This document shows positions 1 to 48,573 of a stretch of 48,573 nt of DNA, one piece after another. The translations under genes and the position numbers were made by a program. Numbering within the stretch: the first letter of the stretch is position 1; each line of letters opens with the position of its first letter. Below the pieces are notes generated by a model. The model worked only from the letters and a program-made list of their open reading frames with translations, was not told the DNA's origin and searched no databases. Source of the DNA: Deltaproteobacteria bacterium (GTDB taxonomy: Bacteria > Desulfobacterota > Binatia > JACPRU01); the NCBI GenBank assembly GCA_016189835.1, contig JACPRU010000048.1, positions 1-48,573 of the forward strand. Direction: 5' to 3'.

Positions 1-1
1 C

Positions 2-1630
<1,629 letters not shown>

Positions 1631-1682
1631 CGAGCCGCGCGAGGGACGCTGGTCCGCCGCCGGCGGCGCACCGAAGGATCTT

Positions 1683-2300
1683 ATGAAGCGGCTGCTCGTC
1701 GTTCTGTTCGTGGCCGTCGGCCTCGCGGCGACGGTCGTGGCGGCATCGTTCTGGGCGCTCGTGCTGCACGGCTTCGACGCTCGACGGCGGCCGTCCGCGG
1801 TCGAGGCGTTCTTCGCCCGCCACGTGCGGCGCCTGGCGATTCCGGCCGCGGATCGCCGAGCGCCGAACCCGGTCGAGCGCACGGTGGACGTGCTGCGCGA
1901 GGCTAGCCAGCACTTCGCCGACCACTGCGCCTCTTGCCACGGCAACGACGGCGCCGGAGACACGGACATCGGCGGCGGGCTCTACCCGCCGCCGCCCGAC
2001 ATGCGCCGGGAAGCCACCCAGTCGCTCTCCGACGGCGAGCTGTTCTACGTCATTCACAACGGCGTTCCGTTCACCGGCATGCCCGCCTGGGGGCAGGGCG
2101 ACGCCGCGCGGGACCTCGACAGCTGGACGCTCGTGCATTTCATCCGTCATCTTCCGGAGATCTCGGCCGAGGAGATCGCCGAGATGGAGCGGCGGAACCC
2201 GAAGAGCGCCGAGGAGCGGCAGGAAGAGGACGAGGAGCGCCGTTTCCTCGAGGGAGACGACGCCGCGGGCGCACCCGCCGCAGGTCGCCATCGCCACTGA
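1683..2300 (+). CDS. Membrane-anchored c-type cytochrome, single heme
   Basis: 205 residues. An N-terminal hydrophobic segment (about residues 4-28) anchors or exports the protein. One heme-binding CASCH motif lies near residue 85, and a plausible axial Met sits in FTGMPAWG about 50 residues later, the usual layout of class I cytochromes c. The tail is rich in Glu/Arg, ends in His residues (GRHRH) and has no recognisable domain. It should carry electrons in the periplasm, but the partner is not evident. It lies 52 bp after the copper ATPase and 19 bp before the next small exported protein, so the three may be co-transcribed. No cytochrome oxidase subunits are present, so assignment to a specific oxidase would be a guess. 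Confidence 0.85.
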   Translation: MKRLLVVLFVAVGLAATVVAASFWALVLHGFDARRRPSAVEAFFARHVRRLAIPAADRRAPNPVERTVDVLREASQHFADHCASCHGNDGAGDTDIGGGLYPPPPDMRREATQSLSDGELFYVIHNGVPFTGMPAWGQGDAARDLDSWTLVHFIRHLPEISAEEIAEMERRNPKSAEERQEEDEERRFLEGDDAAGAPAAGRHRH

Positions 2301-2319
2301 ACGGAAGGAGAACACGTCC

Positions 2320-2640
2320 ATGCTCGACAAGCTCGTGATCGCGCTCTGCGGCGTGCTGCTCGCCCTGCCGAACGCGGCACTCGCCCACGGCGGCAGCACG
2401 CACCTCAAGGGGACCCTGGAGTCGGCGAGCGCGGATCAGATCGTCGTCAAGGACGAGCGTGGAGCGGTTCATCCCATCCGCCTCGATTCCAAGACGCGCT
2501 ACCGCACGAGCAGCGGAGGCGTCGCCCAGCCTTCCGAGCTGCGCGCCGGGGACCGCGTCGTCGTTCACGTCGGAGTCGAGGCGAAGCAGTCCACGGCGCT
2601 CGAGATCCGCTTCGGCCCTGGCCCCGGCGACCGGCCTTGA
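2320..2640 (+). CDS. Small exported protein of unknown function
   Basis: 106 residues with a clear Sec-type signal peptide (hydrophobic core LVIALCGVLLALP, cleavage likely after ALA in NAALAHG). The mature part reads as a small beta-rich domain with the pattern KGTLES...IVVKDERG...RLDSKTRYR...LRAGDRVVVHV, like periplasmic OB-fold-type or DUF5666-like proteins. The His residues after the cleavage site (AHGGSTHLKG) together with the upstream copper pump make a metal-related role possible, but that is inference only. A good ribosome site (GGAAGGAG) precedes the ATG. It is probably the last gene of the copA-cytochrome group, since a perfect 9-bp-arm inverted repeat follows 34 bp after the stop. 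Confidence 0.75.
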   Translation: MLDKLVIALCGVLLALPNAALAHGGSTHLKGTLESASADQIVVKDERGAVHPIRLDSKTRYRTSSGGVAQPSELRAGDRVVVHVGVEAKQSTALEIRFGPGPGDRP

Positions 2641-2674
2641 GCGGCGCTTCTCAAAACTTGCGAATCGCCGCCTC

Positions 2675-2698
2675 GCCGTTCCCAACGGTGGGAACGGC
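2675..2698. repeat. Perfect 9-bp-arm inverted repeat (terminator or activator site)
   Basis: GCCGTTCCC at 2675-2683 pairs perfectly with GGGAACGGC at 2690-2698 around a 6-base loop. No T-run follows, so it is a poor intrinsic terminator. It sits about 100-125 bp upstream of the start site predicted from the sigma-54-like element at 2775-2789, the usual distance for an NtrC-type activator site. Both readings are open. Confidence 0.5.
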
Positions 2699-2774
2699 AG
2701 CGGCTCATTCGTGCGTGCCGAGGATCGCGCGCCCGCCGGGAAGCGATGCGGCCGTTGTCAGACTCCTCCCGAAG

Positions 2775-2789
2775 TGGCACTCGTCGTGC
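2775..2789 (+). promoter_or_regulatory. Sigma-54-like -24/-12 promoter of the usp gene
   Basis: TGGCAC at 2775-2780, five bases, then GTGC at 2786-2789. The GG and GC doublets are exactly 10 bases apart; only the first T of the -12 TTGC is replaced by G. The predicted start would be near 2800, leaving a very short leader that cuts into the GGAGG before the ATG at 2810. That weakens the case. Confidence 0.45.
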
Positions 2790-2809
2790 GGAGTCGCGGA
2801 GGTGATCGA

Positions 2810-3280
2810 ATGAAGATCAAACGCATCCTCGTCCCGGTCGACTTTTCCGCGACCTCGCTCGCGGCGCTCGACGCGGCCATCGACCTGTCGCGGGCCCTCG
2901 ACGCCTCGCTCGAGATCCTCTGCGTGGTCGAGCCGTTCGTGTACGCCCCGCTCGCCGGCCCCGCGGTCGACCTGAGCGCCATCCGCGTGCGGCAGGAGCG
3001 CATCGCCCGCCGCCGGCTCGGTGCGCTCGAGCGGCGGCTCGCCAAGCGCCGCGTGCGCTGTCGCGCCGAGCTCCGCCTCGGCAATCCCTATCGGACGATC
3101 GTCGAGCGCGCGACCAAGCTCCCGGCGGAGCTGGTGGTGATGGGCACGCAAGGCCGCAGCGGGCTCTCGCACCTGCTGCTCGGCAGCGTGGCGGAGCGCG
3201 TGGTGCGCTCGGCTCCCTGTCCCGTCCTGACCGTGCGGGCGCGGCCGAAGGCCGCGCGCAGGCGGCCGAAGAAGCGCTGA
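2810..3280 (+). CDS. Universal stress protein (UspA family)
   Basis: 156 residues, the normal size of a single-domain Usp. It starts with the typical strand KRILVPVDFS and carries the ATP-binding signature G-x2-G-x9-G-S/T near the C-terminus (GTQGRSGLSHLLLGSVAERV), followed by the family ending APCPVLTVR and a basic tail. It is likely a cytoplasmic, ATP-binding homodimer involved in survival under energy or oxygen stress. The ATG at 2810 follows GGAGGTGATCGA, and translation upstream of it in the same frame shows no conserved sequence, so the long open frame is not the gene. A CBS-pair protein follows after 29 bp; Usp and CBS proteins often occur together. Confidence 0.92.
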   Translation: MKIKRILVPVDFSATSLAALDAAIDLSRALDASLEILCVVEPFVYAPLAGPAVDLSAIRVRQERIARRRLGALERRLAKRRVRCRAELRLGNPYRTIVERATKLPAELVVMGTQGRSGLSHLLLGSVAERVVRSAPCPVLTVRARPKAARRRPKKR

Positions 3281-3309
3281 TCCCCACTCGCGCCGGCAAG
3301 AGGCCCCCG

Positions 3310-3738
3310 ATGCACCGCTTTCTCGAGCTTCACGTCGAAGACTTCATGACCCGATCCGTGGTGACGATCTCTCCCGCCGCGACGATCGCCGAGGCGCAGC
3401 GGCTGTTCGTCGAGCACGACTTCAACTGCCTGCCGGTGGTGCGGGACGGCAAGCTCGTCGGCGTGCTCACCAAGCTCGACCTCTTGAAGGCATTCCGCTT
3501 CCGCATGACGCACGTGGTCCCCCCCTACGCGTCGATCGTCGCCGAGCCCGTGCGCACGGTGATGACCGAGGACCCCGCGACGGTGCGTCCCGACGCGCCG
3601 CTCACTCGCGTGCTGGAGAAGATGGTGAACACCCGTTTTCGCAGCTTTCCGGTCGTGCTCGGCGACGAGCTGGTCGGCATCATCTCCCGCGAGGACGTGA
3701 TGCGCGGCCTGCTGAGCGTCGCCCGCGGCGAAGCGTAG
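3310..3738 (+). CDS. CBS-domain pair protein
   Basis: 142 residues made up almost entirely of two CBS motifs: residues about 10-65 (VEDFMTRSVVTISPAATIAEAQRLF, then DFNCLPVVRDGKLVGVLTKLDLL) and about 78-135 (VMTEDPATVRPDAPLTRVLEKM, then FRSFPVVLGDELVGIISREDVM). Such free-standing pairs bind adenosine nucleotides and act as energy sensors. No effector domain is attached. AAGAGG lies six bases before the ATG. It is probably co-transcribed with the preceding usp. A second protein of the same kind heads the nitric oxide module at 21288-21746. Confidence 0.9.
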   Translation: MHRFLELHVEDFMTRSVVTISPAATIAEAQRLFVEHDFNCLPVVRDGKLVGVLTKLDLLKAFRFRMTHVVPPYASIVAEPVRTVMTEDPATVRPDAPLTRVLEKMVNTRFRSFPVVLGDELVGIISREDVMRGLLSVARGEA

Positions 3739-3786
3739 AGCCGGGCAGGTGCCGGACCGACGACACCGTGACCCGAGGCGCGCCGA

Positions 3787-4869
3787 GTGATCGGAGTCGT
3801 CGTCCTCGGAATGCACCGCAGCGGGACCTCCGCCGTGACCCGCGCCGTGAACCTTCTCGGCGCTGCGCTGGGCGACGTCCGCGACCGGATGCCGCCGCGC
3901 GAGGACAATCCGAGCGGCTTCTGGGAAAGCGCGTCGCTGACGGCGCTCAACGACGAGCTGCTCGAGGCCTTGGATGCCCAGTGGAGCGCGCCGGTCTCGC
4001 CGCGGGCCTTGCGGGAAGGCCTGGCTCGCCTCTCCTGCTTTCGCGAGCGCGCGGGCGAGGCGCTGCGCGCGGTCTTCCCGGCCCCCCGCTCGGTGTGGAA
4101 GGACCCGCGCCTGTCGATCACGCTGCCGTTCTGGCTCCCGCTGCTGGAGCCCGCCCCCGTCTTCATACTCACCCACCGCAACCCTCTGGAGATCGCCGCG
4201 TCGCTCGCGGTGCGCAACGGCTTCTCGAAGGCGTTGTCGCTGGCACTCTGGGAGCGCTACGTGCGGTCGGCGCTCGAGCACGTGCAGGGCCGTGCGGCGT
4301 TCGTGGTGCGCTTCACCGACCTGCTCGAGGATCGCGCCCGCTGCCTGGCCGAGCTGCGGAGCTTCCTCGTTCGTCATGACGCCGCCGCCGGCCTGGACGC
4401 CTCGGTCGAGGAGAGCGCGGGGGACATCGATCCTCGGCTCCGCCATCACGTGCGGGCGGCGGCGTCCTTCGCGAACGACCACGACGCGTCGCCGGAGCAG
4501 AAGGATCTCCACGGCGTGCTCGAGCGAATCGCCGGGTCGCACGACCGGCTCGGCGTTCCCCGACCGCCCGGCGAAACGCCGTGGGCCACGGAGATCATCG
4601 AGGAGCGCCGCCGGCGCTTGCGCCAGGAACGCCTTGGGGCAGCCGACGCCGAGGCCGAGCGCGGCCGCAGCGACCGCCTGCAACAGCAGCTCGACGACCT
4701 CCGGCGGTGCAGCGCGGAAGAGGTGCGGCGGCTCTCGACGCTGATCGGCGAGCGCGACGACCTGATCGCCGAGCAAGAGGCGCGGCTGCGGCGGCTCAGG
4801 CAGGGCCTGCCGGGTCGCCTCGCGCGCTGGATTCTGGCGTCGCACGTGCGCCGACGGCACTCGGGCTGA
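3787..4869 (+). CDS. Sulfotransferase-family protein with C-terminal coiled coil
   Basis: 360 residues, GTG start. The N-terminus carries the 5'-phosphosulfate loop of PAPS-dependent sulfotransferases (VLGMHRSGTSAV, residues about 5-16), a conserved PRLSITLPFW stretch and FILTHRNPLEIAASL, which matches the 3'-phosphate-binding region (R-x-P-x-D/E-x2-x-S type). From about residue 265 to 340 the sequence is a long Arg/Glu/Gln-rich coiled coil, ending in a basic RLARWI segment. Relatives usually sulfate glycans or small molecules in the cytoplasm. The gene is followed at 18 bp by the NMT1-like protein and the NRPS-like enzyme, so it may tailor their product. That link is inference from position only. 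Confidence 0.82.
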   Translation: MIGVVVLGMHRSGTSAVTRAVNLLGAALGDVRDRMPPREDNPSGFWESASLTALNDELLEALDAQWSAPVSPRALREGLARLSCFRERAGEALRAVFPAPRSVWKDPRLSITLPFWLPLLEPAPVFILTHRNPLEIAASLAVRNGFSKALSLALWERYVRSALEHVQGRAAFVVRFTDLLEDRARCLAELRSFLVRHDAAAGLDASVEESAGDIDPRLRHHVRAAASFANDHDASPEQKDLHGVLERIAGSHDRLGVPRPPGETPWATEIIEERRRRLRQERLGAADAEAERGRSDRLQQQLDDLRRCSAEEVRRLSTLIGERDDLIAEQEARLRRLRQGLPGRLARWILASHVRRRHSG

Positions 4870-4887
4870 GAGCAGAGGAGGTGGAAC

Positions 4888-5766
4888 ATGAAGAAGATAC
4901 GCTTCGCGCTGCTGCGCGGCGTCTGCCAGACGCCGGCATACGTCGCTTACGAGAAGGGCTTTCTCGCCGACGAAGGACTGGATGCCGAGCTGAGCATCGC
5001 GCCTACGGCCTGGATGGTTCCCGAGCAGCTGCTCGGCGGGCAAAGTGATTTCGCCGTCATCCCCTGGACGCGCGTGGCCGCCGCGCTGCCCGGAGAAGCT
5101 CCGCTCAAGCTGCTGTGCGGATCGGGACGCGAGGAGGCGGTCATCGTCGTCCGCAAGGGGCTGGGGATATCGGACGTGCGCACCGTCGCCATCCCGCGCG
5201 AAGGCGGCATGAAGGACCTCACGGCGATGGGCCTCATCCACAGTCTCGGCTGGGAGCGGTGCGAGCTGCGCCGTTTTCCCTCGGGGGACGGCGCGATCAT
5301 CGCGTTCGTCGGCGAGGGGGCGGACGCCGCCTCGATGGTCGAACCGTACGCGGCGATGATGGAGCGTCTCGGAATCGGCGTGGCGGTGCGCCGCACCGGA
5401 GACGTCTGGCCCGGAGCGCCCGGATGCTCGCTCTCGGCGAGCGCCGCGCTCATCGCCAGCGACCCGGACCTCGTGCAGCGCGTGGTCGACGCGTACCTGA
5501 GGGCGGCGACGTTCGTGCACGACGACCCGCAGGAAGCGGCACGACTCGCCGCCCCCTACATCGGCGTGCACGCGGACACCGTTCGCCGGGCGCTCGCCGT
5601 CAATCGGCCCGACGTCGACGCCGTTCGCAACCGCGATGCGATGGAGGCGATCCTCGCGCTCATGCAGAGGCTCGGATACGTCGCCGAGCCGCCGCGGGGA
5701 TTCGCCGACCTTCGCTTCCTCGATCACGCGCAGGCGAGGCGCGGGGCCGGCCAGGCTCGTGGCTGA
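4888..5766 (+). CDS. NMT1/THI5-like (SsuA-type fold) protein lacking a signal peptide
   Basis: 292 residues with the look of an ABC-type substrate-binding protein of the NMT1/THI5/SsuA group: an N-terminal strand then AYVAYEKGFLADEGLDAEL, then a short-term binding cleft (GGQSDFAVIPWTRVA), VRTVAIPREGGMKDLTAMGLI and GADAASMVEPYAAMM. The N-terminus (MKKIRFALLRG) has no signal peptide or lipobox, and no permease or ATPase gene is nearby. The protein is therefore probably cytosolic, as are the enzymatic members of this fold (THI5, MqnA/MqnD). A strong ribosome site (AGGAGGTGGAAC) precedes the ATG, and the 3' end overlaps the NRPS-like gene by 8 bp, implying translational coupling. It could be an enzyme or a ligand-delivery protein for that synthetase; which is unknown. 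Confidence 0.8.
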   Translation: MKKIRFALLRGVCQTPAYVAYEKGFLADEGLDAELSIAPTAWMVPEQLLGGQSDFAVIPWTRVAAALPGEAPLKLLCGSGREEAVIVVRKGLGISDVRTVAIPREGGMKDLTAMGLIHSLGWERCELRRFPSGDGAIIAFVGEGADAASMVEPYAAMMERLGIGVAVRRTGDVWPGAPGCSLSASAALIASDPDLVQRVVDAYLRAATFVHDDPQEAARLAAPYIGVHADTVRRALAVNRPDVDAVRNRDAMEAILALMQRLGYVAEPPRGFADLRFLDHAQARRGAGQARG

Positions 5767-8700
5767 AGCGCTGCTCGCGTTCTCGCGCGAGGATACGCGG
5801 CAATCGATCGCTTCGCGGTTCCGGCAAGTGGTCCGCCGGGCGGCGGAGCGGGCGGCGATCCGCGACGGCGAGCGGACCCTCACTTACGCGGAGCTCGATC
5901 GCTCGTCGGACCGGATCGCCGCGGCGCTGCGGCGCCACTTCGCCGGGGATCACCCCGCGGTCGCGCTCCTCCTTCCCCACGAGGCGAGCGCCCTCCTCGG
6001 GCTGCTCGGCGTCGCCAAGAGCGCCGCGGTCTACGTGCCGCTGGACGTCGAATGGCCGCGCGAGCGTCTCGACGATCTGCTGTGCGACGCCGAGGCCGCG
6101 GCCGCCCTGACCGACCGGCGCGGCGCCGCCGTGCTCGAGCGGTTGCCGAACTGGCGCGGACGGATCGTCGTCATCGACGAGGCGCTCGACCACCCGGCGG
6201 AGCTCGAGGCGAGCGAAGCGCCGTCTCCCGACGCACCCGCTTGCCTCTACTACACCTCGGGATCCACCGGCAGGCCGAAGGGCATCTTGGTCCACCAAGC
6301 GGCGGTGCTGAGCGATGCGCGCAACTACGCGTGCGCGATCGAGATCGGCGGCACGGACCGGCTCGCGTGGCTGTCGCCGCTCGCCTTCGCGGCATCGAAG
6401 CTGCCGATCTTCGGAGCGCTGGCGACCGGCGCCTGCGTTCTGCCGTTCTCGGTGAAGCGACGAGGCGTGCCGGAGTTGGCGGAATGGATGCGACGGGAAG
6501 GGATCACGGTGCTTTCGTGCGTCCCGACGCTGTTCCGCGAGCTCGCGGGGCAACTGCCCGACGGCGAGAACCTTCCCGCGCTGCGCGCCGTGAAGCTCGG
6601 CGGCGAGCCGGTGCTCTGCACGGACGCGGAGCTCTTTCGCCGCAAGCTCCATCGGCGATGCGTCCTGGTGAACGGCCTCGGCATCTCCGAGGCGTCCGGC
6701 ACCGTCTGCTTCTATCACTGGAGCGGCGGCGCGATCCCGGACGGGCCGACGCTGCCGCTCGGATATCCGGTCGACGGAGTCGAGATCGTCCTCCTGGACG
6801 ACGCCGGCCGGCCGGTCCCGCCGGGCCGGCCGGGCGAGATCGCCGTGCGCTCTCGGCAGCTGGCGCTCGGGTACTGGCGCATGCCGGAGATGACGCGCGC
6901 GAAGTTCATCGAGCCGGCGGACGGCGCCGGCGCGCGGACGTTCCGGTCCGGAGATCTCGGCCGGATCTCCGGCGACGGTTGCCTGGTCGGGCTCGGCCGA
7001 AAGGACTCCACCTACAAGATCCGGGGGCAGAGGGTCGACGCCGCCGAAGTGGACGCGGCGATGCTCGCCCTCGGCGAGGTGATCCAGGTCGCCACGGTGG
7101 CTCGCGAGCTGGCGAACGGGCCGAAGCTCGTCTCGTTCGTCGTCCCGGCTCCCGGCAAGACGCCTTCGACTGCGGAGATTCGCCGCCGGCTGCGGCGGCG
7201 ACTCCCCGATTTCATGATCCCGTCACTGCTCGTGTGCCTGCCGTCGCTGCCGCTGCTGCCGAACGGCAAGGTCGACGCCGCCGTGCTCGCGTCGATGGAT
7301 CTCCCGTCGCCCGACGGCGGTGCGGGGGTGGCACCGCGCGACCCGCTGGAGCACCAGCTGTTGCACGTCTGGGAGAGCGTTCTGCGCGTGAAGCGGCTCG
7401 GGGTGACGGACGACTTCTTCGACGTCGGCGGCGATTCTCTCGATGCCGCCCGCATCTTCGCGACGATCGAGCGCCGGCTTCGCATCAACCTTCCGCTCGC
7501 CGAGCTGGCCCGTCATTCGACGATCGAGTCGCTGGCCCGCGCGATCCGGGAGGGTGACGTGCAGGCCGCGGGCAGGACCGCGGTCCTGCTGAACGCGGGA
7601 GAGGGCCGCCTGCCGTTCTTCTGCGTGCCGGGGGCGGGCTCGGATGCGTTCGCGCTGCTCGATCTGTCGCGCCACCTCGGTCCGGAGCAGACGTTCTACT
7701 CGTTCCGCTACCCGGCGATCGACGGCACCCGGCCCGTTTACTCGACCGTCGAGGAGATGGCCGGGCGCTTTCTGCGGGACGTCCGGGCGATCCAGCCCGC
7801 CAGCCCGTACCGTCTCGGCGGCACCTCGTTCGGCGGCGTGGTGGCGTTCGAGATGGCGAGGCAGCTGACGGCGGGCGGCGAGCGGGTGGCGCTGCTCGCG
7901 CTGCTCGACACCCACGGGCCCGGTTACCCGCGGCTGCGCCGCGGCGTGCTTCCCCGGCGCCTCCCGCTGCTGGCTCTTCGCTGGCTCCTGCCGATCGGCC
8001 GCAAGGAGGAGCGCACCTGGGCGAGCCTGCGCGCGGGGATCCGCGAGCGATGGAATCGCCTGCGCGCGCTGGCCGACCTCGCGACGCCGTTTCTCCGATC
8101 GCCGCCGCGGTACGAGCTTCGCTTCCTCTACCTCCAGGAGATCTGTTTTCGCGCCCAGCGCCGCTATCGCTTCCCGCGCTACGACGGACCGGTCCACCTC
8201 TTTCGCGCGGCGCAGCAACCGCCCGCATCCCTCTACGACCTGCGCGAGGATCTGGGTTGGCGGACGCTCGTGCCGGCGGGTCTCGAGATCGCCGAGATTC
8301 CCGGCTACCACGGCGCGCACATCCGCGAGCCGCACGTCCGCACGCTGGCGGCGAAGCTCGGCACGAAGCTCGCCGAAGCCAGCCGCCGACCGCGGGGCGG
8401 CTTCCCGGAGCTCACGCCGCGCACGCGGGAGATCTGGAACGAGATGGGCTCGTGGTGGGACGACCTAGTCGGGGAAGAAGGCAATCCCGCCTCGCGCGAC
8501 CTGCTCGTGCCGGCCGTCGACCGCCTGCTCGCGGCCTCCCCGGGAGAGTGGGTCCTCGACGTCGCCTGCGGCAACGGCTGGTACGGCCGTCGCCTGGCAC
8601 GATCGGGCGCCCGCGTGGTCGGCTTCGACTTCAGCGAGGTGCTGATCGGGCACGCCAGAGCGCGCAGCGCGAGAGCGAGCCTGGACGTCGCCTATCACGT

Positions 8701-9112
8701 GCTGGACGCGACCAAGACGGAGCCGTTGATGAAGCTCGGCGAACGCCGCTTCGACGCCGCGGTGTGCTTCATGGCGCTGATGGACATGACGCAGGTGGAG
8801 CCGCTGTTCGCCGCGCTGTCGCGCCTGCTGAAACCGGGGGGACGGTTCGTGTTCGCGATCGTCCACCCGCAAGCCGACGGCCTCGCGAACGCTTCGCCGG
8901 CGGAGCCGCTCACCGGCATCGGCCTCCCCGGCCAGCCGCTGTCCAACTACTACTTCCACCGGCCGCTGCCGATGCTGCTCGAGGCGGCCGCCGGAGCGGG
9001 CTTCGCGCTCGAGGCGCGGGAGGAGCCGCGGGCCGTCCGGCCCGACGGCCCGCCCGAGAGCGCTCCCATGGCGTTCTTCGTCGGCCGGATGCGCTCGAAC
9101 GGCGCCGCGTAG
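5759..9112 (+). CDS. Single-module NRPS-like enzyme: adenylation-PCP-thioesterase-methyltransferase
   Basis: 1117 residues from a GTG overlapping the upstream stop. Adenylation domain (about 15-530): A3 loop LYYTSGSTGRPKG near 162, A5 NGLGISEAS near 305, A7 SGDLGR, A8 KIRGQRVDAAEVD, and A10 LLPNGKVD with the catalytic Lys. Carrier domain with FFDVGGDSL; the phosphopantetheine Ser is 560. Thioesterase (about 605-860) with nucleophile Ser690 in GTSFGG and a likely catalytic His in YHGAHI. Then a class I SAM methyltransferase (about 880-1117) with VLDVACGNGWYG. There is no condensation domain. In the A4 motif the residue aligned with the amino-group-binding Asp235 of PheA is Ala211 (FAASK instead of FDAS), so an ordinary alpha-amino acid is an unlikely substrate. 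The A-T-TE core recalls enzymes that dimerise aryl alpha-keto acids. Confidence 0.88.
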   Translation: MAEALLAFSREDTRQSIASRFRQVVRRAAERAAIRDGERTLTYAELDRSSDRIAAALRRHFAGDHPAVALLLPHEASALLGLLGVAKSAAVYVPLDVEWPRERLDDLLCDAEAAAALTDRRGAAVLERLPNWRGRIVVIDEALDHPAELEASEAPSPDAPACLYYTSGSTGRPKGILVHQAAVLSDARNYACAIEIGGTDRLAWLSPLAFAASKLPIFGALATGACVLPFSVKRRGVPELAEWMRREGITVLSCVPTLFRELAGQLPDGENLPALRAVKLGGEPVLCTDAELFRRKLHRRCVLVNGLGISEASGTVCFYHWSGGAIPDGPTLPLGYPVDGVEIVLLDDAGRPVPPGRPGEIAVRSRQLALGYWRMPEMTRAKFIEPADGAGARTFRSGDLGRISGDGCLVGLGRKDSTYKIRGQRVDAAEVDAAMLALGEVIQVATVARELANGPKLVSFVVPAPGKTPSTAEIRRRLRRRLPDFMIPSLLVCLPSLPLLPNGKVDAAVLASMDLPSPDGGAGVAPRDPLEHQLLHVWESVLRVKRLGVTDDFFDVGGDSLDAARIFATIERRLRINLPLAELARHSTIESLARAIREGDVQAAGRTAVLLNAGEGRLPFFCVPGAGSDAFALLDLSRHLGPEQTFYSFRYPAIDGTRPVYSTVEEMAGRFLRDVRAIQPASPYRLGGTSFGGVVAFEMARQLTAGGERVALLALLDTHGPGYPRLRRGVLPRRLPLLALRWLLPIGRKEERTWASLRAGIRERWNRLRALADLATPFLRSPPRYELRFLYLQEICFRAQRRYRFPRYDGPVHLFRAAQQPPASLYDLREDLGWRTLVPAGLEIAEIPGYHGAHIREPHVRTLAAKLGTKLAEASRRPRGGFPELTPRTREIWNEMGSWWDDLVGEEGNPASRDLLVPAVDRLLAASPGEWVLDVACGNGWYGRRLARSGARVVGFDFSEVLIGHARARSARASLDVAYHVLDATKTEPLMKLGERRFDAAVCFMALMDMTQVEPLFAALSRLLKPGGRFVFAIVHPQADGLANASPAEPLTGIGLPGQPLSNYYFHRPLPMLLEAAAGAGFALEAREEPRAVRPDGPPESAPMAFFVGRMRSNGAA

Positions 9113-9148
9113 AGCCGCTCGCCTCGGCGCTCCCCCGGCCGCGAGGAT

Positions 9149-9164
9149 CCTCGTCGCAACGAGG
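9149..9164. terminator. Possible bidirectional hairpin between convergent genes
   Basis: CCTCG at 9149-9153 and CGAGG at 9160-9164 form a 5-bp stem with a 6-base loop. It lies in the 65 bp between the NRPS-like gene and the convergent acyl-CoA synthetase gene. There is no T-run, so termination is only suggested by position. Confidence 0.3.
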
Positions 9165-9177
9165 CCGGCAATCACGG

Positions 9178-11934
9178 TCACGGCTGCGGATCGCGCGACG
9201 GCCTCGGCGCCGCCGGCGAGACTTCCGCTCCTTGGGCCGCGATCCGGATGCGCGCGTCGACCACCACCGCTCCGCGGCCGGGCTCGAGCACCAGCACCGG
9301 GTTGAGATCGAGCTCGGCGATCTCCGGTGCCGCCTCGACGAGCGCGGAGACGCGGCGGACCAGCTCGACCAGCGCCTCGCGGTCGCCGGGCGGCGCGCCG
9401 CGGAAGCCTTCGAGGAGCCGCCGCAAGCGGAGCCCGTCGATCATCTCCCGCGCGTCGACGTCGCTGACCGGGGTCAGGCGGAACGCGACGTCGTTCACCA
9501 CCTCGACGAGCCGGCCGCCGAACCCGCAGGCGACCAGTGGCCCGAACGTCGGCTCAACGGTGACGCCGACCAGCGCCTCGATGCCGCCCCGCACCTCGCG
9601 CTGCAGCAGCACCCCCTCGAGGCGGGCACCGGCCCGCGTCATCCGCTCCTCGAGCGACCGCACCGCCTCCGCCACGTCCCGCGCGGAGCGCAAACCCAGG
9701 ATCACGCCGCCGACGTCGCTCTTGTGCAGCACGCCGGACGCGACGGCCTTGGCCACCAGCGGGTAGCCGAGCCGCTCGGCCGTGGCCACCGCGTCGGCGG
9801 CAGCCGCCTGCTCTGCGGCCGCCGTGTCGACTCCGGAGGCGAGCAGCAGCATCGCGACGTCGCGCGCCGACAACCAGCCGGATCCGCCCTGCGCGGCGGC
9901 GCGATCGACCACCGCGCGGATCGCGCTGTGCGCGGTGCGATCGAGCTGCCACACCTCGCCGCGCGGCCGCCGGCGCCAGCTCGCGTAGCGCTCGGCCGCG
10001 GCCAAGCTGAGTACCGCGTTCTCGGGGAAGCGGTAGACGGGGATCCGGCCCCGGCGCTCGGCGTCGGCCGGCGCGACGTGCTGCGAGGTGACGAACACCG
10101 ACAGCACCGGCTTGCGCGCGTCGATCGCCGCGGCGCCCCGCGCGATCGCCCGGGCCACGTCGTTCGGCGCCGCCTGCGGCGTCGGCACGTTGATCGCGAC
10201 CAGCGCGTCGACGTTGGGGTCGGCGCCGACCAGCTCGATCGCGCGCGCGTACTCCTCGGGCCCCGCCGAGGCGATCATGTCGATCGGGTTCGCCAGCGAC
10301 GCGTGGCGCGGCAGGAAGCCGCGCAGCCGCTCCACCGTCGGCGCCGCCAGGCTCGGAAACTCCAGTCCGCGCCCCTCGGCGGCGTCGGCGAACAGGATGC
10401 CCGGGCCGCCGGCATTGGTGACCACCGCCACCCGCGGTCCGGGCGGCAGCGGCTGGGTGGCCAGCAAGGCGGCCACGTCGAACAGCTGCTCGGTGGTGTC
10501 GGCGCGGATCACGCCCGCCTGCTCGAACAGCGCATCGACCGCCACGTCGAGGCTGGCGAGCGCGCCCGAGTGGCTCGACGCCGCCCGGCGGCCGACGGCG
10601 GAGCGACCCGCCTTGACGGCGACGATCGGCTTGCGCCGCGCCAGCTCGGGAGCGAGCCGGGCGAACTTCCGGGGGTTTCCGAAGCTCTCGAGGTAGAGCA
10701 GCACCACCGCCGTGCGCGGGTCTTCGAGCCAGTAGCAGAGCAGATCGTTGCCCGACACGTCGGCCTTGTTGCCGACCGAGACGAAGCTCGACACGCCGAG
10801 GCCGCGCTCGCGCGCCAGGTCGAGCAGCGCGAGACCGAGCGCGCCGCTCTGCGACAGCGCTCCGAGGTTGCCGATCGGCGGCGTCCCCGGGGCGAACGTC
10901 GCGTTCAGCGCGATCTCCGGATCGGTGTTGAGGATGCCGAGGCAGTTCGGCCCGACCAGCCGCATCCCCGTGCCGCGCACCAGCTCGCGGAGCTGCTGCT
11001 GGGCGTCTCGTCCCTCGGAGGAGGCCTCGGCGAACCCCGCCGAGATCACCACCACCCCGGCGGCGCCCGCCTGGGCGGCGGCGCCGACGGCGGCGGCGAC
11101 CGCCGGCGGCGGCACGGCGACGACCACCAGGTCGACGGCGGCGCCGATCGCGGCCAGCGAGGGATGGCAGCGCAGGCCGTCGATCTCTCGAGCCTGCGGA
11201 TTCACCGGATAGATCGCCCCGCGGAAGCCGCCTTGCCGCAGGTTCGCCACCAGCGTGTGCCCGATGCTTCCCGGCCGGCGGGAGGCGCCGACCACCGCGA
11301 CCGAGCGAGGCCGCAGCAGCCGGGCGATGCTGTGCGCCGCGGCGGCGCGTTCGCGCTCGAGGGCGACCTCGGCCGAACGCTCGGTCTCCGCGGTGGAGAA
11401 CGACAGATGCACCACGCCCGCACCGACCGAGCGCTTCACCACGAAACCGCTCTTGGCGAACACCTCGAGCATGCGGTTGTTCTCGCCGAGCACGTCGGCC
11501 TCGAACTCTTCGATGCCGCCGCGGCGCGCCGCGCGCGCCAGCTCCTCGAGCAGGACCGTACCGACGCCCCGGCCCTGATGCGCGTCGGAGATCGCGAAGG
11601 CGACTTCCGCCCGGCGCGGCGAGGCCGCCGCCCCGGACACCACCGCGTAGCGGCCGACGCCGATGATCTTCTCCCGTGCGCCCGAGCCGAGCGTAGCGAC
11701 GAAGCCGACCCGGTCGACGAAGTCGAGCTCGGTGAAGCGCCGCAGCTCCTCCTCGCTCAGCCGCTTCTTCGCCCCGAAGAACCGAAAGTAGACCGAGCTG
11801 GCGCTGAGCGAGGCGAAGTGGTCGAGCAGGCGCTGCTTGTCGTCGGCGCGGATCGCCCGCAAACGGATCGAGCCGCCGTCGCGCAGGATGCGATCGGCGT
11901 GGAACTCGCGGAGCTCTGTGGCGAAGGTCGGCAT
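9178..11934 (-). CDS. GNAT acetyltransferase / ADP-forming acyl-CoA synthetase fusion
   Basis: 918 residues. An N-terminal GNAT domain (about 20-175) has the acetyl-CoA loop QGRGVG at 120-125 and ENNRMLEVFAKSGF. It is followed by a CoA-binding domain (about 203-330, SVAVVGASRRPGSIG), a succinyl-CoA-ligase-like domain (about 355-660, SQSGALG, GNKADVSGNDLL) and a C-terminal ATP-grasp (about 690-900, YPLVAKAVASGVLHKSDVGGV). This is the domain set of protein lysine acetyltransferases of the Pat/PatZ type, but with GNAT first. The phosphohistidine position of active ADP-forming synthetases is kept (His455 in SSHSGAL), whereas in Pat enzymes the synthetase part is thought to be inactive. It may therefore both make acyl-CoA and acylate proteins. 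It is divergent from the potassium channel gene, with 66 bp between the starts. Confidence 0.9.
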   Translation of the reverse strand: MPTFATELREFHADRILRDGGSIRLRAIRADDKQRLLDHFASLSASSVYFRFFGAKKRLSEEELRRFTELDFVDRVGFVATLGSGAREKIIGVGRYAVVSGAAASPRRAEVAFAISDAHQGRGVGTVLLEELARAARRGGIEEFEADVLGENNRMLEVFAKSGFVVKRSVGAGVVHLSFSTAETERSAEVALERERAAAAHSIARLLRPRSVAVVGASRRPGSIGHTLVANLRQGGFRGAIYPVNPQAREIDGLRCHPSLAAIGAAVDLVVVAVPPPAVAAAVGAAAQAGAAGVVVISAGFAEASSEGRDAQQQLRELVRGTGMRLVGPNCLGILNTDPEIALNATFAPGTPPIGNLGALSQSGALGLALLDLARERGLGVSSFVSVGNKADVSGNDLLCYWLEDPRTAVVLLYLESFGNPRKFARLAPELARRKPIVAVKAGRSAVGRRAASSHSGALASLDVAVDALFEQAGVIRADTTEQLFDVAALLATQPLPPGPRVAVVTNAGGPGILFADAAEGRGLEFPSLAAPTVERLRGFLPRHASLANPIDMIASAGPEEYARAIELVGADPNVDALVAINVPTPQAAPNDVARAIARGAAAIDARKPVLSVFVTSQHVAPADAERRGRIPVYRFPENAVLSLAAAERYASWRRRPRGEVWQLDRTAHSAIRAVVDRAAAQGGSGWLSARDVAMLLLASGVDTAAAEQAAAADAVATAERLGYPLVAKAVASGVLHKSDVGGVILGLRSARDVAEAVRSLEERMTRAGARLEGVLLQREVRGGIEALVGVTVEPTFGPLVACGFGGRLVEVVNDVAFRLTPVSDVDAREMIDGLRLRRLLEGFRGAPPGDREALVELVRRVSALVEAAPEIAELDLNPVLVLEPGRGAVVVDARIRIAAQGAEVSPAAPRPSRDPQP

Positions 11935-12000
11935 GGTCGAGTCGCCCCGGGCGACGCGTCGAGCCCGAAGATCACTCGGTCGACGACGTAGCGATTTCCC

Positions 12001-13110
12001 GTGGCTTCGGTCAACCGGACGGCGGCCCGGCGGCAGGCACTTGCGTTCGAGACCCCGGGCGGGAGATCGTCAGGACGTGCAGCTGGCGCACCCGGAAAGG
12101 CTCGACCACTGAGCGGCGCGGCCAAGAAGCTGCTCGTGCCCTGGGGCGCGCTCGTCGCCGTGGTGCTCGCCGGCACCGTCGGCTACCGGGTGTTCGAGCG
12201 GCTCTCGTGGACCGACGCCGTCTATCTCGCGGTCGTCACGATCTCCACGGTCGGCTACGGGGACATCGTCCCGCGCACCCCGGTCGGCCGGCTGTTCACC
12301 GTCTTCCTCATCCTCAGCGGGGTGGGGGTGGCGCTCTACCTGCTCGGCAGCCTTGCCGAGCTGGTGCTCGAGGGCAGGCTGCGCGAGCTGCTCGGGAGAG
12401 GTGCGATGGAGCGTGAAATCGGCAAGCTGAACGGACACGTGATCGTCTGCGGCTACGGCCGCTTCGGGAAGGCGGTGGCCGACGAGCTGGCGCGCAGCAG
12501 GACGGACGTGGTGGTGATCGACGTCGATCCGCAGAGCGAAGAGGATCTGAAGCGCGCGGCGCTGCCCTACCTGATCGGCTCGGCGCTGTCGGACGAGGTG
12601 CTGAGCCGCGCCGGCGTCGCCCGGGCGCGCGCGATCGTCGTCGCCACCGCGTCGGATTCCGACAACGTCTTCATCACGCTCTCCGCCCGCGAGCAAAACC
12701 CGTCGATCCGCATCCACTCGCGCGCCGAGACCGAGGCCGGCATCCGCCGCCTGCGGCTGGCCGGCGCCGACCAGGTGATCTCCGCCTATCAGACGGGCGG
12801 AACGCGCATCGCGGCATCGATCCTGCGCCCGGCCGTGGTCGACTTCCTGGAGATCTCGAGCCCGGCGCGCGGCGAGGAAGTGGCGATCGAGGAGATCCGC
12901 ATCTCGCCGGGCTCCGGGCTGGAGGGACGCGCGATCCGAGCCATCGAGCACGACCACCCTCGGCTGCGCGTCGTGGCGATCAAGCGCGGCGAGGAGCCGA
13001 TCCGCATCGTCCCCGACCCTTCGACCCAGGTCGGCGGCGGCGATTTCCTGGTCGTGGTCGGCGAGCGGCAGGGGCTCGAGCAACTCGCCCAAATGGCAGG
13101 CCGCGCCTGA
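12001..13110 (+). CDS. Two-helix potassium channel with RCK (TrkA-N/TrkA-C) domains
   Basis: 369 residues from a GTG; no other ATG or GTG in frame precedes the first helix. After a basic, Ala-rich N-terminus come two membrane helices (about 45-62 and 98-120) flanking a pore with the K(+) selectivity filter TVGYGD. A Rossmann RCK domain follows (HVIVCGYGRFGKAVADEL, then VVVIDVDPQ), and a TrkA-C-like domain ends the protein (EEVAIEEIRISPGSGLEGRAIRAI). This is the usual Kch/MthK-type ion channel gated by a nucleotide or ion. It converges on norD with only 6 bp between the stops and is not otherwise linked to that operon. Confidence 0.92.
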   Translation: MASVNRTAARRQALAFETPGGRSSGRAAGAPGKARPLSGAAKKLLVPWGALVAVVLAGTVGYRVFERLSWTDAVYLAVVTISTVGYGDIVPRTPVGRLFTVFLILSGVGVALYLLGSLAELVLEGRLRELLGRGAMEREIGKLNGHVIVCGYGRFGKAVADELARSRTDVVVIDVDPQSEEDLKRAALPYLIGSALSDEVLSRAGVARARAIVVATASDSDNVFITLSAREQNPSIRIHSRAETEAGIRRLRLAGADQVISAYQTGGTRIAASILRPAVVDFLEISSPARGEEVAIEEIRISPGSGLEGRAIRAIEHDHPRLRVVAIKRGEEPIRIVPDPSTQVGGGDFLVVVGERQGLEQLAQMAGRA

Positions 13111-13116
13111 GGCCCG

Positions 13117-15138
13117 TCAACCGCCGCGCACCGCGGTCAGGCGCCGGTAGATCTCGGGCAAGCGGCGCGGCAGATCGCCGAGCTCGCCGATCACCGCGTA
13201 GCCGTTCGGTCCGAACATGCGCGGCAGATAGCTCGACGCCTGGCGATCGACGGCGAGGCAGAACACGCTCACTCCCTGCAGCCGCGCCTCGGCGGCCGCC
13301 TGGCGCGTATCCTCGATGCCGTAGAGTCCCGCGTACTCGTCCTCGTCGTTGGGCTTGCCGTCGGAGAGCACGAGCAGCAGCCGCACGCGGGAGGGCTCGC
13401 GGCAAAGCGCCGCGGTGAGATGGCGCAGCGGGGCGCCGAGCCGCGTCAGCCCGTCGCCGTGAGCGCCGGCGATGCGCCGCCCGACGAGCGTCTCGCAGGC
13501 CTCGCCGAACGCCTTGATCCGCGCCACCCGGACGTTTCTCGGACCCTGCCCCGAGAACGCGAAGACCGCGTGACGGTCGCCGAGCCCCGAGAGCGCGCTG
13601 CAGAACACCAGCGCGGCCTCCTTCTCGACGTCGATCACGCGCTTCGAGCCGCTCGCCCAGGATTCGGTCGATCCGGTCGCGTCCACCAGCAACGCGACCG
13701 AAACGTCGCGACGAAGCGGGCGCTCGCTGGCATACAGCCGCTCGCTGGCCGGGCGCCCGGCGGCGCGATCGGCGAAGTCCTCGACGTAGGCGTCGAGGTC
13801 GACCTCCTCGCCGTCGCGCTCGTGGCGCCGACGCTCGCGCCGCGGGCGCAGTTGCTCGAAGCGGCGCCGGACTTCTTCGAGGAGGCGCCGCTCCGCGTCG
13901 AGCGTGCGCTCGACCCAGCCGGCGTCGCCCGCGGAGGCGAGCGATTCGCGGACCACGGCGTATCCGGGCCGGTAGGCTCCGCTGCGGAAATCCCACTCCG
14001 GATAGGCGAGCGCTGCGGGCGCCGGGTCGCGCGCGGCGCTCGAGCCGCCAGCGTCACGCCGCTCGCTCTCCGCCTCGAGCACCTCGCGCACGGGGCCAGC
14101 GTCGCGCACGCGGGAAACCTCGCCGAGGCGCTCGAGCTCGGAGGACAGGGCGTCGAGGTCGAGATCCTCCGCGTCGTCTCGCGGGCGCGCGAGGCCGGCG
14201 GGGTCCTGCACGCTCTGCGGCGGATCGCCGAACGGCAGGACGAGCGGCCCGGTGCGCTCGCTCGGCTGCTCGGCGGCGGCGTGCCGCGCCTCGATGCGGC
14301 GCGAGAGCCGCCGCGAGCGAAGCGGCGGGCGCTCGCCGCCGGCCGGCGCGGTCGCCGCGACCGCATCGAGATCCGGGCGCGGACAGCCCCAGTGCGGCAC
14401 CGGCGCCACGCCGCGGTACTCCCCGCCCGCCGTGAACGGCGGCGCCGCGGCCGCGCGCCGCGCCCAGGCGGCCACCGCCGGCGCGCTCGATTCCGCTTCC
14501 GGCGGCTGCGGCAAGAGGCCGAGCGAATCGCCGAGCGCCGCTTCCAGCACCCGCCGCAGGCAGTGCTCCACGGCGCGCTCGCGAGCCGAGAGCCTCGCCG
14601 GCTCGGGGCGCCGCGCGAGAGCGAAGCGCCGCGCGCGCCGCAGCGCCTCGGCTAGACCGGGCAGCTCGGCCGCCACCGCGGCGTCGGCGAGCGCCCCCTC
14701 GGCGATCCAGTGAAGATCGCGCGCCAGCGGCGCGCGCGGACCGGCCGCGATCGCTCCGCGGGCGAGCCGCGCGCCGAGCGTGAGCGCCGCCAGGCGAAGC
14801 AGCTCGCCCCCGTCGATGTCGCGCCCCGAGAGGTCGAGGCGGCGCGGCAGGAAGATCCCTTCGCCGTCGCTGAACGCTTCGGCGCGGGGCTCGTGCTGCC
14901 ACGGCGCCAGGCCCCCCAGGCGGCGCGCCAGCCAGCTCGGGCGCGGCGGCGCGTCGCAGGGAACGATCGGCCAGTCGCGATCGAAGGCCGCCCGCACCAG
15001 CAGCTCGAGCCGCCGGCGTCGCTCGGCGAGCGAAGTCCCGCCCGGCGCGCTCGGCGGAAGCCATCGGTGCCACAGCCGGCGGGCGGCGGCGCTGGCGCGC
15101 TCGGCGGCGTCGAGCAGGACGTCCTCGGCCTCGGGCAT
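13117..15138 (-). CDS. norD: NorD, von Willebrand A protein for NO reductase activation
   Basis: 673 residues. The last 220 or so form a VWA domain with a metal-ion (MIDAS) motif, VALLVDATGSTESW, and the second MIDAS element VLSDGKPND. The N-terminal 450 residues are Arg/Ala-rich and helical, as in other NorD/CbbO proteins. NorD works with the AAA ATPase NorQ to mature or insert metal into the NorCB complex. It is the last gene of the nor operon, 16 bp after norQ, and is slightly longer than the roughly 600-640 residues usual for NorD. Assignment rests on the VWA domain plus its place after norC-norB-norQ. Confidence 0.9.
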   Translation of the reverse strand: MPEAEDVLLDAAERASAAARRLWHRWLPPSAPGGTSLAERRRRLELLVRAAFDRDWPIVPCDAPPRPSWLARRLGGLAPWQHEPRAEAFSDGEGIFLPRRLDLSGRDIDGGELLRLAALTLGARLARGAIAAGPRAPLARDLHWIAEGALADAAVAAELPGLAEALRRARRFALARRPEPARLSARERAVEHCLRRVLEAALGDSLGLLPQPPEAESSAPAVAAWARRAAAAPPFTAGGEYRGVAPVPHWGCPRPDLDAVAATAPAGGERPPLRSRRLSRRIEARHAAAEQPSERTGPLVLPFGDPPQSVQDPAGLARPRDDAEDLDLDALSSELERLGEVSRVRDAGPVREVLEAESERRDAGGSSAARDPAPAALAYPEWDFRSGAYRPGYAVVRESLASAGDAGWVERTLDAERRLLEEVRRRFEQLRPRRERRRHERDGEEVDLDAYVEDFADRAAGRPASERLYASERPLRRDVSVALLVDATGSTESWASGSKRVIDVEKEAALVFCSALSGLGDRHAVFAFSGQGPRNVRVARIKAFGEACETLVGRRIAGAHGDGLTRLGAPLRHLTAALCREPSRVRLLLVLSDGKPNDEDEYAGLYGIEDTRQAAAEARLQGVSVFCLAVDRQASSYLPRMFGPNGYAVIGELGDLPRRLPEIYRRLTAVRGG

Positions 15139-15154
15139 CCCCGTTCCGCCGCGC

Positions 15155-16003
15155 CTAGACGATCACCGCGTGCACCAGCTCGCGGATCGCGCCGAGCAGC
15201 TCCGGATCGTCGGAGAGCGGCGCGGCGATCGCCGTCTCGCAGGCGCGTCGCCTCTCCACCCCGCTGGCGACCAGACAGGCAGCGTGCACCAGCAGCCGTG
15301 TGCTCGCCACCTCGACGAGGCCCCGGTCGCGCAGACGCCGCACGCGCTCGGCCAGCCGGACGAGCTCGACGGCCACCGCGCGCTCCACGCCCGCCTCGCG
15401 CCGCACGATCTCGATCTCCTGCTCCGGGGTGGAAAAGTCGAAGTCGAGGGCGACGAAGCGCTGCCGGGTGGATGGCTTCAAATCCTTCATCACGTTCTGG
15501 TAGCCCGGGTTGTACGACACGACGAGCTGGAAGTCGGGGTGCGCCACGACCAGCTCTGCCGCCTTCTCGAGCGGCAGCAGACGCCGGTCGTCGGTGAGCG
15601 GATGGATGGCCACCACCGTATCGGGCCGCGCCTCGACGATCTCGTCGAGATAGCAGATCGCTCCGTCGCGCGCCGCCGTCGTGAGCGGGCCGTCCTGCCA
15701 GACGGTCTCGCCGCCGCGCACGATCCAGCGGCCGGTGAGATCGTTCGCCGAGAGATCGTCGTGGCAGGCGACGGTCACCAGCGGCCGGCCGAGCCGCCAG
15801 GCCATGTGGCGCACGAAGCGGGTCTTGCCGCAGCCGGTCGGGCCCTTGAGCAGGATCGGCAGCCGACGCCGGTGGGCGGCCTCGAACAGCGCGACCTCGT
15901 CGCCGCGCGGCAGATAGAACGGCTCCTCGCGCGGGCGCTCGAGCGCGCCGCCCGCCGGCGGCGGGGCGGCGAGCGGGGCTCCGCTGCGCGCCTCAGCTCG
16001 CAC
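15155..16003 (-). CDS. norQ: NorQ, AAA+ ATPase of the MoxR/CbbQ type
   Basis: 282 residues, GTG start overlapping the norB stop by 11 bp. It has Walker A GPTGCGKT near residue 55, a Walker B-like [12 protein letters not shown], the sensor stretch [25 protein letters not shown] and a C-terminal helical domain. This is characteristic of CbbQ/NirQ/NorQ chaperones, which pair with a VWA protein (here norD) to activate a metalloenzyme (here NO reductase). The first 25 residues are Ala/Pro-rich and not conserved, so a later start is possible. Confidence 0.93.
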
Positions 16004-17339
16004 GGGAGGCCGCGGGGAGACGCTTCGGCGGCCCCGCCGAGACGAAGTCCCAGAGGAACGCGACGGCCCCGCCGGCGAACAGCACGGCGGTGGCCAGCCA
16101 CATCAGATAGTGCACCTGAATCTTCTTCTGGGTCTCGAGGAAGCCGAAGCCCATGATGCGCTCGAGGTACGTCTGGGTGAGGCCCGCCGCGCCGATCGCC
16201 ATGGTCATGCCGAACATGCCGCCGACCATCAGCCAGAAGGCCGCCAGGCCGAGGCGCGTCTGGCGCTGCTCGTCGCGCACGCCGGTGAGCGCCGGCAGCG
16301 CGTAGCTGATGATCGCCAGCACGATCATCGCGTAGGCGCCGAAGAACGCCATGTGCCCGTGCATGGTGGTGATGTGCGTGCCATGCGTCCAGCGGTTCAC
16401 CTGCGGCCAGGTGTGCGCGAAGCCGAGCAGTCCCGCGCCGAGCGTCGAGAACAGCGCCGAGCCGACGGTCCAGTGCACGGCGATCGCGTTGGGATGGCCG
16501 AGACCGGAGCGGCGGATGACGGTGTAGGCGTAAATCGTCATCGCCAGGAAGGCGAGCGGCTCGAGCGCCGAGAACACCCCGCCGATCCACAGCCAGTACG
16601 CGGGAACGCCGATCCAGTAATAGTGATGGCCGGTGCCGAGAATGCCCGAAAGGAACGTGAGGCCGACGATCACGTACAGCCACTTCTCCATCACCTCGCG
16701 ATCGGCCCCCGACAGGCGGATCAGCAGGAACGCGAGGATCGCGCCCATCACCAGCTCCCACACCCCCTCCACCCAGAGGTGAACCACCCACCAGCGGTAG
16801 AAGCGGTCGAGCGTGTAGTTGTCGAAATGGACGAGCCCGGGAAGGAAGAGCAGCGCGGTCGCGGTGAGCCCGCCGATCAGGATTCCTTCGGTGGTGGTGA
16901 ACCGCCCGGCCTGGCGAATCGTCAGCAGCAAGTTGCCGAGGAAGAGCAGCATCACCACCACCACGCCGAACTTGAGCGGTAGCGGCATCTCGAGCAGCTT
17001 GCGTCCCTCGGTGATGCCGAACAGGTAGCCGACGACCGTGGTCACGCCGATCGCGAGCCACAGCGCGAGCTGCACGTAGGCGAGCCGCGTGCTCCAAATC
17101 TCGGTGCGCGACTCCTCGGGCACCATGTAGTAGGCCGCGCCCATGAAGCCGGTGAGGATCCACACCAGCAGCAGATTGGTGTGGATCGCCTTGGTGGTGG
17201 CGAAGTTCATCACGCCGAGCAGCGGGTCGGGACCGAGGAACTTGGCGAGCGAGAGAAAGCCGAAGACGAGCTGCAAGCCGAACAGCAGCACCGCGGCGAG
17301 GAAGTAGGCGTAGGCGACGCGCTGCGAATCGTACGTCAT
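15993..17339 (-). CDS. norB: Nitric oxide reductase large subunit NorB (cytochrome c-dependent type)
   Basis: 448 residues with about 12 membrane helices, the length of classical cNorB. The heme-copper oxidase-family histidines are visible: [11 protein letters not shown] (low-spin heme ligand), [13 protein letters not shown] (FeB site with the extra Glu), [10 protein letters not shown] (FeB His pair) and [17 protein letters not shown] (heme ligands). There is no quinol-oxidising N-terminal extension as in qNor, consistent with the norC gene just upstream (22 bp). It reduces 2 NO to N2O in the cytoplasmic membrane. No nitrite or nitrous oxide reductase is in the window, so a detoxifying role is as likely as full denitrification. 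Confidence 0.96.
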
Positions 17340-17361
17340 CGTGAGTCCCTCCGCGCGCGGC

Positions 17362-18171
17362 TCAACGCAAGGTCTTCAGGTAGGCGACCAGGTCGGCGAC
17401 CTGCTCGGGCTTCAACGTCTTGGAGTACGTGTCCGGCATCAACGACGTCCCCTCCGGCGTGGCGTAGCGGCCGCCGGGAGTGACGAACGCGCTCGGCGCG
17501 AGGATCGACTCCTTGAGGTAGTCGTCGGGGCTCTTCGAGGCGCCCTTGTAGGCGGGGTCCTGGACGCGCTCCACGGAGCGTTCCACGAGCCCCGACAGCG
17601 CGGGCCCGACCAGCGTCACCCCGGATTCGATCGAGTGGCACGTCGCGCAGGCGCCCGCGCCGTCGAACAGCGCCTTGCCGCGGCTCTCCGGCCGATCGGA
17701 TTCGGCGACGCCGGAAACCCCCGGCATTCCCCGCGGCGCGACGCCCGCCACCAGGATCGGGCGCGGCGGCCAGCCGTTGGTGTCGATCTGGCCGACCCAG
17801 CCGAGGAAGGCGACGACTTCCGCGATCTCCTCGCCCGACAGCCCGAGCGTCGGCATCAGCCGGCCGTCCCGCTCCTCGGAGTAGAAGCGGGAGGGGTCGT
17901 CGAGAAACTGCGCGAGATACGCCGCCCCCCGCTGTTCGACGATCTTCGTCAGGTCCGGCGCGAAGTAGGCCCCCTCGCCGAGCAGCGTGTGGCAGTTCTC
18001 GCAGTTGTAGCGGGCCCACACCGCGCCGCCCCGCCGGACCTGCGCCGTCAGCTTCTCCTCGTGCGTGCGGTGCGCGATCGTACCGTGCGTCTGCAGGGTG
18101 AGCAGCACGAACGCGGCGCTGAATACGATCGTGCCGCCGAAGAAGAAGTTGCGCGTCGTCGCCTTCGTCAT
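17362..18171 (-). CDS. norC: NorC fused to a second cytochrome c domain
   Basis: 269 residues against about 150 for ordinary NorC. The first 150 are canonical NorC: one N-terminal membrane helix, the heme motif ENCHT followed by LLGEGAYFAPDLTK, the Met-containing stretch GRLMPTLGLSGEEI, and the ending GWPPRPI. A 25-residue linker leads to a second class I cytochrome c domain (GKALFDGAGACATCHSIESG, axial Met in GTSLMPDTYS) that ends in VADLVAYLKTL. The extra heme would sit in the periplasm and could accept electrons from the donor side. The start ATG overlaps the stop of the 73-codon gene upstream by 4 bp. Confidence 0.93.
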   Translation of the reverse strand: MTKATTRNFFFGGTIVFSAAFVLLTLQTHGTIAHRTHEEKLTAQVRRGGAVWARYNCENCHTLLGEGAYFAPDLTKIVEQRGAAYLAQFLDDPSRFYSEERDGRLMPTLGLSGEEIAEVVAFLGWVGQIDTNGWPPRPILVAGVAPRGMPGVSGVAESDRPESRGKALFDGAGACATCHSIESGVTLVGPALSGLVERSVERVQDPAYKGASKSPDDYLKESILAPSAFVTPGGRYATPEGTSLMPDTYSKTLKPEQVADLVAYLKTLR

Positions 18172-18389
18172 CGCGGGTCTTCCTCCTTCCCGGTGCCCAC
18201 GCGCCGCATCGCGCGCAGCGTTTCCAGCAGCGCGAGCCCGAACGCGCCGAGCCCGGCGGCCGCGGCGGCGATCACGGCGATATCGGCCGCCAGCGGCTCC
18301 CCCGACCGCCCGAGCAGCGGGGCGGCCAGCACGAGCGCGATGCCGGTCAGAACCAGGCCGGCGATCGCCAGGTCGGCACGGACCGCCAA
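18168..18389 (-). CDS. Small two-helix membrane protein in the nor operon
   Basis: 73 residues, TTG start with a GGAG nine bases upstream. Two hydrophobic helices (about 7-28 and 33-55) are joined by a short polar loop, with a charged C-terminus (RRVGTGKEEDPR). It sits between a 46-residue membrane protein and norC and overlaps norC by 4 bp, so it is surely co-translated with it. Size and topology resemble NorF of other nor operons, but I see no diagnostic motif and the COX3-like NorE is absent. Function unknown. Confidence 0.7.
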   Translation of the reverse strand: MAVRADLAIAGLVLTGIALVLAAPLLGRSGEPLAADIAVIAAAAAGLGAFGLALLETLRAMRRVGTGKEEDPR

Positions 18390-18392
18390 CGC

Positions 18393-18533
18393 TCAGACTC
18401 CGATGCGCGGCAGGTTCACCAGGCCGATGACGACCGCGAAGAGGGCCGCGGCCAGCACCAGCACGATGGTCAGCCCGCCGAGAACCTTCAGCCCCGCACC
18501 GGCTCTCGCGCTCGCAGAACGCTCATCCATCAT
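18393..18533 (-). CDS. Very small single-helix membrane protein, first of the nor structural genes
   Basis: 46 residues (start MMDERS) with one hydrophobic helix (VLGGLTIVLVLAAALFAVVIGL). I chose the ATG at 18533 because GGAGG lies five bases upstream; the ATG at 18530 is equally possible. A longer open frame reaches 18584, but its extra residues lack any ribosome site. It ends 3 bp before the TTG of the next small membrane gene. The position suggests a subunit or assembly peptide for the NO reductase. Confidence 0.6.
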   Translation of the reverse strand: MMDERSASARAGAGLKVLGGLTIVLVLAAALFAVVIGLVNLPRIGV

Positions 18534-18632
18534 GCCCACCTCCGGGAACGCAAACCGGGCGATTGAATCACCGCTCTCGACCACAGGTCAACCGGAGAAC
18601 CGGGCAAGACCGCGAAGTCGTGCCCCGGCAGC

Positions 18633-20033
18633 TCAGTCCGCGCCGGCGATGCCGAGCTCCTCGATCTTGCGGTAGAGCGAGGAGAGACTGACGCCGAGGA
18701 GATCGGCGGCTTTGCGCTTGTCGTTGCCGGTGCGGCCGAGGACGTTCTCGATGTGGCCGCGCTCGTAGGCGCGGATGGCTTCTTTCAGGTTGTCGCCGAC
18801 GGCCGGCAGCGCGGCGCCCTCCTGCGCCACCGCGCGCGGCAGGTCGGCGGGTGTGATCCACTCGCCGTCGCCGAGGATCATCGCGTGCTCGATCGCGTTC
18901 TCGAGCTCGCGGATGTTGCCCTTCCAGGGCAGCGACATCATCAGCTTCATGGTCGCGTTGTTCACTCCCTTGAAGGACTTGTTGAGCTCGACGTTCTGGC
19001 GGCGCACCAGGTACTCGACGAGCTGGGGAACGTCCTCGCGCCGCTCGCGGAGCGGAGGGATCTGGATGTTGACGACGTTCAGCCGATAGTAGAGATCCTC
19101 GCGGAACCGTTGTTCCTCGACCGCCTTGCGCAGATCGCGGTTGGTGGCGGCGAGGATGCGCACGTCGACGCGGACCGGCGTGTTGGAGCCGACGGGCAGG
19201 ACCTCCTTCAGGGCGATCGCGCGCAGCAGCTTCACCTGCAGGTTCGCGGGCAAGTCGCCGATCTCGTCGAGAAAGATCGTGCCGCCGCGTGCCCTCTGGA
19301 AGAGCCCTTCGTTGGCGGCCAGCGCGCCGGTGAACGCCCCCTTGGCGTGCCCGAAGAGCTGGCTCTCGAGGAGGTTCTCGGGGATCGCCGCGCAATTCAC
19401 GGGCAGGAACAGCTTGTCGTGCAGACGGCTGTAATGGTGAATCGCTCGCGCGACGACTTCCTTGCCGACGCCGCTCTCGCCGGTGATGAGCACGGTGCTC
19501 GGCGTGGGAGCGACCTTGCGAATCAGCTCGAGGATCGCGCGCATCGCCGGGCTGCGGCCGATGATCATCTGCTCGAAGTCGTAGCGCGAGTCGAGCTCGC
19601 GCCGCAGCATCTGCGTCTCCCAGGCGAGCTGGCGCACCTCGAACAGCCGGCCGACCTTGCCGAGCACGTCCTCGAGGATCAACGGCTTCAGGATGTAGTC
19701 GTGCGCGCCTTGGCGCAGCGCTTCGACGGCGGTCTCGATGGAGGCGTAGGCGGTGACCAGCAGCACCAGCGTCTGCGGCGCACGCTCGCGGACCCGCCGC
19801 AGCACCGCGAGGCCGTCGGCGCCCGGCATGCGCAGGTCGGTGACGACGACGTCGTAGTCGTTCCCGTCGACGGCCGTCAGCGCTGCCCTGCCGTCCGCCG
19901 CCGTGTCGACCGCGTAGCCCTCCTGGCGGAGGACCTCGGCCAGGCTCTCGCGGATGCTGCTCTCGTCGTCGGCGAGGAGGATCCTGCCCCGGGGAGCGTC
20001 TTCGGTCTTGGGCATCCCCGCTGCTTCTAGCAT
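18633..20033 (-). CDS. NtrC-family sigma-54-dependent response regulator
   Basis: 466 residues. Receiver domain (about 16-130) with acidic pocket ADDE and phospho-acceptor Asp66 (VVTDLRMPG). AAA+ domain (about 155-390) with Walker A GESGVGKE, the sigma-54-contacting GAFTGA loop intact and Walker B GGTIFLDEIGDL. The C-terminal Fis-type helix-turn-helix is NDKRKAADLLGVSLSSLYRKI. It is the cognate partner of the globin-coupled kinase just upstream (28 bp) and the likely activator of the nor genes just downstream (99 bp). That 99-bp gap holds no sigma-54 promoter I can recognise. Starts at 20033 or at the second Met (20015) are both plausible. Confidence 0.93.
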   Translation of the reverse strand: MLEAAGMPKTEDAPRGRILLADDESSIRESLAEVLRQEGYAVDTAADGRAALTAVDGNDYDVVVTDLRMPGADGLAVLRRVRERAPQTLVLLVTAYASIETAVEALRQGAHDYILKPLILEDVLGKVGRLFEVRQLAWETQMLRRELDSRYDFEQMIIGRSPAMRAILELIRKVAPTPSTVLITGESGVGKEVVARAIHHYSRLHDKLFLPVNCAAIPENLLESQLFGHAKGAFTGALAANEGLFQRARGGTIFLDEIGDLPANLQVKLLRAIALKEVLPVGSNTPVRVDVRILAATNRDLRKAVEEQRFREDLYYRLNVVNIQIPPLRERREDVPQLVEYLVRRQNVELNKSFKGVNNATMKLMMSLPWKGNIRELENAIEHAMILGDGEWITPADLPRAVAQEGAALPAVGDNLKEAIRAYERGHIENVLGRTGNDKRKAADLLGVSLSSLYRKIEELGIAGAD

Positions 20034-20061
20034 CGCTGACGGTCTTCCTCCATCCGGTGTC

Positions 20062-21270
20062 TCACAGCATGGGCAGCGCGATGCTCACCGTCGTTCCCGC
20101 TCCCGGGCGGCTCTCCACGGCGAGTCGCCCGCCGTGCGCGTGCACGATCCATTCGCTCACCACCAACCCGAGCCCTCCTCCGCTCGGTTTGGTGCTGTAG
20201 AAGATGCTGAAGATCTTTCCCTGCTCGGCGGGCGAAATGCCCGGGCCCGTGTCGGACAGGCTCACCACGGCCTCGAGATCCCGCGCGGCGACGGCGACGC
20301 GCAACCGGCCTCCGCCTGGCATCGCCTCGTAGGCATTGGTCGCCACCCGCTCCAAGACCTCGGTCAGCCGGCCGGGATCGGCGAACACCGCGGGGCGGCC
20401 GGACACCTCGCACGAGATCTCGACGGCTCGCTGCGCCGCCCGCGGCTGCTGCTCGGCCACGAAGCGCTCGACGTGCGCGGCCAGCTCGACCGGGCGAAAG
20501 TCGAAATCGAAGCCCCGCGAGTATTCCTGGAACCGGCGGACCAATCGCTCGAGGCGTTTCACCACGCTCGAGATCTGCTCCAGCGTCGCGCTCGCCGACG
20601 CGGCCTCCTCGCCGTCCAGGCGCACGAGCCGCCGGCGCAGCAGCTCGAGGTGCAGGCCGAGGCTGTTCAGGGGATTGCCGATCTCGTGCGCCAGTCTTTG
20701 CGCCGTCGCCTTCAGCGACAGGATCTGCTCCGCGACGGTCTCGCGGTCGCGCGACCGCCACCTGCCGATCCAGCTCTCCTCGTAGGTCGCGAGCAGGATC
20801 GCCAGCTCGAGATCGAGCAGCTTGTCGAGCGAGACGGAGATGGCGGCGGCGCGCTCGGGGGTCTCGGCCAGCTCGCGGAAGATCCGCTCCGCGAGCTCGG
20901 TGCGCAGCACGTTCATGGCCGCGAACACCTGCTCGACCGGCAGTCCCTCCTCGACGTGGCGTCGGTCGACGCCGCGACGCGACGCGAAGTAGGCCTCGTC
21001 GTGACGGCCGGCCACCAGCTCGTCGAGCCAGGAGCGCAGCGTCTCCTTCAGGCGGGAGAGAAAACTCTCCGCGTCGGCGACGAGCGGGTCGGTCCGCGGC
21101 GCATCGAGCACGCAGGCGCGGAAGCGCTCGACGATCTCCTCCCAGCGCGGGGCGAGCACGCGACCCGCCTCGGCGACGTTGGCCACGTCGCGCGCCGAGA
21201 AGTCGACGTGGGTCTTCACTCGATCGAAGAAGTCCTCGCTGGCGACGAACCCGAGCGGTGGCTCCTTCAT
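20062..21270 (-). CDS. Globin-coupled sensor histidine kinase (protoglobin domain)
   Basis: 402 residues from the ATG at 21270 (MKEPPLGF). Residues about 15-165 read as a protoglobin/globin-coupled sensor domain, with the proximal-helix pattern RRGVDRRHVEEGLP; His105 is the probable heme ligand. It is followed by a dimerisation/phospho-acceptor helix (H-box AHEIGNPLNSLG, His195) and a HATPase domain with N-box ATNAYEAMPGGG, G1 DTGPGIS and G2 GGGLGLV. No membrane helix is present, so it is a cytosolic heme sensor of O2 or NO. AfGcHK of Anaeromyxobacter is the known precedent. Its position directly before an NtrC-type regulator and the nor genes argues for NO. The CBS-pair gene ends 17 bp upstream. 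Confidence 0.88.
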   Translation of the reverse strand: MKEPPLGFVASEDFFDRVKTHVDFSARDVANVAEAGRVLAPRWEEIVERFRACVLDAPRTDPLVADAESFLSRLKETLRSWLDELVAGRHDEAYFASRRGVDRRHVEEGLPVEQVFAAMNVLRTELAERIFRELAETPERAAAISVSLDKLLDLELAILLATYEESWIGRWRSRDRETVAEQILSLKATAQRLAHEIGNPLNSLGLHLELLRRRLVRLDGEEAASASATLEQISSVVKRLERLVRRFQEYSRGFDFDFRPVELAAHVERFVAEQQPRAAQRAVEISCEVSGRPAVFADPGRLTEVLERVATNAYEAMPGGGRLRVAVAARDLEAVVSLSDTGPGISPAEQGKIFSIFYSTKPSGGGLGLVVSEWIVHAHGGRLAVESRPGAGTTVSIALPML

Positions 21271-21287
21271 CGACGGGTGGGCGGTGC

Positions 21288-21746
21288 TCAGCACTCGAGG
21301 TCTGCGTCCCGTTCGGTCGCCGCGGGCTCGGCCTTCGACGCCAGCAGATCCCGCAGGCAAAGGAGGCAATCGGTCTCGGTGACGAGGCCGACGAGCCGGC
21401 CGTCCTCCACCACCGGCAGACAGCCGAACTTCTTGCGCACCATCAGATCGACGACCTCGGCGAGCTCGGCGTCCGGGCGCACGCTGGTCACGTCGCTCGA
21501 CATCACCTGACGCACCGGGATCCCCGCCAGCCACTCGCGCTCCGTGCTGCGGCGCAGTCCGAATACCGAGGCGACCGAGGCGCGCAGCAGATCGCGCTGC
21601 GTCAGGATGCCGACCAGGCGCTCGTGCCGGTCCACGATCGGCAGATGACGGATGCGCCCGAGCGCCATCACGTTGTCGACGATGTCCAGGTCGTCATCAA
21701 CGCGAAGCGTCAAGACGTCCTTCTGCATGATGTCCTTGGCTTTCAT
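21288..21746 (-). CDS. CBS-domain pair protein heading the nitric oxide module
   Basis: 152 residues from an ATG preceded by GAGGAG. Two CBS motifs fill the protein: KDIMQKDVLTLRVDDDLDIV with RHLPIVDRHERLVGILTQRDLL, and VMSSDVTSVRPDAELAEVV with FGCLPVVEDGRLVGLVTETDCL. The tail contains a Cys pair (CLLC) and ends DLEC. It probably senses adenine nucleotides. It lies 17 bp before the globin kinase and is the first gene after a sigma-54-like promoter, so it should be co-expressed with the NO-responsive kinase and regulator. Confidence 0.88.
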   Translation of the reverse strand: MKAKDIMQKDVLTLRVDDDLDIVDNVMALGRIRHLPIVDRHERLVGILTQRDLLRASVASVFGLRRSTEREWLAGIPVRQVMSSDVTSVRPDAELAEVVDLMVRKKFGCLPVVEDGRLVGLVTETDCLLCLRDLLASKAEPAATERDADLEC

Positions 21747-21784
21747 ACGTCTCCTCGGAGCCGAGCCCCGCTGCCCGCCCAGTG

Positions 21785-21800
21785 AGCAAGCCCCGTACCG
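21785..21800 (-). promoter_or_regulatory. Sigma-54-like promoter of the CBS-kinase-regulator(-nor) operon
   Basis: Read leftward, the element is CGGTACGGGGCTTGCT: GG and GC are 10 bases apart, the -12 box TTGCT is perfect, and the -24 box differs from TGGCACG at two positions. The predicted start is near 21774, giving a leader of about 28 bases before the ATG at 21746. An NtrC-type regulator with an intact GAFTGA loop is encoded in the same operon, which would allow autoregulation. Confidence 0.55.
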
Positions 21801-21848
21801 AGCGGGCGGGCGAGAAAAGCCCAGCAACCACGAGCCTGAGGCGGCTGG

Positions 21849-21869
21849 CTCCCCGTTTGCCTCGGGGAG
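21849..21869. terminator. Perfect 7-bp-arm hairpin after the selenoprotein gene
   Basis: CTCCCCG at 21849-21855 pairs with CGGGGAG at 21863-21869 around a 7-base loop. It lies 92 bp beyond the end of the leftward-reading selenoprotein gene and about 50-85 bp upstream of the sigma-54-like element. It could therefore be a terminator lacking a T-run or an activator site. Confidence 0.4.
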
Positions 21870-21960
21870 TCGATTCCCGACGATGAGAAGCGGGTCTCTG
21901 CCGATTCCTAGGCCTGCGACGAGGCCTTCAGCGGCCCCGGAGCGCCCCCGGCGCGCCGCC

Positions 21961-23154
21961 TCACTTCGCCGGCGGCATTCCCGCCATGTCGATCGGCGCG
22001 TAGTAGTCGCGCTCGCCGAGCGCCTGCACCGCCTGCCAGAATTCGGGCCCGGCGTTCAGCTCGCCGACCGCGCCGGGATCGAGCATCCAATGGTTCCGTC
22101 GATAATTCCAGCTCTCCGGACGCAGCCGCACCGCCTCGGCCAGGTGGCGCTTGGCGGCCTCGAGCCGTCCCGCGCGGTAGAGGAACACGCCGAGGCGATA
22201 TTCGGCAGCCGCGCGCGCGTGCTCGCCGGAGGGGCCGCGCACACGCCGCCGGACCTCCTCGGGTGCGAGCGCGTGCTCGCTGCGGTCTCCCTTCTCGACC
22301 CAGTCGCGCAGCGCATCGACGTAGACGCCGCGGCGCTTGCGGCCGAGCTCCGCCGCCTCGGGCGGAACCGTGAAGGTCGCCATGTCGAGCTTGCGGAAGG
22401 AATCGCCCGCCCCCGCCGGCTCCGCCGGACGGACGATCCGGCCGCGTTCGTCGATCCACACCGCCATCGGCACGTTGACGAGATCATAGAGCTCGGCGAG
22501 GAGATGCCGCTCGTCGATCAGACAGGGGAAGGTCGGCGCCGCGGCCCGCGCGACCAGCTCGGGACCCCAGCCCATCAGCTCCATCATCTCCTTCGGGCGG
22601 CTCGCCAGATCGCTCGGGCGGATCCATTCGCGGACCGCCGCGCCGCCCGCCGTGTCGAGCGCCACGGCGATCATTTCGAGCCCCTTCGGCGCGAGCTCGG
22701 CGTACAGTGCCTGCCAGACCGGCAGGTCGAAGCGGCACCCTCAATACGAGCCCCAGGAGAAGAGCAAGACCTTCTTGCCCCGGGAATCCGACAGCCGATG
22801 CAGCTTGCCGTCGAGATCGGGTAATTCGAAGTCGGGCGCCTCGAGCGAAAGCAGCGCGTCACGCCGGCGGGCGGCCGGAGCGCCGATCGCGACCACGCGG
22901 TTCTCGTCGTCCGTCGCCACCGGCTGCCCGAGGTGGGCGGCGAACCGGGCGAGGTCGATCTCGCCGCTGCTGGAGTCGTACCAGGCGGCGTCCGGCGGCT
23001 CGGGAACGCAGGTTTCGCCTCGACACAGTCCCTGTGGCTTGCGCTCCCATCCGGTGGCGCGAGCCAGCTCGGCGAGCGTCAAGCGAAGCGGGTTACGGTC
23101 GGCGCCCGACAGCGCGAACGGCTGGCGGTCCTCGTAGAGAAGGGTTGCCGTCAT
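21961..23154 (-). CDS. ResA/TlpA-like redox selenoprotein with in-frame UGA (Sec138)
   Basis: 397 residues if the TGA at 22741-22743 is read as selenocysteine. The ATG at 23154 follows GGAGG with 8-base spacing. Residues 1-100 carry a conserved-looking CRGETC segment. A thioredoxin-like redoxin domain begins at about 107 (LEAPDFELPDLDGKLHRL) and reaches its redox motif as WGSY-Sec-GC, then RFDLPVWQALY and, in the same frame, GLEMIAVALDT, which is the next strand of the fold. The tail (about 310-365) looks TPR-like. The frame has exactly one stop, placed where redoxins have their catalytic Cys, and a SECIS-like hairpin follows. No signal peptide is visible, so a cytoplasmic thiol/selenol oxidoreductase is likely. 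The partner and substrate are unknown, and selA/selB are not in the window. Confidence 0.85.
22707..22743 (-). promoter_or_regulatory. Bacterial SECIS element directly after the recoded UGA
   Basis: Numbering the mRNA from U1 of the UGA, GUGCC (6-10) pairs with GGCAC (33-37), GCU (11-13) with GGC (29-31), and GACC (16-19) with GGUC (24-27). The apical loop is UGCC (20-23). The loop begins 17 bases after the UGA and has G as its second base. Both fit the published bSECIS rules (loop 16-37 bases downstream, a G among the first two loop bases). The only irregularities are a bulged A32 and a small internal loop. Confidence 0.75.
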
Positions 23155-23289
23155 GATGGCGTCCTCCGTCGCCATCCTCTTGCACGTTCCGTAGATCCTG
23201 TCACGGGGATTGGAGGCGAAAACGCCATTGCCGTGTTGAAGGTTCGGATACCGGACGGGAAGCATCCGAGCCGGGCGCAGGAGGGCAGC

Positions 23290-23823
23290 GTGGAAAATCG
23301 GCGAACGCGGAGACATCGACCGGGGAGCTGGCTTTGGGCGGGCGCGCTCGCGGCCGCCGTCGCGACGGCGTGCGGCGGGAGCGGCGGGGGTTCGAGCTGC
23401 GACGGCCCACCTGCGATCGCCGGCCCCTGGTCCGGCGTGTTGAGCGACAGCTCCGCCGGAGGCGGCAGCCTCGACCTCGACTTCGACCAGTCGGACTGCT
23501 CGCTTTCCGGCACCTGGCAGGCGAGCTTCGCCGACGCATCGTTCGACGGCAGCGGGACGCTCACCGGCAGCGTCGACGGCGGCGATCTGACGATCTCGCT
23601 GCTCACCGAGGCGCCCGGCTCCTGCGACTACCGGGCGACGGGGAGCCTGCAAGGTACGGCCGAGATCGCCGGCAGCTACTCGACGTTCGGCACGAGCTGC
23701 TCCCGCAGCGGCACGTTCGACGTCCTCAGCCAGGCGACGCCCACGGCGCAGCCGACGGCCACGGCCGACGCGACGCCCACCGCCGAACCGACGGCCTCGG
23801 CCAGCCCGACGCCCACGCCCTGA
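23290..23823 (+). CDS. Putative lipoprotein with Thr/Pro-rich C-terminal tail
   Basis: 177 residues from a GTG preceded by GGAGGG. A basic N-terminus (ENRRTRRHRPG) leads to a hydrophobic stretch and an imperfect lipobox ending in Cys (AAAVATAC), then a Gly/Ser linker. The middle is a small beta-rich domain (GPWSGVLSD, LDLDFDQSDCSLSGTW, GSLQGTAEIAGSYST) with several Cys residues that could pair outside the cytoplasm. The last 35 residues are a low-complexity repeat of the TPTAQPTATADATPTAEP type, typical of surface-exposed linkers. It is divergent from the selenoprotein gene. No family recognised with confidence. Confidence 0.72.
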   Translation: MENRRTRRHRPGSWLWAGALAAAVATACGGSGGGSSCDGPPAIAGPWSGVLSDSSAGGGSLDLDFDQSDCSLSGTWQASFADASFDGSGTLTGSVDGGDLTISLLTEAPGSCDYRATGSLQGTAEIAGSYSTFGTSCSRSGTFDVLSQATPTAQPTATADATPTAEPTASASPTPTP

Positions 23824-23835
23824 GCTACCGGGAAG

Positions 23836-26800
23836 ATGCGCGCGATGAAGGAGCCCCGGCGGATCGGCCTCGCCTCCCCGCGCTTCTGGAGCTTCCTGGT
23901 GGCGCAGTTCCTCGGCGCGGCCAACGACAACGCGTTCAAGGTGACGCTCGTGCTGCTGATCCTCGCCACCGTCCCCGACGAGGCCACGCAGGTGCTGTAC
24001 TCGAGCTTGGCGACGGCCTTCTTTCCGATCCCGTTTCTGTTGTTCTCGCCGACCGCCGGATACCTGGCCGATCGCTTCCCGAAGCACCGGGTGCTGCTGT
24101 GGACCAAGCTCCCGGAGATCGCCGCCATGAGCCTCGCCACGCTCGGCTTCGCCGCGGCGAGCCTGCCGCTGCTGCTGCTCGCGCTGTTCCTGATGGCCAC
24201 GCACAGCGCGTTCTTCAGCCCCGCGAAGTACGGCATCTTCCCGGAGGTCTTCGACAACCAGGACCTGTCGCTCGCCAACGGCATCCTCGAGCTGGCCACC
24301 AACCTGGCGATCCTCGCCGGGTCGATCGCGGGGGTCTACGTGTACAGCCTGTTCAAGACGACGCTCGCCTCGTGCGGCCTCACCTACGTCGCGGTGGCCG
24401 TGGCGGGCACCGCCGCGGTGCTGTTCGCGCCGCGCGCCCCGGCGGGAAACCCGAGCGCGCAGCTCGCCTGGAACCCGCTCGGCTCGGTGCGCCGCGACTG
24501 GCGGGAGGCGAGGAAGCGGCCCGTGCTCGTCTACACGCTGGTCGGCATCGCCTACTTCGGTTTCCTCGGGTCGCTGTTCCTCACGTTGATTCCGGTCTTC
24601 GGCAAGAACGTTCTCCGCCTCCCTGAGGAGCACGCCGGGATTCTGCTCGCCGTGCTGTCGATCGGCATCGCCGCCGGAGCGGTGATCGCCGGGCGGCTGT
24701 CGCGCGGCCACGTGGAGATCGGCCTGGTGCCGCTCGGCAGCCTCGGCATCTCGCTCTGCGCCTTCGACCTGGGACTGTTCGGCGGCGGCTCGTGGCGGCC
24801 GGCGCTCGGCGTGCCGGCCCGCGCCGCGGTCGATCTGGTGCTGCTCGGCCTCGCCGCCGGCTGCTTCATCGTGCCGCTCAACTCGCTGCTCCAGCAGCGC
24901 AGTCCCGAGGGCATGAAGGGGCGGCTGATCGCGTTCTCCAACGTGCTCACCTTCGCCGCCGTGCTCTGCGCGGCCGTGGTGCCGTGGTTCCTGACCGGCG
25001 TGCTCGGCCTGACCACCGCGCAGGTGATCCTGTCGAGCGCCTTTCTCACCGTGGGCGGCTCGCTCTACGTGATGAACCTGCTGCCCGACTTCCTGGTCCG
25101 GCTGATCCTGTGGCTCGCCACCAACACGATCTACCGGGTGCGCACCGTCGGCGCGGAGAACATCCCCCGCGAGGGCGCGCTGTTCGTCGCCAACCACGGC
25201 TCCTGGGTCGACTTCCTGCTGATCGGCGCCGCCTGCGACCGGATGATCCGCTTCTTGATGTTCCGCAAGTACTACGAGTGGCCCGCGCTCCACTGGTTCT
25301 TCCGCCGCATGGGCGTGATCCCGGTGGCCGGCGGCGATCCGCCGCACAGGACCGAGGAGTCGCTGGCGATCGCCGGCGAGCAGATCCGGCAGGGCCACAC
25401 CGTGTGCATCTTCGCCGAGGGCGCGATCACCCGCACCGGCAACCTGCTCCCGTTCCGGCGCGGCTTCGAGCGCATCGCCGCCCACGCCCGATGCCCGATC
25501 GTGCCGATCTACGTCGACGGCGTCTGGGGGAGCATCTTCAGCTACGCGGGCGGCCGGTTCTTCTTCAAGCGGCCCAAGGGGCTGCGCCGGCCGATCACCG
25601 TGGTGTTCGGAACGCCGCTGGCGCCGACCGCGAAGGCGCACGAGGTGCGCGCCCGCATCCAGGAGCTGTCGGTGGAGGCGTTCGCGCTGCGCAAGCGGCG
25701 CCGGCGCCCGCTGGCGGTCGAGTGGCTGCGTGTGGTCGGCCGCTGCTGGAGTCGCCCGCAGCTCGTCGACGCCGCGGGCTCGCTCAGCTTCGGACGGACG
25801 CTGCGCCGGGCGCTGGCCTTGCGTCACGCGCTCTACGGCCGGACGCGCGGCGACGAGACCGTCGGTATCCTGCTGCCGCCCGGCATACCGGCGGCGCTCG
25901 CCAACTTCGCCACCGCGCTCGCCGGCCGCATCCCCGTGAACCTCGACGCCACGCCGCCCGGCGCCATCGCCCGCTCGATGGTCGAGACCGCGGAGATCTC
26001 GACCGTACTGTCGAACCGGTCCTATCTCGACGAGGTCGGGCTCGCCGCGGCGCTCGAGGGCCGGCGCATCGTCGACGTCGAGGCGGCGATCGCCGCCCTG
26101 CGGCCCTCGCCGCTCGCCGGCCTCGCCGCTCGCCTGCTGCCGGCCTCGCTCGCCGCCCGCTGGATCGTGCGTGGCGACCGGCGCGACGTCGATCGCACGG
26201 CGACGATCCTGTTCTCGTATCCCGCGGAAGCGCCGAACGAGCCGCGCGGAGCGGTGCTGTCGCATCACAATCTGCTATCCAATCTCGACGCCTTGCGTCA
26301 GGTCCTGGAGGTCAGCGAAGACGACGCGATCCTCGCGCTCCTGCCGTTCTCCAACGCCATGAGCTTCGCGACCTCGCTGTGGCTGCCGGCGCTCGCCGGC
26401 GCGCGCGCGGTCTACGGGCTGGCGCCGCGAGGGGGCCTGCTCGGCGAGCTGGTCGCCGAACAGCGGATCACGCTGCTGGCGCTGAGTCCGGCGCTGCTCG
26501 CGCTCGTCTGCGGGCAGCTCGAGCGCGCGCAGCTTCCCGCCCTGCGCTTCGCCGCGGCCGGCGGCGAGGACTTGCCCGAGGCGCTGCGGCAAGCGTTCAC
26601 CGCCAAGTTCGGCGTCGAACCGCTCGAGGGCTACGGACGGCCCGAGTGCGCGCCGATCGTCTCGCTCAACGTCCCCGACGTGGAGCATGGCCGCGAGCGA
26701 CAGGCGGGGGCGCGTCCGGGCACCACCGGGCATCCGCTGCCCGGCGTCTCGGTGCGCATCGTCGATCCGCTGAGCGGGCGGGTGCTGCCGCCGGGCAACG

Positions 26801-26973
26801 ACGGCATCCTCTGGGTGCGCGGCCCCAACGTCATGAAGGGCTACGCGAAACGCCCCGGCGAGACCGCCGCCGTGCTGCGCGACGGCTGGTACGTGACCGG
26901 GGATCGCGCGCGGCTCGACGACGACGGCTTCCTCACCGTCTACTTCCCGCAGCCTCCGGGCCCGGCGGCCTGA
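23836..26973 (+). CDS. MFS transporter-PlsC acyltransferase-AMP-ligase fusion (LplT/Aas type), truncated C-terminus
   Basis: 1045 residues. Residues 1-405 are a 12-helix MFS transporter resembling LplT (AANDNAFKVTLVLL). Residues about 425-610 are a PlsC-type acyltransferase with the catalytic HX4D motif (NHGSWVD) and FAEGAITRTGNL. Residues about 640-1045 belong to the AMP-dependent synthetase superfamily. In E. coli the equivalent LplT and Aas re-acylate lyso-phosphatidylethanolamine. The ligase part looks degenerate: the phosphate loop normally reading TSGS/T-x-G-x-PKG is here SYPAEAPNEPRG, and the protein stops soon after YVTGDRARLDDDGF. The C-terminal subdomain with the A8 hinge and the A10 catalytic Lys is therefore missing. 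Starts at 23836 or 23845 are both possible. Confidence 0.9.
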   Translation: MRAMKEPRRIGLASPRFWSFLVAQFLGAANDNAFKVTLVLLILATVPDEATQVLYSSLATAFFPIPFLLFSPTAGYLADRFPKHRVLLWTKLPEIAAMSLATLGFAAASLPLLLLALFLMATHSAFFSPAKYGIFPEVFDNQDLSLANGILELATNLAILAGSIAGVYVYSLFKTTLASCGLTYVAVAVAGTAAVLFAPRAPAGNPSAQLAWNPLGSVRRDWREARKRPVLVYTLVGIAYFGFLGSLFLTLIPVFGKNVLRLPEEHAGILLAVLSIGIAAGAVIAGRLSRGHVEIGLVPLGSLGISLCAFDLGLFGGGSWRPALGVPARAAVDLVLLGLAAGCFIVPLNSLLQQRSPEGMKGRLIAFSNVLTFAAVLCAAVVPWFLTGVLGLTTAQVILSSAFLTVGGSLYVMNLLPDFLVRLILWLATNTIYRVRTVGAENIPREGALFVANHGSWVDFLLIGAACDRMIRFLMFRKYYEWPALHWFFRRMGVIPVAGGDPPHRTEESLAIAGEQIRQGHTVCIFAEGAITRTGNLLPFRRGFERIAAHARCPIVPIYVDGVWGSIFSYAGGRFFFKRPKGLRRPITVVFGTPLAPTAKAHEVRARIQELSVEAFALRKRRRRPLAVEWLRVVGRCWSRPQLVDAAGSLSFGRTLRRALALRHALYGRTRGDETVGILLPPGIPAALANFATALAGRIPVNLDATPPGAIARSMVETAEISTVLSNRSYLDEVGLAAALEGRRIVDVEAAIAALRPSPLAGLAARLLPASLAARWIVRGDRRDVDRTATILFSYPAEAPNEPRGAVLSHHNLLSNLDALRQVLEVSEDDAILALLPFSNAMSFATSLWLPALAGARAVYGLAPRGGLLGELVAEQRITLLALSPALLALVCGQLERAQLPALRFAAAGGEDLPEALRQAFTAKFGVEPLEGYGRPECAPIVSLNVPDVEHGRERQAGARPGTTGHPLPGVSVRIVDPLSGRVLPPGNDGILWVRGPNVMKGYAKRPGETAAVLRDGWYVTGDRARLDDDGFLTVYFPQPPGPAA

Positions 26974-27015
26974 TCGATTCGCGGCGCTCGCTCGTCGAGA
27001 CGGGGCGCCGCCCCG

Positions 27016-27858
27016 TCAGTGCATCTCCTGGCCGCCGGTCGTGTTGATCGCGCAGCCCGTGATGTAGCGGCCCTGGCGCGAAGCGAGGAACAGCACCAGG
27101 TCGGCGACATCCGCGGGCTTCTGGAACCGGCCGAGCGGAATCTGCGGCAAGATCGCCGCCTTGAGCTGCTCGACGCTCTGGCCGTGGTGTCTCGAGTAGG
27201 CCTCCCACAGGCCGCCCCTCAAGCCGAGCAGCGGCGTCTCCACCGTGCCCGGGCAGACCGAATTCACGGTGATCTGGTGCTCGCCGAGCTCCTTCGCCGC
27301 CACCTGGGTCAAGCCGACGATCGCGAACTTCGCCGCGCAGTATGCGCCGAGCAGCGGCCAGCCGGTCTTGCCGGCCTGGCTGGCGACGTTGACGATCGCC
27401 CCGCCCTCGCCCTGCCGGATCATCTGCTTGGCCGACTCGCGGATGCCGAGCATCGTGCCGAGCGCCATCACGTCGAGGTTCTGATGCCACGCCTCGACCG
27501 TGATCTCCGTCACCGGCACGAGGCCGAGACCGATGCCGGCGTTGTTCACCATGACGTCGAGCCGGCCGAAGCGCTCGACGGCGGCGCGCACCAGCCCCGC
27601 GACGTCTTTCTCCTCGGAGACGTCGGCGTAGACGATCTCGGCCTGCGTGCCCGCCGCGGCCAGGCTCTGGCGGATGCGCTCGATCTCGCTGCGCTCGGCG
27701 ACCTGGTACTGGGGGAAGCGCTCGAACGGCCGGCCGATGTCGGACAGCACGATCTTCGCCCCTTCGCCGGCGAGCGCCCGCGCGATCGCCTCGCCGATGC
27801 CGCCGATGCGCCCCGCTCCGGTGACCACTGCGACCTTTCCGTCGAGTCCGGTGTCCAT
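27016..27858 (-). CDS. Short-chain dehydrogenase/reductase
   Basis: 280 residues, classical SDR. The cofactor loop is TGAGRIGGIGEAIA (an expanded TGxxxGxG), Asp41 in VLSDIG suggests NAD(H) preference, then NNAG, the catalytic Ser in NVASQAG and YCAAK. The C-terminus is TGCAINTTGGQEM. A short insertion after the second strand (RPFERFPQYQVAERSE) is unusual and may shape the substrate site. The substrate cannot be read from sequence. It is convergent with the MFS fusion gene (42 bp apart) and separated from lspA by 51 bp on the same strand. Confidence 0.9.
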   Translation of the reverse strand: MDTGLDGKVAVVTGAGRIGGIGEAIARALAGEGAKIVLSDIGRPFERFPQYQVAERSEIERIRQSLAAAGTQAEIVYADVSEEKDVAGLVRAAVERFGRLDVMVNNAGIGLGLVPVTEITVEAWHQNLDVMALGTMLGIRESAKQMIRQGEGGAIVNVASQAGKTGWPLLGAYCAAKFAIVGLTQVAAKELGEHQITVNSVCPGTVETPLLGLRGGLWEAYSRHHGQSVEQLKAAILPQIPLGRFQKPADVADLVLFLASRQGRYITGCAINTTGGQEMH

Positions 27859-27909
27859 GGCTGTCTCCCCGTCGTGCCGACCGCTCGCGGTGTTGCTCGG
27901 ATCGCCCCC

Positions 27910-28458
27910 CTAGCGCAAAACGCGGGCGCGCGCACCTCCCGGGGGGCGGCGTCGCAGCGACCAGAGAAGCGCCGCCACGCCGAACGTGATCGCCACGTCG
28001 GCCACGTTGAAGACGCCGGTGTGCAGCGGCCCCACCGAAACGATCGCGAAGTCGGTCACCCGGCCGCCGCGCGACAGGCGATCGAGGAGGTTGCTGGCCC
28101 CGCCGGCCAGCACCAGAGCGCCAGCCGCGAACGAGCGGGCGGAGATCCGCGGCGTGCGCAGCAGGTAGGCGAAGCCGGCGGCGAGGCCGAGCCCGAGCCC
28201 GACGCAGAAGACCGCGGAGCGCATCGGCTCGGGGAGCGAAGCGCCGAGGCTCAGGAACGCTCCCGGGTTCTCCACGAGTCGCAGCTGAAGGATACCGCCG
28301 GGCAGCGAGTAGGTGCGGGTCGGATGGAGCGTCACGCGCGCCAGCTGCTTCGCCCACTGATCGCAGCTCGCGGTCGAGGCGAGGATCGCCAGCAGCGCCA
28401 GCGGCCGGCCGAGCCGCGAGACCCGCGCCGTCGGTTCCTGCCGCATCACACCGCTCAT
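27910..28458 (-). CDS. lspA: Signal peptidase II (prolipoprotein signal peptidase)
   Basis: 182 residues and four membrane helices. The catalytic Asp pair of LspA is visible in SNLLDRLSRGGRVTDF and FNVADVAITFG, and the conserved NPGAFLSLG precedes it. The N-terminal helix region includes CDQWAKQLA, which contains the usual D-Q/x-x-x-K start of LspA. The enzyme removes signal peptides from prolipoproteins in the inner membrane. The ATG overlaps the upstream MsrQ-like gene stop (ATGA), so the two are translationally coupled. Confidence 0.93.
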   Translation of the reverse strand: MSGVMRQEPTARVSRLGRPLALLAILASTASCDQWAKQLARVTLHPTRTYSLPGGILQLRLVENPGAFLSLGASLPEPMRSAVFCVGLGLGLAAGFAYLLRTPRISARSFAAGALVLAGGASNLLDRLSRGGRVTDFAIVSVGPLHTGVFNVADVAITFGVAALLWSLRRRPPGGARARVLR

Positions 28459-29027
28459 CCGGCCCCCGGTGCCGGCCGGAACCACAGCCGAAAGGCGAGA
28501 GCGCCGAGCAGCGCCGCCGCCGCCGCGGCGGCGGCCGGCTCGCGGCTCGCGCTGCCCAGGAAGCTGAGGGTGAACGTCATCCAGAGGTAATACAGGCCGG
28601 TGGTGTGCAGCCGCTTCCAGCGCCGCTGGCCGAGCCAGGCCGCAGTGCGGTCGAACGAGGTCGCGGTCATCGCGGCGATGAACAGGTAGCCGATGCCGCC
28701 GAGCACGGCAACGTTCCAGCCCGGGCCCTGCCGGGCCACCACCGCGAGCCCGATGATCGCCAGCAGGTGAACCGCATGCGAGACGGCGAAAGAAACCCCG
28801 ATGTAGCGCCGGTTCTCGACCAGCCAGCGGCTCGCCGGCCCGGGCCGGGCGACGCGGGCCGGGGTGGCGACGAACGCGGCGAGCAGCAACAGCGCCGAGG
28901 TGCGCGCGGTGGCTCGTAGCAGCGCCCCCATGCCCTGCGTGGTGAGACCGTGCGCGGTCACGATCGCAGCAGCCATGGTGACCAGAACGAGCGCCGCCCA
29001 GCCGACCAGCCGCCAGCCCTTCAACAC
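28455..29027 (-). CDS. Ferric-reductase-like membrane protein, MsrQ-like
   Basis: 190 residues, GTG start, about six membrane helices. Histidines lie where heme b ligands occur in this fold: VTAHGLTTQG, SFAVSHAVHLLAI and KRLHTTGLYYLW. The stretch RRYIGVSFAVSHAVHLL matches the MsrQ/YedZ group, which passes electrons to periplasmic methionine sulfoxide reductase MsrP. No msrP gene is adjacent, but Sec/Tat-exported MsrA and MsrB are encoded 0.5 kb upstream on the same strand. Assignment to MsrQ itself is therefore tentative. It overlaps lspA by 4 bp. Confidence 0.75.
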   Translation of the reverse strand: MLKGWRLVGWAALVLVTMAAAIVTAHGLTTQGMGALLRATARTSALLLLAAFVATPARVARPGPASRWLVENRRYIGVSFAVSHAVHLLAIIGLAVVARQGPGWNVAVLGGIGYLFIAAMTATSFDRTAAWLGQRRWKRLHTTGLYYLWMTFTLSFLGSASREPAAAAAAAALLGALAFRLWFRPAPGAG

Positions 29028-29054
29028 GTCGCGGACACCCGCATCGGGGGCGGC

Positions 29055-29369
29055 TCAACCAGCGCCCGGGCGCCGGCGAGCGCGACGCGCGGCGAGCGCG
29101 GTGAGCGTTTCGCCGTGGCGCCGGCGCACCGTGCGCAGCAGCTCCACGCGCGCGCCCTCGCCGATGTTCGAGGGAATCAGGATCGGCGGGCCCCAGTCCC
29201 TTCCCGAGCGAACGTCGGCCCACCGAGCTCCATCCTTGCGATGGAAGTGCAGGAACGGAACCTGTCCGAGGTAGAAGATCCCCGGTCGCGGCTCGCTCAC
29301 GCCGCGCAGGCGCCGGATGCCGGCGAGGACGCCCTTCAGGTCCCCAAGCTGATCGTAGGTGGAGCGCAT
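29055..29369 (-). CDS. Conserved-looking hypothetical protein
   Basis: 104 residues from the ATG at 29369. The sequence looks like a real small folded protein: an initial helix (DQLGDLKGVLAGIRRL), then a beta-rich part with GIFYLGQVPFLHFHRKDGARWADVR, then IPSNIGEGARVELLRTVRRRHGETLTAL, and a basic Arg/Ala tail. The His pair in FLHFH and the Trp residues are notable. I do not recognise a family. It lies 27 bp upstream of the MsrQ-like gene on the same strand and is probably co-transcribed with it and lspA. Confidence 0.65.
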   Translation of the reverse strand: MRSTYDQLGDLKGVLAGIRRLRGVSEPRPGIFYLGQVPFLHFHRKDGARWADVRSGRDWGPPILIPSNIGEGARVELLRTVRRRHGETLTALAARRARRRPGAG

Positions 29370-29544
29370 CGGCGAACGGGCTCGGTCACGGCCATTCCGC
29401 GATCCGCCATCGCACACTGGCAGGAGCGCGCGGCTCGATCAAGGCGACGCGGCCGACCTCGCCGATTCCCGGGCACGGCTTCGCTCGAGCGGATCGAGCG
29501 GCTCATCGCCGACGCCGGTTATCGCGCCGCCTGGCCGATGCCAG

Positions 29545-30114
29545 CTATTGCGCCGCCGGCGGGACGTCGGCGTGCCCGAACTCCGCCTCGGGGTGCTTCT
29601 CGTAGTAGCGCTGGTGATACTCCTCGGCCCGGTAGAACGGGCCGGCGGGGAGGATCTCGGTGACGACCGGCTGGCGATAGCGGTGGCTCCGCTCCAGGCG
29701 CTGCTTGGCGGCGAGCGCGGCGGTCTCTTGCTCGGGCGTGAAGTAGAAGATCGCCGAGCGGTACTGCGAGCCCACGTCCCAGCCCTGCCGGTTGCGCGTC
29801 GTCGGATCGTGCTCGCTCCAGAAGACCTCGAGCAGCCGCTCGTACGAGACCTTCGCCGGATCGTACTCGACCAGCACCGATTCGGCGTGGCCGGTCCGGT
29901 CGGAGCACACTTCTTCGTAGGTCGGGTCGGGCTTGGTGCCGCCGCTGTAGCCCGACGTGGCCGAGACCACGCCGGGAACCTTCCGGAACGCCTCCTCGGT
30001 GTGCCAGAAGCAGCCGGCGGCGAACATCGCCTTGGCGGTGCGCGGCGCCTCGGCGTGAGCGCCGGCGGCGGCGATCAGCGTGCAGACGATGAACCAGCGG
30101 CGCGCACGGCGCAT
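29545..30114 (-). CDS. msrA: Peptide methionine-(S)-S-oxide reductase MsrA, exported
   Basis: 189 residues. A Sec-type signal peptide (MRRARRWFIVCTLIAAAGAHA) precedes the catalytic motif GCFW (Cys near residue 36). Family hallmarks follow: GYSGGTKPDPTYEEVCSDRTGHAESV, FWSEHDPTTRNRQGWDVGSQYRS, and a C-terminal HPEAEFGH. It should repair S-sulfoxides of methionine in periplasmic proteins. Unlike many MsrA proteins, I see no clear C-terminal resolving Cys; another Cys lies in EEVCSD. It follows msrB by 7 bp, so the pair forms an operon. Confidence 0.95.
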   Translation of the reverse strand: MRRARRWFIVCTLIAAAGAHAEAPRTAKAMFAAGCFWHTEEAFRKVPGVVSATSGYSGGTKPDPTYEEVCSDRTGHAESVLVEYDPAKVSYERLLEVFWSEHDPTTRNRQGWDVGSQYRSAIFYFTPEQETAALAAKQRLERSHRYRQPVVTEILPAGPFYRAEEYHQRYYEKHPEAEFGHADVPPAAQ

Positions 30115-30121
30115 CCCTCGC

Positions 30122-30631
30122 TCAGCCTCCCGCGGACGGTGTCGGCCTCGGCTCGAACCTGAGCGCGATGCCGTTGATGCAGTAGCGAAGGTGGGTCGGC
30201 GCCGGGCCGTCCCCGAACACGTGGCCGAGGTGACTGCCGCAGCGGCGGCAATGGACCTCGGTCGCCGGGATGAAGAACCGGATGCCCTCTTGCCGCGTGC
30301 GAACGGCGCCGTCGATCGCCACCCAGAAGCTCGGCCATCCCGTACCGCTGTCGAACTTGGTCTGCGAGGAGAAGACCGGCAGGTCGCAGCCCGCGCAGCG
30401 GTACACCCCCGGGCGGCGCTCCTCGTCGAGAGGGCTCGAGCGCGCCCGCTCGGTGTCCCCCTCGCGCAGGACGGCGTACTGCCCGGCGGAGAGCGCCCGG
30501 CGCCATTCGTCGTCGGACTTGACGATCTCGAATCGCTCGCCCGCTCCGCCCTCGGCGCGGGAGCGACCCATGCTCGTCGCGGATGCGACGAGGGCGCCGA
30601 CGACGCCGCGGAGAAACTCTCGCCTGCTCAT
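30122..30631 (-). CDS. msrB: Peptide methionine-(R)-S-oxide reductase MsrB with Tat signal
   Basis: 169 residues from the ATG at 30631, chosen because the protein then begins with a twin-arginine signal (SRREFLRGVVGALVASA). The catalytic domain has both zinc CxxC pairs (YRCAGCDLP and CRRCGSHLGH), the substrate-site GTGWPSFW, and the catalytic Cys in RYCINGIALRF. It reduces R-sulfoxides of methionine in the periplasm and complements MsrA encoded 7 bp downstream. Export by Tat here but by Sec for MsrA implies that MsrB folds around its zinc before export. Confidence 0.94.
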   Translation of the reverse strand: MSRREFLRGVVGALVASATSMGRSRAEGGAGERFEIVKSDDEWRRALSAGQYAVLREGDTERARSSPLDEERRPGVYRCAGCDLPVFSSQTKFDSGTGWPSFWVAIDGAVRTRQEGIRFFIPATEVHCRRCGSHLGHVFGDGPAPTHLRYCINGIALRFEPRPTPSAGG

Positions 30632-30655
30632 GGTAACGCCCGCCGCTGCCCGCAC

Positions 30656-30661
30656 AGTATA
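30656..30661 (-). promoter_or_regulatory. -10 hexamer TATACT for msrB-msrA
   Basis: On the minus strand TATACT, five of six matches to TATAAT, lies 24 bases before the msrB ATG in otherwise GC-rich DNA. No convincing -35 was found. Confidence 0.4.
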
Positions 30662-30779
30662 GCCCACCGGTCACGCGAGAAAACCCGCCCGCGCCGGTCC
30701 GTTCCCCGCCGGCGGTCGAGGCCCCGCTGAGCGTCGGGCGTCGAGCGCTGACCCTCGATCCGTGCTAGGCTCGCCGCCG

Positions 30780-30989
30780 ATGCCGCCAGAGCGCGCCCAA
30801 CCGCCCGATCCCGCCCGATGCCCGCTCTGCGGAGCCGCCAACGCCTGCGCGATGGCGGCCGACCCGTCGGCGAGCCGGTGCTGGTGCTTCGAGGCCGCCA
30901 TCGCGCCCGAAGCGCTCGAGCGGGTGCCCGCCGCCGCGCGCGGGGTGGCTTGCATCTGCCCGCGCTGCGCGACCGGGCGCGAGGGGTGA
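30780..30989 (+). CDS. Cysteine-rich CWC family small protein
   Basis: 69 residues from the ATG at 30780. The eight cysteines are arranged as RCPLCGAANAC, then SRCWCFEA, then CICPRC, the pattern of the Cys-rich CWC proteins, presumably zinc-binding. The function of the family is unknown. A TAGGCT hexamer lies 10 bases before the ATG (30765-30770) and suggests a nearly leaderless transcript. The gene is divergent from msrB. Confidence 0.75.
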   Translation: MPPERAQPPDPARCPLCGAANACAMAADPSASRCWCFEAAIAPEALERVPAAARGVACICPRCATGREG

Positions 30990-31030
30990 CACTGCGGCCC
31001 CCGCCGCGGCGCTTCCCGGCCGTCGAACTC

Positions 31031-31360
31031 TCACCGGCCGTGTGACGCCTTCACCCGCTTGAAGTCCTCCGCGTCCGAGGCGCGGCGCCGGCCGGCGCAC
31101 GGCTCCGACAGCCAGCGAATGTTCACCGCGCTCTGCAACGGCGAGCAGCCGTCCCGGCCGACCGCCCGCGTCGTGCGCGCGTCCTCGTCGAACTGGAACC
31201 GCCGCCCGCAGCTTCGGCAGATGAAGACGCGCACCCGGCGCGCCGATCGCGGGAAGGGCCCTGCGACGAAATCGTGCGTGCGCAGCGGGCTGTACGACCG
31301 CCACGGATACTTGGGCGACGCTGCAAGCGGCAGGCGTTTTTCGTCGCTCGAGGGATTCAT
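31031..31360 (-). CDS. Small Cys-containing (zinc-ribbon-like) protein next to a radical SAM gene
   Basis: 109 residues from the ATG at 31360, 11 bp after the radical SAM stop. The N-terminus (KYPWRSYSPLRTHDFVAGPFP) is aromatic and Pro-rich. The centre reads VFICRSCGRRFQFDEDART, a CxxC knuckle, followed by further cysteines in RDGCSP and SEPC, which could complete a zinc site. The tail is basic. No family recognised. The close spacing suggests it is made with the radical SAM enzyme and may be its partner or substrate. It may also only be a small regulator. Confidence 0.55.
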   Translation of the reverse strand: MNPSSDEKRLPLAASPKYPWRSYSPLRTHDFVAGPFPRSARRVRVFICRSCGRRFQFDEDARTTRAVGRDGCSPLQSAVNIRWLSEPCAGRRRASDAEDFKRVKASHGR

Positions 31361-31371
31361 GGATTCTCGGC

Positions 31372-32970
31372 TCAGCTCTGCAGCCGCAGCCGCTCGGCGC
31401 GCGACTCCTTCATCACGTCGATCAGCAGCTCGTCGCGGACCTTGGTGAGGTCGGCGGCGGCATCCTTGTGGGCGCGATGCTCGACGGCTCGCGACAGGAC
31501 TTCGTTCCTCGTCGGGCCGCGCTTCACGCCGAGGAACGGCTTGACGATCAGATAGACGACGTCGCGCAGCGGCATGAAGCGCAGGAACCGGCGCAGCAGC
31601 CGCGCGGTCTGCCTCGGGTAGTGCAGCAGCTTGTGCAGGAAGAGGCGGCGGAAGCCCGCGTTGCGCTCGCGATTGATCACCTCGCCCGTCAGGCACGTGG
31701 GATCGATCTCCGAGCACTTGAAGTACTTGTACCAATCGGCCTGGTCGTCGACCAGGCCGCGCGTCACGTATTCGCGCCACAACGGCGTTCCGCGGTAGAC
31801 GCACAGCCGGTTGAATCCGAACGTGTCGAGCGGGAGCTTGGCGGCGAAGTCGAACGTGGCGCGCAAATCCTCCACGGCCTCGTCCGGGCTGCCGACCACG
31901 AAGAAGCCGTGCACGATCTCGATACCGGCCGCCTTGGCGTTGGTCACCGCGCTCTCGACCTCGGCGAGCGTCTGCTCCTTCTTCAACCGGTCGAGCACCG
32001 TCTGGCTGCCGCTTTCGATGCCGAACATGATCGTCCGGCAGTGCGCCTTCGCCATCCGCGGGAAGAGGTGCTGGGCGACCGAATCCACCCGCCCCTCGCA
32101 TCCCCACTGGATCGTCACCCCGGACCGCTGGATTCCGTCGCAGATCGCCTCGATCCGCTTCGGTTGCAGCAGGAAGTGGTCGTCGACGAAGTAGACCGAG
32201 CCGTACCCCGCCTTCTGCAGGTGCTCGAACTCCGCGACCACGTGCTCGGGGCTTCGCGAGCGCCACTTGCCCTCGTTGAAGATCGGAATGTCGCAGAACA
32301 GGCAGGGCCACGGGCAGCCCCGCGACGTCTGCATGGTCGTGAACCGCTCCATCGACAGCACGGTGGGCACGTCGAGCGGCATCGACTCGATGAAGTCGAG
32401 CGGCAGGCTCTCGCGATCGGGGAACGGCCACTGATCGAGATTTCGCTCCATCGCCCGGTTCGGGTTGTGAACGACGCCGCCGTCCTTCGCCCAGGTGAGG
32501 CCGGCGATCCCGGCGGGGTCGCGCATCCGCTCCACGAGATCGAGCACCAGCTGCTCGCCGTCTCCGCGGCACACGAAGTCGACCTCCGGGCACTGGAGCT
32601 TCACCCGCTCGGCGTTCAGCGTGGCGAAGACGCCGCCGAACGCGAGCTTGACCGCGCCGTCGGCGGCGCGGATCTGGCGGGCGAGGATCTTCGCGTAGGG
32701 GTAGCTGGTGGTGGAGAGAAAGCTCAGGCCCACCAGTTGCGGCCGCTGGCGCTTGATCTCCGCGATGATCGTCTCGTTCGGCGTTTCGGGGTTCGCCTGA
32801 TCGAACATCACGCACTCGTGCCCGGCGCGCTTCAGCACCGCCGACAGCGACATGATGCCGATCGGCGGAAAGCCCATGACGCGGGGGTTGCCGTTGGCCG
32901 CGCGGGTGGCGGTCGGCAGGGCGTAGAATTGGGGATCGCGGATGTGAATCAGGAAAACCCGCACGCGCAC
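31372..32970 (-). CDS. B12-binding radical SAM enzyme
   Basis: 532 residues, GTG start. An N-terminal cobalamin-binding-like Rossmann domain (about 1-150, PPIGIMSLSAVLKRAGHECVMFD) is followed by a radical SAM barrel with the cluster motif SRGCPWPCLFCD (CxxxCxxC) near residue 225, and VYFVDDHFLLQ, GIESGSQTVLDRLKK and GFFVVGSPDE. The C-terminal 130 residues are helical and basic. The group includes methyltransferases and ring-forming enzymes that act in lipid, cofactor or peptide pathways. Nothing here fixes the substrate. The B12 domain lacks an obvious base-off DxHxxG His, as in many members of the class. Confidence 0.9.
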   Translation of the reverse strand: MRVRVFLIHIRDPQFYALPTATRAANGNPRVMGFPPIGIMSLSAVLKRAGHECVMFDQANPETPNETIIAEIKRQRPQLVGLSFLSTTSYPYAKILARQIRAADGAVKLAFGGVFATLNAERVKLQCPEVDFVCRGDGEQLVLDLVERMRDPAGIAGLTWAKDGGVVHNPNRAMERNLDQWPFPDRESLPLDFIESMPLDVPTVLSMERFTTMQTSRGCPWPCLFCDIPIFNEGKWRSRSPEHVVAEFEHLQKAGYGSVYFVDDHFLLQPKRIEAICDGIQRSGVTIQWGCEGRVDSVAQHLFPRMAKAHCRTIMFGIESGSQTVLDRLKKEQTLAEVESAVTNAKAAGIEIVHGFFVVGSPDEAVEDLRATFDFAAKLPLDTFGFNRLCVYRGTPLWREYVTRGLVDDQADWYKYFKCSEIDPTCLTGEVINRERNAGFRRLFLHKLLHYPRQTARLLRRFLRFMPLRDVVYLIVKPFLGVKRGPTRNEVLSRAVEHRAHKDAAADLTKVRDELLIDVMKESRAERLRLQS

Positions 32971-33204
32971 GCTCTTTTCCCCGGCCTTCCGGCTCGGTCT
33001 TCAGGTCGGCATCTCGCGACGACGACACCTGGGTTGCCGTTGCCGAGACTTCCTGAAAGTGGGTGCGGGAATTTGGCGAAGGCTACGCTGGAAGGGAGTT
33101 CGCGCGCCGTACCGTCAGGTCGTATCGCCACCCTAACATCGATGCTCCCGCCGGGCAATCATCGAAATCGGCGCGGCGGGACCCGATGCGGCCGGAGATC
33201 CCCG

Positions 33205-34422
33205 TCAGGCCCATTGCCGGCGGGAGCGAACCGTCCTGCCGCGAGCGGGGGCCGAGCCGCGTGAACCTCTGCGCCGCAGCCCGCGGCGCGATTCGGCGCC
33301 GATCTCGGGGGCCTCGAACCCCTCGACGCTGCGCCGCTCGAGGCGCTTACCGAGCACCCGCTCGAGCTCCCTCACCAGCTCGGCGTCTTCGCTGGTGACC
33401 AGCGTCAGCGCCTCCCCCGTGCGGGTCGCCCGGCCGGTCCGCCCGACGCGATGCGTGTAGTCGTCGGCGGTCGCCGGCGCGTCGTAGTTGATGACGTGAG
33501 AGACCGTCGAGATGTCGATGCCGCGCGCCGCGATGTCGGTCGCCACCAGGACGTCGAACCGCCCCTGGCGGAAGCCGTCGATCGCCCGGCGTCTTTCGGG
33601 CTGCGAGAGATCTCCCTGCAGCGCGGTCACCGTACGCCCGGTGTCGCCGAGATCCCGGGCGAGTGCCTGGGCGCGGCGCTTGGTGCGCGTGAAGACGATC
33701 ACCGACCGCGCCTCGGTGCGGCGCAGCAGCTCGGCGAGCAGCGCCGTCTTGCGACCGTGCAGGACCGGAAAGAGCGCGTGCGACACGGTGGCGGCGGGCG
33801 CGGCCTCGCCGACCTCGACGCACAGCGGGTCGCGAAGCGCCTCGCGGGCCAGCCGGCGAACCTCCTGCGGCATCGTCGCCGAGAACAGCATCGTCTGACG
33901 GCCGGCGGGAAGCTGCTGGAGGACGCGACGGATCGACGGCAGGAATCCCATGTCGAAGAGCCGGTCGGCTTCGTCGAGCACCAGGATCTCGAGCGCGGAG
34001 ACCCGTACGCTGCGCGCTTCGAGGTGGGCGAGCAGCCGTCCCGGACAGGCGACGACGACGTCCGCGTCGCGCAGCGCCTTCGCCTGGGGCCCCCAGGCGA
34101 CGCCGCCGTAGACGGTCGCGCTCTTCAGGCCGCTGGAGCGGCCGAGCGCGCCGACCGCCTGGTGGATCTGGTCGGCGAGCTCGCGGGTGGGGACCAGCAC
34201 CAGCGCGCGCAACCGGCCGCGCGGGCCGTCCATCAGCCGGTCGAGGATCGGCAGCGCGAACGCGGCCGTCTTGCCGGTGCCCGTCTGGGCGACGCCCACC
34301 AGGTCACGGCCTTGGAGAAGCGGCGGGATCGCGCGCTCCTGGATCGGCGTCGGCGCCGTGTAACCGAGCGCCTCGATGCCCGCGAACAGCCGCGGATCGA
34401 GAGAAAAGGACTGGAAGCTCAT
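33205..34422 (-). CDS. DEAD-box ATP-dependent RNA helicase (RhlE-like)
   Basis: 405 residues covering the two RecA-like domains with little extra. Motifs in order: the Q motif (YTAPTPIQERAIP), AQTGTGKT, PTRELADQ, DEAD (VLDEADRLFD), SAT, ATDIAARGID and HRVGRTGR. The C-terminus is a short basic tail (RRGLRRRGSRGSAPARGRTVRSRRQW), as in RhlE and cold-shock helicases that remodel ribosomal or structured RNA. The long leader region upstream contains two adjacent hairpins, which may matter for regulation. Confidence 0.94.
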   Translation of the reverse strand: MSFQSFSLDPRLFAGIEALGYTAPTPIQERAIPPLLQGRDLVGVAQTGTGKTAAFALPILDRLMDGPRGRLRALVLVPTRELADQIHQAVGALGRSSGLKSATVYGGVAWGPQAKALRDADVVVACPGRLLAHLEARSVRVSALEILVLDEADRLFDMGFLPSIRRVLQQLPAGRQTMLFSATMPQEVRRLAREALRDPLCVEVGEAAPAATVSHALFPVLHGRKTALLAELLRRTEARSVIVFTRTKRRAQALARDLGDTGRTVTALQGDLSQPERRRAIDGFRQGRFDVLVATDIAARGIDISTVSHVINYDAPATADDYTHRVGRTGRATRTGEALTLVTSEDAELVRELERVLGKRLERRSVEGFEAPEIGAESRRGLRRRGSRGSAPARGRTVRSRRQWA

Positions 34423-34728
34423 GAAACTCCTGCATGACTGGATCGCGACTCGGCGCCCGCCGACTGCGATCGGTTGATTGAGAGGCGCCGGCTGGAGAGG
34501 AACGGGTAAAGTCCCGCTACAGGGACTCGAGTCGCAATGACTGGAGGGGACGGAGCCTACGAAGGTCTCTCTTGTAGCAGGGAATCACCGCCGACGCCAG
34601 CGGCCGACGATCGCCGTCCGGCACGACTGCGGGCAGCTCCGGTTCGCGTCGACGGCCGTTTGATGGCATACGGCCTGGCTGTAGCCATCGATTCCGAAGA
34701 CAGCGAACCGCCCCGGAGGCCGACGCAC
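34423..34728. promoter_or_regulatory. 306-bp divergent intergenic region with two adjacent hairpins
   Basis: This region separates the helicase (leftward) from the CaiB-type gene (rightward). Inside it AGTCCC (34510-34515) pairs with GGGACT (34522-34527), followed at once by AGTC (34530-34533) and GACT (34539-34542). The two stems share the AGTC/GACT core. An open frame continues upstream from the CaiB gene but shows no conserved sequence, so I treat it as non-coding. No clear -35/-10 pair found. Confidence 0.4.
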
Positions 34729-35937
34729 ATGAGCAGACCGCTGGTGGGAACCAAAGTCATCGAGATCGGGCAGGAGATCCAGGGACCCTTCGCGGGACTC
34801 TGCCTCGCGGATCTCGGTGCCGACGTCATCAAGATCGAGAACAAGGAGGGCGGCGACCTGAGCCGCGCGATCCTGGCCGGCCTGATCGGCGGGCCGAAGG
34901 TCCGCAACGCCGGGATGTCGCATTACTACAACGCGATGAACCGAGGAAAGCGCAGCGTGACCGTCGATCTCAAGCATCCCGAGGGCGCCGAGCTGGTGCG
35001 CCGCCTGGCCAGAGTCTGCGACGTGGTGCTCACCAATTATCGGATCGGCGTGCTCGATCGCCTCGGCCTCGGATTCGAGGACCTGAAGAAGGCGAACCCG
35101 CGGATCGTCTTCGCGCAGGGAAGCTCGTGGGGCCCGCGCGGTCCGTGGGTCACCCGTCCCAGCCGCGACATCCTGGCGCAAGCGGCGAGCGGCATCGTCG
35201 CCAAGGGAGGCCGACCCGCCGATCCGCCGATGCCCGCCCCGTTCGCGGTCGCCGATCAGAGCGGCGGGCTCAGTCTCGCCGCGGGAATCCTCGCCGCGCT
35301 GTTCGCGCGCGAGCGGACCGGGCAGGCGCAAAGGGTCGACGTATCGATCTACGGGACGATGATCGCGTTGCAGACCTTCGAGATGGGCTACGCGGGATTC
35401 ACCGGCGAGGAGCCGGCACGCGCCGGCTGCGGTCACCAGTTCCTGCACGGCGCGTGGGGGACGTACCGCACCCGCGACGGCTACATCTGCCTCGGCAGCG
35501 TCGACGACAATCACTGGCCGGCGTTTTGCCGCGTCCTGGGGATCCAGGATCTGCAGAACGACCCCGAGCTCGCCGGCCTCACCCGCATCATCCCCGGAGA
35601 CAAGATGGAGAAGGTCCTGCTCGAGATCTTCCCGCGGCGAACCACCGCCGAGTGGCTTCCCGAGCTGCACGCGGCCGACGTCCTCGTCACCGAGGTCGTC
35701 GATTACCGCGGCGTGATGGCGAGCGAGCAGGCGCGCCTGAACGGCTACGTCGTCGAGGTGGAGCACGGCGCCGCCGGCAGCTTGGCGATGCCCGGCACGC
35801 CGATCTCGCTGAACGGAGAGCTGCGCACCGCGGCCCCGCCCGCGCCCGAGCTCGGGCAGCATACCGAGGAGGTCATGCTCGAGGCGGGCTACTCCTGGGA
35901 GGACATCTCCCGCGTGCGCGACTCCGGCGCGGTGTGA
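34729..35937 (+). CDS. CaiB/BaiF (family III) CoA transferase
   Basis: 402 residues from the ATG at 34729, which has GGAGG nine bases upstream and begins at the conserved family N-terminus (MSRPLVGTKVIEIGQ). Typical features follow: GPFAGLCLADLGADVIKIE, NRGKRSVTVDLKHPEG, and SRDILAQAASGIV with the catalytic Asp that forms the acyl anhydride. Then come GGLSLAAGILAALFARERTG and a C-terminal EEVMLEAGYS. It moves CoA between carboxylic acids in the cytoplasm; the substrate is unknown. A box aromatic pathway lies 9 kb downstream, but there is no direct link. Confidence 0.92.
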   Translation: MSRPLVGTKVIEIGQEIQGPFAGLCLADLGADVIKIENKEGGDLSRAILAGLIGGPKVRNAGMSHYYNAMNRGKRSVTVDLKHPEGAELVRRLARVCDVVLTNYRIGVLDRLGLGFEDLKKANPRIVFAQGSSWGPRGPWVTRPSRDILAQAASGIVAKGGRPADPPMPAPFAVADQSGGLSLAAGILAALFARERTGQAQRVDVSIYGTMIALQTFEMGYAGFTGEEPARAGCGHQFLHGAWGTYRTRDGYICLGSVDDNHWPAFCRVLGIQDLQNDPELAGLTRIIPGDKMEKVLLEIFPRRTTAEWLPELHAADVLVTEVVDYRGVMASEQARLNGYVVEVEHGAAGSLAMPGTPISLNGELRTAAPPAPELGQHTEEVMLEAGYSWEDISRVRDSGAV

Positions 35938-35963
35938 GCGCAGCGGCGCGGAGCTTCGGCGCG

Positions 35964-37640
35964 TCAACGCCGGGCGGCGCCGAGAGCGGCGGCTTGAGGA
36001 GATCGCTGCGGCAGCCAGACGGTGAAGGCGGAGCCCTGTCCGAGCCGGCTCTCGACGCTCACCCGCCCGCCGAGCAGCTCGGTCAGACGCTTGACCACGT
36101 GCAGGCCGAGCCCGGCGCCGCCGTGCCGGCGGGTCATCGAGCCGTCGCCCTGGCGGAACGGCTCGAAGACGATCGGCAACTTGTCCCGAGCGATGCCGAT
36201 GCCGGTGTCGCGCACGGTGAATTCGACGCCGTCCGACCGGGCGCACGCGCTGACCTCGATCCAGCCGCGGTCGGTGAACTTCACCGCGTTGCGGGTCAGG
36301 TGCTTGAGGATCATCGTCAGCTTGGTCCAGTCGCTGTGCAGCGGCGGCAGGTCGGGCGCGAAGTTCCAGACGATCTCCACACCGGGCTTCTCGCTCAGCA
36401 GCTCCGCGGTCTCGGCCTCGATGTGGGCGAAGAGCTCGCGGATCTCGATCGAGGCGACGTAGACCGTCAGCACGCCGGCCTCGAGTCGGCTCAGGTCGAG
36501 CGTGGCGTTGATCAGGTCGAGCAGCTCGCGGCCGTTGCGGCCGACGCGCCCGACCGCTTCCCCCTGCTCGGCGGTGAGCGGTCCGAGCTGCCGATCGACG
36601 AGCAGCTCGTTGTAGCCGAGAATGATGTTGAGCGGCGTGCGCAGCTCGTGCGAGATGGTCGCCAGAAACTCGGATTTCAGGCGGTTGGCGTGCGCCAGCT
36701 CCTCGAGCACGCGGGCGTGCTCGAGCGCCACCGAGGCCAGGTGCGCGATGCCGCGCGCGATGCGTCGCTGCACGTCGGTGAAGGGATCGGCAGGGGTGCG
36801 ATAGCCGGCCGCGAGCGCGCCGACGCACGCGCCGCCGCCGCGGATCGCGAAATAGAGCGCAGCGCCGCGCCGGTCCGGCGGCTCGCCGAGCGGCAGGAGC
36901 GGGCTCGCGGCCTCGAGAACCACCACTTCCTCGCTCTCCAGCGCCGCCAGCAGGTGGGCGAGCGCGGTGCGCGGCACGGCGGCCGGGCACGGCGACGGCT
37001 GCGCCTCGCTCGACGATACGGGCACGTACGCGTCCCGCGCTGCTTCCCAGAGGAACGTGCGCGCCCGATCACAGCCGAGCGCCGACGCGGAGAGCCGACA
37101 GAGGCGTTCGAGAATCTGCGGCGAGTTGATCGACGACATCATCTCGCGGCCGACCTCGGCGAGCGCGCGCGCCACCTGTGCTTCCTCGCGATGCTCGGTC
37201 TCGGCCCGCTTGCGCTCGTGCACGTCGTGCAGCCGCACGATGACCACCAGGCGGCCTCGCCAGCTCGCGGCCGACGCGCGCGCGTGCATCGGGCAGAGCG
37301 AGCCATCGACGCGCCGCAGCTCGCGATCGGCCGAAAATCCGGCCTGCGCGTGGGTCTGATCGAGCAGCGGGGGCTCGCCGTCGTGCCCCGCCTCGAGCGC
37401 GGAGAACGACGTGCCGATCAGGGCGCTCGGATCGAAGCCGAGGTAGCGGCGCACGGCCGGGTTGGCCTCGAGGACGGCGCCGCTGGTGCGATCGACGAGC
37501 AGAACGGCTTCCGAGGGGTCGCGAAACAGGATCTCGAGCAGGGAGGCGCGCTCCTCGTCGGCGACGAAGTCGCGCCTGCCGCGGTCGAGCGACTCGATCT
37601 CACCGAATCGAATCGCCAGCGCTCTGTCTGAAAATTGCAT
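35964..37640 (-). CDS. PAS-GAF sensor histidine kinase
   Basis: 558 residues from the ATG at 37640 (MQFSDRALAIRFGE). The open frame extends upstream only through TTG/CTG codons that overlap a sigma-54-like promoter, so I reject the longer form. A PAS domain (about 35-150: EAVLLVDRTSGAVLEANPAVRRYLGF) is followed by GAF (about 180-320), the phospho-acceptor helix (ATISHELRTPLNIILGYNELL) and HATPase (TRNAVKFTDRGW, RDTGIGIARDKLPIVFEPF, GGAGLGLHVVKRL). There is no membrane segment, so it senses a cytosolic signal. It is divergent from a receiver-kinase gene and may feed it. Confidence 0.92.
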   Translation of the reverse strand: MQFSDRALAIRFGEIESLDRGRRDFVADEERASLLEILFRDPSEAVLLVDRTSGAVLEANPAVRRYLGFDPSALIGTSFSALEAGHDGEPPLLDQTHAQAGFSADRELRRVDGSLCPMHARASAASWRGRLVVIVRLHDVHERKRAETEHREEAQVARALAEVGREMMSSINSPQILERLCRLSASALGCDRARTFLWEAARDAYVPVSSSEAQPSPCPAAVPRTALAHLLAALESEEVVVLEAASPLLPLGEPPDRRGAALYFAIRGGGACVGALAAGYRTPADPFTDVQRRIARGIAHLASVALEHARVLEELAHANRLKSEFLATISHELRTPLNIILGYNELLVDRQLGPLTAEQGEAVGRVGRNGRELLDLINATLDLSRLEAGVLTVYVASIEIRELFAHIEAETAELLSEKPGVEIVWNFAPDLPPLHSDWTKLTMILKHLTRNAVKFTDRGWIEVSACARSDGVEFTVRDTGIGIARDKLPIVFEPFRQGDGSMTRRHGGAGLGLHVVKRLTELLGGRVSVESRLGQGSAFTVWLPQRSPQAAALGAARR

Positions 37641-37675
37641 CAGCAATACGCTTTCTTTGGGCTCGCCTTTCGTCA

Positions 37676-37690
37676 GCAAGCTCGGTGCCA
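37676..37690 (-). promoter_or_regulatory. Near-perfect sigma-54 promoter of the PAS-GAF kinase
   Basis: Read leftward: TGGCAC at 37690-37685, five bases, TTGC at 37679-37676, then T. All core positions of TGGCAC-N5-TTGCW are met. The predicted start near 37664 leaves a leader of about 24 bases before the ATG at 37640. The element lies inside the longer open frame and so argues against the longer start. Confidence 0.65.
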
Positions 37691-37818
37691 GCAATAATCC
37701 AGGGAATCGGCTGCCTCAAAACCAAACTTGCACCCCTGAAGCGCGCAAAATTGTTCGTCATGTCGCGATCTTGACGGAGTGAGCCCAGGGATTCCGTGGC
37801 CCCGGCGGCGGTTCGGGT

Positions 37819-37833
37819 TGGTGCGGAACTTGC
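37819..37833 (+). promoter_or_regulatory. Sigma-54-like promoter of the receiver-kinase gene
   Basis: TGGTGC at 37819-37824, five bases, TTGC at 37830-37833. GG and GC are 10 bases apart and the -12 box is perfect; the -24 box has two changes. The predicted start near 37845 leaves about 26 bases, including AGAGGA, before the ATG at 37871. Confidence 0.5.
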
Positions 37834-37870
37834 GTTTCAAGGTCGAAATGCAGACCAGAGGACATCGAAC

Positions 37871-39010
37871 ATGAGCGACGAGCCCTCGGCCGAAAACCCG
37901 AGCTGCGTGCTCGTCGTCGACAACGAGGAGGGGCCTCGCGACGCACTTCGCTTCATCCTCGACAGGCAGTTTCGCGTGCTCACGGCGACGGGAGGCGAGG
38001 AGGCCCTGTCGATCCTGCGGCGCGAGGCGGTCGACGTCGTGACGCTCGACCTGGCGATGCCCGGCGTCGACGGCCTCGAGACGCTCACCCGCATGCGCGA
38101 GATCGTCCCCGACGTCGAGGTCGTGATCGTCACCGGATACGGCTCCTACGATAGCGCCCGCGAGGCGATCCGGCTGCGCGCCTTCGACTTCATCGATAAG
38201 CCGTTCCAGTCGAGCAAGGTGCTCGACGTCATCCAGCGGGCGGCCGAGTCGGCTCGCGCCAAGCGCATGTTCCTCGCCAACATCGGCCACGAGCTGCGCA
38301 CGCCGCTGACGGTGATCGTCGGCTACAGCTCGCTGGTCGCCGACTACGCGAACCAGAAGGGCAACGCGCGCGACCTGCCGGTGGTCGGCGTCATCGAGCG
38401 CGCCACCGATCGCCTCGTCAACACCGTGCATTCGGTCGTCGATCTGTCGATGATCGAGGCGGGAAGCTTCACGCTGCAGCCCGAGCGAGTGGATCTCGAC
38501 GCCCTGCTCGAGAAGGAGGTGCGCCACCTCGAGCGCGAAGCGCAGCGCAAGGGTCTGACCCTCTCCCTCGACGTCCGCGAGCCCGGCCTGGCGGTGCGCT
38601 TCGACCCCTACTGCCTGTCGCACGCGCTGAGGAAGCTGCTCGACAACGCGATCAAGTTCACCGAGCGGGGCGGCGTGGCGGTGCGGCTGGAGCGAGATCA
38701 CGGCGGCCGCCTGAGCCTCGCCGTTCACGACACGGGGATCGGTATCGGCAAGGCCCATCTGCCGCGCCTGTTCCGCAAGTTCTGCCAGGAGGATCCGGGA
38801 GCGAACCGGAAGTTCGAGGGCCTGGGCATCGGTCTCGCGCTCACCAAGAAGCTGGTCGAGCGCAACGGCGCTTCGTTGTCGGTCGAGAGCGAGAAGGACA
38901 AGGGCTCGGTGTTTCGCATCCACTTCGCGGCGACGAGCGAGATCCGCGAAGCCGCGACATCGCCCGCCGCGGCCGAGCCCGATCCCGGGGCCGAATCGGC
39001 GACCCGCTGA
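37871..39010 (+). CDS. Receiver-first hybrid histidine kinase (REC-HisKA-HATPase)
   Basis: 379 residues from the ATG at 37871 (MSDEPSAENP). The N-terminal receiver domain has the phospho-acceptor Asp in VVTLDLAMPG and a C-terminal DFIDKPF. It is followed directly by a phospho-acceptor helix (ANIGHELRTPLTVIVGYSSLV) and a HATPase domain (DNAIKFTERGGVAV, HDTGIGIGKAHLPRLFRKF, GLGIGLALTKKL). The receiver before the kinase core suggests that phosphorylation of the receiver by another kinase controls this one. The divergent PAS-GAF kinase 230 bp away is the obvious candidate. No DNA-binding output gene is nearby. Confidence 0.92.
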   Translation: MSDEPSAENPSCVLVVDNEEGPRDALRFILDRQFRVLTATGGEEALSILRREAVDVVTLDLAMPGVDGLETLTRMREIVPDVEVVIVTGYGSYDSAREAIRLRAFDFIDKPFQSSKVLDVIQRAAESARAKRMFLANIGHELRTPLTVIVGYSSLVADYANQKGNARDLPVVGVIERATDRLVNTVHSVVDLSMIEAGSFTLQPERVDLDALLEKEVRHLEREAQRKGLTLSLDVREPGLAVRFDPYCLSHALRKLLDNAIKFTERGGVAVRLERDHGGRLSLAVHDTGIGIGKAHLPRLFRKFCQEDPGANRKFEGLGIGLALTKKLVERNGASLSVESEKDKGSVFRIHFAATSEIREAATSPAAAEPDPGAESATR

Positions 39011-39013
39011 TTC

Positions 39014-39108
39014 CGCCGAGGCTCGTCGTCGCCGGCAGGCGCGCGATGCGTCGCGCATTGCCTCGGCGCTCCGCTAGTGAGACCCTGCTCGCACGCTGAG
39101 CCTCGGCG
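39014..39108. repeat. 11-bp inverted repeat in the gap before the aminotransferase gene
   Basis: CGCCGAGGCTC (39014-39024) and GAGCCTCGGCG (39098-39108) are perfect reverse complements 73 bases apart. A third, partial copy (GCCTCGGCG) begins near 39060. They fill most of the 140-bp gap between the hybrid kinase and the aminotransferase. They may form a long-range stem acting as a terminator, or be remnants of a repeat. Confidence 0.4.
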
Positions 39109-39150
39109 AGCGCGTGGCGGCCGCCGGGGAGCGACTGCCGGAGGAGCGAT

Positions 39151-40488
39151 ATGGGCGCACGCGACCAGGAGTTGCTCGCCGCCTTGAACCTCGAGCCGCT
39201 GTGGATGCCGTTCACCGCCAACCGCCAGTTCAAGGCCGCTCCGCGCCTGCTGGTCGCCGCTCGGGACATGCACTACACGACGCACGACGGACGTCGCATC
39301 CTCGACGGCATCGCCGGGCTGTGGGCGGTCAACGCCGGGCACTGCCGGCAGCCGATCATCGAGGCGATCCACAGGCAGGCGGCGACCCTCGACTACGCGA
39401 CCGGCTTCCAGATGCACAGCCCGGCCCCGTTCCTCGCCGCGGAGAAGCTGATTCGCATCGCCCCGCCGGGCCTCGACCACGTCTTCTTCGTCAATTCGGG
39501 CTCCGAGGCCGTGGACACGGCGCTGAAGATCGCGCTCGGCTATCACCGCGCGCGCGGCGAGGGATCGCGGCGAGTGTTGATCGGCCGCGAGCGCGGCTAT
39601 CACGGCGTCGGCTTCGGAGGCATCTCGGTCGGCGGCATCGGACCGAATCGCAAGGCCTTCAACGGCCAGTTGCTGCCGGCCGTCGATCACCTGCCGCACA
39701 CCCACGACCTCGAGAAGAACGCCCATTCCCGGGGCCAGCCCGAATGGGGAGCCCACCTCGCCGACGCGCTCGAGCGCCTGATCGAGCTTCACGACCCGAG
39801 CAACGTCGCGGCGGTGATCGTCGAGCCCGTCGCCGGCTCGACCGGCGTGCTGGTGCCGCCCAAGGGGTACCTGCAGCGGCTGCGGCGGATCTGCGACGAG
39901 CACGGCGTGCTCTTGATCTTCGACGAGGTCATCACCGGCTTCGGCCGCACCGGACGCCCGTTCGCCGCGGAGACCTTCGCGGTGACCCCGGACCTCATCA
40001 CCTGCGCCAAGGCGCTGACCAACGGGGCCGTGCCGATGGGGGCAGTGATCGTCCGGAAGGAGATCTACGACGCCTTCATGCAGGGCCCCGAGAGCTCGAT
40101 CGAGCTGTACCACGGCCACACCTACTCCGGGCATCCGCTGGCCGCGGCGGCGGCGATCGCCACGCTCGACCTGTATCGGCAGGAGGCCTTGTTCGAGCGG
40201 GCGGCGGCGCTCGCGCCGCATCTCGAGCAGGCCGTGCACTCGCTCGAGGGCGTGGCGCACGTCGTCGACGTGCGCAACCTCGGCATGATCGCGGCCGTCG
40301 AGCTCGAGCCGATTCGCGGCCGGCCCGGCGCGCGCGCGTTCGAAGCGTTCCTGCGCTGCTACCGGAAGGGCGTGCTGGTGCGCACCACCGGCGAGACCAT
40401 CGCCCTGGCCCCGTCGCTGATCATCGAGAGCGGGCAGATCGACGAGTTGGTCGATACCCTGCGCGAGGTGATCGCGACGCTCCCTTGA
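39151..40488 (+). CDS. Class III aminotransferase (beta-alanine/omega-amino acid:pyruvate type)
   Basis: 445 residues, ATG preceded by GGAGG at 7-base spacing. It begins with LEPLWMPFTANRQFKAAPRLL, the characteristic start of omega-amino acid:pyruvate aminotransferases. PLP-site features are VNSGSEAVDTALKIA, RERGYHGVGFGG, IFDEVITGFGRTG and the Schiff-base Lys in CAKALTNGAVPMGA. It should move an amino group from beta-alanine or a related omega-amine to pyruvate. Its 3' end overlaps the convergent threonine aldolase gene by 68 bp. Confidence 0.93.
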   Translation: MGARDQELLAALNLEPLWMPFTANRQFKAAPRLLVAARDMHYTTHDGRRILDGIAGLWAVNAGHCRQPIIEAIHRQAATLDYATGFQMHSPAPFLAAEKLIRIAPPGLDHVFFVNSGSEAVDTALKIALGYHRARGEGSRRVLIGRERGYHGVGFGGISVGGIGPNRKAFNGQLLPAVDHLPHTHDLEKNAHSRGQPEWGAHLADALERLIELHDPSNVAAVIVEPVAGSTGVLVPPKGYLQRLRRICDEHGVLLIFDEVITGFGRTGRPFAAETFAVTPDLITCAKALTNGAVPMGAVIVRKEIYDAFMQGPESSIELYHGHTYSGHPLAAAAAIATLDLYRQEALFERAAALAPHLEQAVHSLEGVAHVVDVRNLGMIAAVELEPIRGRPGARAFEAFLRCYRKGVLVRTTGETIALAPSLIIESGQIDELVDTLREVIATLP

Positions 40489-41518
40489 GCCCCGATCCGG
40501 AGAAGAAACCCGCCACCGCCTCGACGAAGCGGCCGATGTCGCCGCGGTCGACGTCGAGGTGGGTGACGAGCCGGATCGTGCCCGGCCCCGCGCCGATCCG
40601 CATGCCGCGCTCCCCGAGGTACGCGCGCAGCTCGGCCGAGCGCTGCGGCGCGACGCTCGCGAAGACCATGTTGGTCTGCGCCCCCTCGGGAGCGACGCTC
40701 ACCTCGTCGATTCGCGACAGCCCGTCGGCCAGCGCCCGGGCGTTCTCGTGATCCTCGGCCAGCCGCTCGACGTTGTGCTCGAGCGCGTAGATGCCCGCCG
40801 CGGCGAGCACGCCGGCCTGGCGCATGCCGCCGCCGACCACCTTGCGCCAGCGCCGGGCCCCGGCGACGAGATCCCGCGGGCCGCACAGCACCGACCCGAC
40901 CGGCGCACCGAGCCCCTTCGACAGGCACACCGACACCGAGTCGAAGTGCCGGCTGATCTCGCCGACCGGCACGCCGAGATGCACCGCGGCGTTGAAGATG
41001 CGCGCGCCGTCGAGATGGATGCCGAGCCGCTTCGCGGCGGTGAACTCGCGCGCCCGCCGCAGGTACTCGAGCGGCAGAGCCTTGCCGGCCTGGGTGTTCT
41101 CCAGGCAGAGCAGCCGGGTCCGGGCGAAGTGCGGGTCGTCCGGCTTGATCGCGGCTTCGACCTTGCGGAGGTCGAGCGAGCCGTCGGGCTCGAGGTCGAG
41201 CGGCTGGGGCTGGATGCCGCCGAGCACCGCCGCGCCGCCGCCTTCGTACTTGTAGGTGTGGGCTTGCTGGCCGACCACGTACTCGTCGCCGCGCTCGCAA
41301 TGCGCCAGCAGCGCGATCAGGTTGCTCTGCGTGCCGCTGCAGACGAAGACCGCGGCTTCCTTGCCGAGCATGCCGGCGGCCATCGCCTCGAGACGGTTGA
41401 CGCTCGGATCTTCCCCGTAGACGTCGTCCCCCACCTCCGCCGCCGCCATGGCCGCGCGCATCGCCGCCGAGGGCCGGGTAACGGTGTCGCTGCGCAGGTC
41501 GATGGGGACGTTCTTCAC
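40421..41518 (-). CDS. ltaE: Low-specificity threonine aldolase
   Basis: 365 residues from the GTG at 41518, chosen because AGGTGA lies five bases upstream and the conserved start IDLRSDTVTRPS follows at once. The GTG at 41527 is an alternative. It has the PLP fold type I pattern of LtaE: GDDVYGEDPSVNRLE, CSGTQSNLIALL, LENTQAGKALP, GIHLDGARIFNAA and the Schiff-base Lys in SVCLSKGLGAPVGS. It cleaves L-threonine or L-allo-threonine to glycine and acetaldehyde. An extra basic tail of about 25 residues overlaps the end of the convergent aminotransferase gene. The start codon lies inside the left arm of a long inverted repeat (41504-41645). Confidence 0.92.
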   Translation of the reverse strand: MKNVPIDLRSDTVTRPSAAMRAAMAAAEVGDDVYGEDPSVNRLEAMAAGMLGKEAAVFVCSGTQSNLIALLAHCERGDEYVVGQQAHTYKYEGGGAAVLGGIQPQPLDLEPDGSLDLRKVEAAIKPDDPHFARTRLLCLENTQAGKALPLEYLRRAREFTAAKRLGIHLDGARIFNAAVHLGVPVGEISRHFDSVSVCLSKGLGAPVGSVLCGPRDLVAGARRWRKVVGGGMRQAGVLAAAGIYALEHNVERLAEDHENARALADGLSRIDEVSVAPEGAQTNMVFASVAPQRSAELRAYLGERGMRIGAGPGTIRLVTHLDVDRGDIGRFVEAVAGFFSGSGLKGASRSPRAGYRPTRRSARSR

Positions 41519-41645
41519 TTTCGTCACCTTTCTCGCCGGCTCGGCGACGCAATGGGAACGCGGTTCACTCTCGTCTCCTGACTCGCGGGCCATTTTTCTT
41601 CGCAATGAAGCGGTCGGCAAGGCGACGAAGGTGAAGAACGTCCCC
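41504..41645. repeat. 142-bp element bounded by a 27-bp near-perfect inverted repeat
   Basis: The left arm, 41504-41530, starts GGGGACGTTCTTCAC. The right arm, 41619-41645, is its reverse complement with 25 of 27 bases matching; 21 of the first 22 match. The 88-bp interior has no gene. The left arm covers the ltaE start codons, and the right arm abuts the -35 of the amidase promoter. It may be a MITE or REP-type element, or an inverted duplication of the ltaE leader. Confidence 0.7.
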
Positions 41646-41675
41646 TTGAACGCGGTGATCGGCGCTGAGTAGAGT
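41646..41675 (+). promoter_or_regulatory. Sigma-70-type promoter of the amidase-rhodanese-SDR genes
   Basis: TTGAAC (41646-41651), 18 bases, TAGAGT (41670-41675). Each hexamer matches the consensus at four positions. The predicted start is about 20 bases before the strong ribosome site GGAGGAGG of the amidase gene. Confidence 0.5.
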
Positions 41676-41702
41676 GCCGTCGCCAACCCTGGAGGAGGCG
41701 CC

Positions 41703-43217
41703 ATGGCAGTCACCGTTCCCACCCCCGAGCAGCTGAAGGAGATCGCCGCGCAGATGGGCCTGTCGCTGACCGAGAGCGACGTCGCCTCGTTCATCGCGCT
41801 GATGCGGCCGAGCATCGAGGCCTACAACGTCGTCGATCGGCTCCCCGACGACCTGCCCCCGGTGAAGTACCCGCGCACTCCCGGCTACCGGCCGGGCCCG
41901 GAGGAGAACCAGCGCAACGCCTGGTACCACAAGTCGCGGATCGAAGGGGCGAGCCAGGGGAAGCTGCGCGGCAAGACGGTGGTCCTCAAGGACAACGTCA
42001 TGCTCGCCGGCGTGCCGATGATGAACGGCTCGTCCACGCTCGAAGGCTACGTGCCGCAGATCGACGCGACCGTCGTCACCCGCATCCTCGACGCCGGCGG
42101 CACGATCCTCGGCAAGGCCCATTGCGAGAACTTCTGCGTCTCGGGCGGCAGCCACACCTGCGCCGCCGGACCGGTCCACAACCCCCACAAGATGGGCTAC
42201 TCGGCCGGCGGCTCGTCGTCGGGCTGCGCGGTGCTGGTCGCGCTCGGCGAAGCCGACATGGCGATCGGCGGCGACCAGGGCGGCTCGATCCGCATGCCGT
42301 CGTCGTTCTGCGGGATCTACGGCATGAAGCCGACGCACGGGCTGGTGCCCTACACCGGCATCATGCCGATCGAGATCACGGTCGATCACACCGGGCCGAT
42401 GACCGCCACGGTGCGCGACAACGCGCTGTTGCTGGAGGTGATCGCCGGGCCGGACGGCTACGATCCGCGCCAGTACGCCCCGCCGGTGCATCCGTATACC
42501 CAGATGCTCGAGGGCGGCGTTCGCGGCCTGAACATCGCCGTGGTCCGCGAGGGCTTCGCACAGCCGAAGTCCGAGCCCGACGTCGACGAAAAGGTGCGCG
42601 GCGCGGCCGCGCTGCTCGGCAAGCTCGGCGCGACGGTTCGCGAGGTGTCGATCCCCTGGCACCTGCTCGCCGGCGCGGTCTTCCTGCCGATCATCGCCGA
42701 AGGCCTCACGCAAACCATGATGTGGGGCGACGGCTACGGCGTCAGCCGGCGCGATCTCTACGTGACGAGCCTGATGGACTTCCATCGCGGCTGGCGCCGG
42801 CGCGCCAACGAGCTGTCCGAGACCACCAAGCTCTTCACGCTGCTCGGCACCTACGTGCGCGAGCACTACGGCAGCCGTTACTACGGGAAGGCGACGAATC
42901 TGGCGAGACGGGTGACCGCGGCCTACGATGCGGTTCTGGCCGGCCACGACCTGTTGCTGATGCCGACCACGCCGATGAAGGCGCAGCCGCTGCCCGCGGC
43001 GGGAGCCTCGCGCGAGGAGGTCGTCGACCGGGCCATGGAGATGGTCGCCAACACCGCGCCGTTCGACGTCACGCACCACCCGGCGATGGCCGTCCCCTGT
43101 GCCATGAGCGACGGCCTGCCGGTCAGCTTGATGCTGGTCGGCCGGCATTTCGACGAGCCGACGATCTATCGAGCCGCCCATGCCTTCGAGCAGGCCGGCG
43201 ACTGGAGGAGCCTGTGA
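41703..43217 (+). CDS. Amidase-signature-family amidase
   Basis: 504 residues. The Ser-cisSer-Lys triad is visible: Lys in VVLKDNVMLAGVPM, cis-Ser in AGGSSSGCAV, and the nucleophile Ser in GGDQGGSIRMPSSFCGIYGMKPT. The family C-terminus follows (DVTHHPAMAVPCAMSDGLPVSLMLVG). A helical N-terminal extension of about 80 residues (EQLKEIAAQMGLSLTESDVASFIALM) is of the kind seen in amidases acting on nitrile-derived or aryl amides rather than in GatA, and no gatC/gatB genes are present. It hydrolyses an amide to acid and ammonia. It is coupled to the rhodanese gene by TGATG. Confidence 0.92.
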   Translation: MAVTVPTPEQLKEIAAQMGLSLTESDVASFIALMRPSIEAYNVVDRLPDDLPPVKYPRTPGYRPGPEENQRNAWYHKSRIEGASQGKLRGKTVVLKDNVMLAGVPMMNGSSTLEGYVPQIDATVVTRILDAGGTILGKAHCENFCVSGGSHTCAAGPVHNPHKMGYSAGGSSSGCAVLVALGEADMAIGGDQGGSIRMPSSFCGIYGMKPTHGLVPYTGIMPIEITVDHTGPMTATVRDNALLLEVIAGPDGYDPRQYAPPVHPYTQMLEGGVRGLNIAVVREGFAQPKSEPDVDEKVRGAAALLGKLGATVREVSIPWHLLAGAVFLPIIAEGLTQTMMWGDGYGVSRRDLYVTSLMDFHRGWRRRANELSETTKLFTLLGTYVREHYGSRYYGKATNLARRVTAAYDAVLAGHDLLLMPTTPMKAQPLPAAGASREEVVDRAMEMVANTAPFDVTHHPAMAVPCAMSDGLPVSLMLVGRHFDEPTIYRAAHAFEQAGDWRSL

Positions 43218-43651
43218 TGACGCAGACCGCACCACGGCCGATGAAGAAGGGCATCCGGCAGCTCGTCACGGAGGCGGAGGCGGAGATCGAGACGCTGACC
43301 GTCGAGCAGGCCCGGGCGCTGGCCGCCGATCCGCGCGTGACGTTCGTCGACCTGCGCGACGTCCGCGAGCTCGAGCGCGAGGGCGCGATCCCGGGCGCCT
43401 TCCACGCGCCGCGCGGCATGCTCGAGTTCTGGGTCGATCCCGAGAGCCCGTACTTCAAGCCGGTGTTCGCTACCGGCAACAAGTTCGTGTTCTTCTGCGC
43501 CGGGGGACTGCGCTCGGCGCTCGCCACCCAGCAGGTGCAGCGCATGGGCCTCGAGCCCGTGGCGCATATCGCCGGCGGCTTCGGCGCCTGGAAGAAGGCC
43601 GGCGGGCCGGTCCAGCCGTACGAGAAGCCCAAGCCCGCCAAGGGCGGCTGA
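43217..43651 (+). CDS. Rhodanese-like sulfurtransferase
   Basis: 144 residues whose ATG shares a base with the amidase stop (TGATG), so translation is coupled. It is a single rhodanese domain with VTFVDLRDVRELEREGAIPGAFHAP and the active-site loop FFCAGGLRSA, where Cys is the persulfide carrier, then HIAGGFGAWKKAGGPV. A 35-residue helical N-terminus (GIRQLVTEAEAEIETLTVEQA) is common in this subgroup. Fixed pairing with the amidase suggests action on sulfide or cyanide from the same substrate (thioamide or nitrile), but that is inference. Confidence 0.9.
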   Translation: MTQTAPRPMKKGIRQLVTEAEAEIETLTVEQARALAADPRVTFVDLRDVRELEREGAIPGAFHAPRGMLEFWVDPESPYFKPVFATGNKFVFFCAGGLRSALATQQVQRMGLEPVAHIAGGFGAWKKAGGPVQPYEKPKPAKGG

Positions 43652-43687
43652 TCGGCCGTGGCATCGATCTCGAACGAGGAGCACGGC

Positions 43688-44512
43688 ATGGGAGAGATGG
43701 AGGGGCGCGTCGCGATCATCACCGGCGGGGCCAGCGGCATCGGCGCCGCGAGCGCGCGGCTGTTCGTGGAGAACGGCGCGCGGGTGGTGATCGGCGACCT
43801 GCAGAGCGACCTCGGCGGCGCGCTGGCACGAGAGCTCGCGCCGAACGTCGTCTTTCGGCGCGCCGACGTCGCCAGCGAGGACGACGTGCGCGCGCTGGTC
43901 TCGTGCGCCGCCGATTCCTTCGGGCGCCTCGACTGCATCTTCAACAACGCGGGCTTCGGCGGCGCGATCGGCGGGATCGCCGAAACCCCGGTCGAGGAGT
44001 GGGACCTCACGTTCGGGGTACTGGTGCGCGGCGTCTTTCTCGGCATGAAGCACGCGGCGCCGCTGCTGCGCCACCGGGGCGGCAGCATCATCTCGACGGC
44101 GAGCATGGCGGCGGTCGTCGGCGGCTACTCGCCGCACGCCTATGCGGCGGCCAAGGCGGCGGTCGTCCAGCTGACCCGGTCGGTCGCGCTGGAAATGGCC
44201 GAAGACCGCGTGCGGGTGAACTGCATCTGTCCGGGCTTCATCGCCACGCCGCTCGCGCTGAACACGGTCGGCCGGCCCGAGTCGGCGCTCGAGTCCCGCA
44301 AGCCCTCGCTGGCGCGCGCGCAGCCGATCGAGCGCGCCGGAGAGCCGCGCGACATCGCCGAGATGGCGCTGTTCCTGGCCAGCGACCGTTCCACCTTCGT
44401 GACCGGCCAGGCGTTCGTCGTGGACGGCGGGTTCTCCGCCGGGCGGGCCTGGCGCGACCAGCCCGAGTGGCAGCGCACCGCGCATCCGCTCAAGATCTAT
44501 CGCCCGCGCTGA
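43688..44512 (+). CDS. Short-chain dehydrogenase/reductase
   Basis: 274 residues from the ATG at 43688, chosen for the GAGGAG six bases upstream; a GTG at 43658 would add ten residues. A classical SDR with the cofactor loop TGGASGIGAASA, an Asp in VVIGDLQSD pointing to NAD(H), NNAGFGG, the catalytic Ser in STASMAA and YAAAK. The ending FVVDGGFSAGRAWRDQPEW is extended. Probably the third gene of the amidase-rhodanese group (36 bp spacing). The substrate is unknown. Its 3' end overlaps the convergent boxR by 23 bp. Confidence 0.92.
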   Translation: MGEMEGRVAIITGGASGIGAASARLFVENGARVVIGDLQSDLGGALARELAPNVVFRRADVASEDDVRALVSCAADSFGRLDCIFNNAGFGGAIGGIAETPVEEWDLTFGVLVRGVFLGMKHAAPLLRHRGGSIISTASMAAVVGGYSPHAYAAAKAAVVQLTRSVALEMAEDRVRVNCICPGFIATPLALNTVGRPESALESRKPSLARAQPIERAGEPRDIAEMALFLASDRSTFVTGQAFVVDGGFSAGRAWRDQPEWQRTAHPLKIYRPR

Positions 44513-45245
44513 GCACGCGCTCGACGACGAAGCGCACGCTGCCCGCCACGCCGAGGCTCTCGGTATCGACGCGCCAGCGGGCGCGGCGGTAGAGCGGCTC
44601 GCGGCGCGCCAGCAGCCGCCGCAGCTCGTCCTTCGCCGCGCGGCGTCCGGCCATCGGCCGCGCGTCGCCCTGCCGCACGACGCGACGCCAATGCGCGTCG
44701 GCGTTGGCCCGCAGCCACACGGTGAGGGTGCCCTCCTCGAGCAGCTTCCAGGCTTCGGCGTTCTCGACGGCGCCGCCGCCGGTGGCCAGCACGGCACCGA
44801 CCCCGAGCGCCAGGAAGCGGCGCAGCGCGGCCACCTCGAGCCGGCGGAAGTAGGCCTCGCCGTGAGTCGCGAAGATCTCGGCGAGCGGCAGGCCCGCCTC
44901 CGCCTCGACCAGCCGGTCGAGCTCCCGGAACTCGACCCCGAGGCGCGCCGCCAGCTCCTTGCCGATCGTCGTCTTGCCGGCGCCGCGCACGCCGAGCAGC
45001 GCGACGACCGCGGGCCGGGGCCGGGCCTCGCTCTCGGCCTCGGCCGCGAGCCGCGAGGTCGTGGTGCCGAGAGCCTGGGCGAGGCGCGCCAGACGCACGA
45101 GCGAGATGTTCGCGCGCCCGGCTTGCACCTCGCTCACGAAGCGCGTCGACAGCGCGGACCGCGAGGCCAGGGCGCGAACCGAGAGGCCGTGCCGCTCGCG
45201 CAGCGCCCGGATCGCCGTGCCCAACCGTTGCAGCAGCTCGCTCAT
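44490..45245 (-). CDS. boxR: BoxR/BzdR-type regulator: HTH fused to a shikimate-kinase-like domain
   Basis: 251 residues from the ATG at 45245; a GTG at 45254 is an alternative. An XRE-type helix-turn-helix (about 5-65: LSVRALASRSALSTRFVSEVQAGRANISLVRLARLA) is joined to a shikimate-kinase-like domain (about 80-250) with Walker A GVRGAGKTTIG and GGGAVENAEAW. In BzdR and BoxR this second domain binds benzoyl-CoA as inducer rather than acting as a kinase. The gene is divergent from boxC-boxB with 96 bp between starts, which fits control of that operon. It is a little shorter than the roughly 300 residues usual in the family. Confidence 0.92.
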   Translation of the reverse strand: MSELLQRLGTAIRALRERHGLSVRALASRSALSTRFVSEVQAGRANISLVRLARLAQALGTTTSRLAAEAESEARPRPAVVALLGVRGAGKTTIGKELAARLGVEFRELDRLVEAEAGLPLAEIFATHGEAYFRRLEVAALRRFLALGVGAVLATGGGAVENAEAWKLLEEGTLTVWLRANADAHWRRVVRQGDARPMAGRRAAKDELRRLLARREPLYRRARWRVDTESLGVAGSVRFVVERVLSAGDRS

Positions 45246-45278
45246 GAGGCGCACTATATTTCCTGTTCACCGATCCCC

Positions 45279-45300
45279 GTCAAGCACAATAAGTCTTGAC
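45279..45300. promoter_or_regulatory. Inverted repeat carrying back-to-back -35 boxes of boxR and boxC
   Basis: GTCAAG (45279-45284) and CTTGAC (45295-45300) are perfect inverted arms 10 bases apart. Each arm supplies an outward -35: TTGACA at 45296-45301 toward boxC, and TTGACG on the minus strand toward boxR. The boxR side has AT-rich -10 candidates (AATATA at 17 bases, TATAGT at 19). The boxC -10 is poor. This is the natural operator candidate for BoxR. Confidence 0.5.
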
Positions 45301-45341
45301 AAGCGGCGCCCGCGCCTCTAGTCCACGAGCTGGGTCCGGCC

Positions 45342-46982
45342 ATGTCGACGATTCGCTTCGAGACCGAACCGGCGCGCTACCGCCACTGGAAGCTCGACGT
45401 CGAGGGCGAGATCGCGACGCTGGCGATGAACGTGGCCGAGGACGCCGGCCTGGTCCGCGGCTACTCGTTGAAGCTCAACTCGTACGACCTCGGCGTCGAC
45501 ATCGAGCTCGCCGACGCGATCCAGCGCTTGCGCTTCTCGCACCCGCGCGTGCGCGCGCTGGTGATCACCTCGCTTCGCGACCGCATGTTCTGCGCCGGCG
45601 CCAACATCTTCATGCTCGGCCGCAGCTCGCACCCGTTCAAGGTGAACTTCTGCAAGTTCACCAACGAGACCCGGCTGTATCTCGAGGAGCTCGCCCGCGA
45701 GTCGAGGATCGGCACACTGTGCGCGCTGAACGGCACGGCGTCGGGCGGCGGCTACGAGCTGGCGCTCGCCTGCGAGGAGATCCTGCTGGTCGACGACGGC
45801 GCCTCGGCGGTGTCGCTGCCGGAGGTCGCGCTGCTCGGCGTGCTGCCGGGCACCGGCGGCCTCACCCGCGTCGTCGACAAGCGCAGGGTGCGCCGCGACC
45901 ATGCCGACTTCTTCTCGACCACCGCCGAGGGCGTGCGCGGGCAGCGCGCGGTGGACTGGAAGCTCGTCGACGAGATCGCGCCGCGCACGCGCTTCGCGGC
46001 CCGCGTGCGCGAGCGCGCCGCGGCGCTCGCCGGCGCGAGCGATCGCCCCGTCGCGGCCGAGGGGATCGAGCTCGCGCCGCTCGCCCGCACGGAGACCGCC
46101 GAGGGCGTCGACTATCGCCACGTGTCGCTCTCGCTCGACCGCGCCCGCCGCGCCGCGATGCTCACGGTGCGCGCGCCCGGCGCCGCCGAGCCCGCCGACC
46201 CCGACGGATTCGCCCGCGCCGGCGCCGGCGCCTGGGCGATCGCGGCCTGGCGGGAGCTCGACGACGCGATCCTTCATCTGCGCTGGAACGAGCCGGAGAT
46301 CGGCCTGGTGCTGCTGCGCACGGAGGGCGATCCGCAGGCGGTGCTCGCCGTCGATCGCGCGTTGGCGCGCCATCGCGATCACTGGCTGGTGCGCGAGATC
46401 CTGCTGCTGCAAAAGCGCGTGCTCAAGCGCGTCGATCTCACGGCGCGCACCTTCTTCGCGATGATCGTGCCGGGTTCGGCCTTCGCCGGATCGCTGTTCG
46501 AGCTGGCGCTCGCCGCCGACCGCTCGTACATGCTCGCCGACGCGTCGGGCGCCAGCGCGGTCGCGCTGTCGCCGCTGAACGGCGGCCTGCTGCCGACCGG
46601 CTCGGGGCTGTCTCGCCTGCGGGCGCGATTCCTCGGCGAGGACGCGCGGGTGGCGGCGCTGCTCGCGCACGAAGGCCCGTTCGACGCCGCGCAGGCGCTG
46701 CGCGCCGGGCTCGTCACCTTCGCGCCCGACGACATCGACTGGGACGACGAGGTCCGTCTCGCCGTCGAGGAGCGCGCCGCGATGAGCCCCGACGCGCTCA
46801 CCGGCATGGAGGCGAGCCTGCGCTTCGTCGGTCCGGAGACGCTCGAGACGAAGATCTTCGGGCGCCTCTCGGCGTGGCAGAACTGGATCTTCACGCGCCC
46901 GAACTCGACCGGCGAGAAGGGCGCGCTCACCGTCTACGGCAAGGCCGGGCAGCGCCCCGAGTTCGACTGGCGGCGCACCTGA
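45342..46982 (+). CDS. boxC: Benzoyl-CoA-dihydrodiol lyase BoxC (2,3-epoxybenzoyl-CoA dihydrolase)
   Basis: 546 residues, the normal BoxC length and about twice an ordinary crotonase. Crotonase-fold elements are present: an oxyanion-hole region (FCAGANIFMLG), NGTASGGGYELALACEE and VALLGVLPGTGGLTRV, then a second, diverged crotonase-like half (FFAMIVPGSAFAGSLFELALAAD). It opens 2,3-epoxybenzoyl-CoA hydrolytically to the dehydroadipyl-CoA semialdehyde and formate in the cytoplasm. Its place directly before boxB and divergent from boxR supports the assignment. Confidence 0.95.
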   Translation: MSTIRFETEPARYRHWKLDVEGEIATLAMNVAEDAGLVRGYSLKLNSYDLGVDIELADAIQRLRFSHPRVRALVITSLRDRMFCAGANIFMLGRSSHPFKVNFCKFTNETRLYLEELARESRIGTLCALNGTASGGGYELALACEEILLVDDGASAVSLPEVALLGVLPGTGGLTRVVDKRRVRRDHADFFSTTAEGVRGQRAVDWKLVDEIAPRTRFAARVRERAAALAGASDRPVAAEGIELAPLARTETAEGVDYRHVSLSLDRARRAAMLTVRAPGAAEPADPDGFARAGAGAWAIAAWRELDDAILHLRWNEPEIGLVLLRTEGDPQAVLAVDRALARHRDHWLVREILLLQKRVLKRVDLTARTFFAMIVPGSAFAGSLFELALAADRSYMLADASGASAVALSPLNGGLLPTGSGLSRLRARFLGEDARVAALLAHEGPFDAAQALRAGLVTFAPDDIDWDDEVRLAVEERAAMSPDALTGMEASLRFVGPETLETKIFGRLSAWQNWIFTRPNSTGEKGALTVYGKAGQRPEFDWRRT

Positions 46983-47089
46983 TCTGCTAGGACGCGACTT
47001 CGCTGTTTTGCACGAAGATATGAGATACGAGGCCTCGGTACGCGACCGCCGTTCGGTTGCGGCTGTGCCGCGCTGAAGGGAGCCGATCG

Positions 47090-48502
47090 ATGAGCACCGT
47101 GTCGCTGAACGACAAGATTCCCAACAACGTCGACCTGTCCTCCGACAAGCGCCTGCAGCGGGCGCTCGAGCAGTGGCAGCCGGGATTTCTCGAGTGGTGG
47201 AGGGAGATGGGCCCCGACGGCTTCCAGGCGTGCGACGTCTATCTGCGCACGGCGATCTCGGTCGACTCGAGCGGCTGGGCGCACTTCGGCCACGTCAAGA
47301 TGCCGGACTACCGCTGGGGCATCTTCCTCGCCGACCCCGAGGGGGATCGCAGGATCGGCTTCGGCGATCACCTCGGCGAGCCGGCCTGGAAGGAGGTCCC
47401 CGGCGAGTACCGCAATCCCTTGCGCCGCCTGATCGTCACGCAGGGAGACACCGAGCCGGCGTCGGTCGAGCAGCAGCGGGGCCTCGGCAAGACCTGTCCC
47501 TCGCTCTACGACCTGCGCAACCTCTTCCAGGTGAACGTCGAGGAGGGGCGGCATCTGTGGGCGATGGTCTACCTGCTGCACAGCTACTTCGGCCGCGACG
47601 GCCGCGAGGAGGCCGAAGCGCTGCTCGAGCGCCGCTCGGGCAACCCCGACAGGCCGCGCATCCTGCAGGCGTTCAACGAGCCGATCGAGGACTGGCTGTC
47701 GTTCTTCATGTTCACGACGTTCACCGATCGCGACGGCAAGTATCAGCTGCTGTCGCTCGCCGAGTCGGCGTTCGACCCGCTGTCGCGAACCTGCCGGTTC
47801 ATGCTGACCGAGGAGGCGCATCACATGTTCGTCGGCCAGACCGGCATCGGGCGCGTCATCCAGCGCACCGTCGACCTGGTGCGGGCGGGCAAGGACCCGT
47901 CGGCGAACGGCGCGATCCCCCTGGAGATGCTGCAGCGCTATCTGAACTTCTGGTACACCGTCTCGCTCGACCTGTTCGGCTCGGAGGTCTCGACCAACGG
48001 AGCCAGCTACTTCGGCGGCGGTCTCAAGGGGCGGCCGAAGGAAGAGCGCTTCGCGGATCACCGCCTGCTCGACGGCGCGGCGCGCGTGGAGCTCGTCGAG
48101 GACGGCCAGGTCGTCGAGCGCGAGGTGAAGCCGCGGCTGGCCGTGAATCTCGAGACGCGCAGCGCCTACCAGGAGGACTGCCAGAGCGCGGTCGACAAGT
48201 GGAACAAGCTGGCCGCCGGCGTCGGCTTCGAGTTCCGCCTCCCCTCCCCGCGCTTCCACCGCGGCGTCGGCGCGTTCGCCGGCCTGTTCTTCGATCCCGC
48301 CGGGCACAGGATCAGCGAGACGGAGTTCCTGCGGCGCGAGCCCGAGTTTCTGCCGTCGGAAGCGGACCAGGCCTACGTGCGCGGCCTGATGGCGGGCCCG
48401 GTGACCGAGCCCCGCCGGTTCGCGAACTGGATCGCCGCGCCGGCGCGCGGCATCGACGGCCGGCCGGTCGACTTCGAGTACGTGCGCTGGAACGAGGCCT
48501 GA
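47090..48502 (+). CDS. boxB: Benzoyl-CoA 2,3-epoxidase subunit BoxB
   Basis: 470 residues from the ATG at 47090, with AAGGGAG upstream. It starts with NDKIPNNVDLSSDKRLQRALE and has two di-iron ExxH motifs in a helical core: NVEEGRHLWAMVYLL and LTEEAHHMFVGQTG, as in BoxB. It is the oxygenase component that epoxidises benzoyl-CoA with O2, receiving electrons from the reductase BoxA, which is not in this window. A 107-bp gap after boxC contains a CTTCG/CGAAG hairpin in an AT-richer patch, so boxB may have its own promoter or processing site. Confidence 0.96.
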   Translation: MSTVSLNDKIPNNVDLSSDKRLQRALEQWQPGFLEWWREMGPDGFQACDVYLRTAISVDSSGWAHFGHVKMPDYRWGIFLADPEGDRRIGFGDHLGEPAWKEVPGEYRNPLRRLIVTQGDTEPASVEQQRGLGKTCPSLYDLRNLFQVNVEEGRHLWAMVYLLHSYFGRDGREEAEALLERRSGNPDRPRILQAFNEPIEDWLSFFMFTTFTDRDGKYQLLSLAESAFDPLSRTCRFMLTEEAHHMFVGQTGIGRVIQRTVDLVRAGKDPSANGAIPLEMLQRYLNFWYTVSLDLFGSEVSTNGASYFGGGLKGRPKEERFADHRLLDGAARVELVEDGQVVEREVKPRLAVNLETRSAYQEDCQSAVDKWNKLAAGVGFEFRLPSPRFHRGVGAFAGLFFDPAGHRISETEFLRREPEFLPSEADQAYVRGLMAGPVTEPRRFANWIAAPARGIDGRPVDFEYVRWNEA

Positions 48503-48510
48503 GGAGAAAA

Positions 48511-48556
48511 GGGGTCGGGAGTCTTTTCCGCCTCGGCGGACAAGACTCCCAACCCC
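48511..48556. repeat. REP-like 46-nt hairpin just after boxB
   Basis: GGGGTCGGGAGTCTT (48511-48525) pairs with AAGACTCCCAACCCC (48542-48556) with one mismatch. Inside, TCCGCC (48527-48532) pairs with GGCGGA (48535-48540). The structure starts 8 bp after the boxB stop. It has no T-run. Its shape (long stem, GGGG end, compact inner stem) resembles REP/RAYT-type palindromes, but it could also act as a terminator. Confidence 0.65.
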
Positions 48557-48573
48557 ATTACACTAGCGCGGGC

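What the first reader, a model, noticed from the sequence alone, without database searches (positions are those of the whole stretch)
5759..9112. NRPS-like enzyme with unusual order A-PCP-TE-methyltransferase and no Asp235
A-T-TE proteins without condensation domains are known mainly from fungi (quinone and furanone synthetases that dimerise aryl alpha-keto acids). Their adenylation domains also lack the amino-binding Asp. Here Ala211 replaces it, the catalytic Lys in A10 is kept, and a SAM methyltransferase is fused after the thioesterase, where its substrate would normally already be released. This suggests methylation of a free or TE-held product, or of the acid before loading.
Basis: partly seen in the sequence, partly recalled or inferred. 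Interest (0 to 1): 0.75.

Follow-up and report, generated by a model that had tools for sequence, protein, structure and literature searches.

The report
One-protein acid-activating synthetase with fused methyltransferase
A bacterium known only from a metagenome bin carries a single protein that appears to activate a carboxylic acid other than an ordinary amino acid, hold it, release it and add a methyl group, which is a known kind of NRPS-like enzyme with an extra methyltransferase part not seen in any relative searched here.

Summary
A 1,117-residue protein (5759-9112, +) reads A-PCP-TE-methyltransferase. All catalytic residues are present, and the Asp235 position is Ala211. No condensation domain was found in the recovered genome (a 75% complete bin). 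The TE-MT fusion looks genuine: the junction is in frame, codon periodicity is continuous, and there is no start codon before the methyltransferase core.

The A domain belongs to a well-supported clade (22 rows, SH-aLRT 100). None of the other 21 members has the amino-binding Asp, and none has the Pro of the GPTE motif. These are starter A-T proteins of NRPS lines plus free-standing A-T-TE proteins, mostly in one sister family and once in Nostoc. So A-T-TE without Asp235 is ordinary for this bacterial clade, and bacterial A-T-TE enzymes were already known (RalA, EchA). The code AALSKGGGTK matches no keto-acid code I found, so the substrate is probably a non-alpha-amino acid, with keto acid only one option.

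What is new is the C-terminal methyltransferase, absent from 148 class genomes, 395 phylum genomes and 72,556 plasmids. A separate O-methyltransferase gene overlaps one relative's A-T-TE gene, and a separate one serves fungal AlfA. I propose methylation of the released product. New variant of a known kind.

The parts
5759..9112 (+). A-PCP-TE-MT gene, 1117 aa, GTG start
5819..7288 (+). adenylation domain (residues 21-510)
   Evidence: Pfam AMP-binding and AMP-binding_C; clade without Asp235
6389..6391 (+). Ala211 codon, place of Asp235 of PheA
   Evidence: LgrA alignment; residue position
6683..6685 (+). Ile309 codon, place of the Pro of GPTE (LgrA P483)
7268..7270 (+). Lys504 codon, A10 lysine
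7355..7546 (+). peptidyl carrier domain, phosphopantetheine Ser560
   Evidence: Pfam PP-binding 533-596
7574..8398 (+). thioesterase domain, triad Ser690-Asp717-His854
   Evidence: Pfam Thioesterase; sister of the TE of G093
8432..9109 (+). SAM methyltransferase domain, motif I VLDVACGNG
   Evidence: Pfam Methyltransf_25; AF2 pLDDT 77 and Foldseek hits to natural-product methyltransferases
4888..5766 (+). SsuA/NMT1-like protein without signal peptide, overlapping the synthetase gene by 8 bases; probable operon partner
3787..4869 (+). P-loop sulfotransferase-like protein, first gene of the probable three-gene operon
   Evidence: Sulfotransfer_3 below cut-off; sequence GMHRSGTSA; common in the class

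Best explanation
It is a self-contained NRPS-like synthetase that makes a small methylated molecule without forming peptide bonds. The A domain adenylates a carboxylic acid that lacks an alpha-amino group (alpha-keto, alpha-hydroxy or similar, possibly with a second acidic group facing Lys279) and loads it on its own PCP. The TE takes the acyl group on Ser690 and releases it, most likely by joining it to a second unit or another nucleophile, because simple hydrolysis would only give the acid back. The C-terminal methyltransferase then methylates the freed hydroxyl or enol product. Shown by sequence: domain order, intact catalytic residues, no condensation domain in the recovered genome, loss of Asp235 and of the GPTE Pro, clade membership. 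Inferred: substrate class, coupling by the TE, methylation after release, and involvement of the two upstream genes.
For: Intact active-site motifs in all four domains. Clade of 22 A domains (SH-aLRT 100) in which 0 of the 21 others keep Asp235, against 62 of 68 outside; the GPTE Pro is kept in 0 of 21 against 45 of 68. No condensation domain in the own genome. The nearest TE (96/95 support) belongs to another Asp235-less A-T-TE protein. In G142 an O-methyltransferase gene overlaps the start of an A-T-TE gene of the same clade, and in fungi a separate O-methyltransferase AlfD acts after the A-T-TE enzyme AlfA (PMC12105029). The nearest folds of the methyltransferase include enzymes that, from general knowledge, act on free small molecules (MitM, RebM, UbiG, ToxA).
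Against: No substrate is known for any member of the clade. Most close relatives are A-T loading modules, some heading NRPS lines, so an unseen partner in the missing 25% of the genome could take the acyl group. The code fits no characterised non-amino-acid domain. Ala at position 235 alone does not rule out an amino acid: McyG has Val there and was reported as Phe-activating (PMC11253843). The methyltransferase cap region is modelled poorly (residues 156-183 of the model). Only an AcpS-type carrier-protein activator was found.
Confidence: 0.5

Rival explanations
1. Activate-modify-release: the acid is loaded on the PCP, the fused methyltransferase methylates the thioester-bound acyl group (C- or O-methylation), and the TE only hydrolyses the methylated acid.
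For: It gives a purpose to loading and simple hydrolysis in one protein; the methyltransferase is in cis with the carrier.
Against: The methyltransferase lies after the TE rather than inside or before the A domain as in usual NRPS methylation domains (general knowledge); its nearest folds include free-product methyltransferases; one clade relative and AlfD keep the methyltransferase separate (PMC12105029).
Confidence: 0.25
2. It is a true keto-acid dimerising enzyme of the RalA/EchA/AlfA kind (furanone or quinone synthetase) with a fused O-methyltransferase. (This is a special case of the main model.)
For: Same A-T-TE plan without condensation domain; Asp235 lost; GPTE Pro lost as in the keto-acid domain StsA (PMC11253843); O-methylation follows the synthetase in the allantofuranone pathway (PMC12105029); fungal PpaA1 shows that a fourth C-terminal domain can be added to A-T-TE (PMC10316625).
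Against: Fungal quinone synthetases start their code with Val, and published bacterial keto-acid codes with Val or Gly; here Ala-Ala-Leu-Ser-Lys (PMC10316625, PMC5238615). The nearest kin are diverse loading modules. Direct comparison with RalA/EchA was not made.
Confidence: 0.2
3. It is a loading unit of a larger assembly line whose partner genes lie in the unrecovered part of the genome; the TE proofreads or hands the acyl group over.
For: Clade members are often A-T starters, some encoded next to C-A-T proteins (L056); the genome is 75% complete.
Against: No condensation domain anywhere in the recovered genome; flanking genes are unrelated; A-T-TE forms recur as single proteins.
Confidence: 0.15
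4. The fusion is an assembly or indel artefact joining an A-T-TE gene and a methyltransferase gene.
For: Single copy, metagenome bin, no second genome of the same family held.
Against: In-frame linker of under 20 residues, continuous codon periodicity, no start codon in the gene frame before the methyltransferase core, no intervening stop in the gene frame.
Confidence: 0.05

Closest known systems
Bacterial and fungal A-T-TE NRPS-like synthetases (RalA, EchA, AlfA, AtrA, TdiA, MicA)
   Same: A-PCP-TE order without condensation domain, no Asp235 (PMC5523082, PMC10316625)
   Different: Code starts Ala, not Val; fused methyltransferase; substrate unknown; sequence relation to RalA/EchA not tested
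PpaA1/PpaA2 of Psilocybe cubensis (A-T-TE-dioxygenase)
   Same: A fourth tailoring-type domain fused C-terminally to A-T-TE (PMC10316625)
   Different: There a dioxygenase, reported inactive and dispensable; here a methyltransferase with intact SAM motifs
AlfA plus AlfD (allantofuranone)
   Same: A-T-TE synthetase whose pathway uses an O-methyltransferase after release (PMC12105029)
   Different: Two separate proteins, with a dehydrogenase step between them
StsA/CesA keto-acid A domains
   Same: Asp235 lost, Pro of GPTE lost (PMC11253843)
   Different: Followed by a ketoreductase inside depsipeptide lines; different code
Unnamed clade of Asp235-less A-T and A-T-TE proteins in this class and in Nostoc sp. 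UHCC 0926
   Same: Same A-domain clade, diagnostic Trp243, Phe259 and Trp373, same A-T(-TE) plan
   Different: 31-39% identity only; none has the C-terminal methyltransferase

Membership tests
NRPS-like A-T-TE synthetase | A, PCP and TE domains in this order, no condensation domain | tested here: met
NRPS-like A-T-TE synthetase | intact Lys(A10), PCP Ser and TE triad | tested here: met
   alignment
alpha-keto-acid activating A domain | aliphatic or small residue in place of Asp235 | tested here: met
   Ala211
alpha-keto-acid activating A domain | Pro of GPTE replaced (StsA Met415) | tested here: met
   Ile309; not exclusive, since 23 of 68 outside domains also lack the Pro
alpha-keto-acid activating A domain | rest of the code like a known keto-acid code | tested here: not met
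   AALSKGGGTK against VGMWNGASV, GIFWLGASG and others
furanone/quinone synthetase (RalA, EchA, AtrA) | sequence clade of these enzymes | not tested
furanone/quinone synthetase (RalA, EchA, AtrA) | dimerises an aryl keto acid | not testable with these tools
   needs enzyme assay
aryl-acid activating A domain (DhbE/EntE) | aryl A5 motif QQVxFMAEGL, and stand-alone | tested here: not met
   A5 reads VNGLGISEAS; the A domain is fused to PCP and TE
class I SAM methyltransferase | motif I with acidic residue and glycines; Rossmann fold | tested here: met
Asp235-less A-T/A-T-TE clade | falls inside the clade in a tree of 90 A domains | tested here: met
   SH-aLRT 100, long branch 1.35

The most novel reading that the evidence does not exclude
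A complete one-protein pathway in which a new bacterial clade of non-amino-acid A domains feeds a TE that couples two acyl units, and a fused methyltransferase caps the freed product, perhaps followed by sulfation by the operon's sulfotransferase-like protein and processing by its cytosolic SsuA-fold partner.
Probability: 0.2. Interest if true: 0.6.

Novelty: new variant of a known kind. Interest (0 to 1): 0.42.

Why it matters
Little is known about A domains that lack the amino-binding Asp outside a few keto-, hydroxy- and aryl-acid cases. This clade, with very varied pocket residues, is an untested set of such domains, and this member is the easiest to assay because activation, release and methylation sit in one protein. 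If the methyltransferase acts after the TE, it is a natural template for adding tailoring domains behind a release domain.

Tried and rejected
(1) The same four-domain order elsewhere: none in 148 class genomes, 395 phylum genomes or plasmids. The sampled searches score only a few candidates per genome, so rare cases may be missed. (2) A conserved three-gene operon: the sulfotransferase-like gene is common and unlinked; the SsuA-like orthologues in G004 and G007 are not beside NRPS genes. (3) genome-contig search: returned only mycobacterial multi-module NRPS proteins. (4) PDB profile search: best matches are ordinary amino-acid A domains; no structure of this clade among the 60 shown. (5) FNR/NnrR-type box upstream: nothing above chance. 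(6) Fold search of the methyltransferase: a mix of O-, N-, C- and S-methyltransferases and one cyclase, so the acceptor atom cannot be named. (7) Literature search for A-T-TE-MT: no paper.

Full report
What is there. The frame 5636-9112 (+) codes for a 1,117-residue protein from GTG 5759; this start overlaps the stop of the gene before it by 8 bases. Pfam finds AMP-binding, AMP-binding_C, PP-binding, Thioesterase and a class I methyltransferase in that order. The phosphopantetheine Ser560, A10 Lys504, TE Ser690/Asp717/His854 and the SAM-binding Asp934 are present. The window lies in a metagenome bin of 2.6 Mb, about 75% complete, in which no condensation domain was found and whose only ACPS-family match is of AcpS type as judged by sequence.

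Is the fusion real? Across the TE-MT boundary the frame is open, the GC pattern of the three codon positions is steady, and there is no ATG, GTG or TTG in frame from 8330 until an ATG at 8444, inside the first helix of the methyltransferase. Two adjacent genes would need an indel to look like this; I give that 5%.

The missing Asp. In alignments to LgrA, Ala211 stands where the amino-binding Asp stands. The ten-residue code is AALSKGGGTK; the GrsA positions were placed partly from memory of the PheA sequence and checked at two positions by the LgrA alignment. Ile309 stands in the place of the GPTE Pro (LgrA P483, read from the alignment). In the keto-acid enzyme StsA both positions are changed as well, and putting Pro back abolishes activity (PMC11253843). 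This favours a substrate without an alpha-amino group, but does not say which.

Relatives. A profile from this protein, an A-T protein of genome G038 and one of Nostoc sp. UHCC 0926 separates a family from ordinary A domains: members in the class score above 500 bits, and ordinary domains score below about 470 (truncated members score lower). In the sampled phylum nothing outside the class exceeds 444 bits. In a tree of 90 A domains the query and 21 others form one clade (SH-aLRT 100). The query is on a long branch and may be basal. None of the 21 has Asp235 (2 are gapped there) against 62 of 68 others; none has the GPTE Pro against 45 of 68. Clade members are A-T proteins, some preceding C-A-T proteins, and free A-T-TE proteins in G142, G064, G137, G038 and G133. 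G093 adds an A-T-TE protein broken by frameshifts, whose A domain was not in the tree but shares the motifs and has Gly at the Asp position. The TE of the query groups with that of G093 (96/95). RalA and EchA are bacterial A-T-TE enzymes as well (PMC5523082).

The methyltransferase. No relative searched carries it in fusion. Two facts tie methyltransferases to A-T-TE proteins: in G142 an O-methyltransferase gene ends on the first base of an A-T-TE gene of this clade, and in the allantofuranone pathway AlfD methylates a product derived from the A-T-TE enzyme AlfA (PMC12105029). The AF2 model of the domain has mean pLDDT 77 with a poorly modelled cap; its nearest solved folds include natural-product methyltransferases acting on free molecules, with mixed acceptor atoms.

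Mechanism. I propose: adenylation of a non-alpha-amino carboxylic acid, loading on the PCP, transfer to TE Ser690, release with bond formation, and methylation of the freed product. The first steps rest on intact motifs; the substrate class rests on lost residues; coupling by the TE rests on the argument that hydrolysis alone would be futile and on known A-T-TE enzymes; methylation after release rests on domain position and on the separate methyltransferases above. The rival with methylation on the carrier before hydrolysis is not excluded (0.25).

Neighbours. The two genes upstream (sulfotransferase-like; SsuA-like without signal peptide) are spaced as one operon. The SsuA-like protein has two orthologues at 58-59% identity in genomes where this synthetase was not found, also without signal peptide. 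Its model (pLDDT 89) resembles sulfonate and taurine binding proteins and also the cytosolic enzymes Thi5 and DszB. A link to a sulfonated or sulfated compound is a guess.

Verdict. The finding is real and correctly placed. The enzyme is a new variant of a known kind. The interesting parts are the fused methyltransferase and the uncharacterised clade of A domains, not the absence of Asp235 as such.

Noticed in passing
window 4888-5766: Cytosolic SsuA/NMT1-like protein with Cys13 in RGVCQxPAYVA kept in three orthologues and absent from exported paralogues; by motif memory it sits like the nucleophile Cys27 of desulfinase DszB, which is among the fold matches. It may be an enzyme rather than a binding protein.
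   Followed up: partly
L124 11218-13911; L126 8619-11612: Several A-T-TE relatives carry Cys instead of Ser in the TE nucleophile motif (GYCNGG, AECGGG), unlike the query.
   Followed up: no
L127 2845-4599; L128 862-2682: Asparagine-synthase-type amidotransferase genes lie directly beside A-T-TE genes of the clade in G133.
   Followed up: no
L057 8143-12139: The A-T-TE gene of G093, nearest TE relative, is broken by frameshifts and follows a luciferase-like monooxygenase gene.
   Followed up: partly
L122 1045-19533: G140 contig 33 holds a run of NRPS genes with at least two Asp235-less A domains among ordinary ones.
   Followed up: no
window 23-3738 and 9178-21534: The synthetase operon sits between P-type ATPase, universal stress, CBS, GNAT-CoA-ligase and K+ channel genes and a nitric-oxide-reductase-like set (CbbQ/NorQ-type AAA, COX1-like, cytochrome c) with a protoglobin histidine kinase, suggesting a low-oxygen or NO-related region.
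   Followed up: no
window 23836-26973: A single 1,045-aa protein fuses an MFS transporter, an acyltransferase and an AMP-binding domain.
   Followed up: no
L140 1432-3294: The only carrier-protein activator found in the bin is of AcpS type; an Sfp-type enzyme may lie in the missing part.
   Followed up: no

Follow-up and report, generated by a model that had tools for sequence, protein, structure and literature searches.

Thiol-disulfide oxidoreductases of the ResA, StoA, and TlpA type are CxxC proteins that are exported or membrane-bound. A ResA-like family with the motif UGC, in which U is selenocysteine (Sec), is held in NCBIfam as NF041054 (WAxxUGC_long, "ResA-like WAxxUGC motif-containing protein"), a curated equivalog. 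In addition, lists of prokaryotic selenoproteins have, from 2008 on, carried a "UGC-containing" Prx-like/TlpA-like entry (PMC2398784, PMC9312934, PMC13188914), which, compared by motif and domain description, is likely the same family as NF041054. In the literature that we searched, we found no paper on the biochemistry of NF041054, and a search on the name "WAxxUGC" returned no paper.

Here, we analyzed a 48,573-nucleotide stretch of DNA (hereafter, the window) from a Deltaproteobacteria bacterium and identified a gene that, judging from its sequence and that of its relatives, encodes with high probability a Sec-containing redox protein of the NF041054 family. This high confidence applies to the selenoprotein and family assignment, the mechanistic steps discussed below being excluded. 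A reading of the window made from its sequence only had regarded the protein as probably undescribed or little studied; given the NCBIfam entry and the selenoprotein lists cited above, the family is already catalogued, and the window gene is a sound member of it.

The gene occupies the minus strand as a single 397-codon frame, opening with the ATG at 23154 and closing with the TGA at 21963-21961, with codon 138 (TGA) as the sole internal stop (Table 1). The sequence-only reading described it as two minus-strand frames in the same phase, split by one TGA, the 66 bases leading to the next ATG (22674) being free of further stops. Both its coordinates and its description proved exact. GC content at the 3 codon positions is similar along the frame, with values of 0.72/0.52/0.85 upstream of the TGA, 0.77/0.46/0.91 in the 66-base gap, and 0.77/0.50/0.89 beyond it, from which it follows that coding runs on in the same frame. 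A sequencing error, which had also been considered, is ruled out by the presence of the same TGA in dozens of independent assemblies.

Table 1. Coordinates of the selenoprotein gene and its features within the window.
Feature	Position	Strand	Basis
Predicted selenoprotein gene, NF041054 member; 397 codons, TGA 138 read as Sec	21961..23154	-	Profile, homologs, fold model
UGA codon 138 (WGSY-U-GC), predicted Sec where the first active-site Cys would stand	22741..22743	-	Homolog alignment
GGAGG ribosome-binding site, 8 bases upstream of the ATG	23163..23167	-	Inspection
N-terminal beta/alpha domain, residues 1-97	22864..23154	-	Model; no Pfam or PDB relative
CRGETC, residues 44-49, invariant CxxxxC Cys pair	23008..23025	-	Cys44 and Cys49 present in 60 of 60 aligned sequences
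Thioredoxin-like domain of the ResA/AhpC-TSA type with U138-G-C140, residues 104-246	22417..22845	-	Pfam, PDB, model
C-terminal helical TPR-like tail, residues 265-378	22021..22362	-	Pfam, model
SECIS-like hairpin of the bacterial type (CCTGCC-GGTCT-GGCAGG), 17-33 bases downstream of the T of the TGA	22710..22726	-	Stem conservation

When translated through the TGA, the protein scores 326 bits against NF041054 (cut-off 300), with the match covering positions 8-157 and 158-353 of the 354-position profile in 2 adjoining pieces that span the junction, and the same profile is matched by all 60 aligned relatives. Codons 138-140 read TGA-G-C, that is, UGC with the Sec codon at the first catalytic position. 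The literal WA of the family name is absent, the window reading WGSYUGC; membership is curated by profile score, and here the score lies above the cut-off. The earlier proposal, that of a ResA-like WAxxUGC redox selenoprotein in which WG replaces WA, is supported by the checks it had named, namely Cys homologs across the junction, selA, selB, and selD in the genome, and conservation of the TGA, as described below. This substitution is a variant of a small clade and is not confined to the window: WGSY is common to the window and 7 sequences from proteobacterial metagenome-assembled genomes (L098, L101-L103, and L105-L107), which, together with L104, a Rubrobacter-labelled metagenome-assembled genome with WASW, form one supported set of 9 in the tree (100/96). 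The ResA profile NF002854 yields 63 bits against a cut-off of 170, and with U-x-C instead of CxxC the protein falls outside ResA proper.

A homolog (E up to 1e-25) was detected in 50 of the 148 genomes of the class to which the window's genome belongs; the match contains a TGA in 49 of them and Cys in the remaining one (G092). As this search used the whole protein, it is free of selection for the motifs SWCGCR and CxxxxC. Across one genome per species (84,980 species), a wider scan recovered 80 loci, 79 of them readable at the site, and the codon is TGA in 74 and Cys in 5, with the GC of UGC invariant; these counts stem from a pattern search (SWCGCR among others) with an upstream CxxxxC required at reading, so that conservation there is somewhat favored. 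The alignment with these 74 TGA and 5 Cys homologs supports Sec at the position of the first catalytic Cys, as had been proposed, and the Cys homologs across the junction that the sequence-only reading had called for include those 5 of 79 loci. Chance is excluded, since homologs match over the junction and their codon at this site is either TGA or one for Cys. In the tree, Cys forms sit at no fewer than 4 separate points among the Sec forms, which is the pattern that Sec/Cys exchange would produce.

By record title, the family extends over about 8 phyla: Pseudomonadota, Binatota, Rokuibacteriota, Chloroflexota, Myxococcota, Actinomycetota, Acidobacteriota, and SAR324. Alphaproteobacterial members include those of Reyranella and Desertibaculum. 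Seven genomes of the class (G411, G413, G425, G440, G441, G452, and G463) contain at least 2 copies of the gene, a longer and a shorter form that differ in a loop near residues 180-202. Family genes are also present in metagenome bins that bear the name Klebsiella pneumoniae or Bordetella parapertussis (L099, L107, L125, and L137); these names are probably wrong, L107 and L137 grouping with environmental lineages in the tree. One further locus (L028, G056:C1:796780-797253) holds a frame of the redoxin type that resembles the family profile and contains one in-frame TAG. No full-length relative was found in the plasmid collection searched.

Downstream of codon 138, all 5 tested stem pairs of the hairpin are kept, with G-U pairs allowed, in 97 of 97 different UGA-form sequences. 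When synonymous codons were drawn from the same genes in 2,000 trials, the full stem was obtained on average in 37 and never in more than 53 of the 97; in a set thinned to 66 sequences less than 80% identical, it is present in all 66, compared to a null mean of 26 and maximum of 40. Within the stem, Leu is encoded by xTG in 100% of the sequences, compared with 0.24 to 0.82 in other conserved Leu columns, and where Ser replaces Pro, its codon is TCC or TCG and a G-U pair is retained. Such conservation beyond synonymous-codon expectation marks the hairpin, at the level of sequence, as a constrained SECIS-like element. Three of the 6 Cys forms lack 1 or 2 stem pairs, a difference from the UGA forms that, with so small a sample, is suggestive. 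Rfam gave no match over the window; to our knowledge, a general model for bacterial SECIS elements is not part of it.

The sequence-only reading had also proposed a search for selA, selB, selC, and selD, which was answered for 3 of the 4 genes: selA (507 bits), selB (388 bits), and selD (387 bits) are neighbors on contig C5 of the same genome, and selC, sought in 3 ways with both strict and loose patterns, was not found in this assembly, which is 75% complete. Two candidates for selC were rejected, an RF01852 match of 48.7 bits being a tRNA-Ser(TGA) and the other a tRNA-Cys. tRNA-Sec is present in the relatives G121, G243, G323, G018, and G450. The selD gene adjoining selB and selA (C5:16898-17815, minus strand; 1501-2418 of L014) has itself an in-frame TGA, within SAGUAAKL, making SelD a probable second selenoprotein of the UGA type. 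Among the 49 UGA-form genomes of the class, 45 have selA, and G450, one of the other 4, has tRNA-Sec; selA is also found in 78 of the 98 class genomes without the family gene, so that its co-occurrence with the UGA form amounts to consistency and not to a strong association. The sole Cys-form genome of the class, G092, which is 100% complete, has neither selA nor tRNA-Sec.

These results bear on 2 readings that dispense with Sec. If UGA 138 were an ordinary stop, the locus would be a pseudogene or 2 genes, with the frame 22674-21961 translated alone, in keeping with the 2 open reading frames given by translation table 11 and with the failure to find selC in the assembly. However, such a stop would cut the thioredoxin domain in half, and it has to be set against a TGA kept in dozens of independent genomes, a downstream protein that is conserved, a constrained SECIS-like stem, and the presence of selA, selB, and selD; we therefore consider it very improbable. 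No more weight can be given to a reading of UGA as Trp or Cys through a reassigned code or suppression. Cys exchange alone would fit a UGA-to-Cys reading too, but the window gene itself terminates in TGA, which is thus still a stop, the genome encodes Sec machinery and a Sec-type SelD, a constrained hairpin would be needless, and the Cys-form genome G092 lacks selA.

With codon 138 read as Sec, the full-length protein is modeled by AlphaFold, with Cys in place of Sec, as a single confident fold (pLDDT 94.8, pTM 0.93). Pfam recognizes AhpC-TSA (PF00578; 53.7 bits, gathering cut-off 26), Redoxin (33.5 bits), and, weakly, TPR in the protein, the central part of which resembles ResA (TMt about 0.75-0.78), with matches to ResA, StoA, and TlpA structures. 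In the HMMER alignment to 3kcm, there is one residue fewer between the 2 catalytic positions, and U-x-C thus takes the place of CxxC. The N-terminal domain on its own also folds compactly (pLDDT 90.6) and had no significant match to Pfam, PDB sequences, or PDB folds; its matches listed in the class coincide with genes of the NF041054 family. A likeness to copper-amine-oxidase-like N-domains, proposed from the order of strands and helices, was supported by no search and was dropped. Cys44 and Cys49 are conserved even in the Cys forms, and TPR matches recur among relatives, so that the CRGETC region and the TPR-like tail, which had been regarded as unusual, are family-wide. By inspection, the N-terminus (MTATLLYEDRQ) is without a signal or membrane segment, and the protein is therefore probably cytoplasmic.

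From established knowledge, SelB and Sec-tRNA would bind the hairpin and insert Sec, yielding one 397-residue selenoprotein. In a thioredoxin-fold thiol/selenol oxidoreductase of this kind, the Sec138 selenolate would probably be the attacking group, to be resolved by Cys140 as a U-x-C selenenylsulfide, the motif having one residue fewer than CxxC. More tentatively, Cys44 and Cys49 might serve as a built-in second dithiol passing electrons to or from Sec138, with the TPR-like tail binding a partner. The N-terminal domain could then be an uncharacterized redox module whose invariant CxxxxC dithiol, fused to a U-x-C selenothioredoxin, would form a two-step electron relay in one cytoplasmic polypeptide, one end of the relay being selenium, a proposal we advance with caution. 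Candidate substrate classes are peroxides, protein disulfides, and electrophiles.

A different function with Sec kept, that of a selenium-dependent, peroxiredoxin-like peroxidase rather than a thiol:disulfide oxidoreductase, is possible, if on balance doubtful. Sec favors peroxide chemistry, and the AhpC-TSA and Redoxin scores point in the same direction. The name "Prx-like" given to the UGC family in the literature (PMC2398784, PMC9312934) agrees with them. Nevertheless, the nearest solved folds and profiles are those of the thiol-disulfide proteins ResA, StoA, and TlpA, and models of PrxQ and thiol peroxidase score far lower. The active-site motif of peroxiredoxins is PxxxT/SxxC; it is absent on inspection from the window protein, where the site reads SWGSYUGCR.

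As for a partner, none is inferred, because the commonest shared neighbor across the loci of the wide scan, a short-chain dehydrogenase, is found in only 12 of them; nor does any conserved neighbor hint at a substrate. In the window, the genes downstream of the selenoprotein gene include, all on the minus strand, a protoglobin-histidine kinase (20062-21534), a sigma-54 response regulator (18633-20033), and a COX1-type oxidase subunit (15993-17339), possibly together a gas-sensing regulator of a respiratory oxidase. Upstream, on the opposite (plus) strand, lies a fused MFS transporter/acyltransferase/AMP-binding ligase of 1,045 amino acids (23836-26973).

Gene finders split the window protein in two. 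Being widespread and mostly in the Sec form, the family may make substantial use of selenium in environmental bacteria, and clear testable predictions follow from the constraint on the hairpin, from the recurrent replacement of Sec by Cys, and from the second dithiol, which is invariant.

Compared with known systems, the window protein shares the thioredoxin-like fold of the ResA, StoA, and TlpA oxidoreductases, but has U-x-C at its site, no N-terminal hydrophobic signal, and extra N- and C-terminal domains. The literature "UGC-containing" Prx-like/TlpA selenoprotein likewise has a domain of the AhpC-TSA/TlpA type that bears the UGC Sec motif. Closest is NF041054 itself, with the same domain order, the same UGC motif, and nearly the whole profile matched, from which the window protein differs by WGSY for WAxx before UGC and, relative to the short-form members, by a longer loop of about 20 residues.
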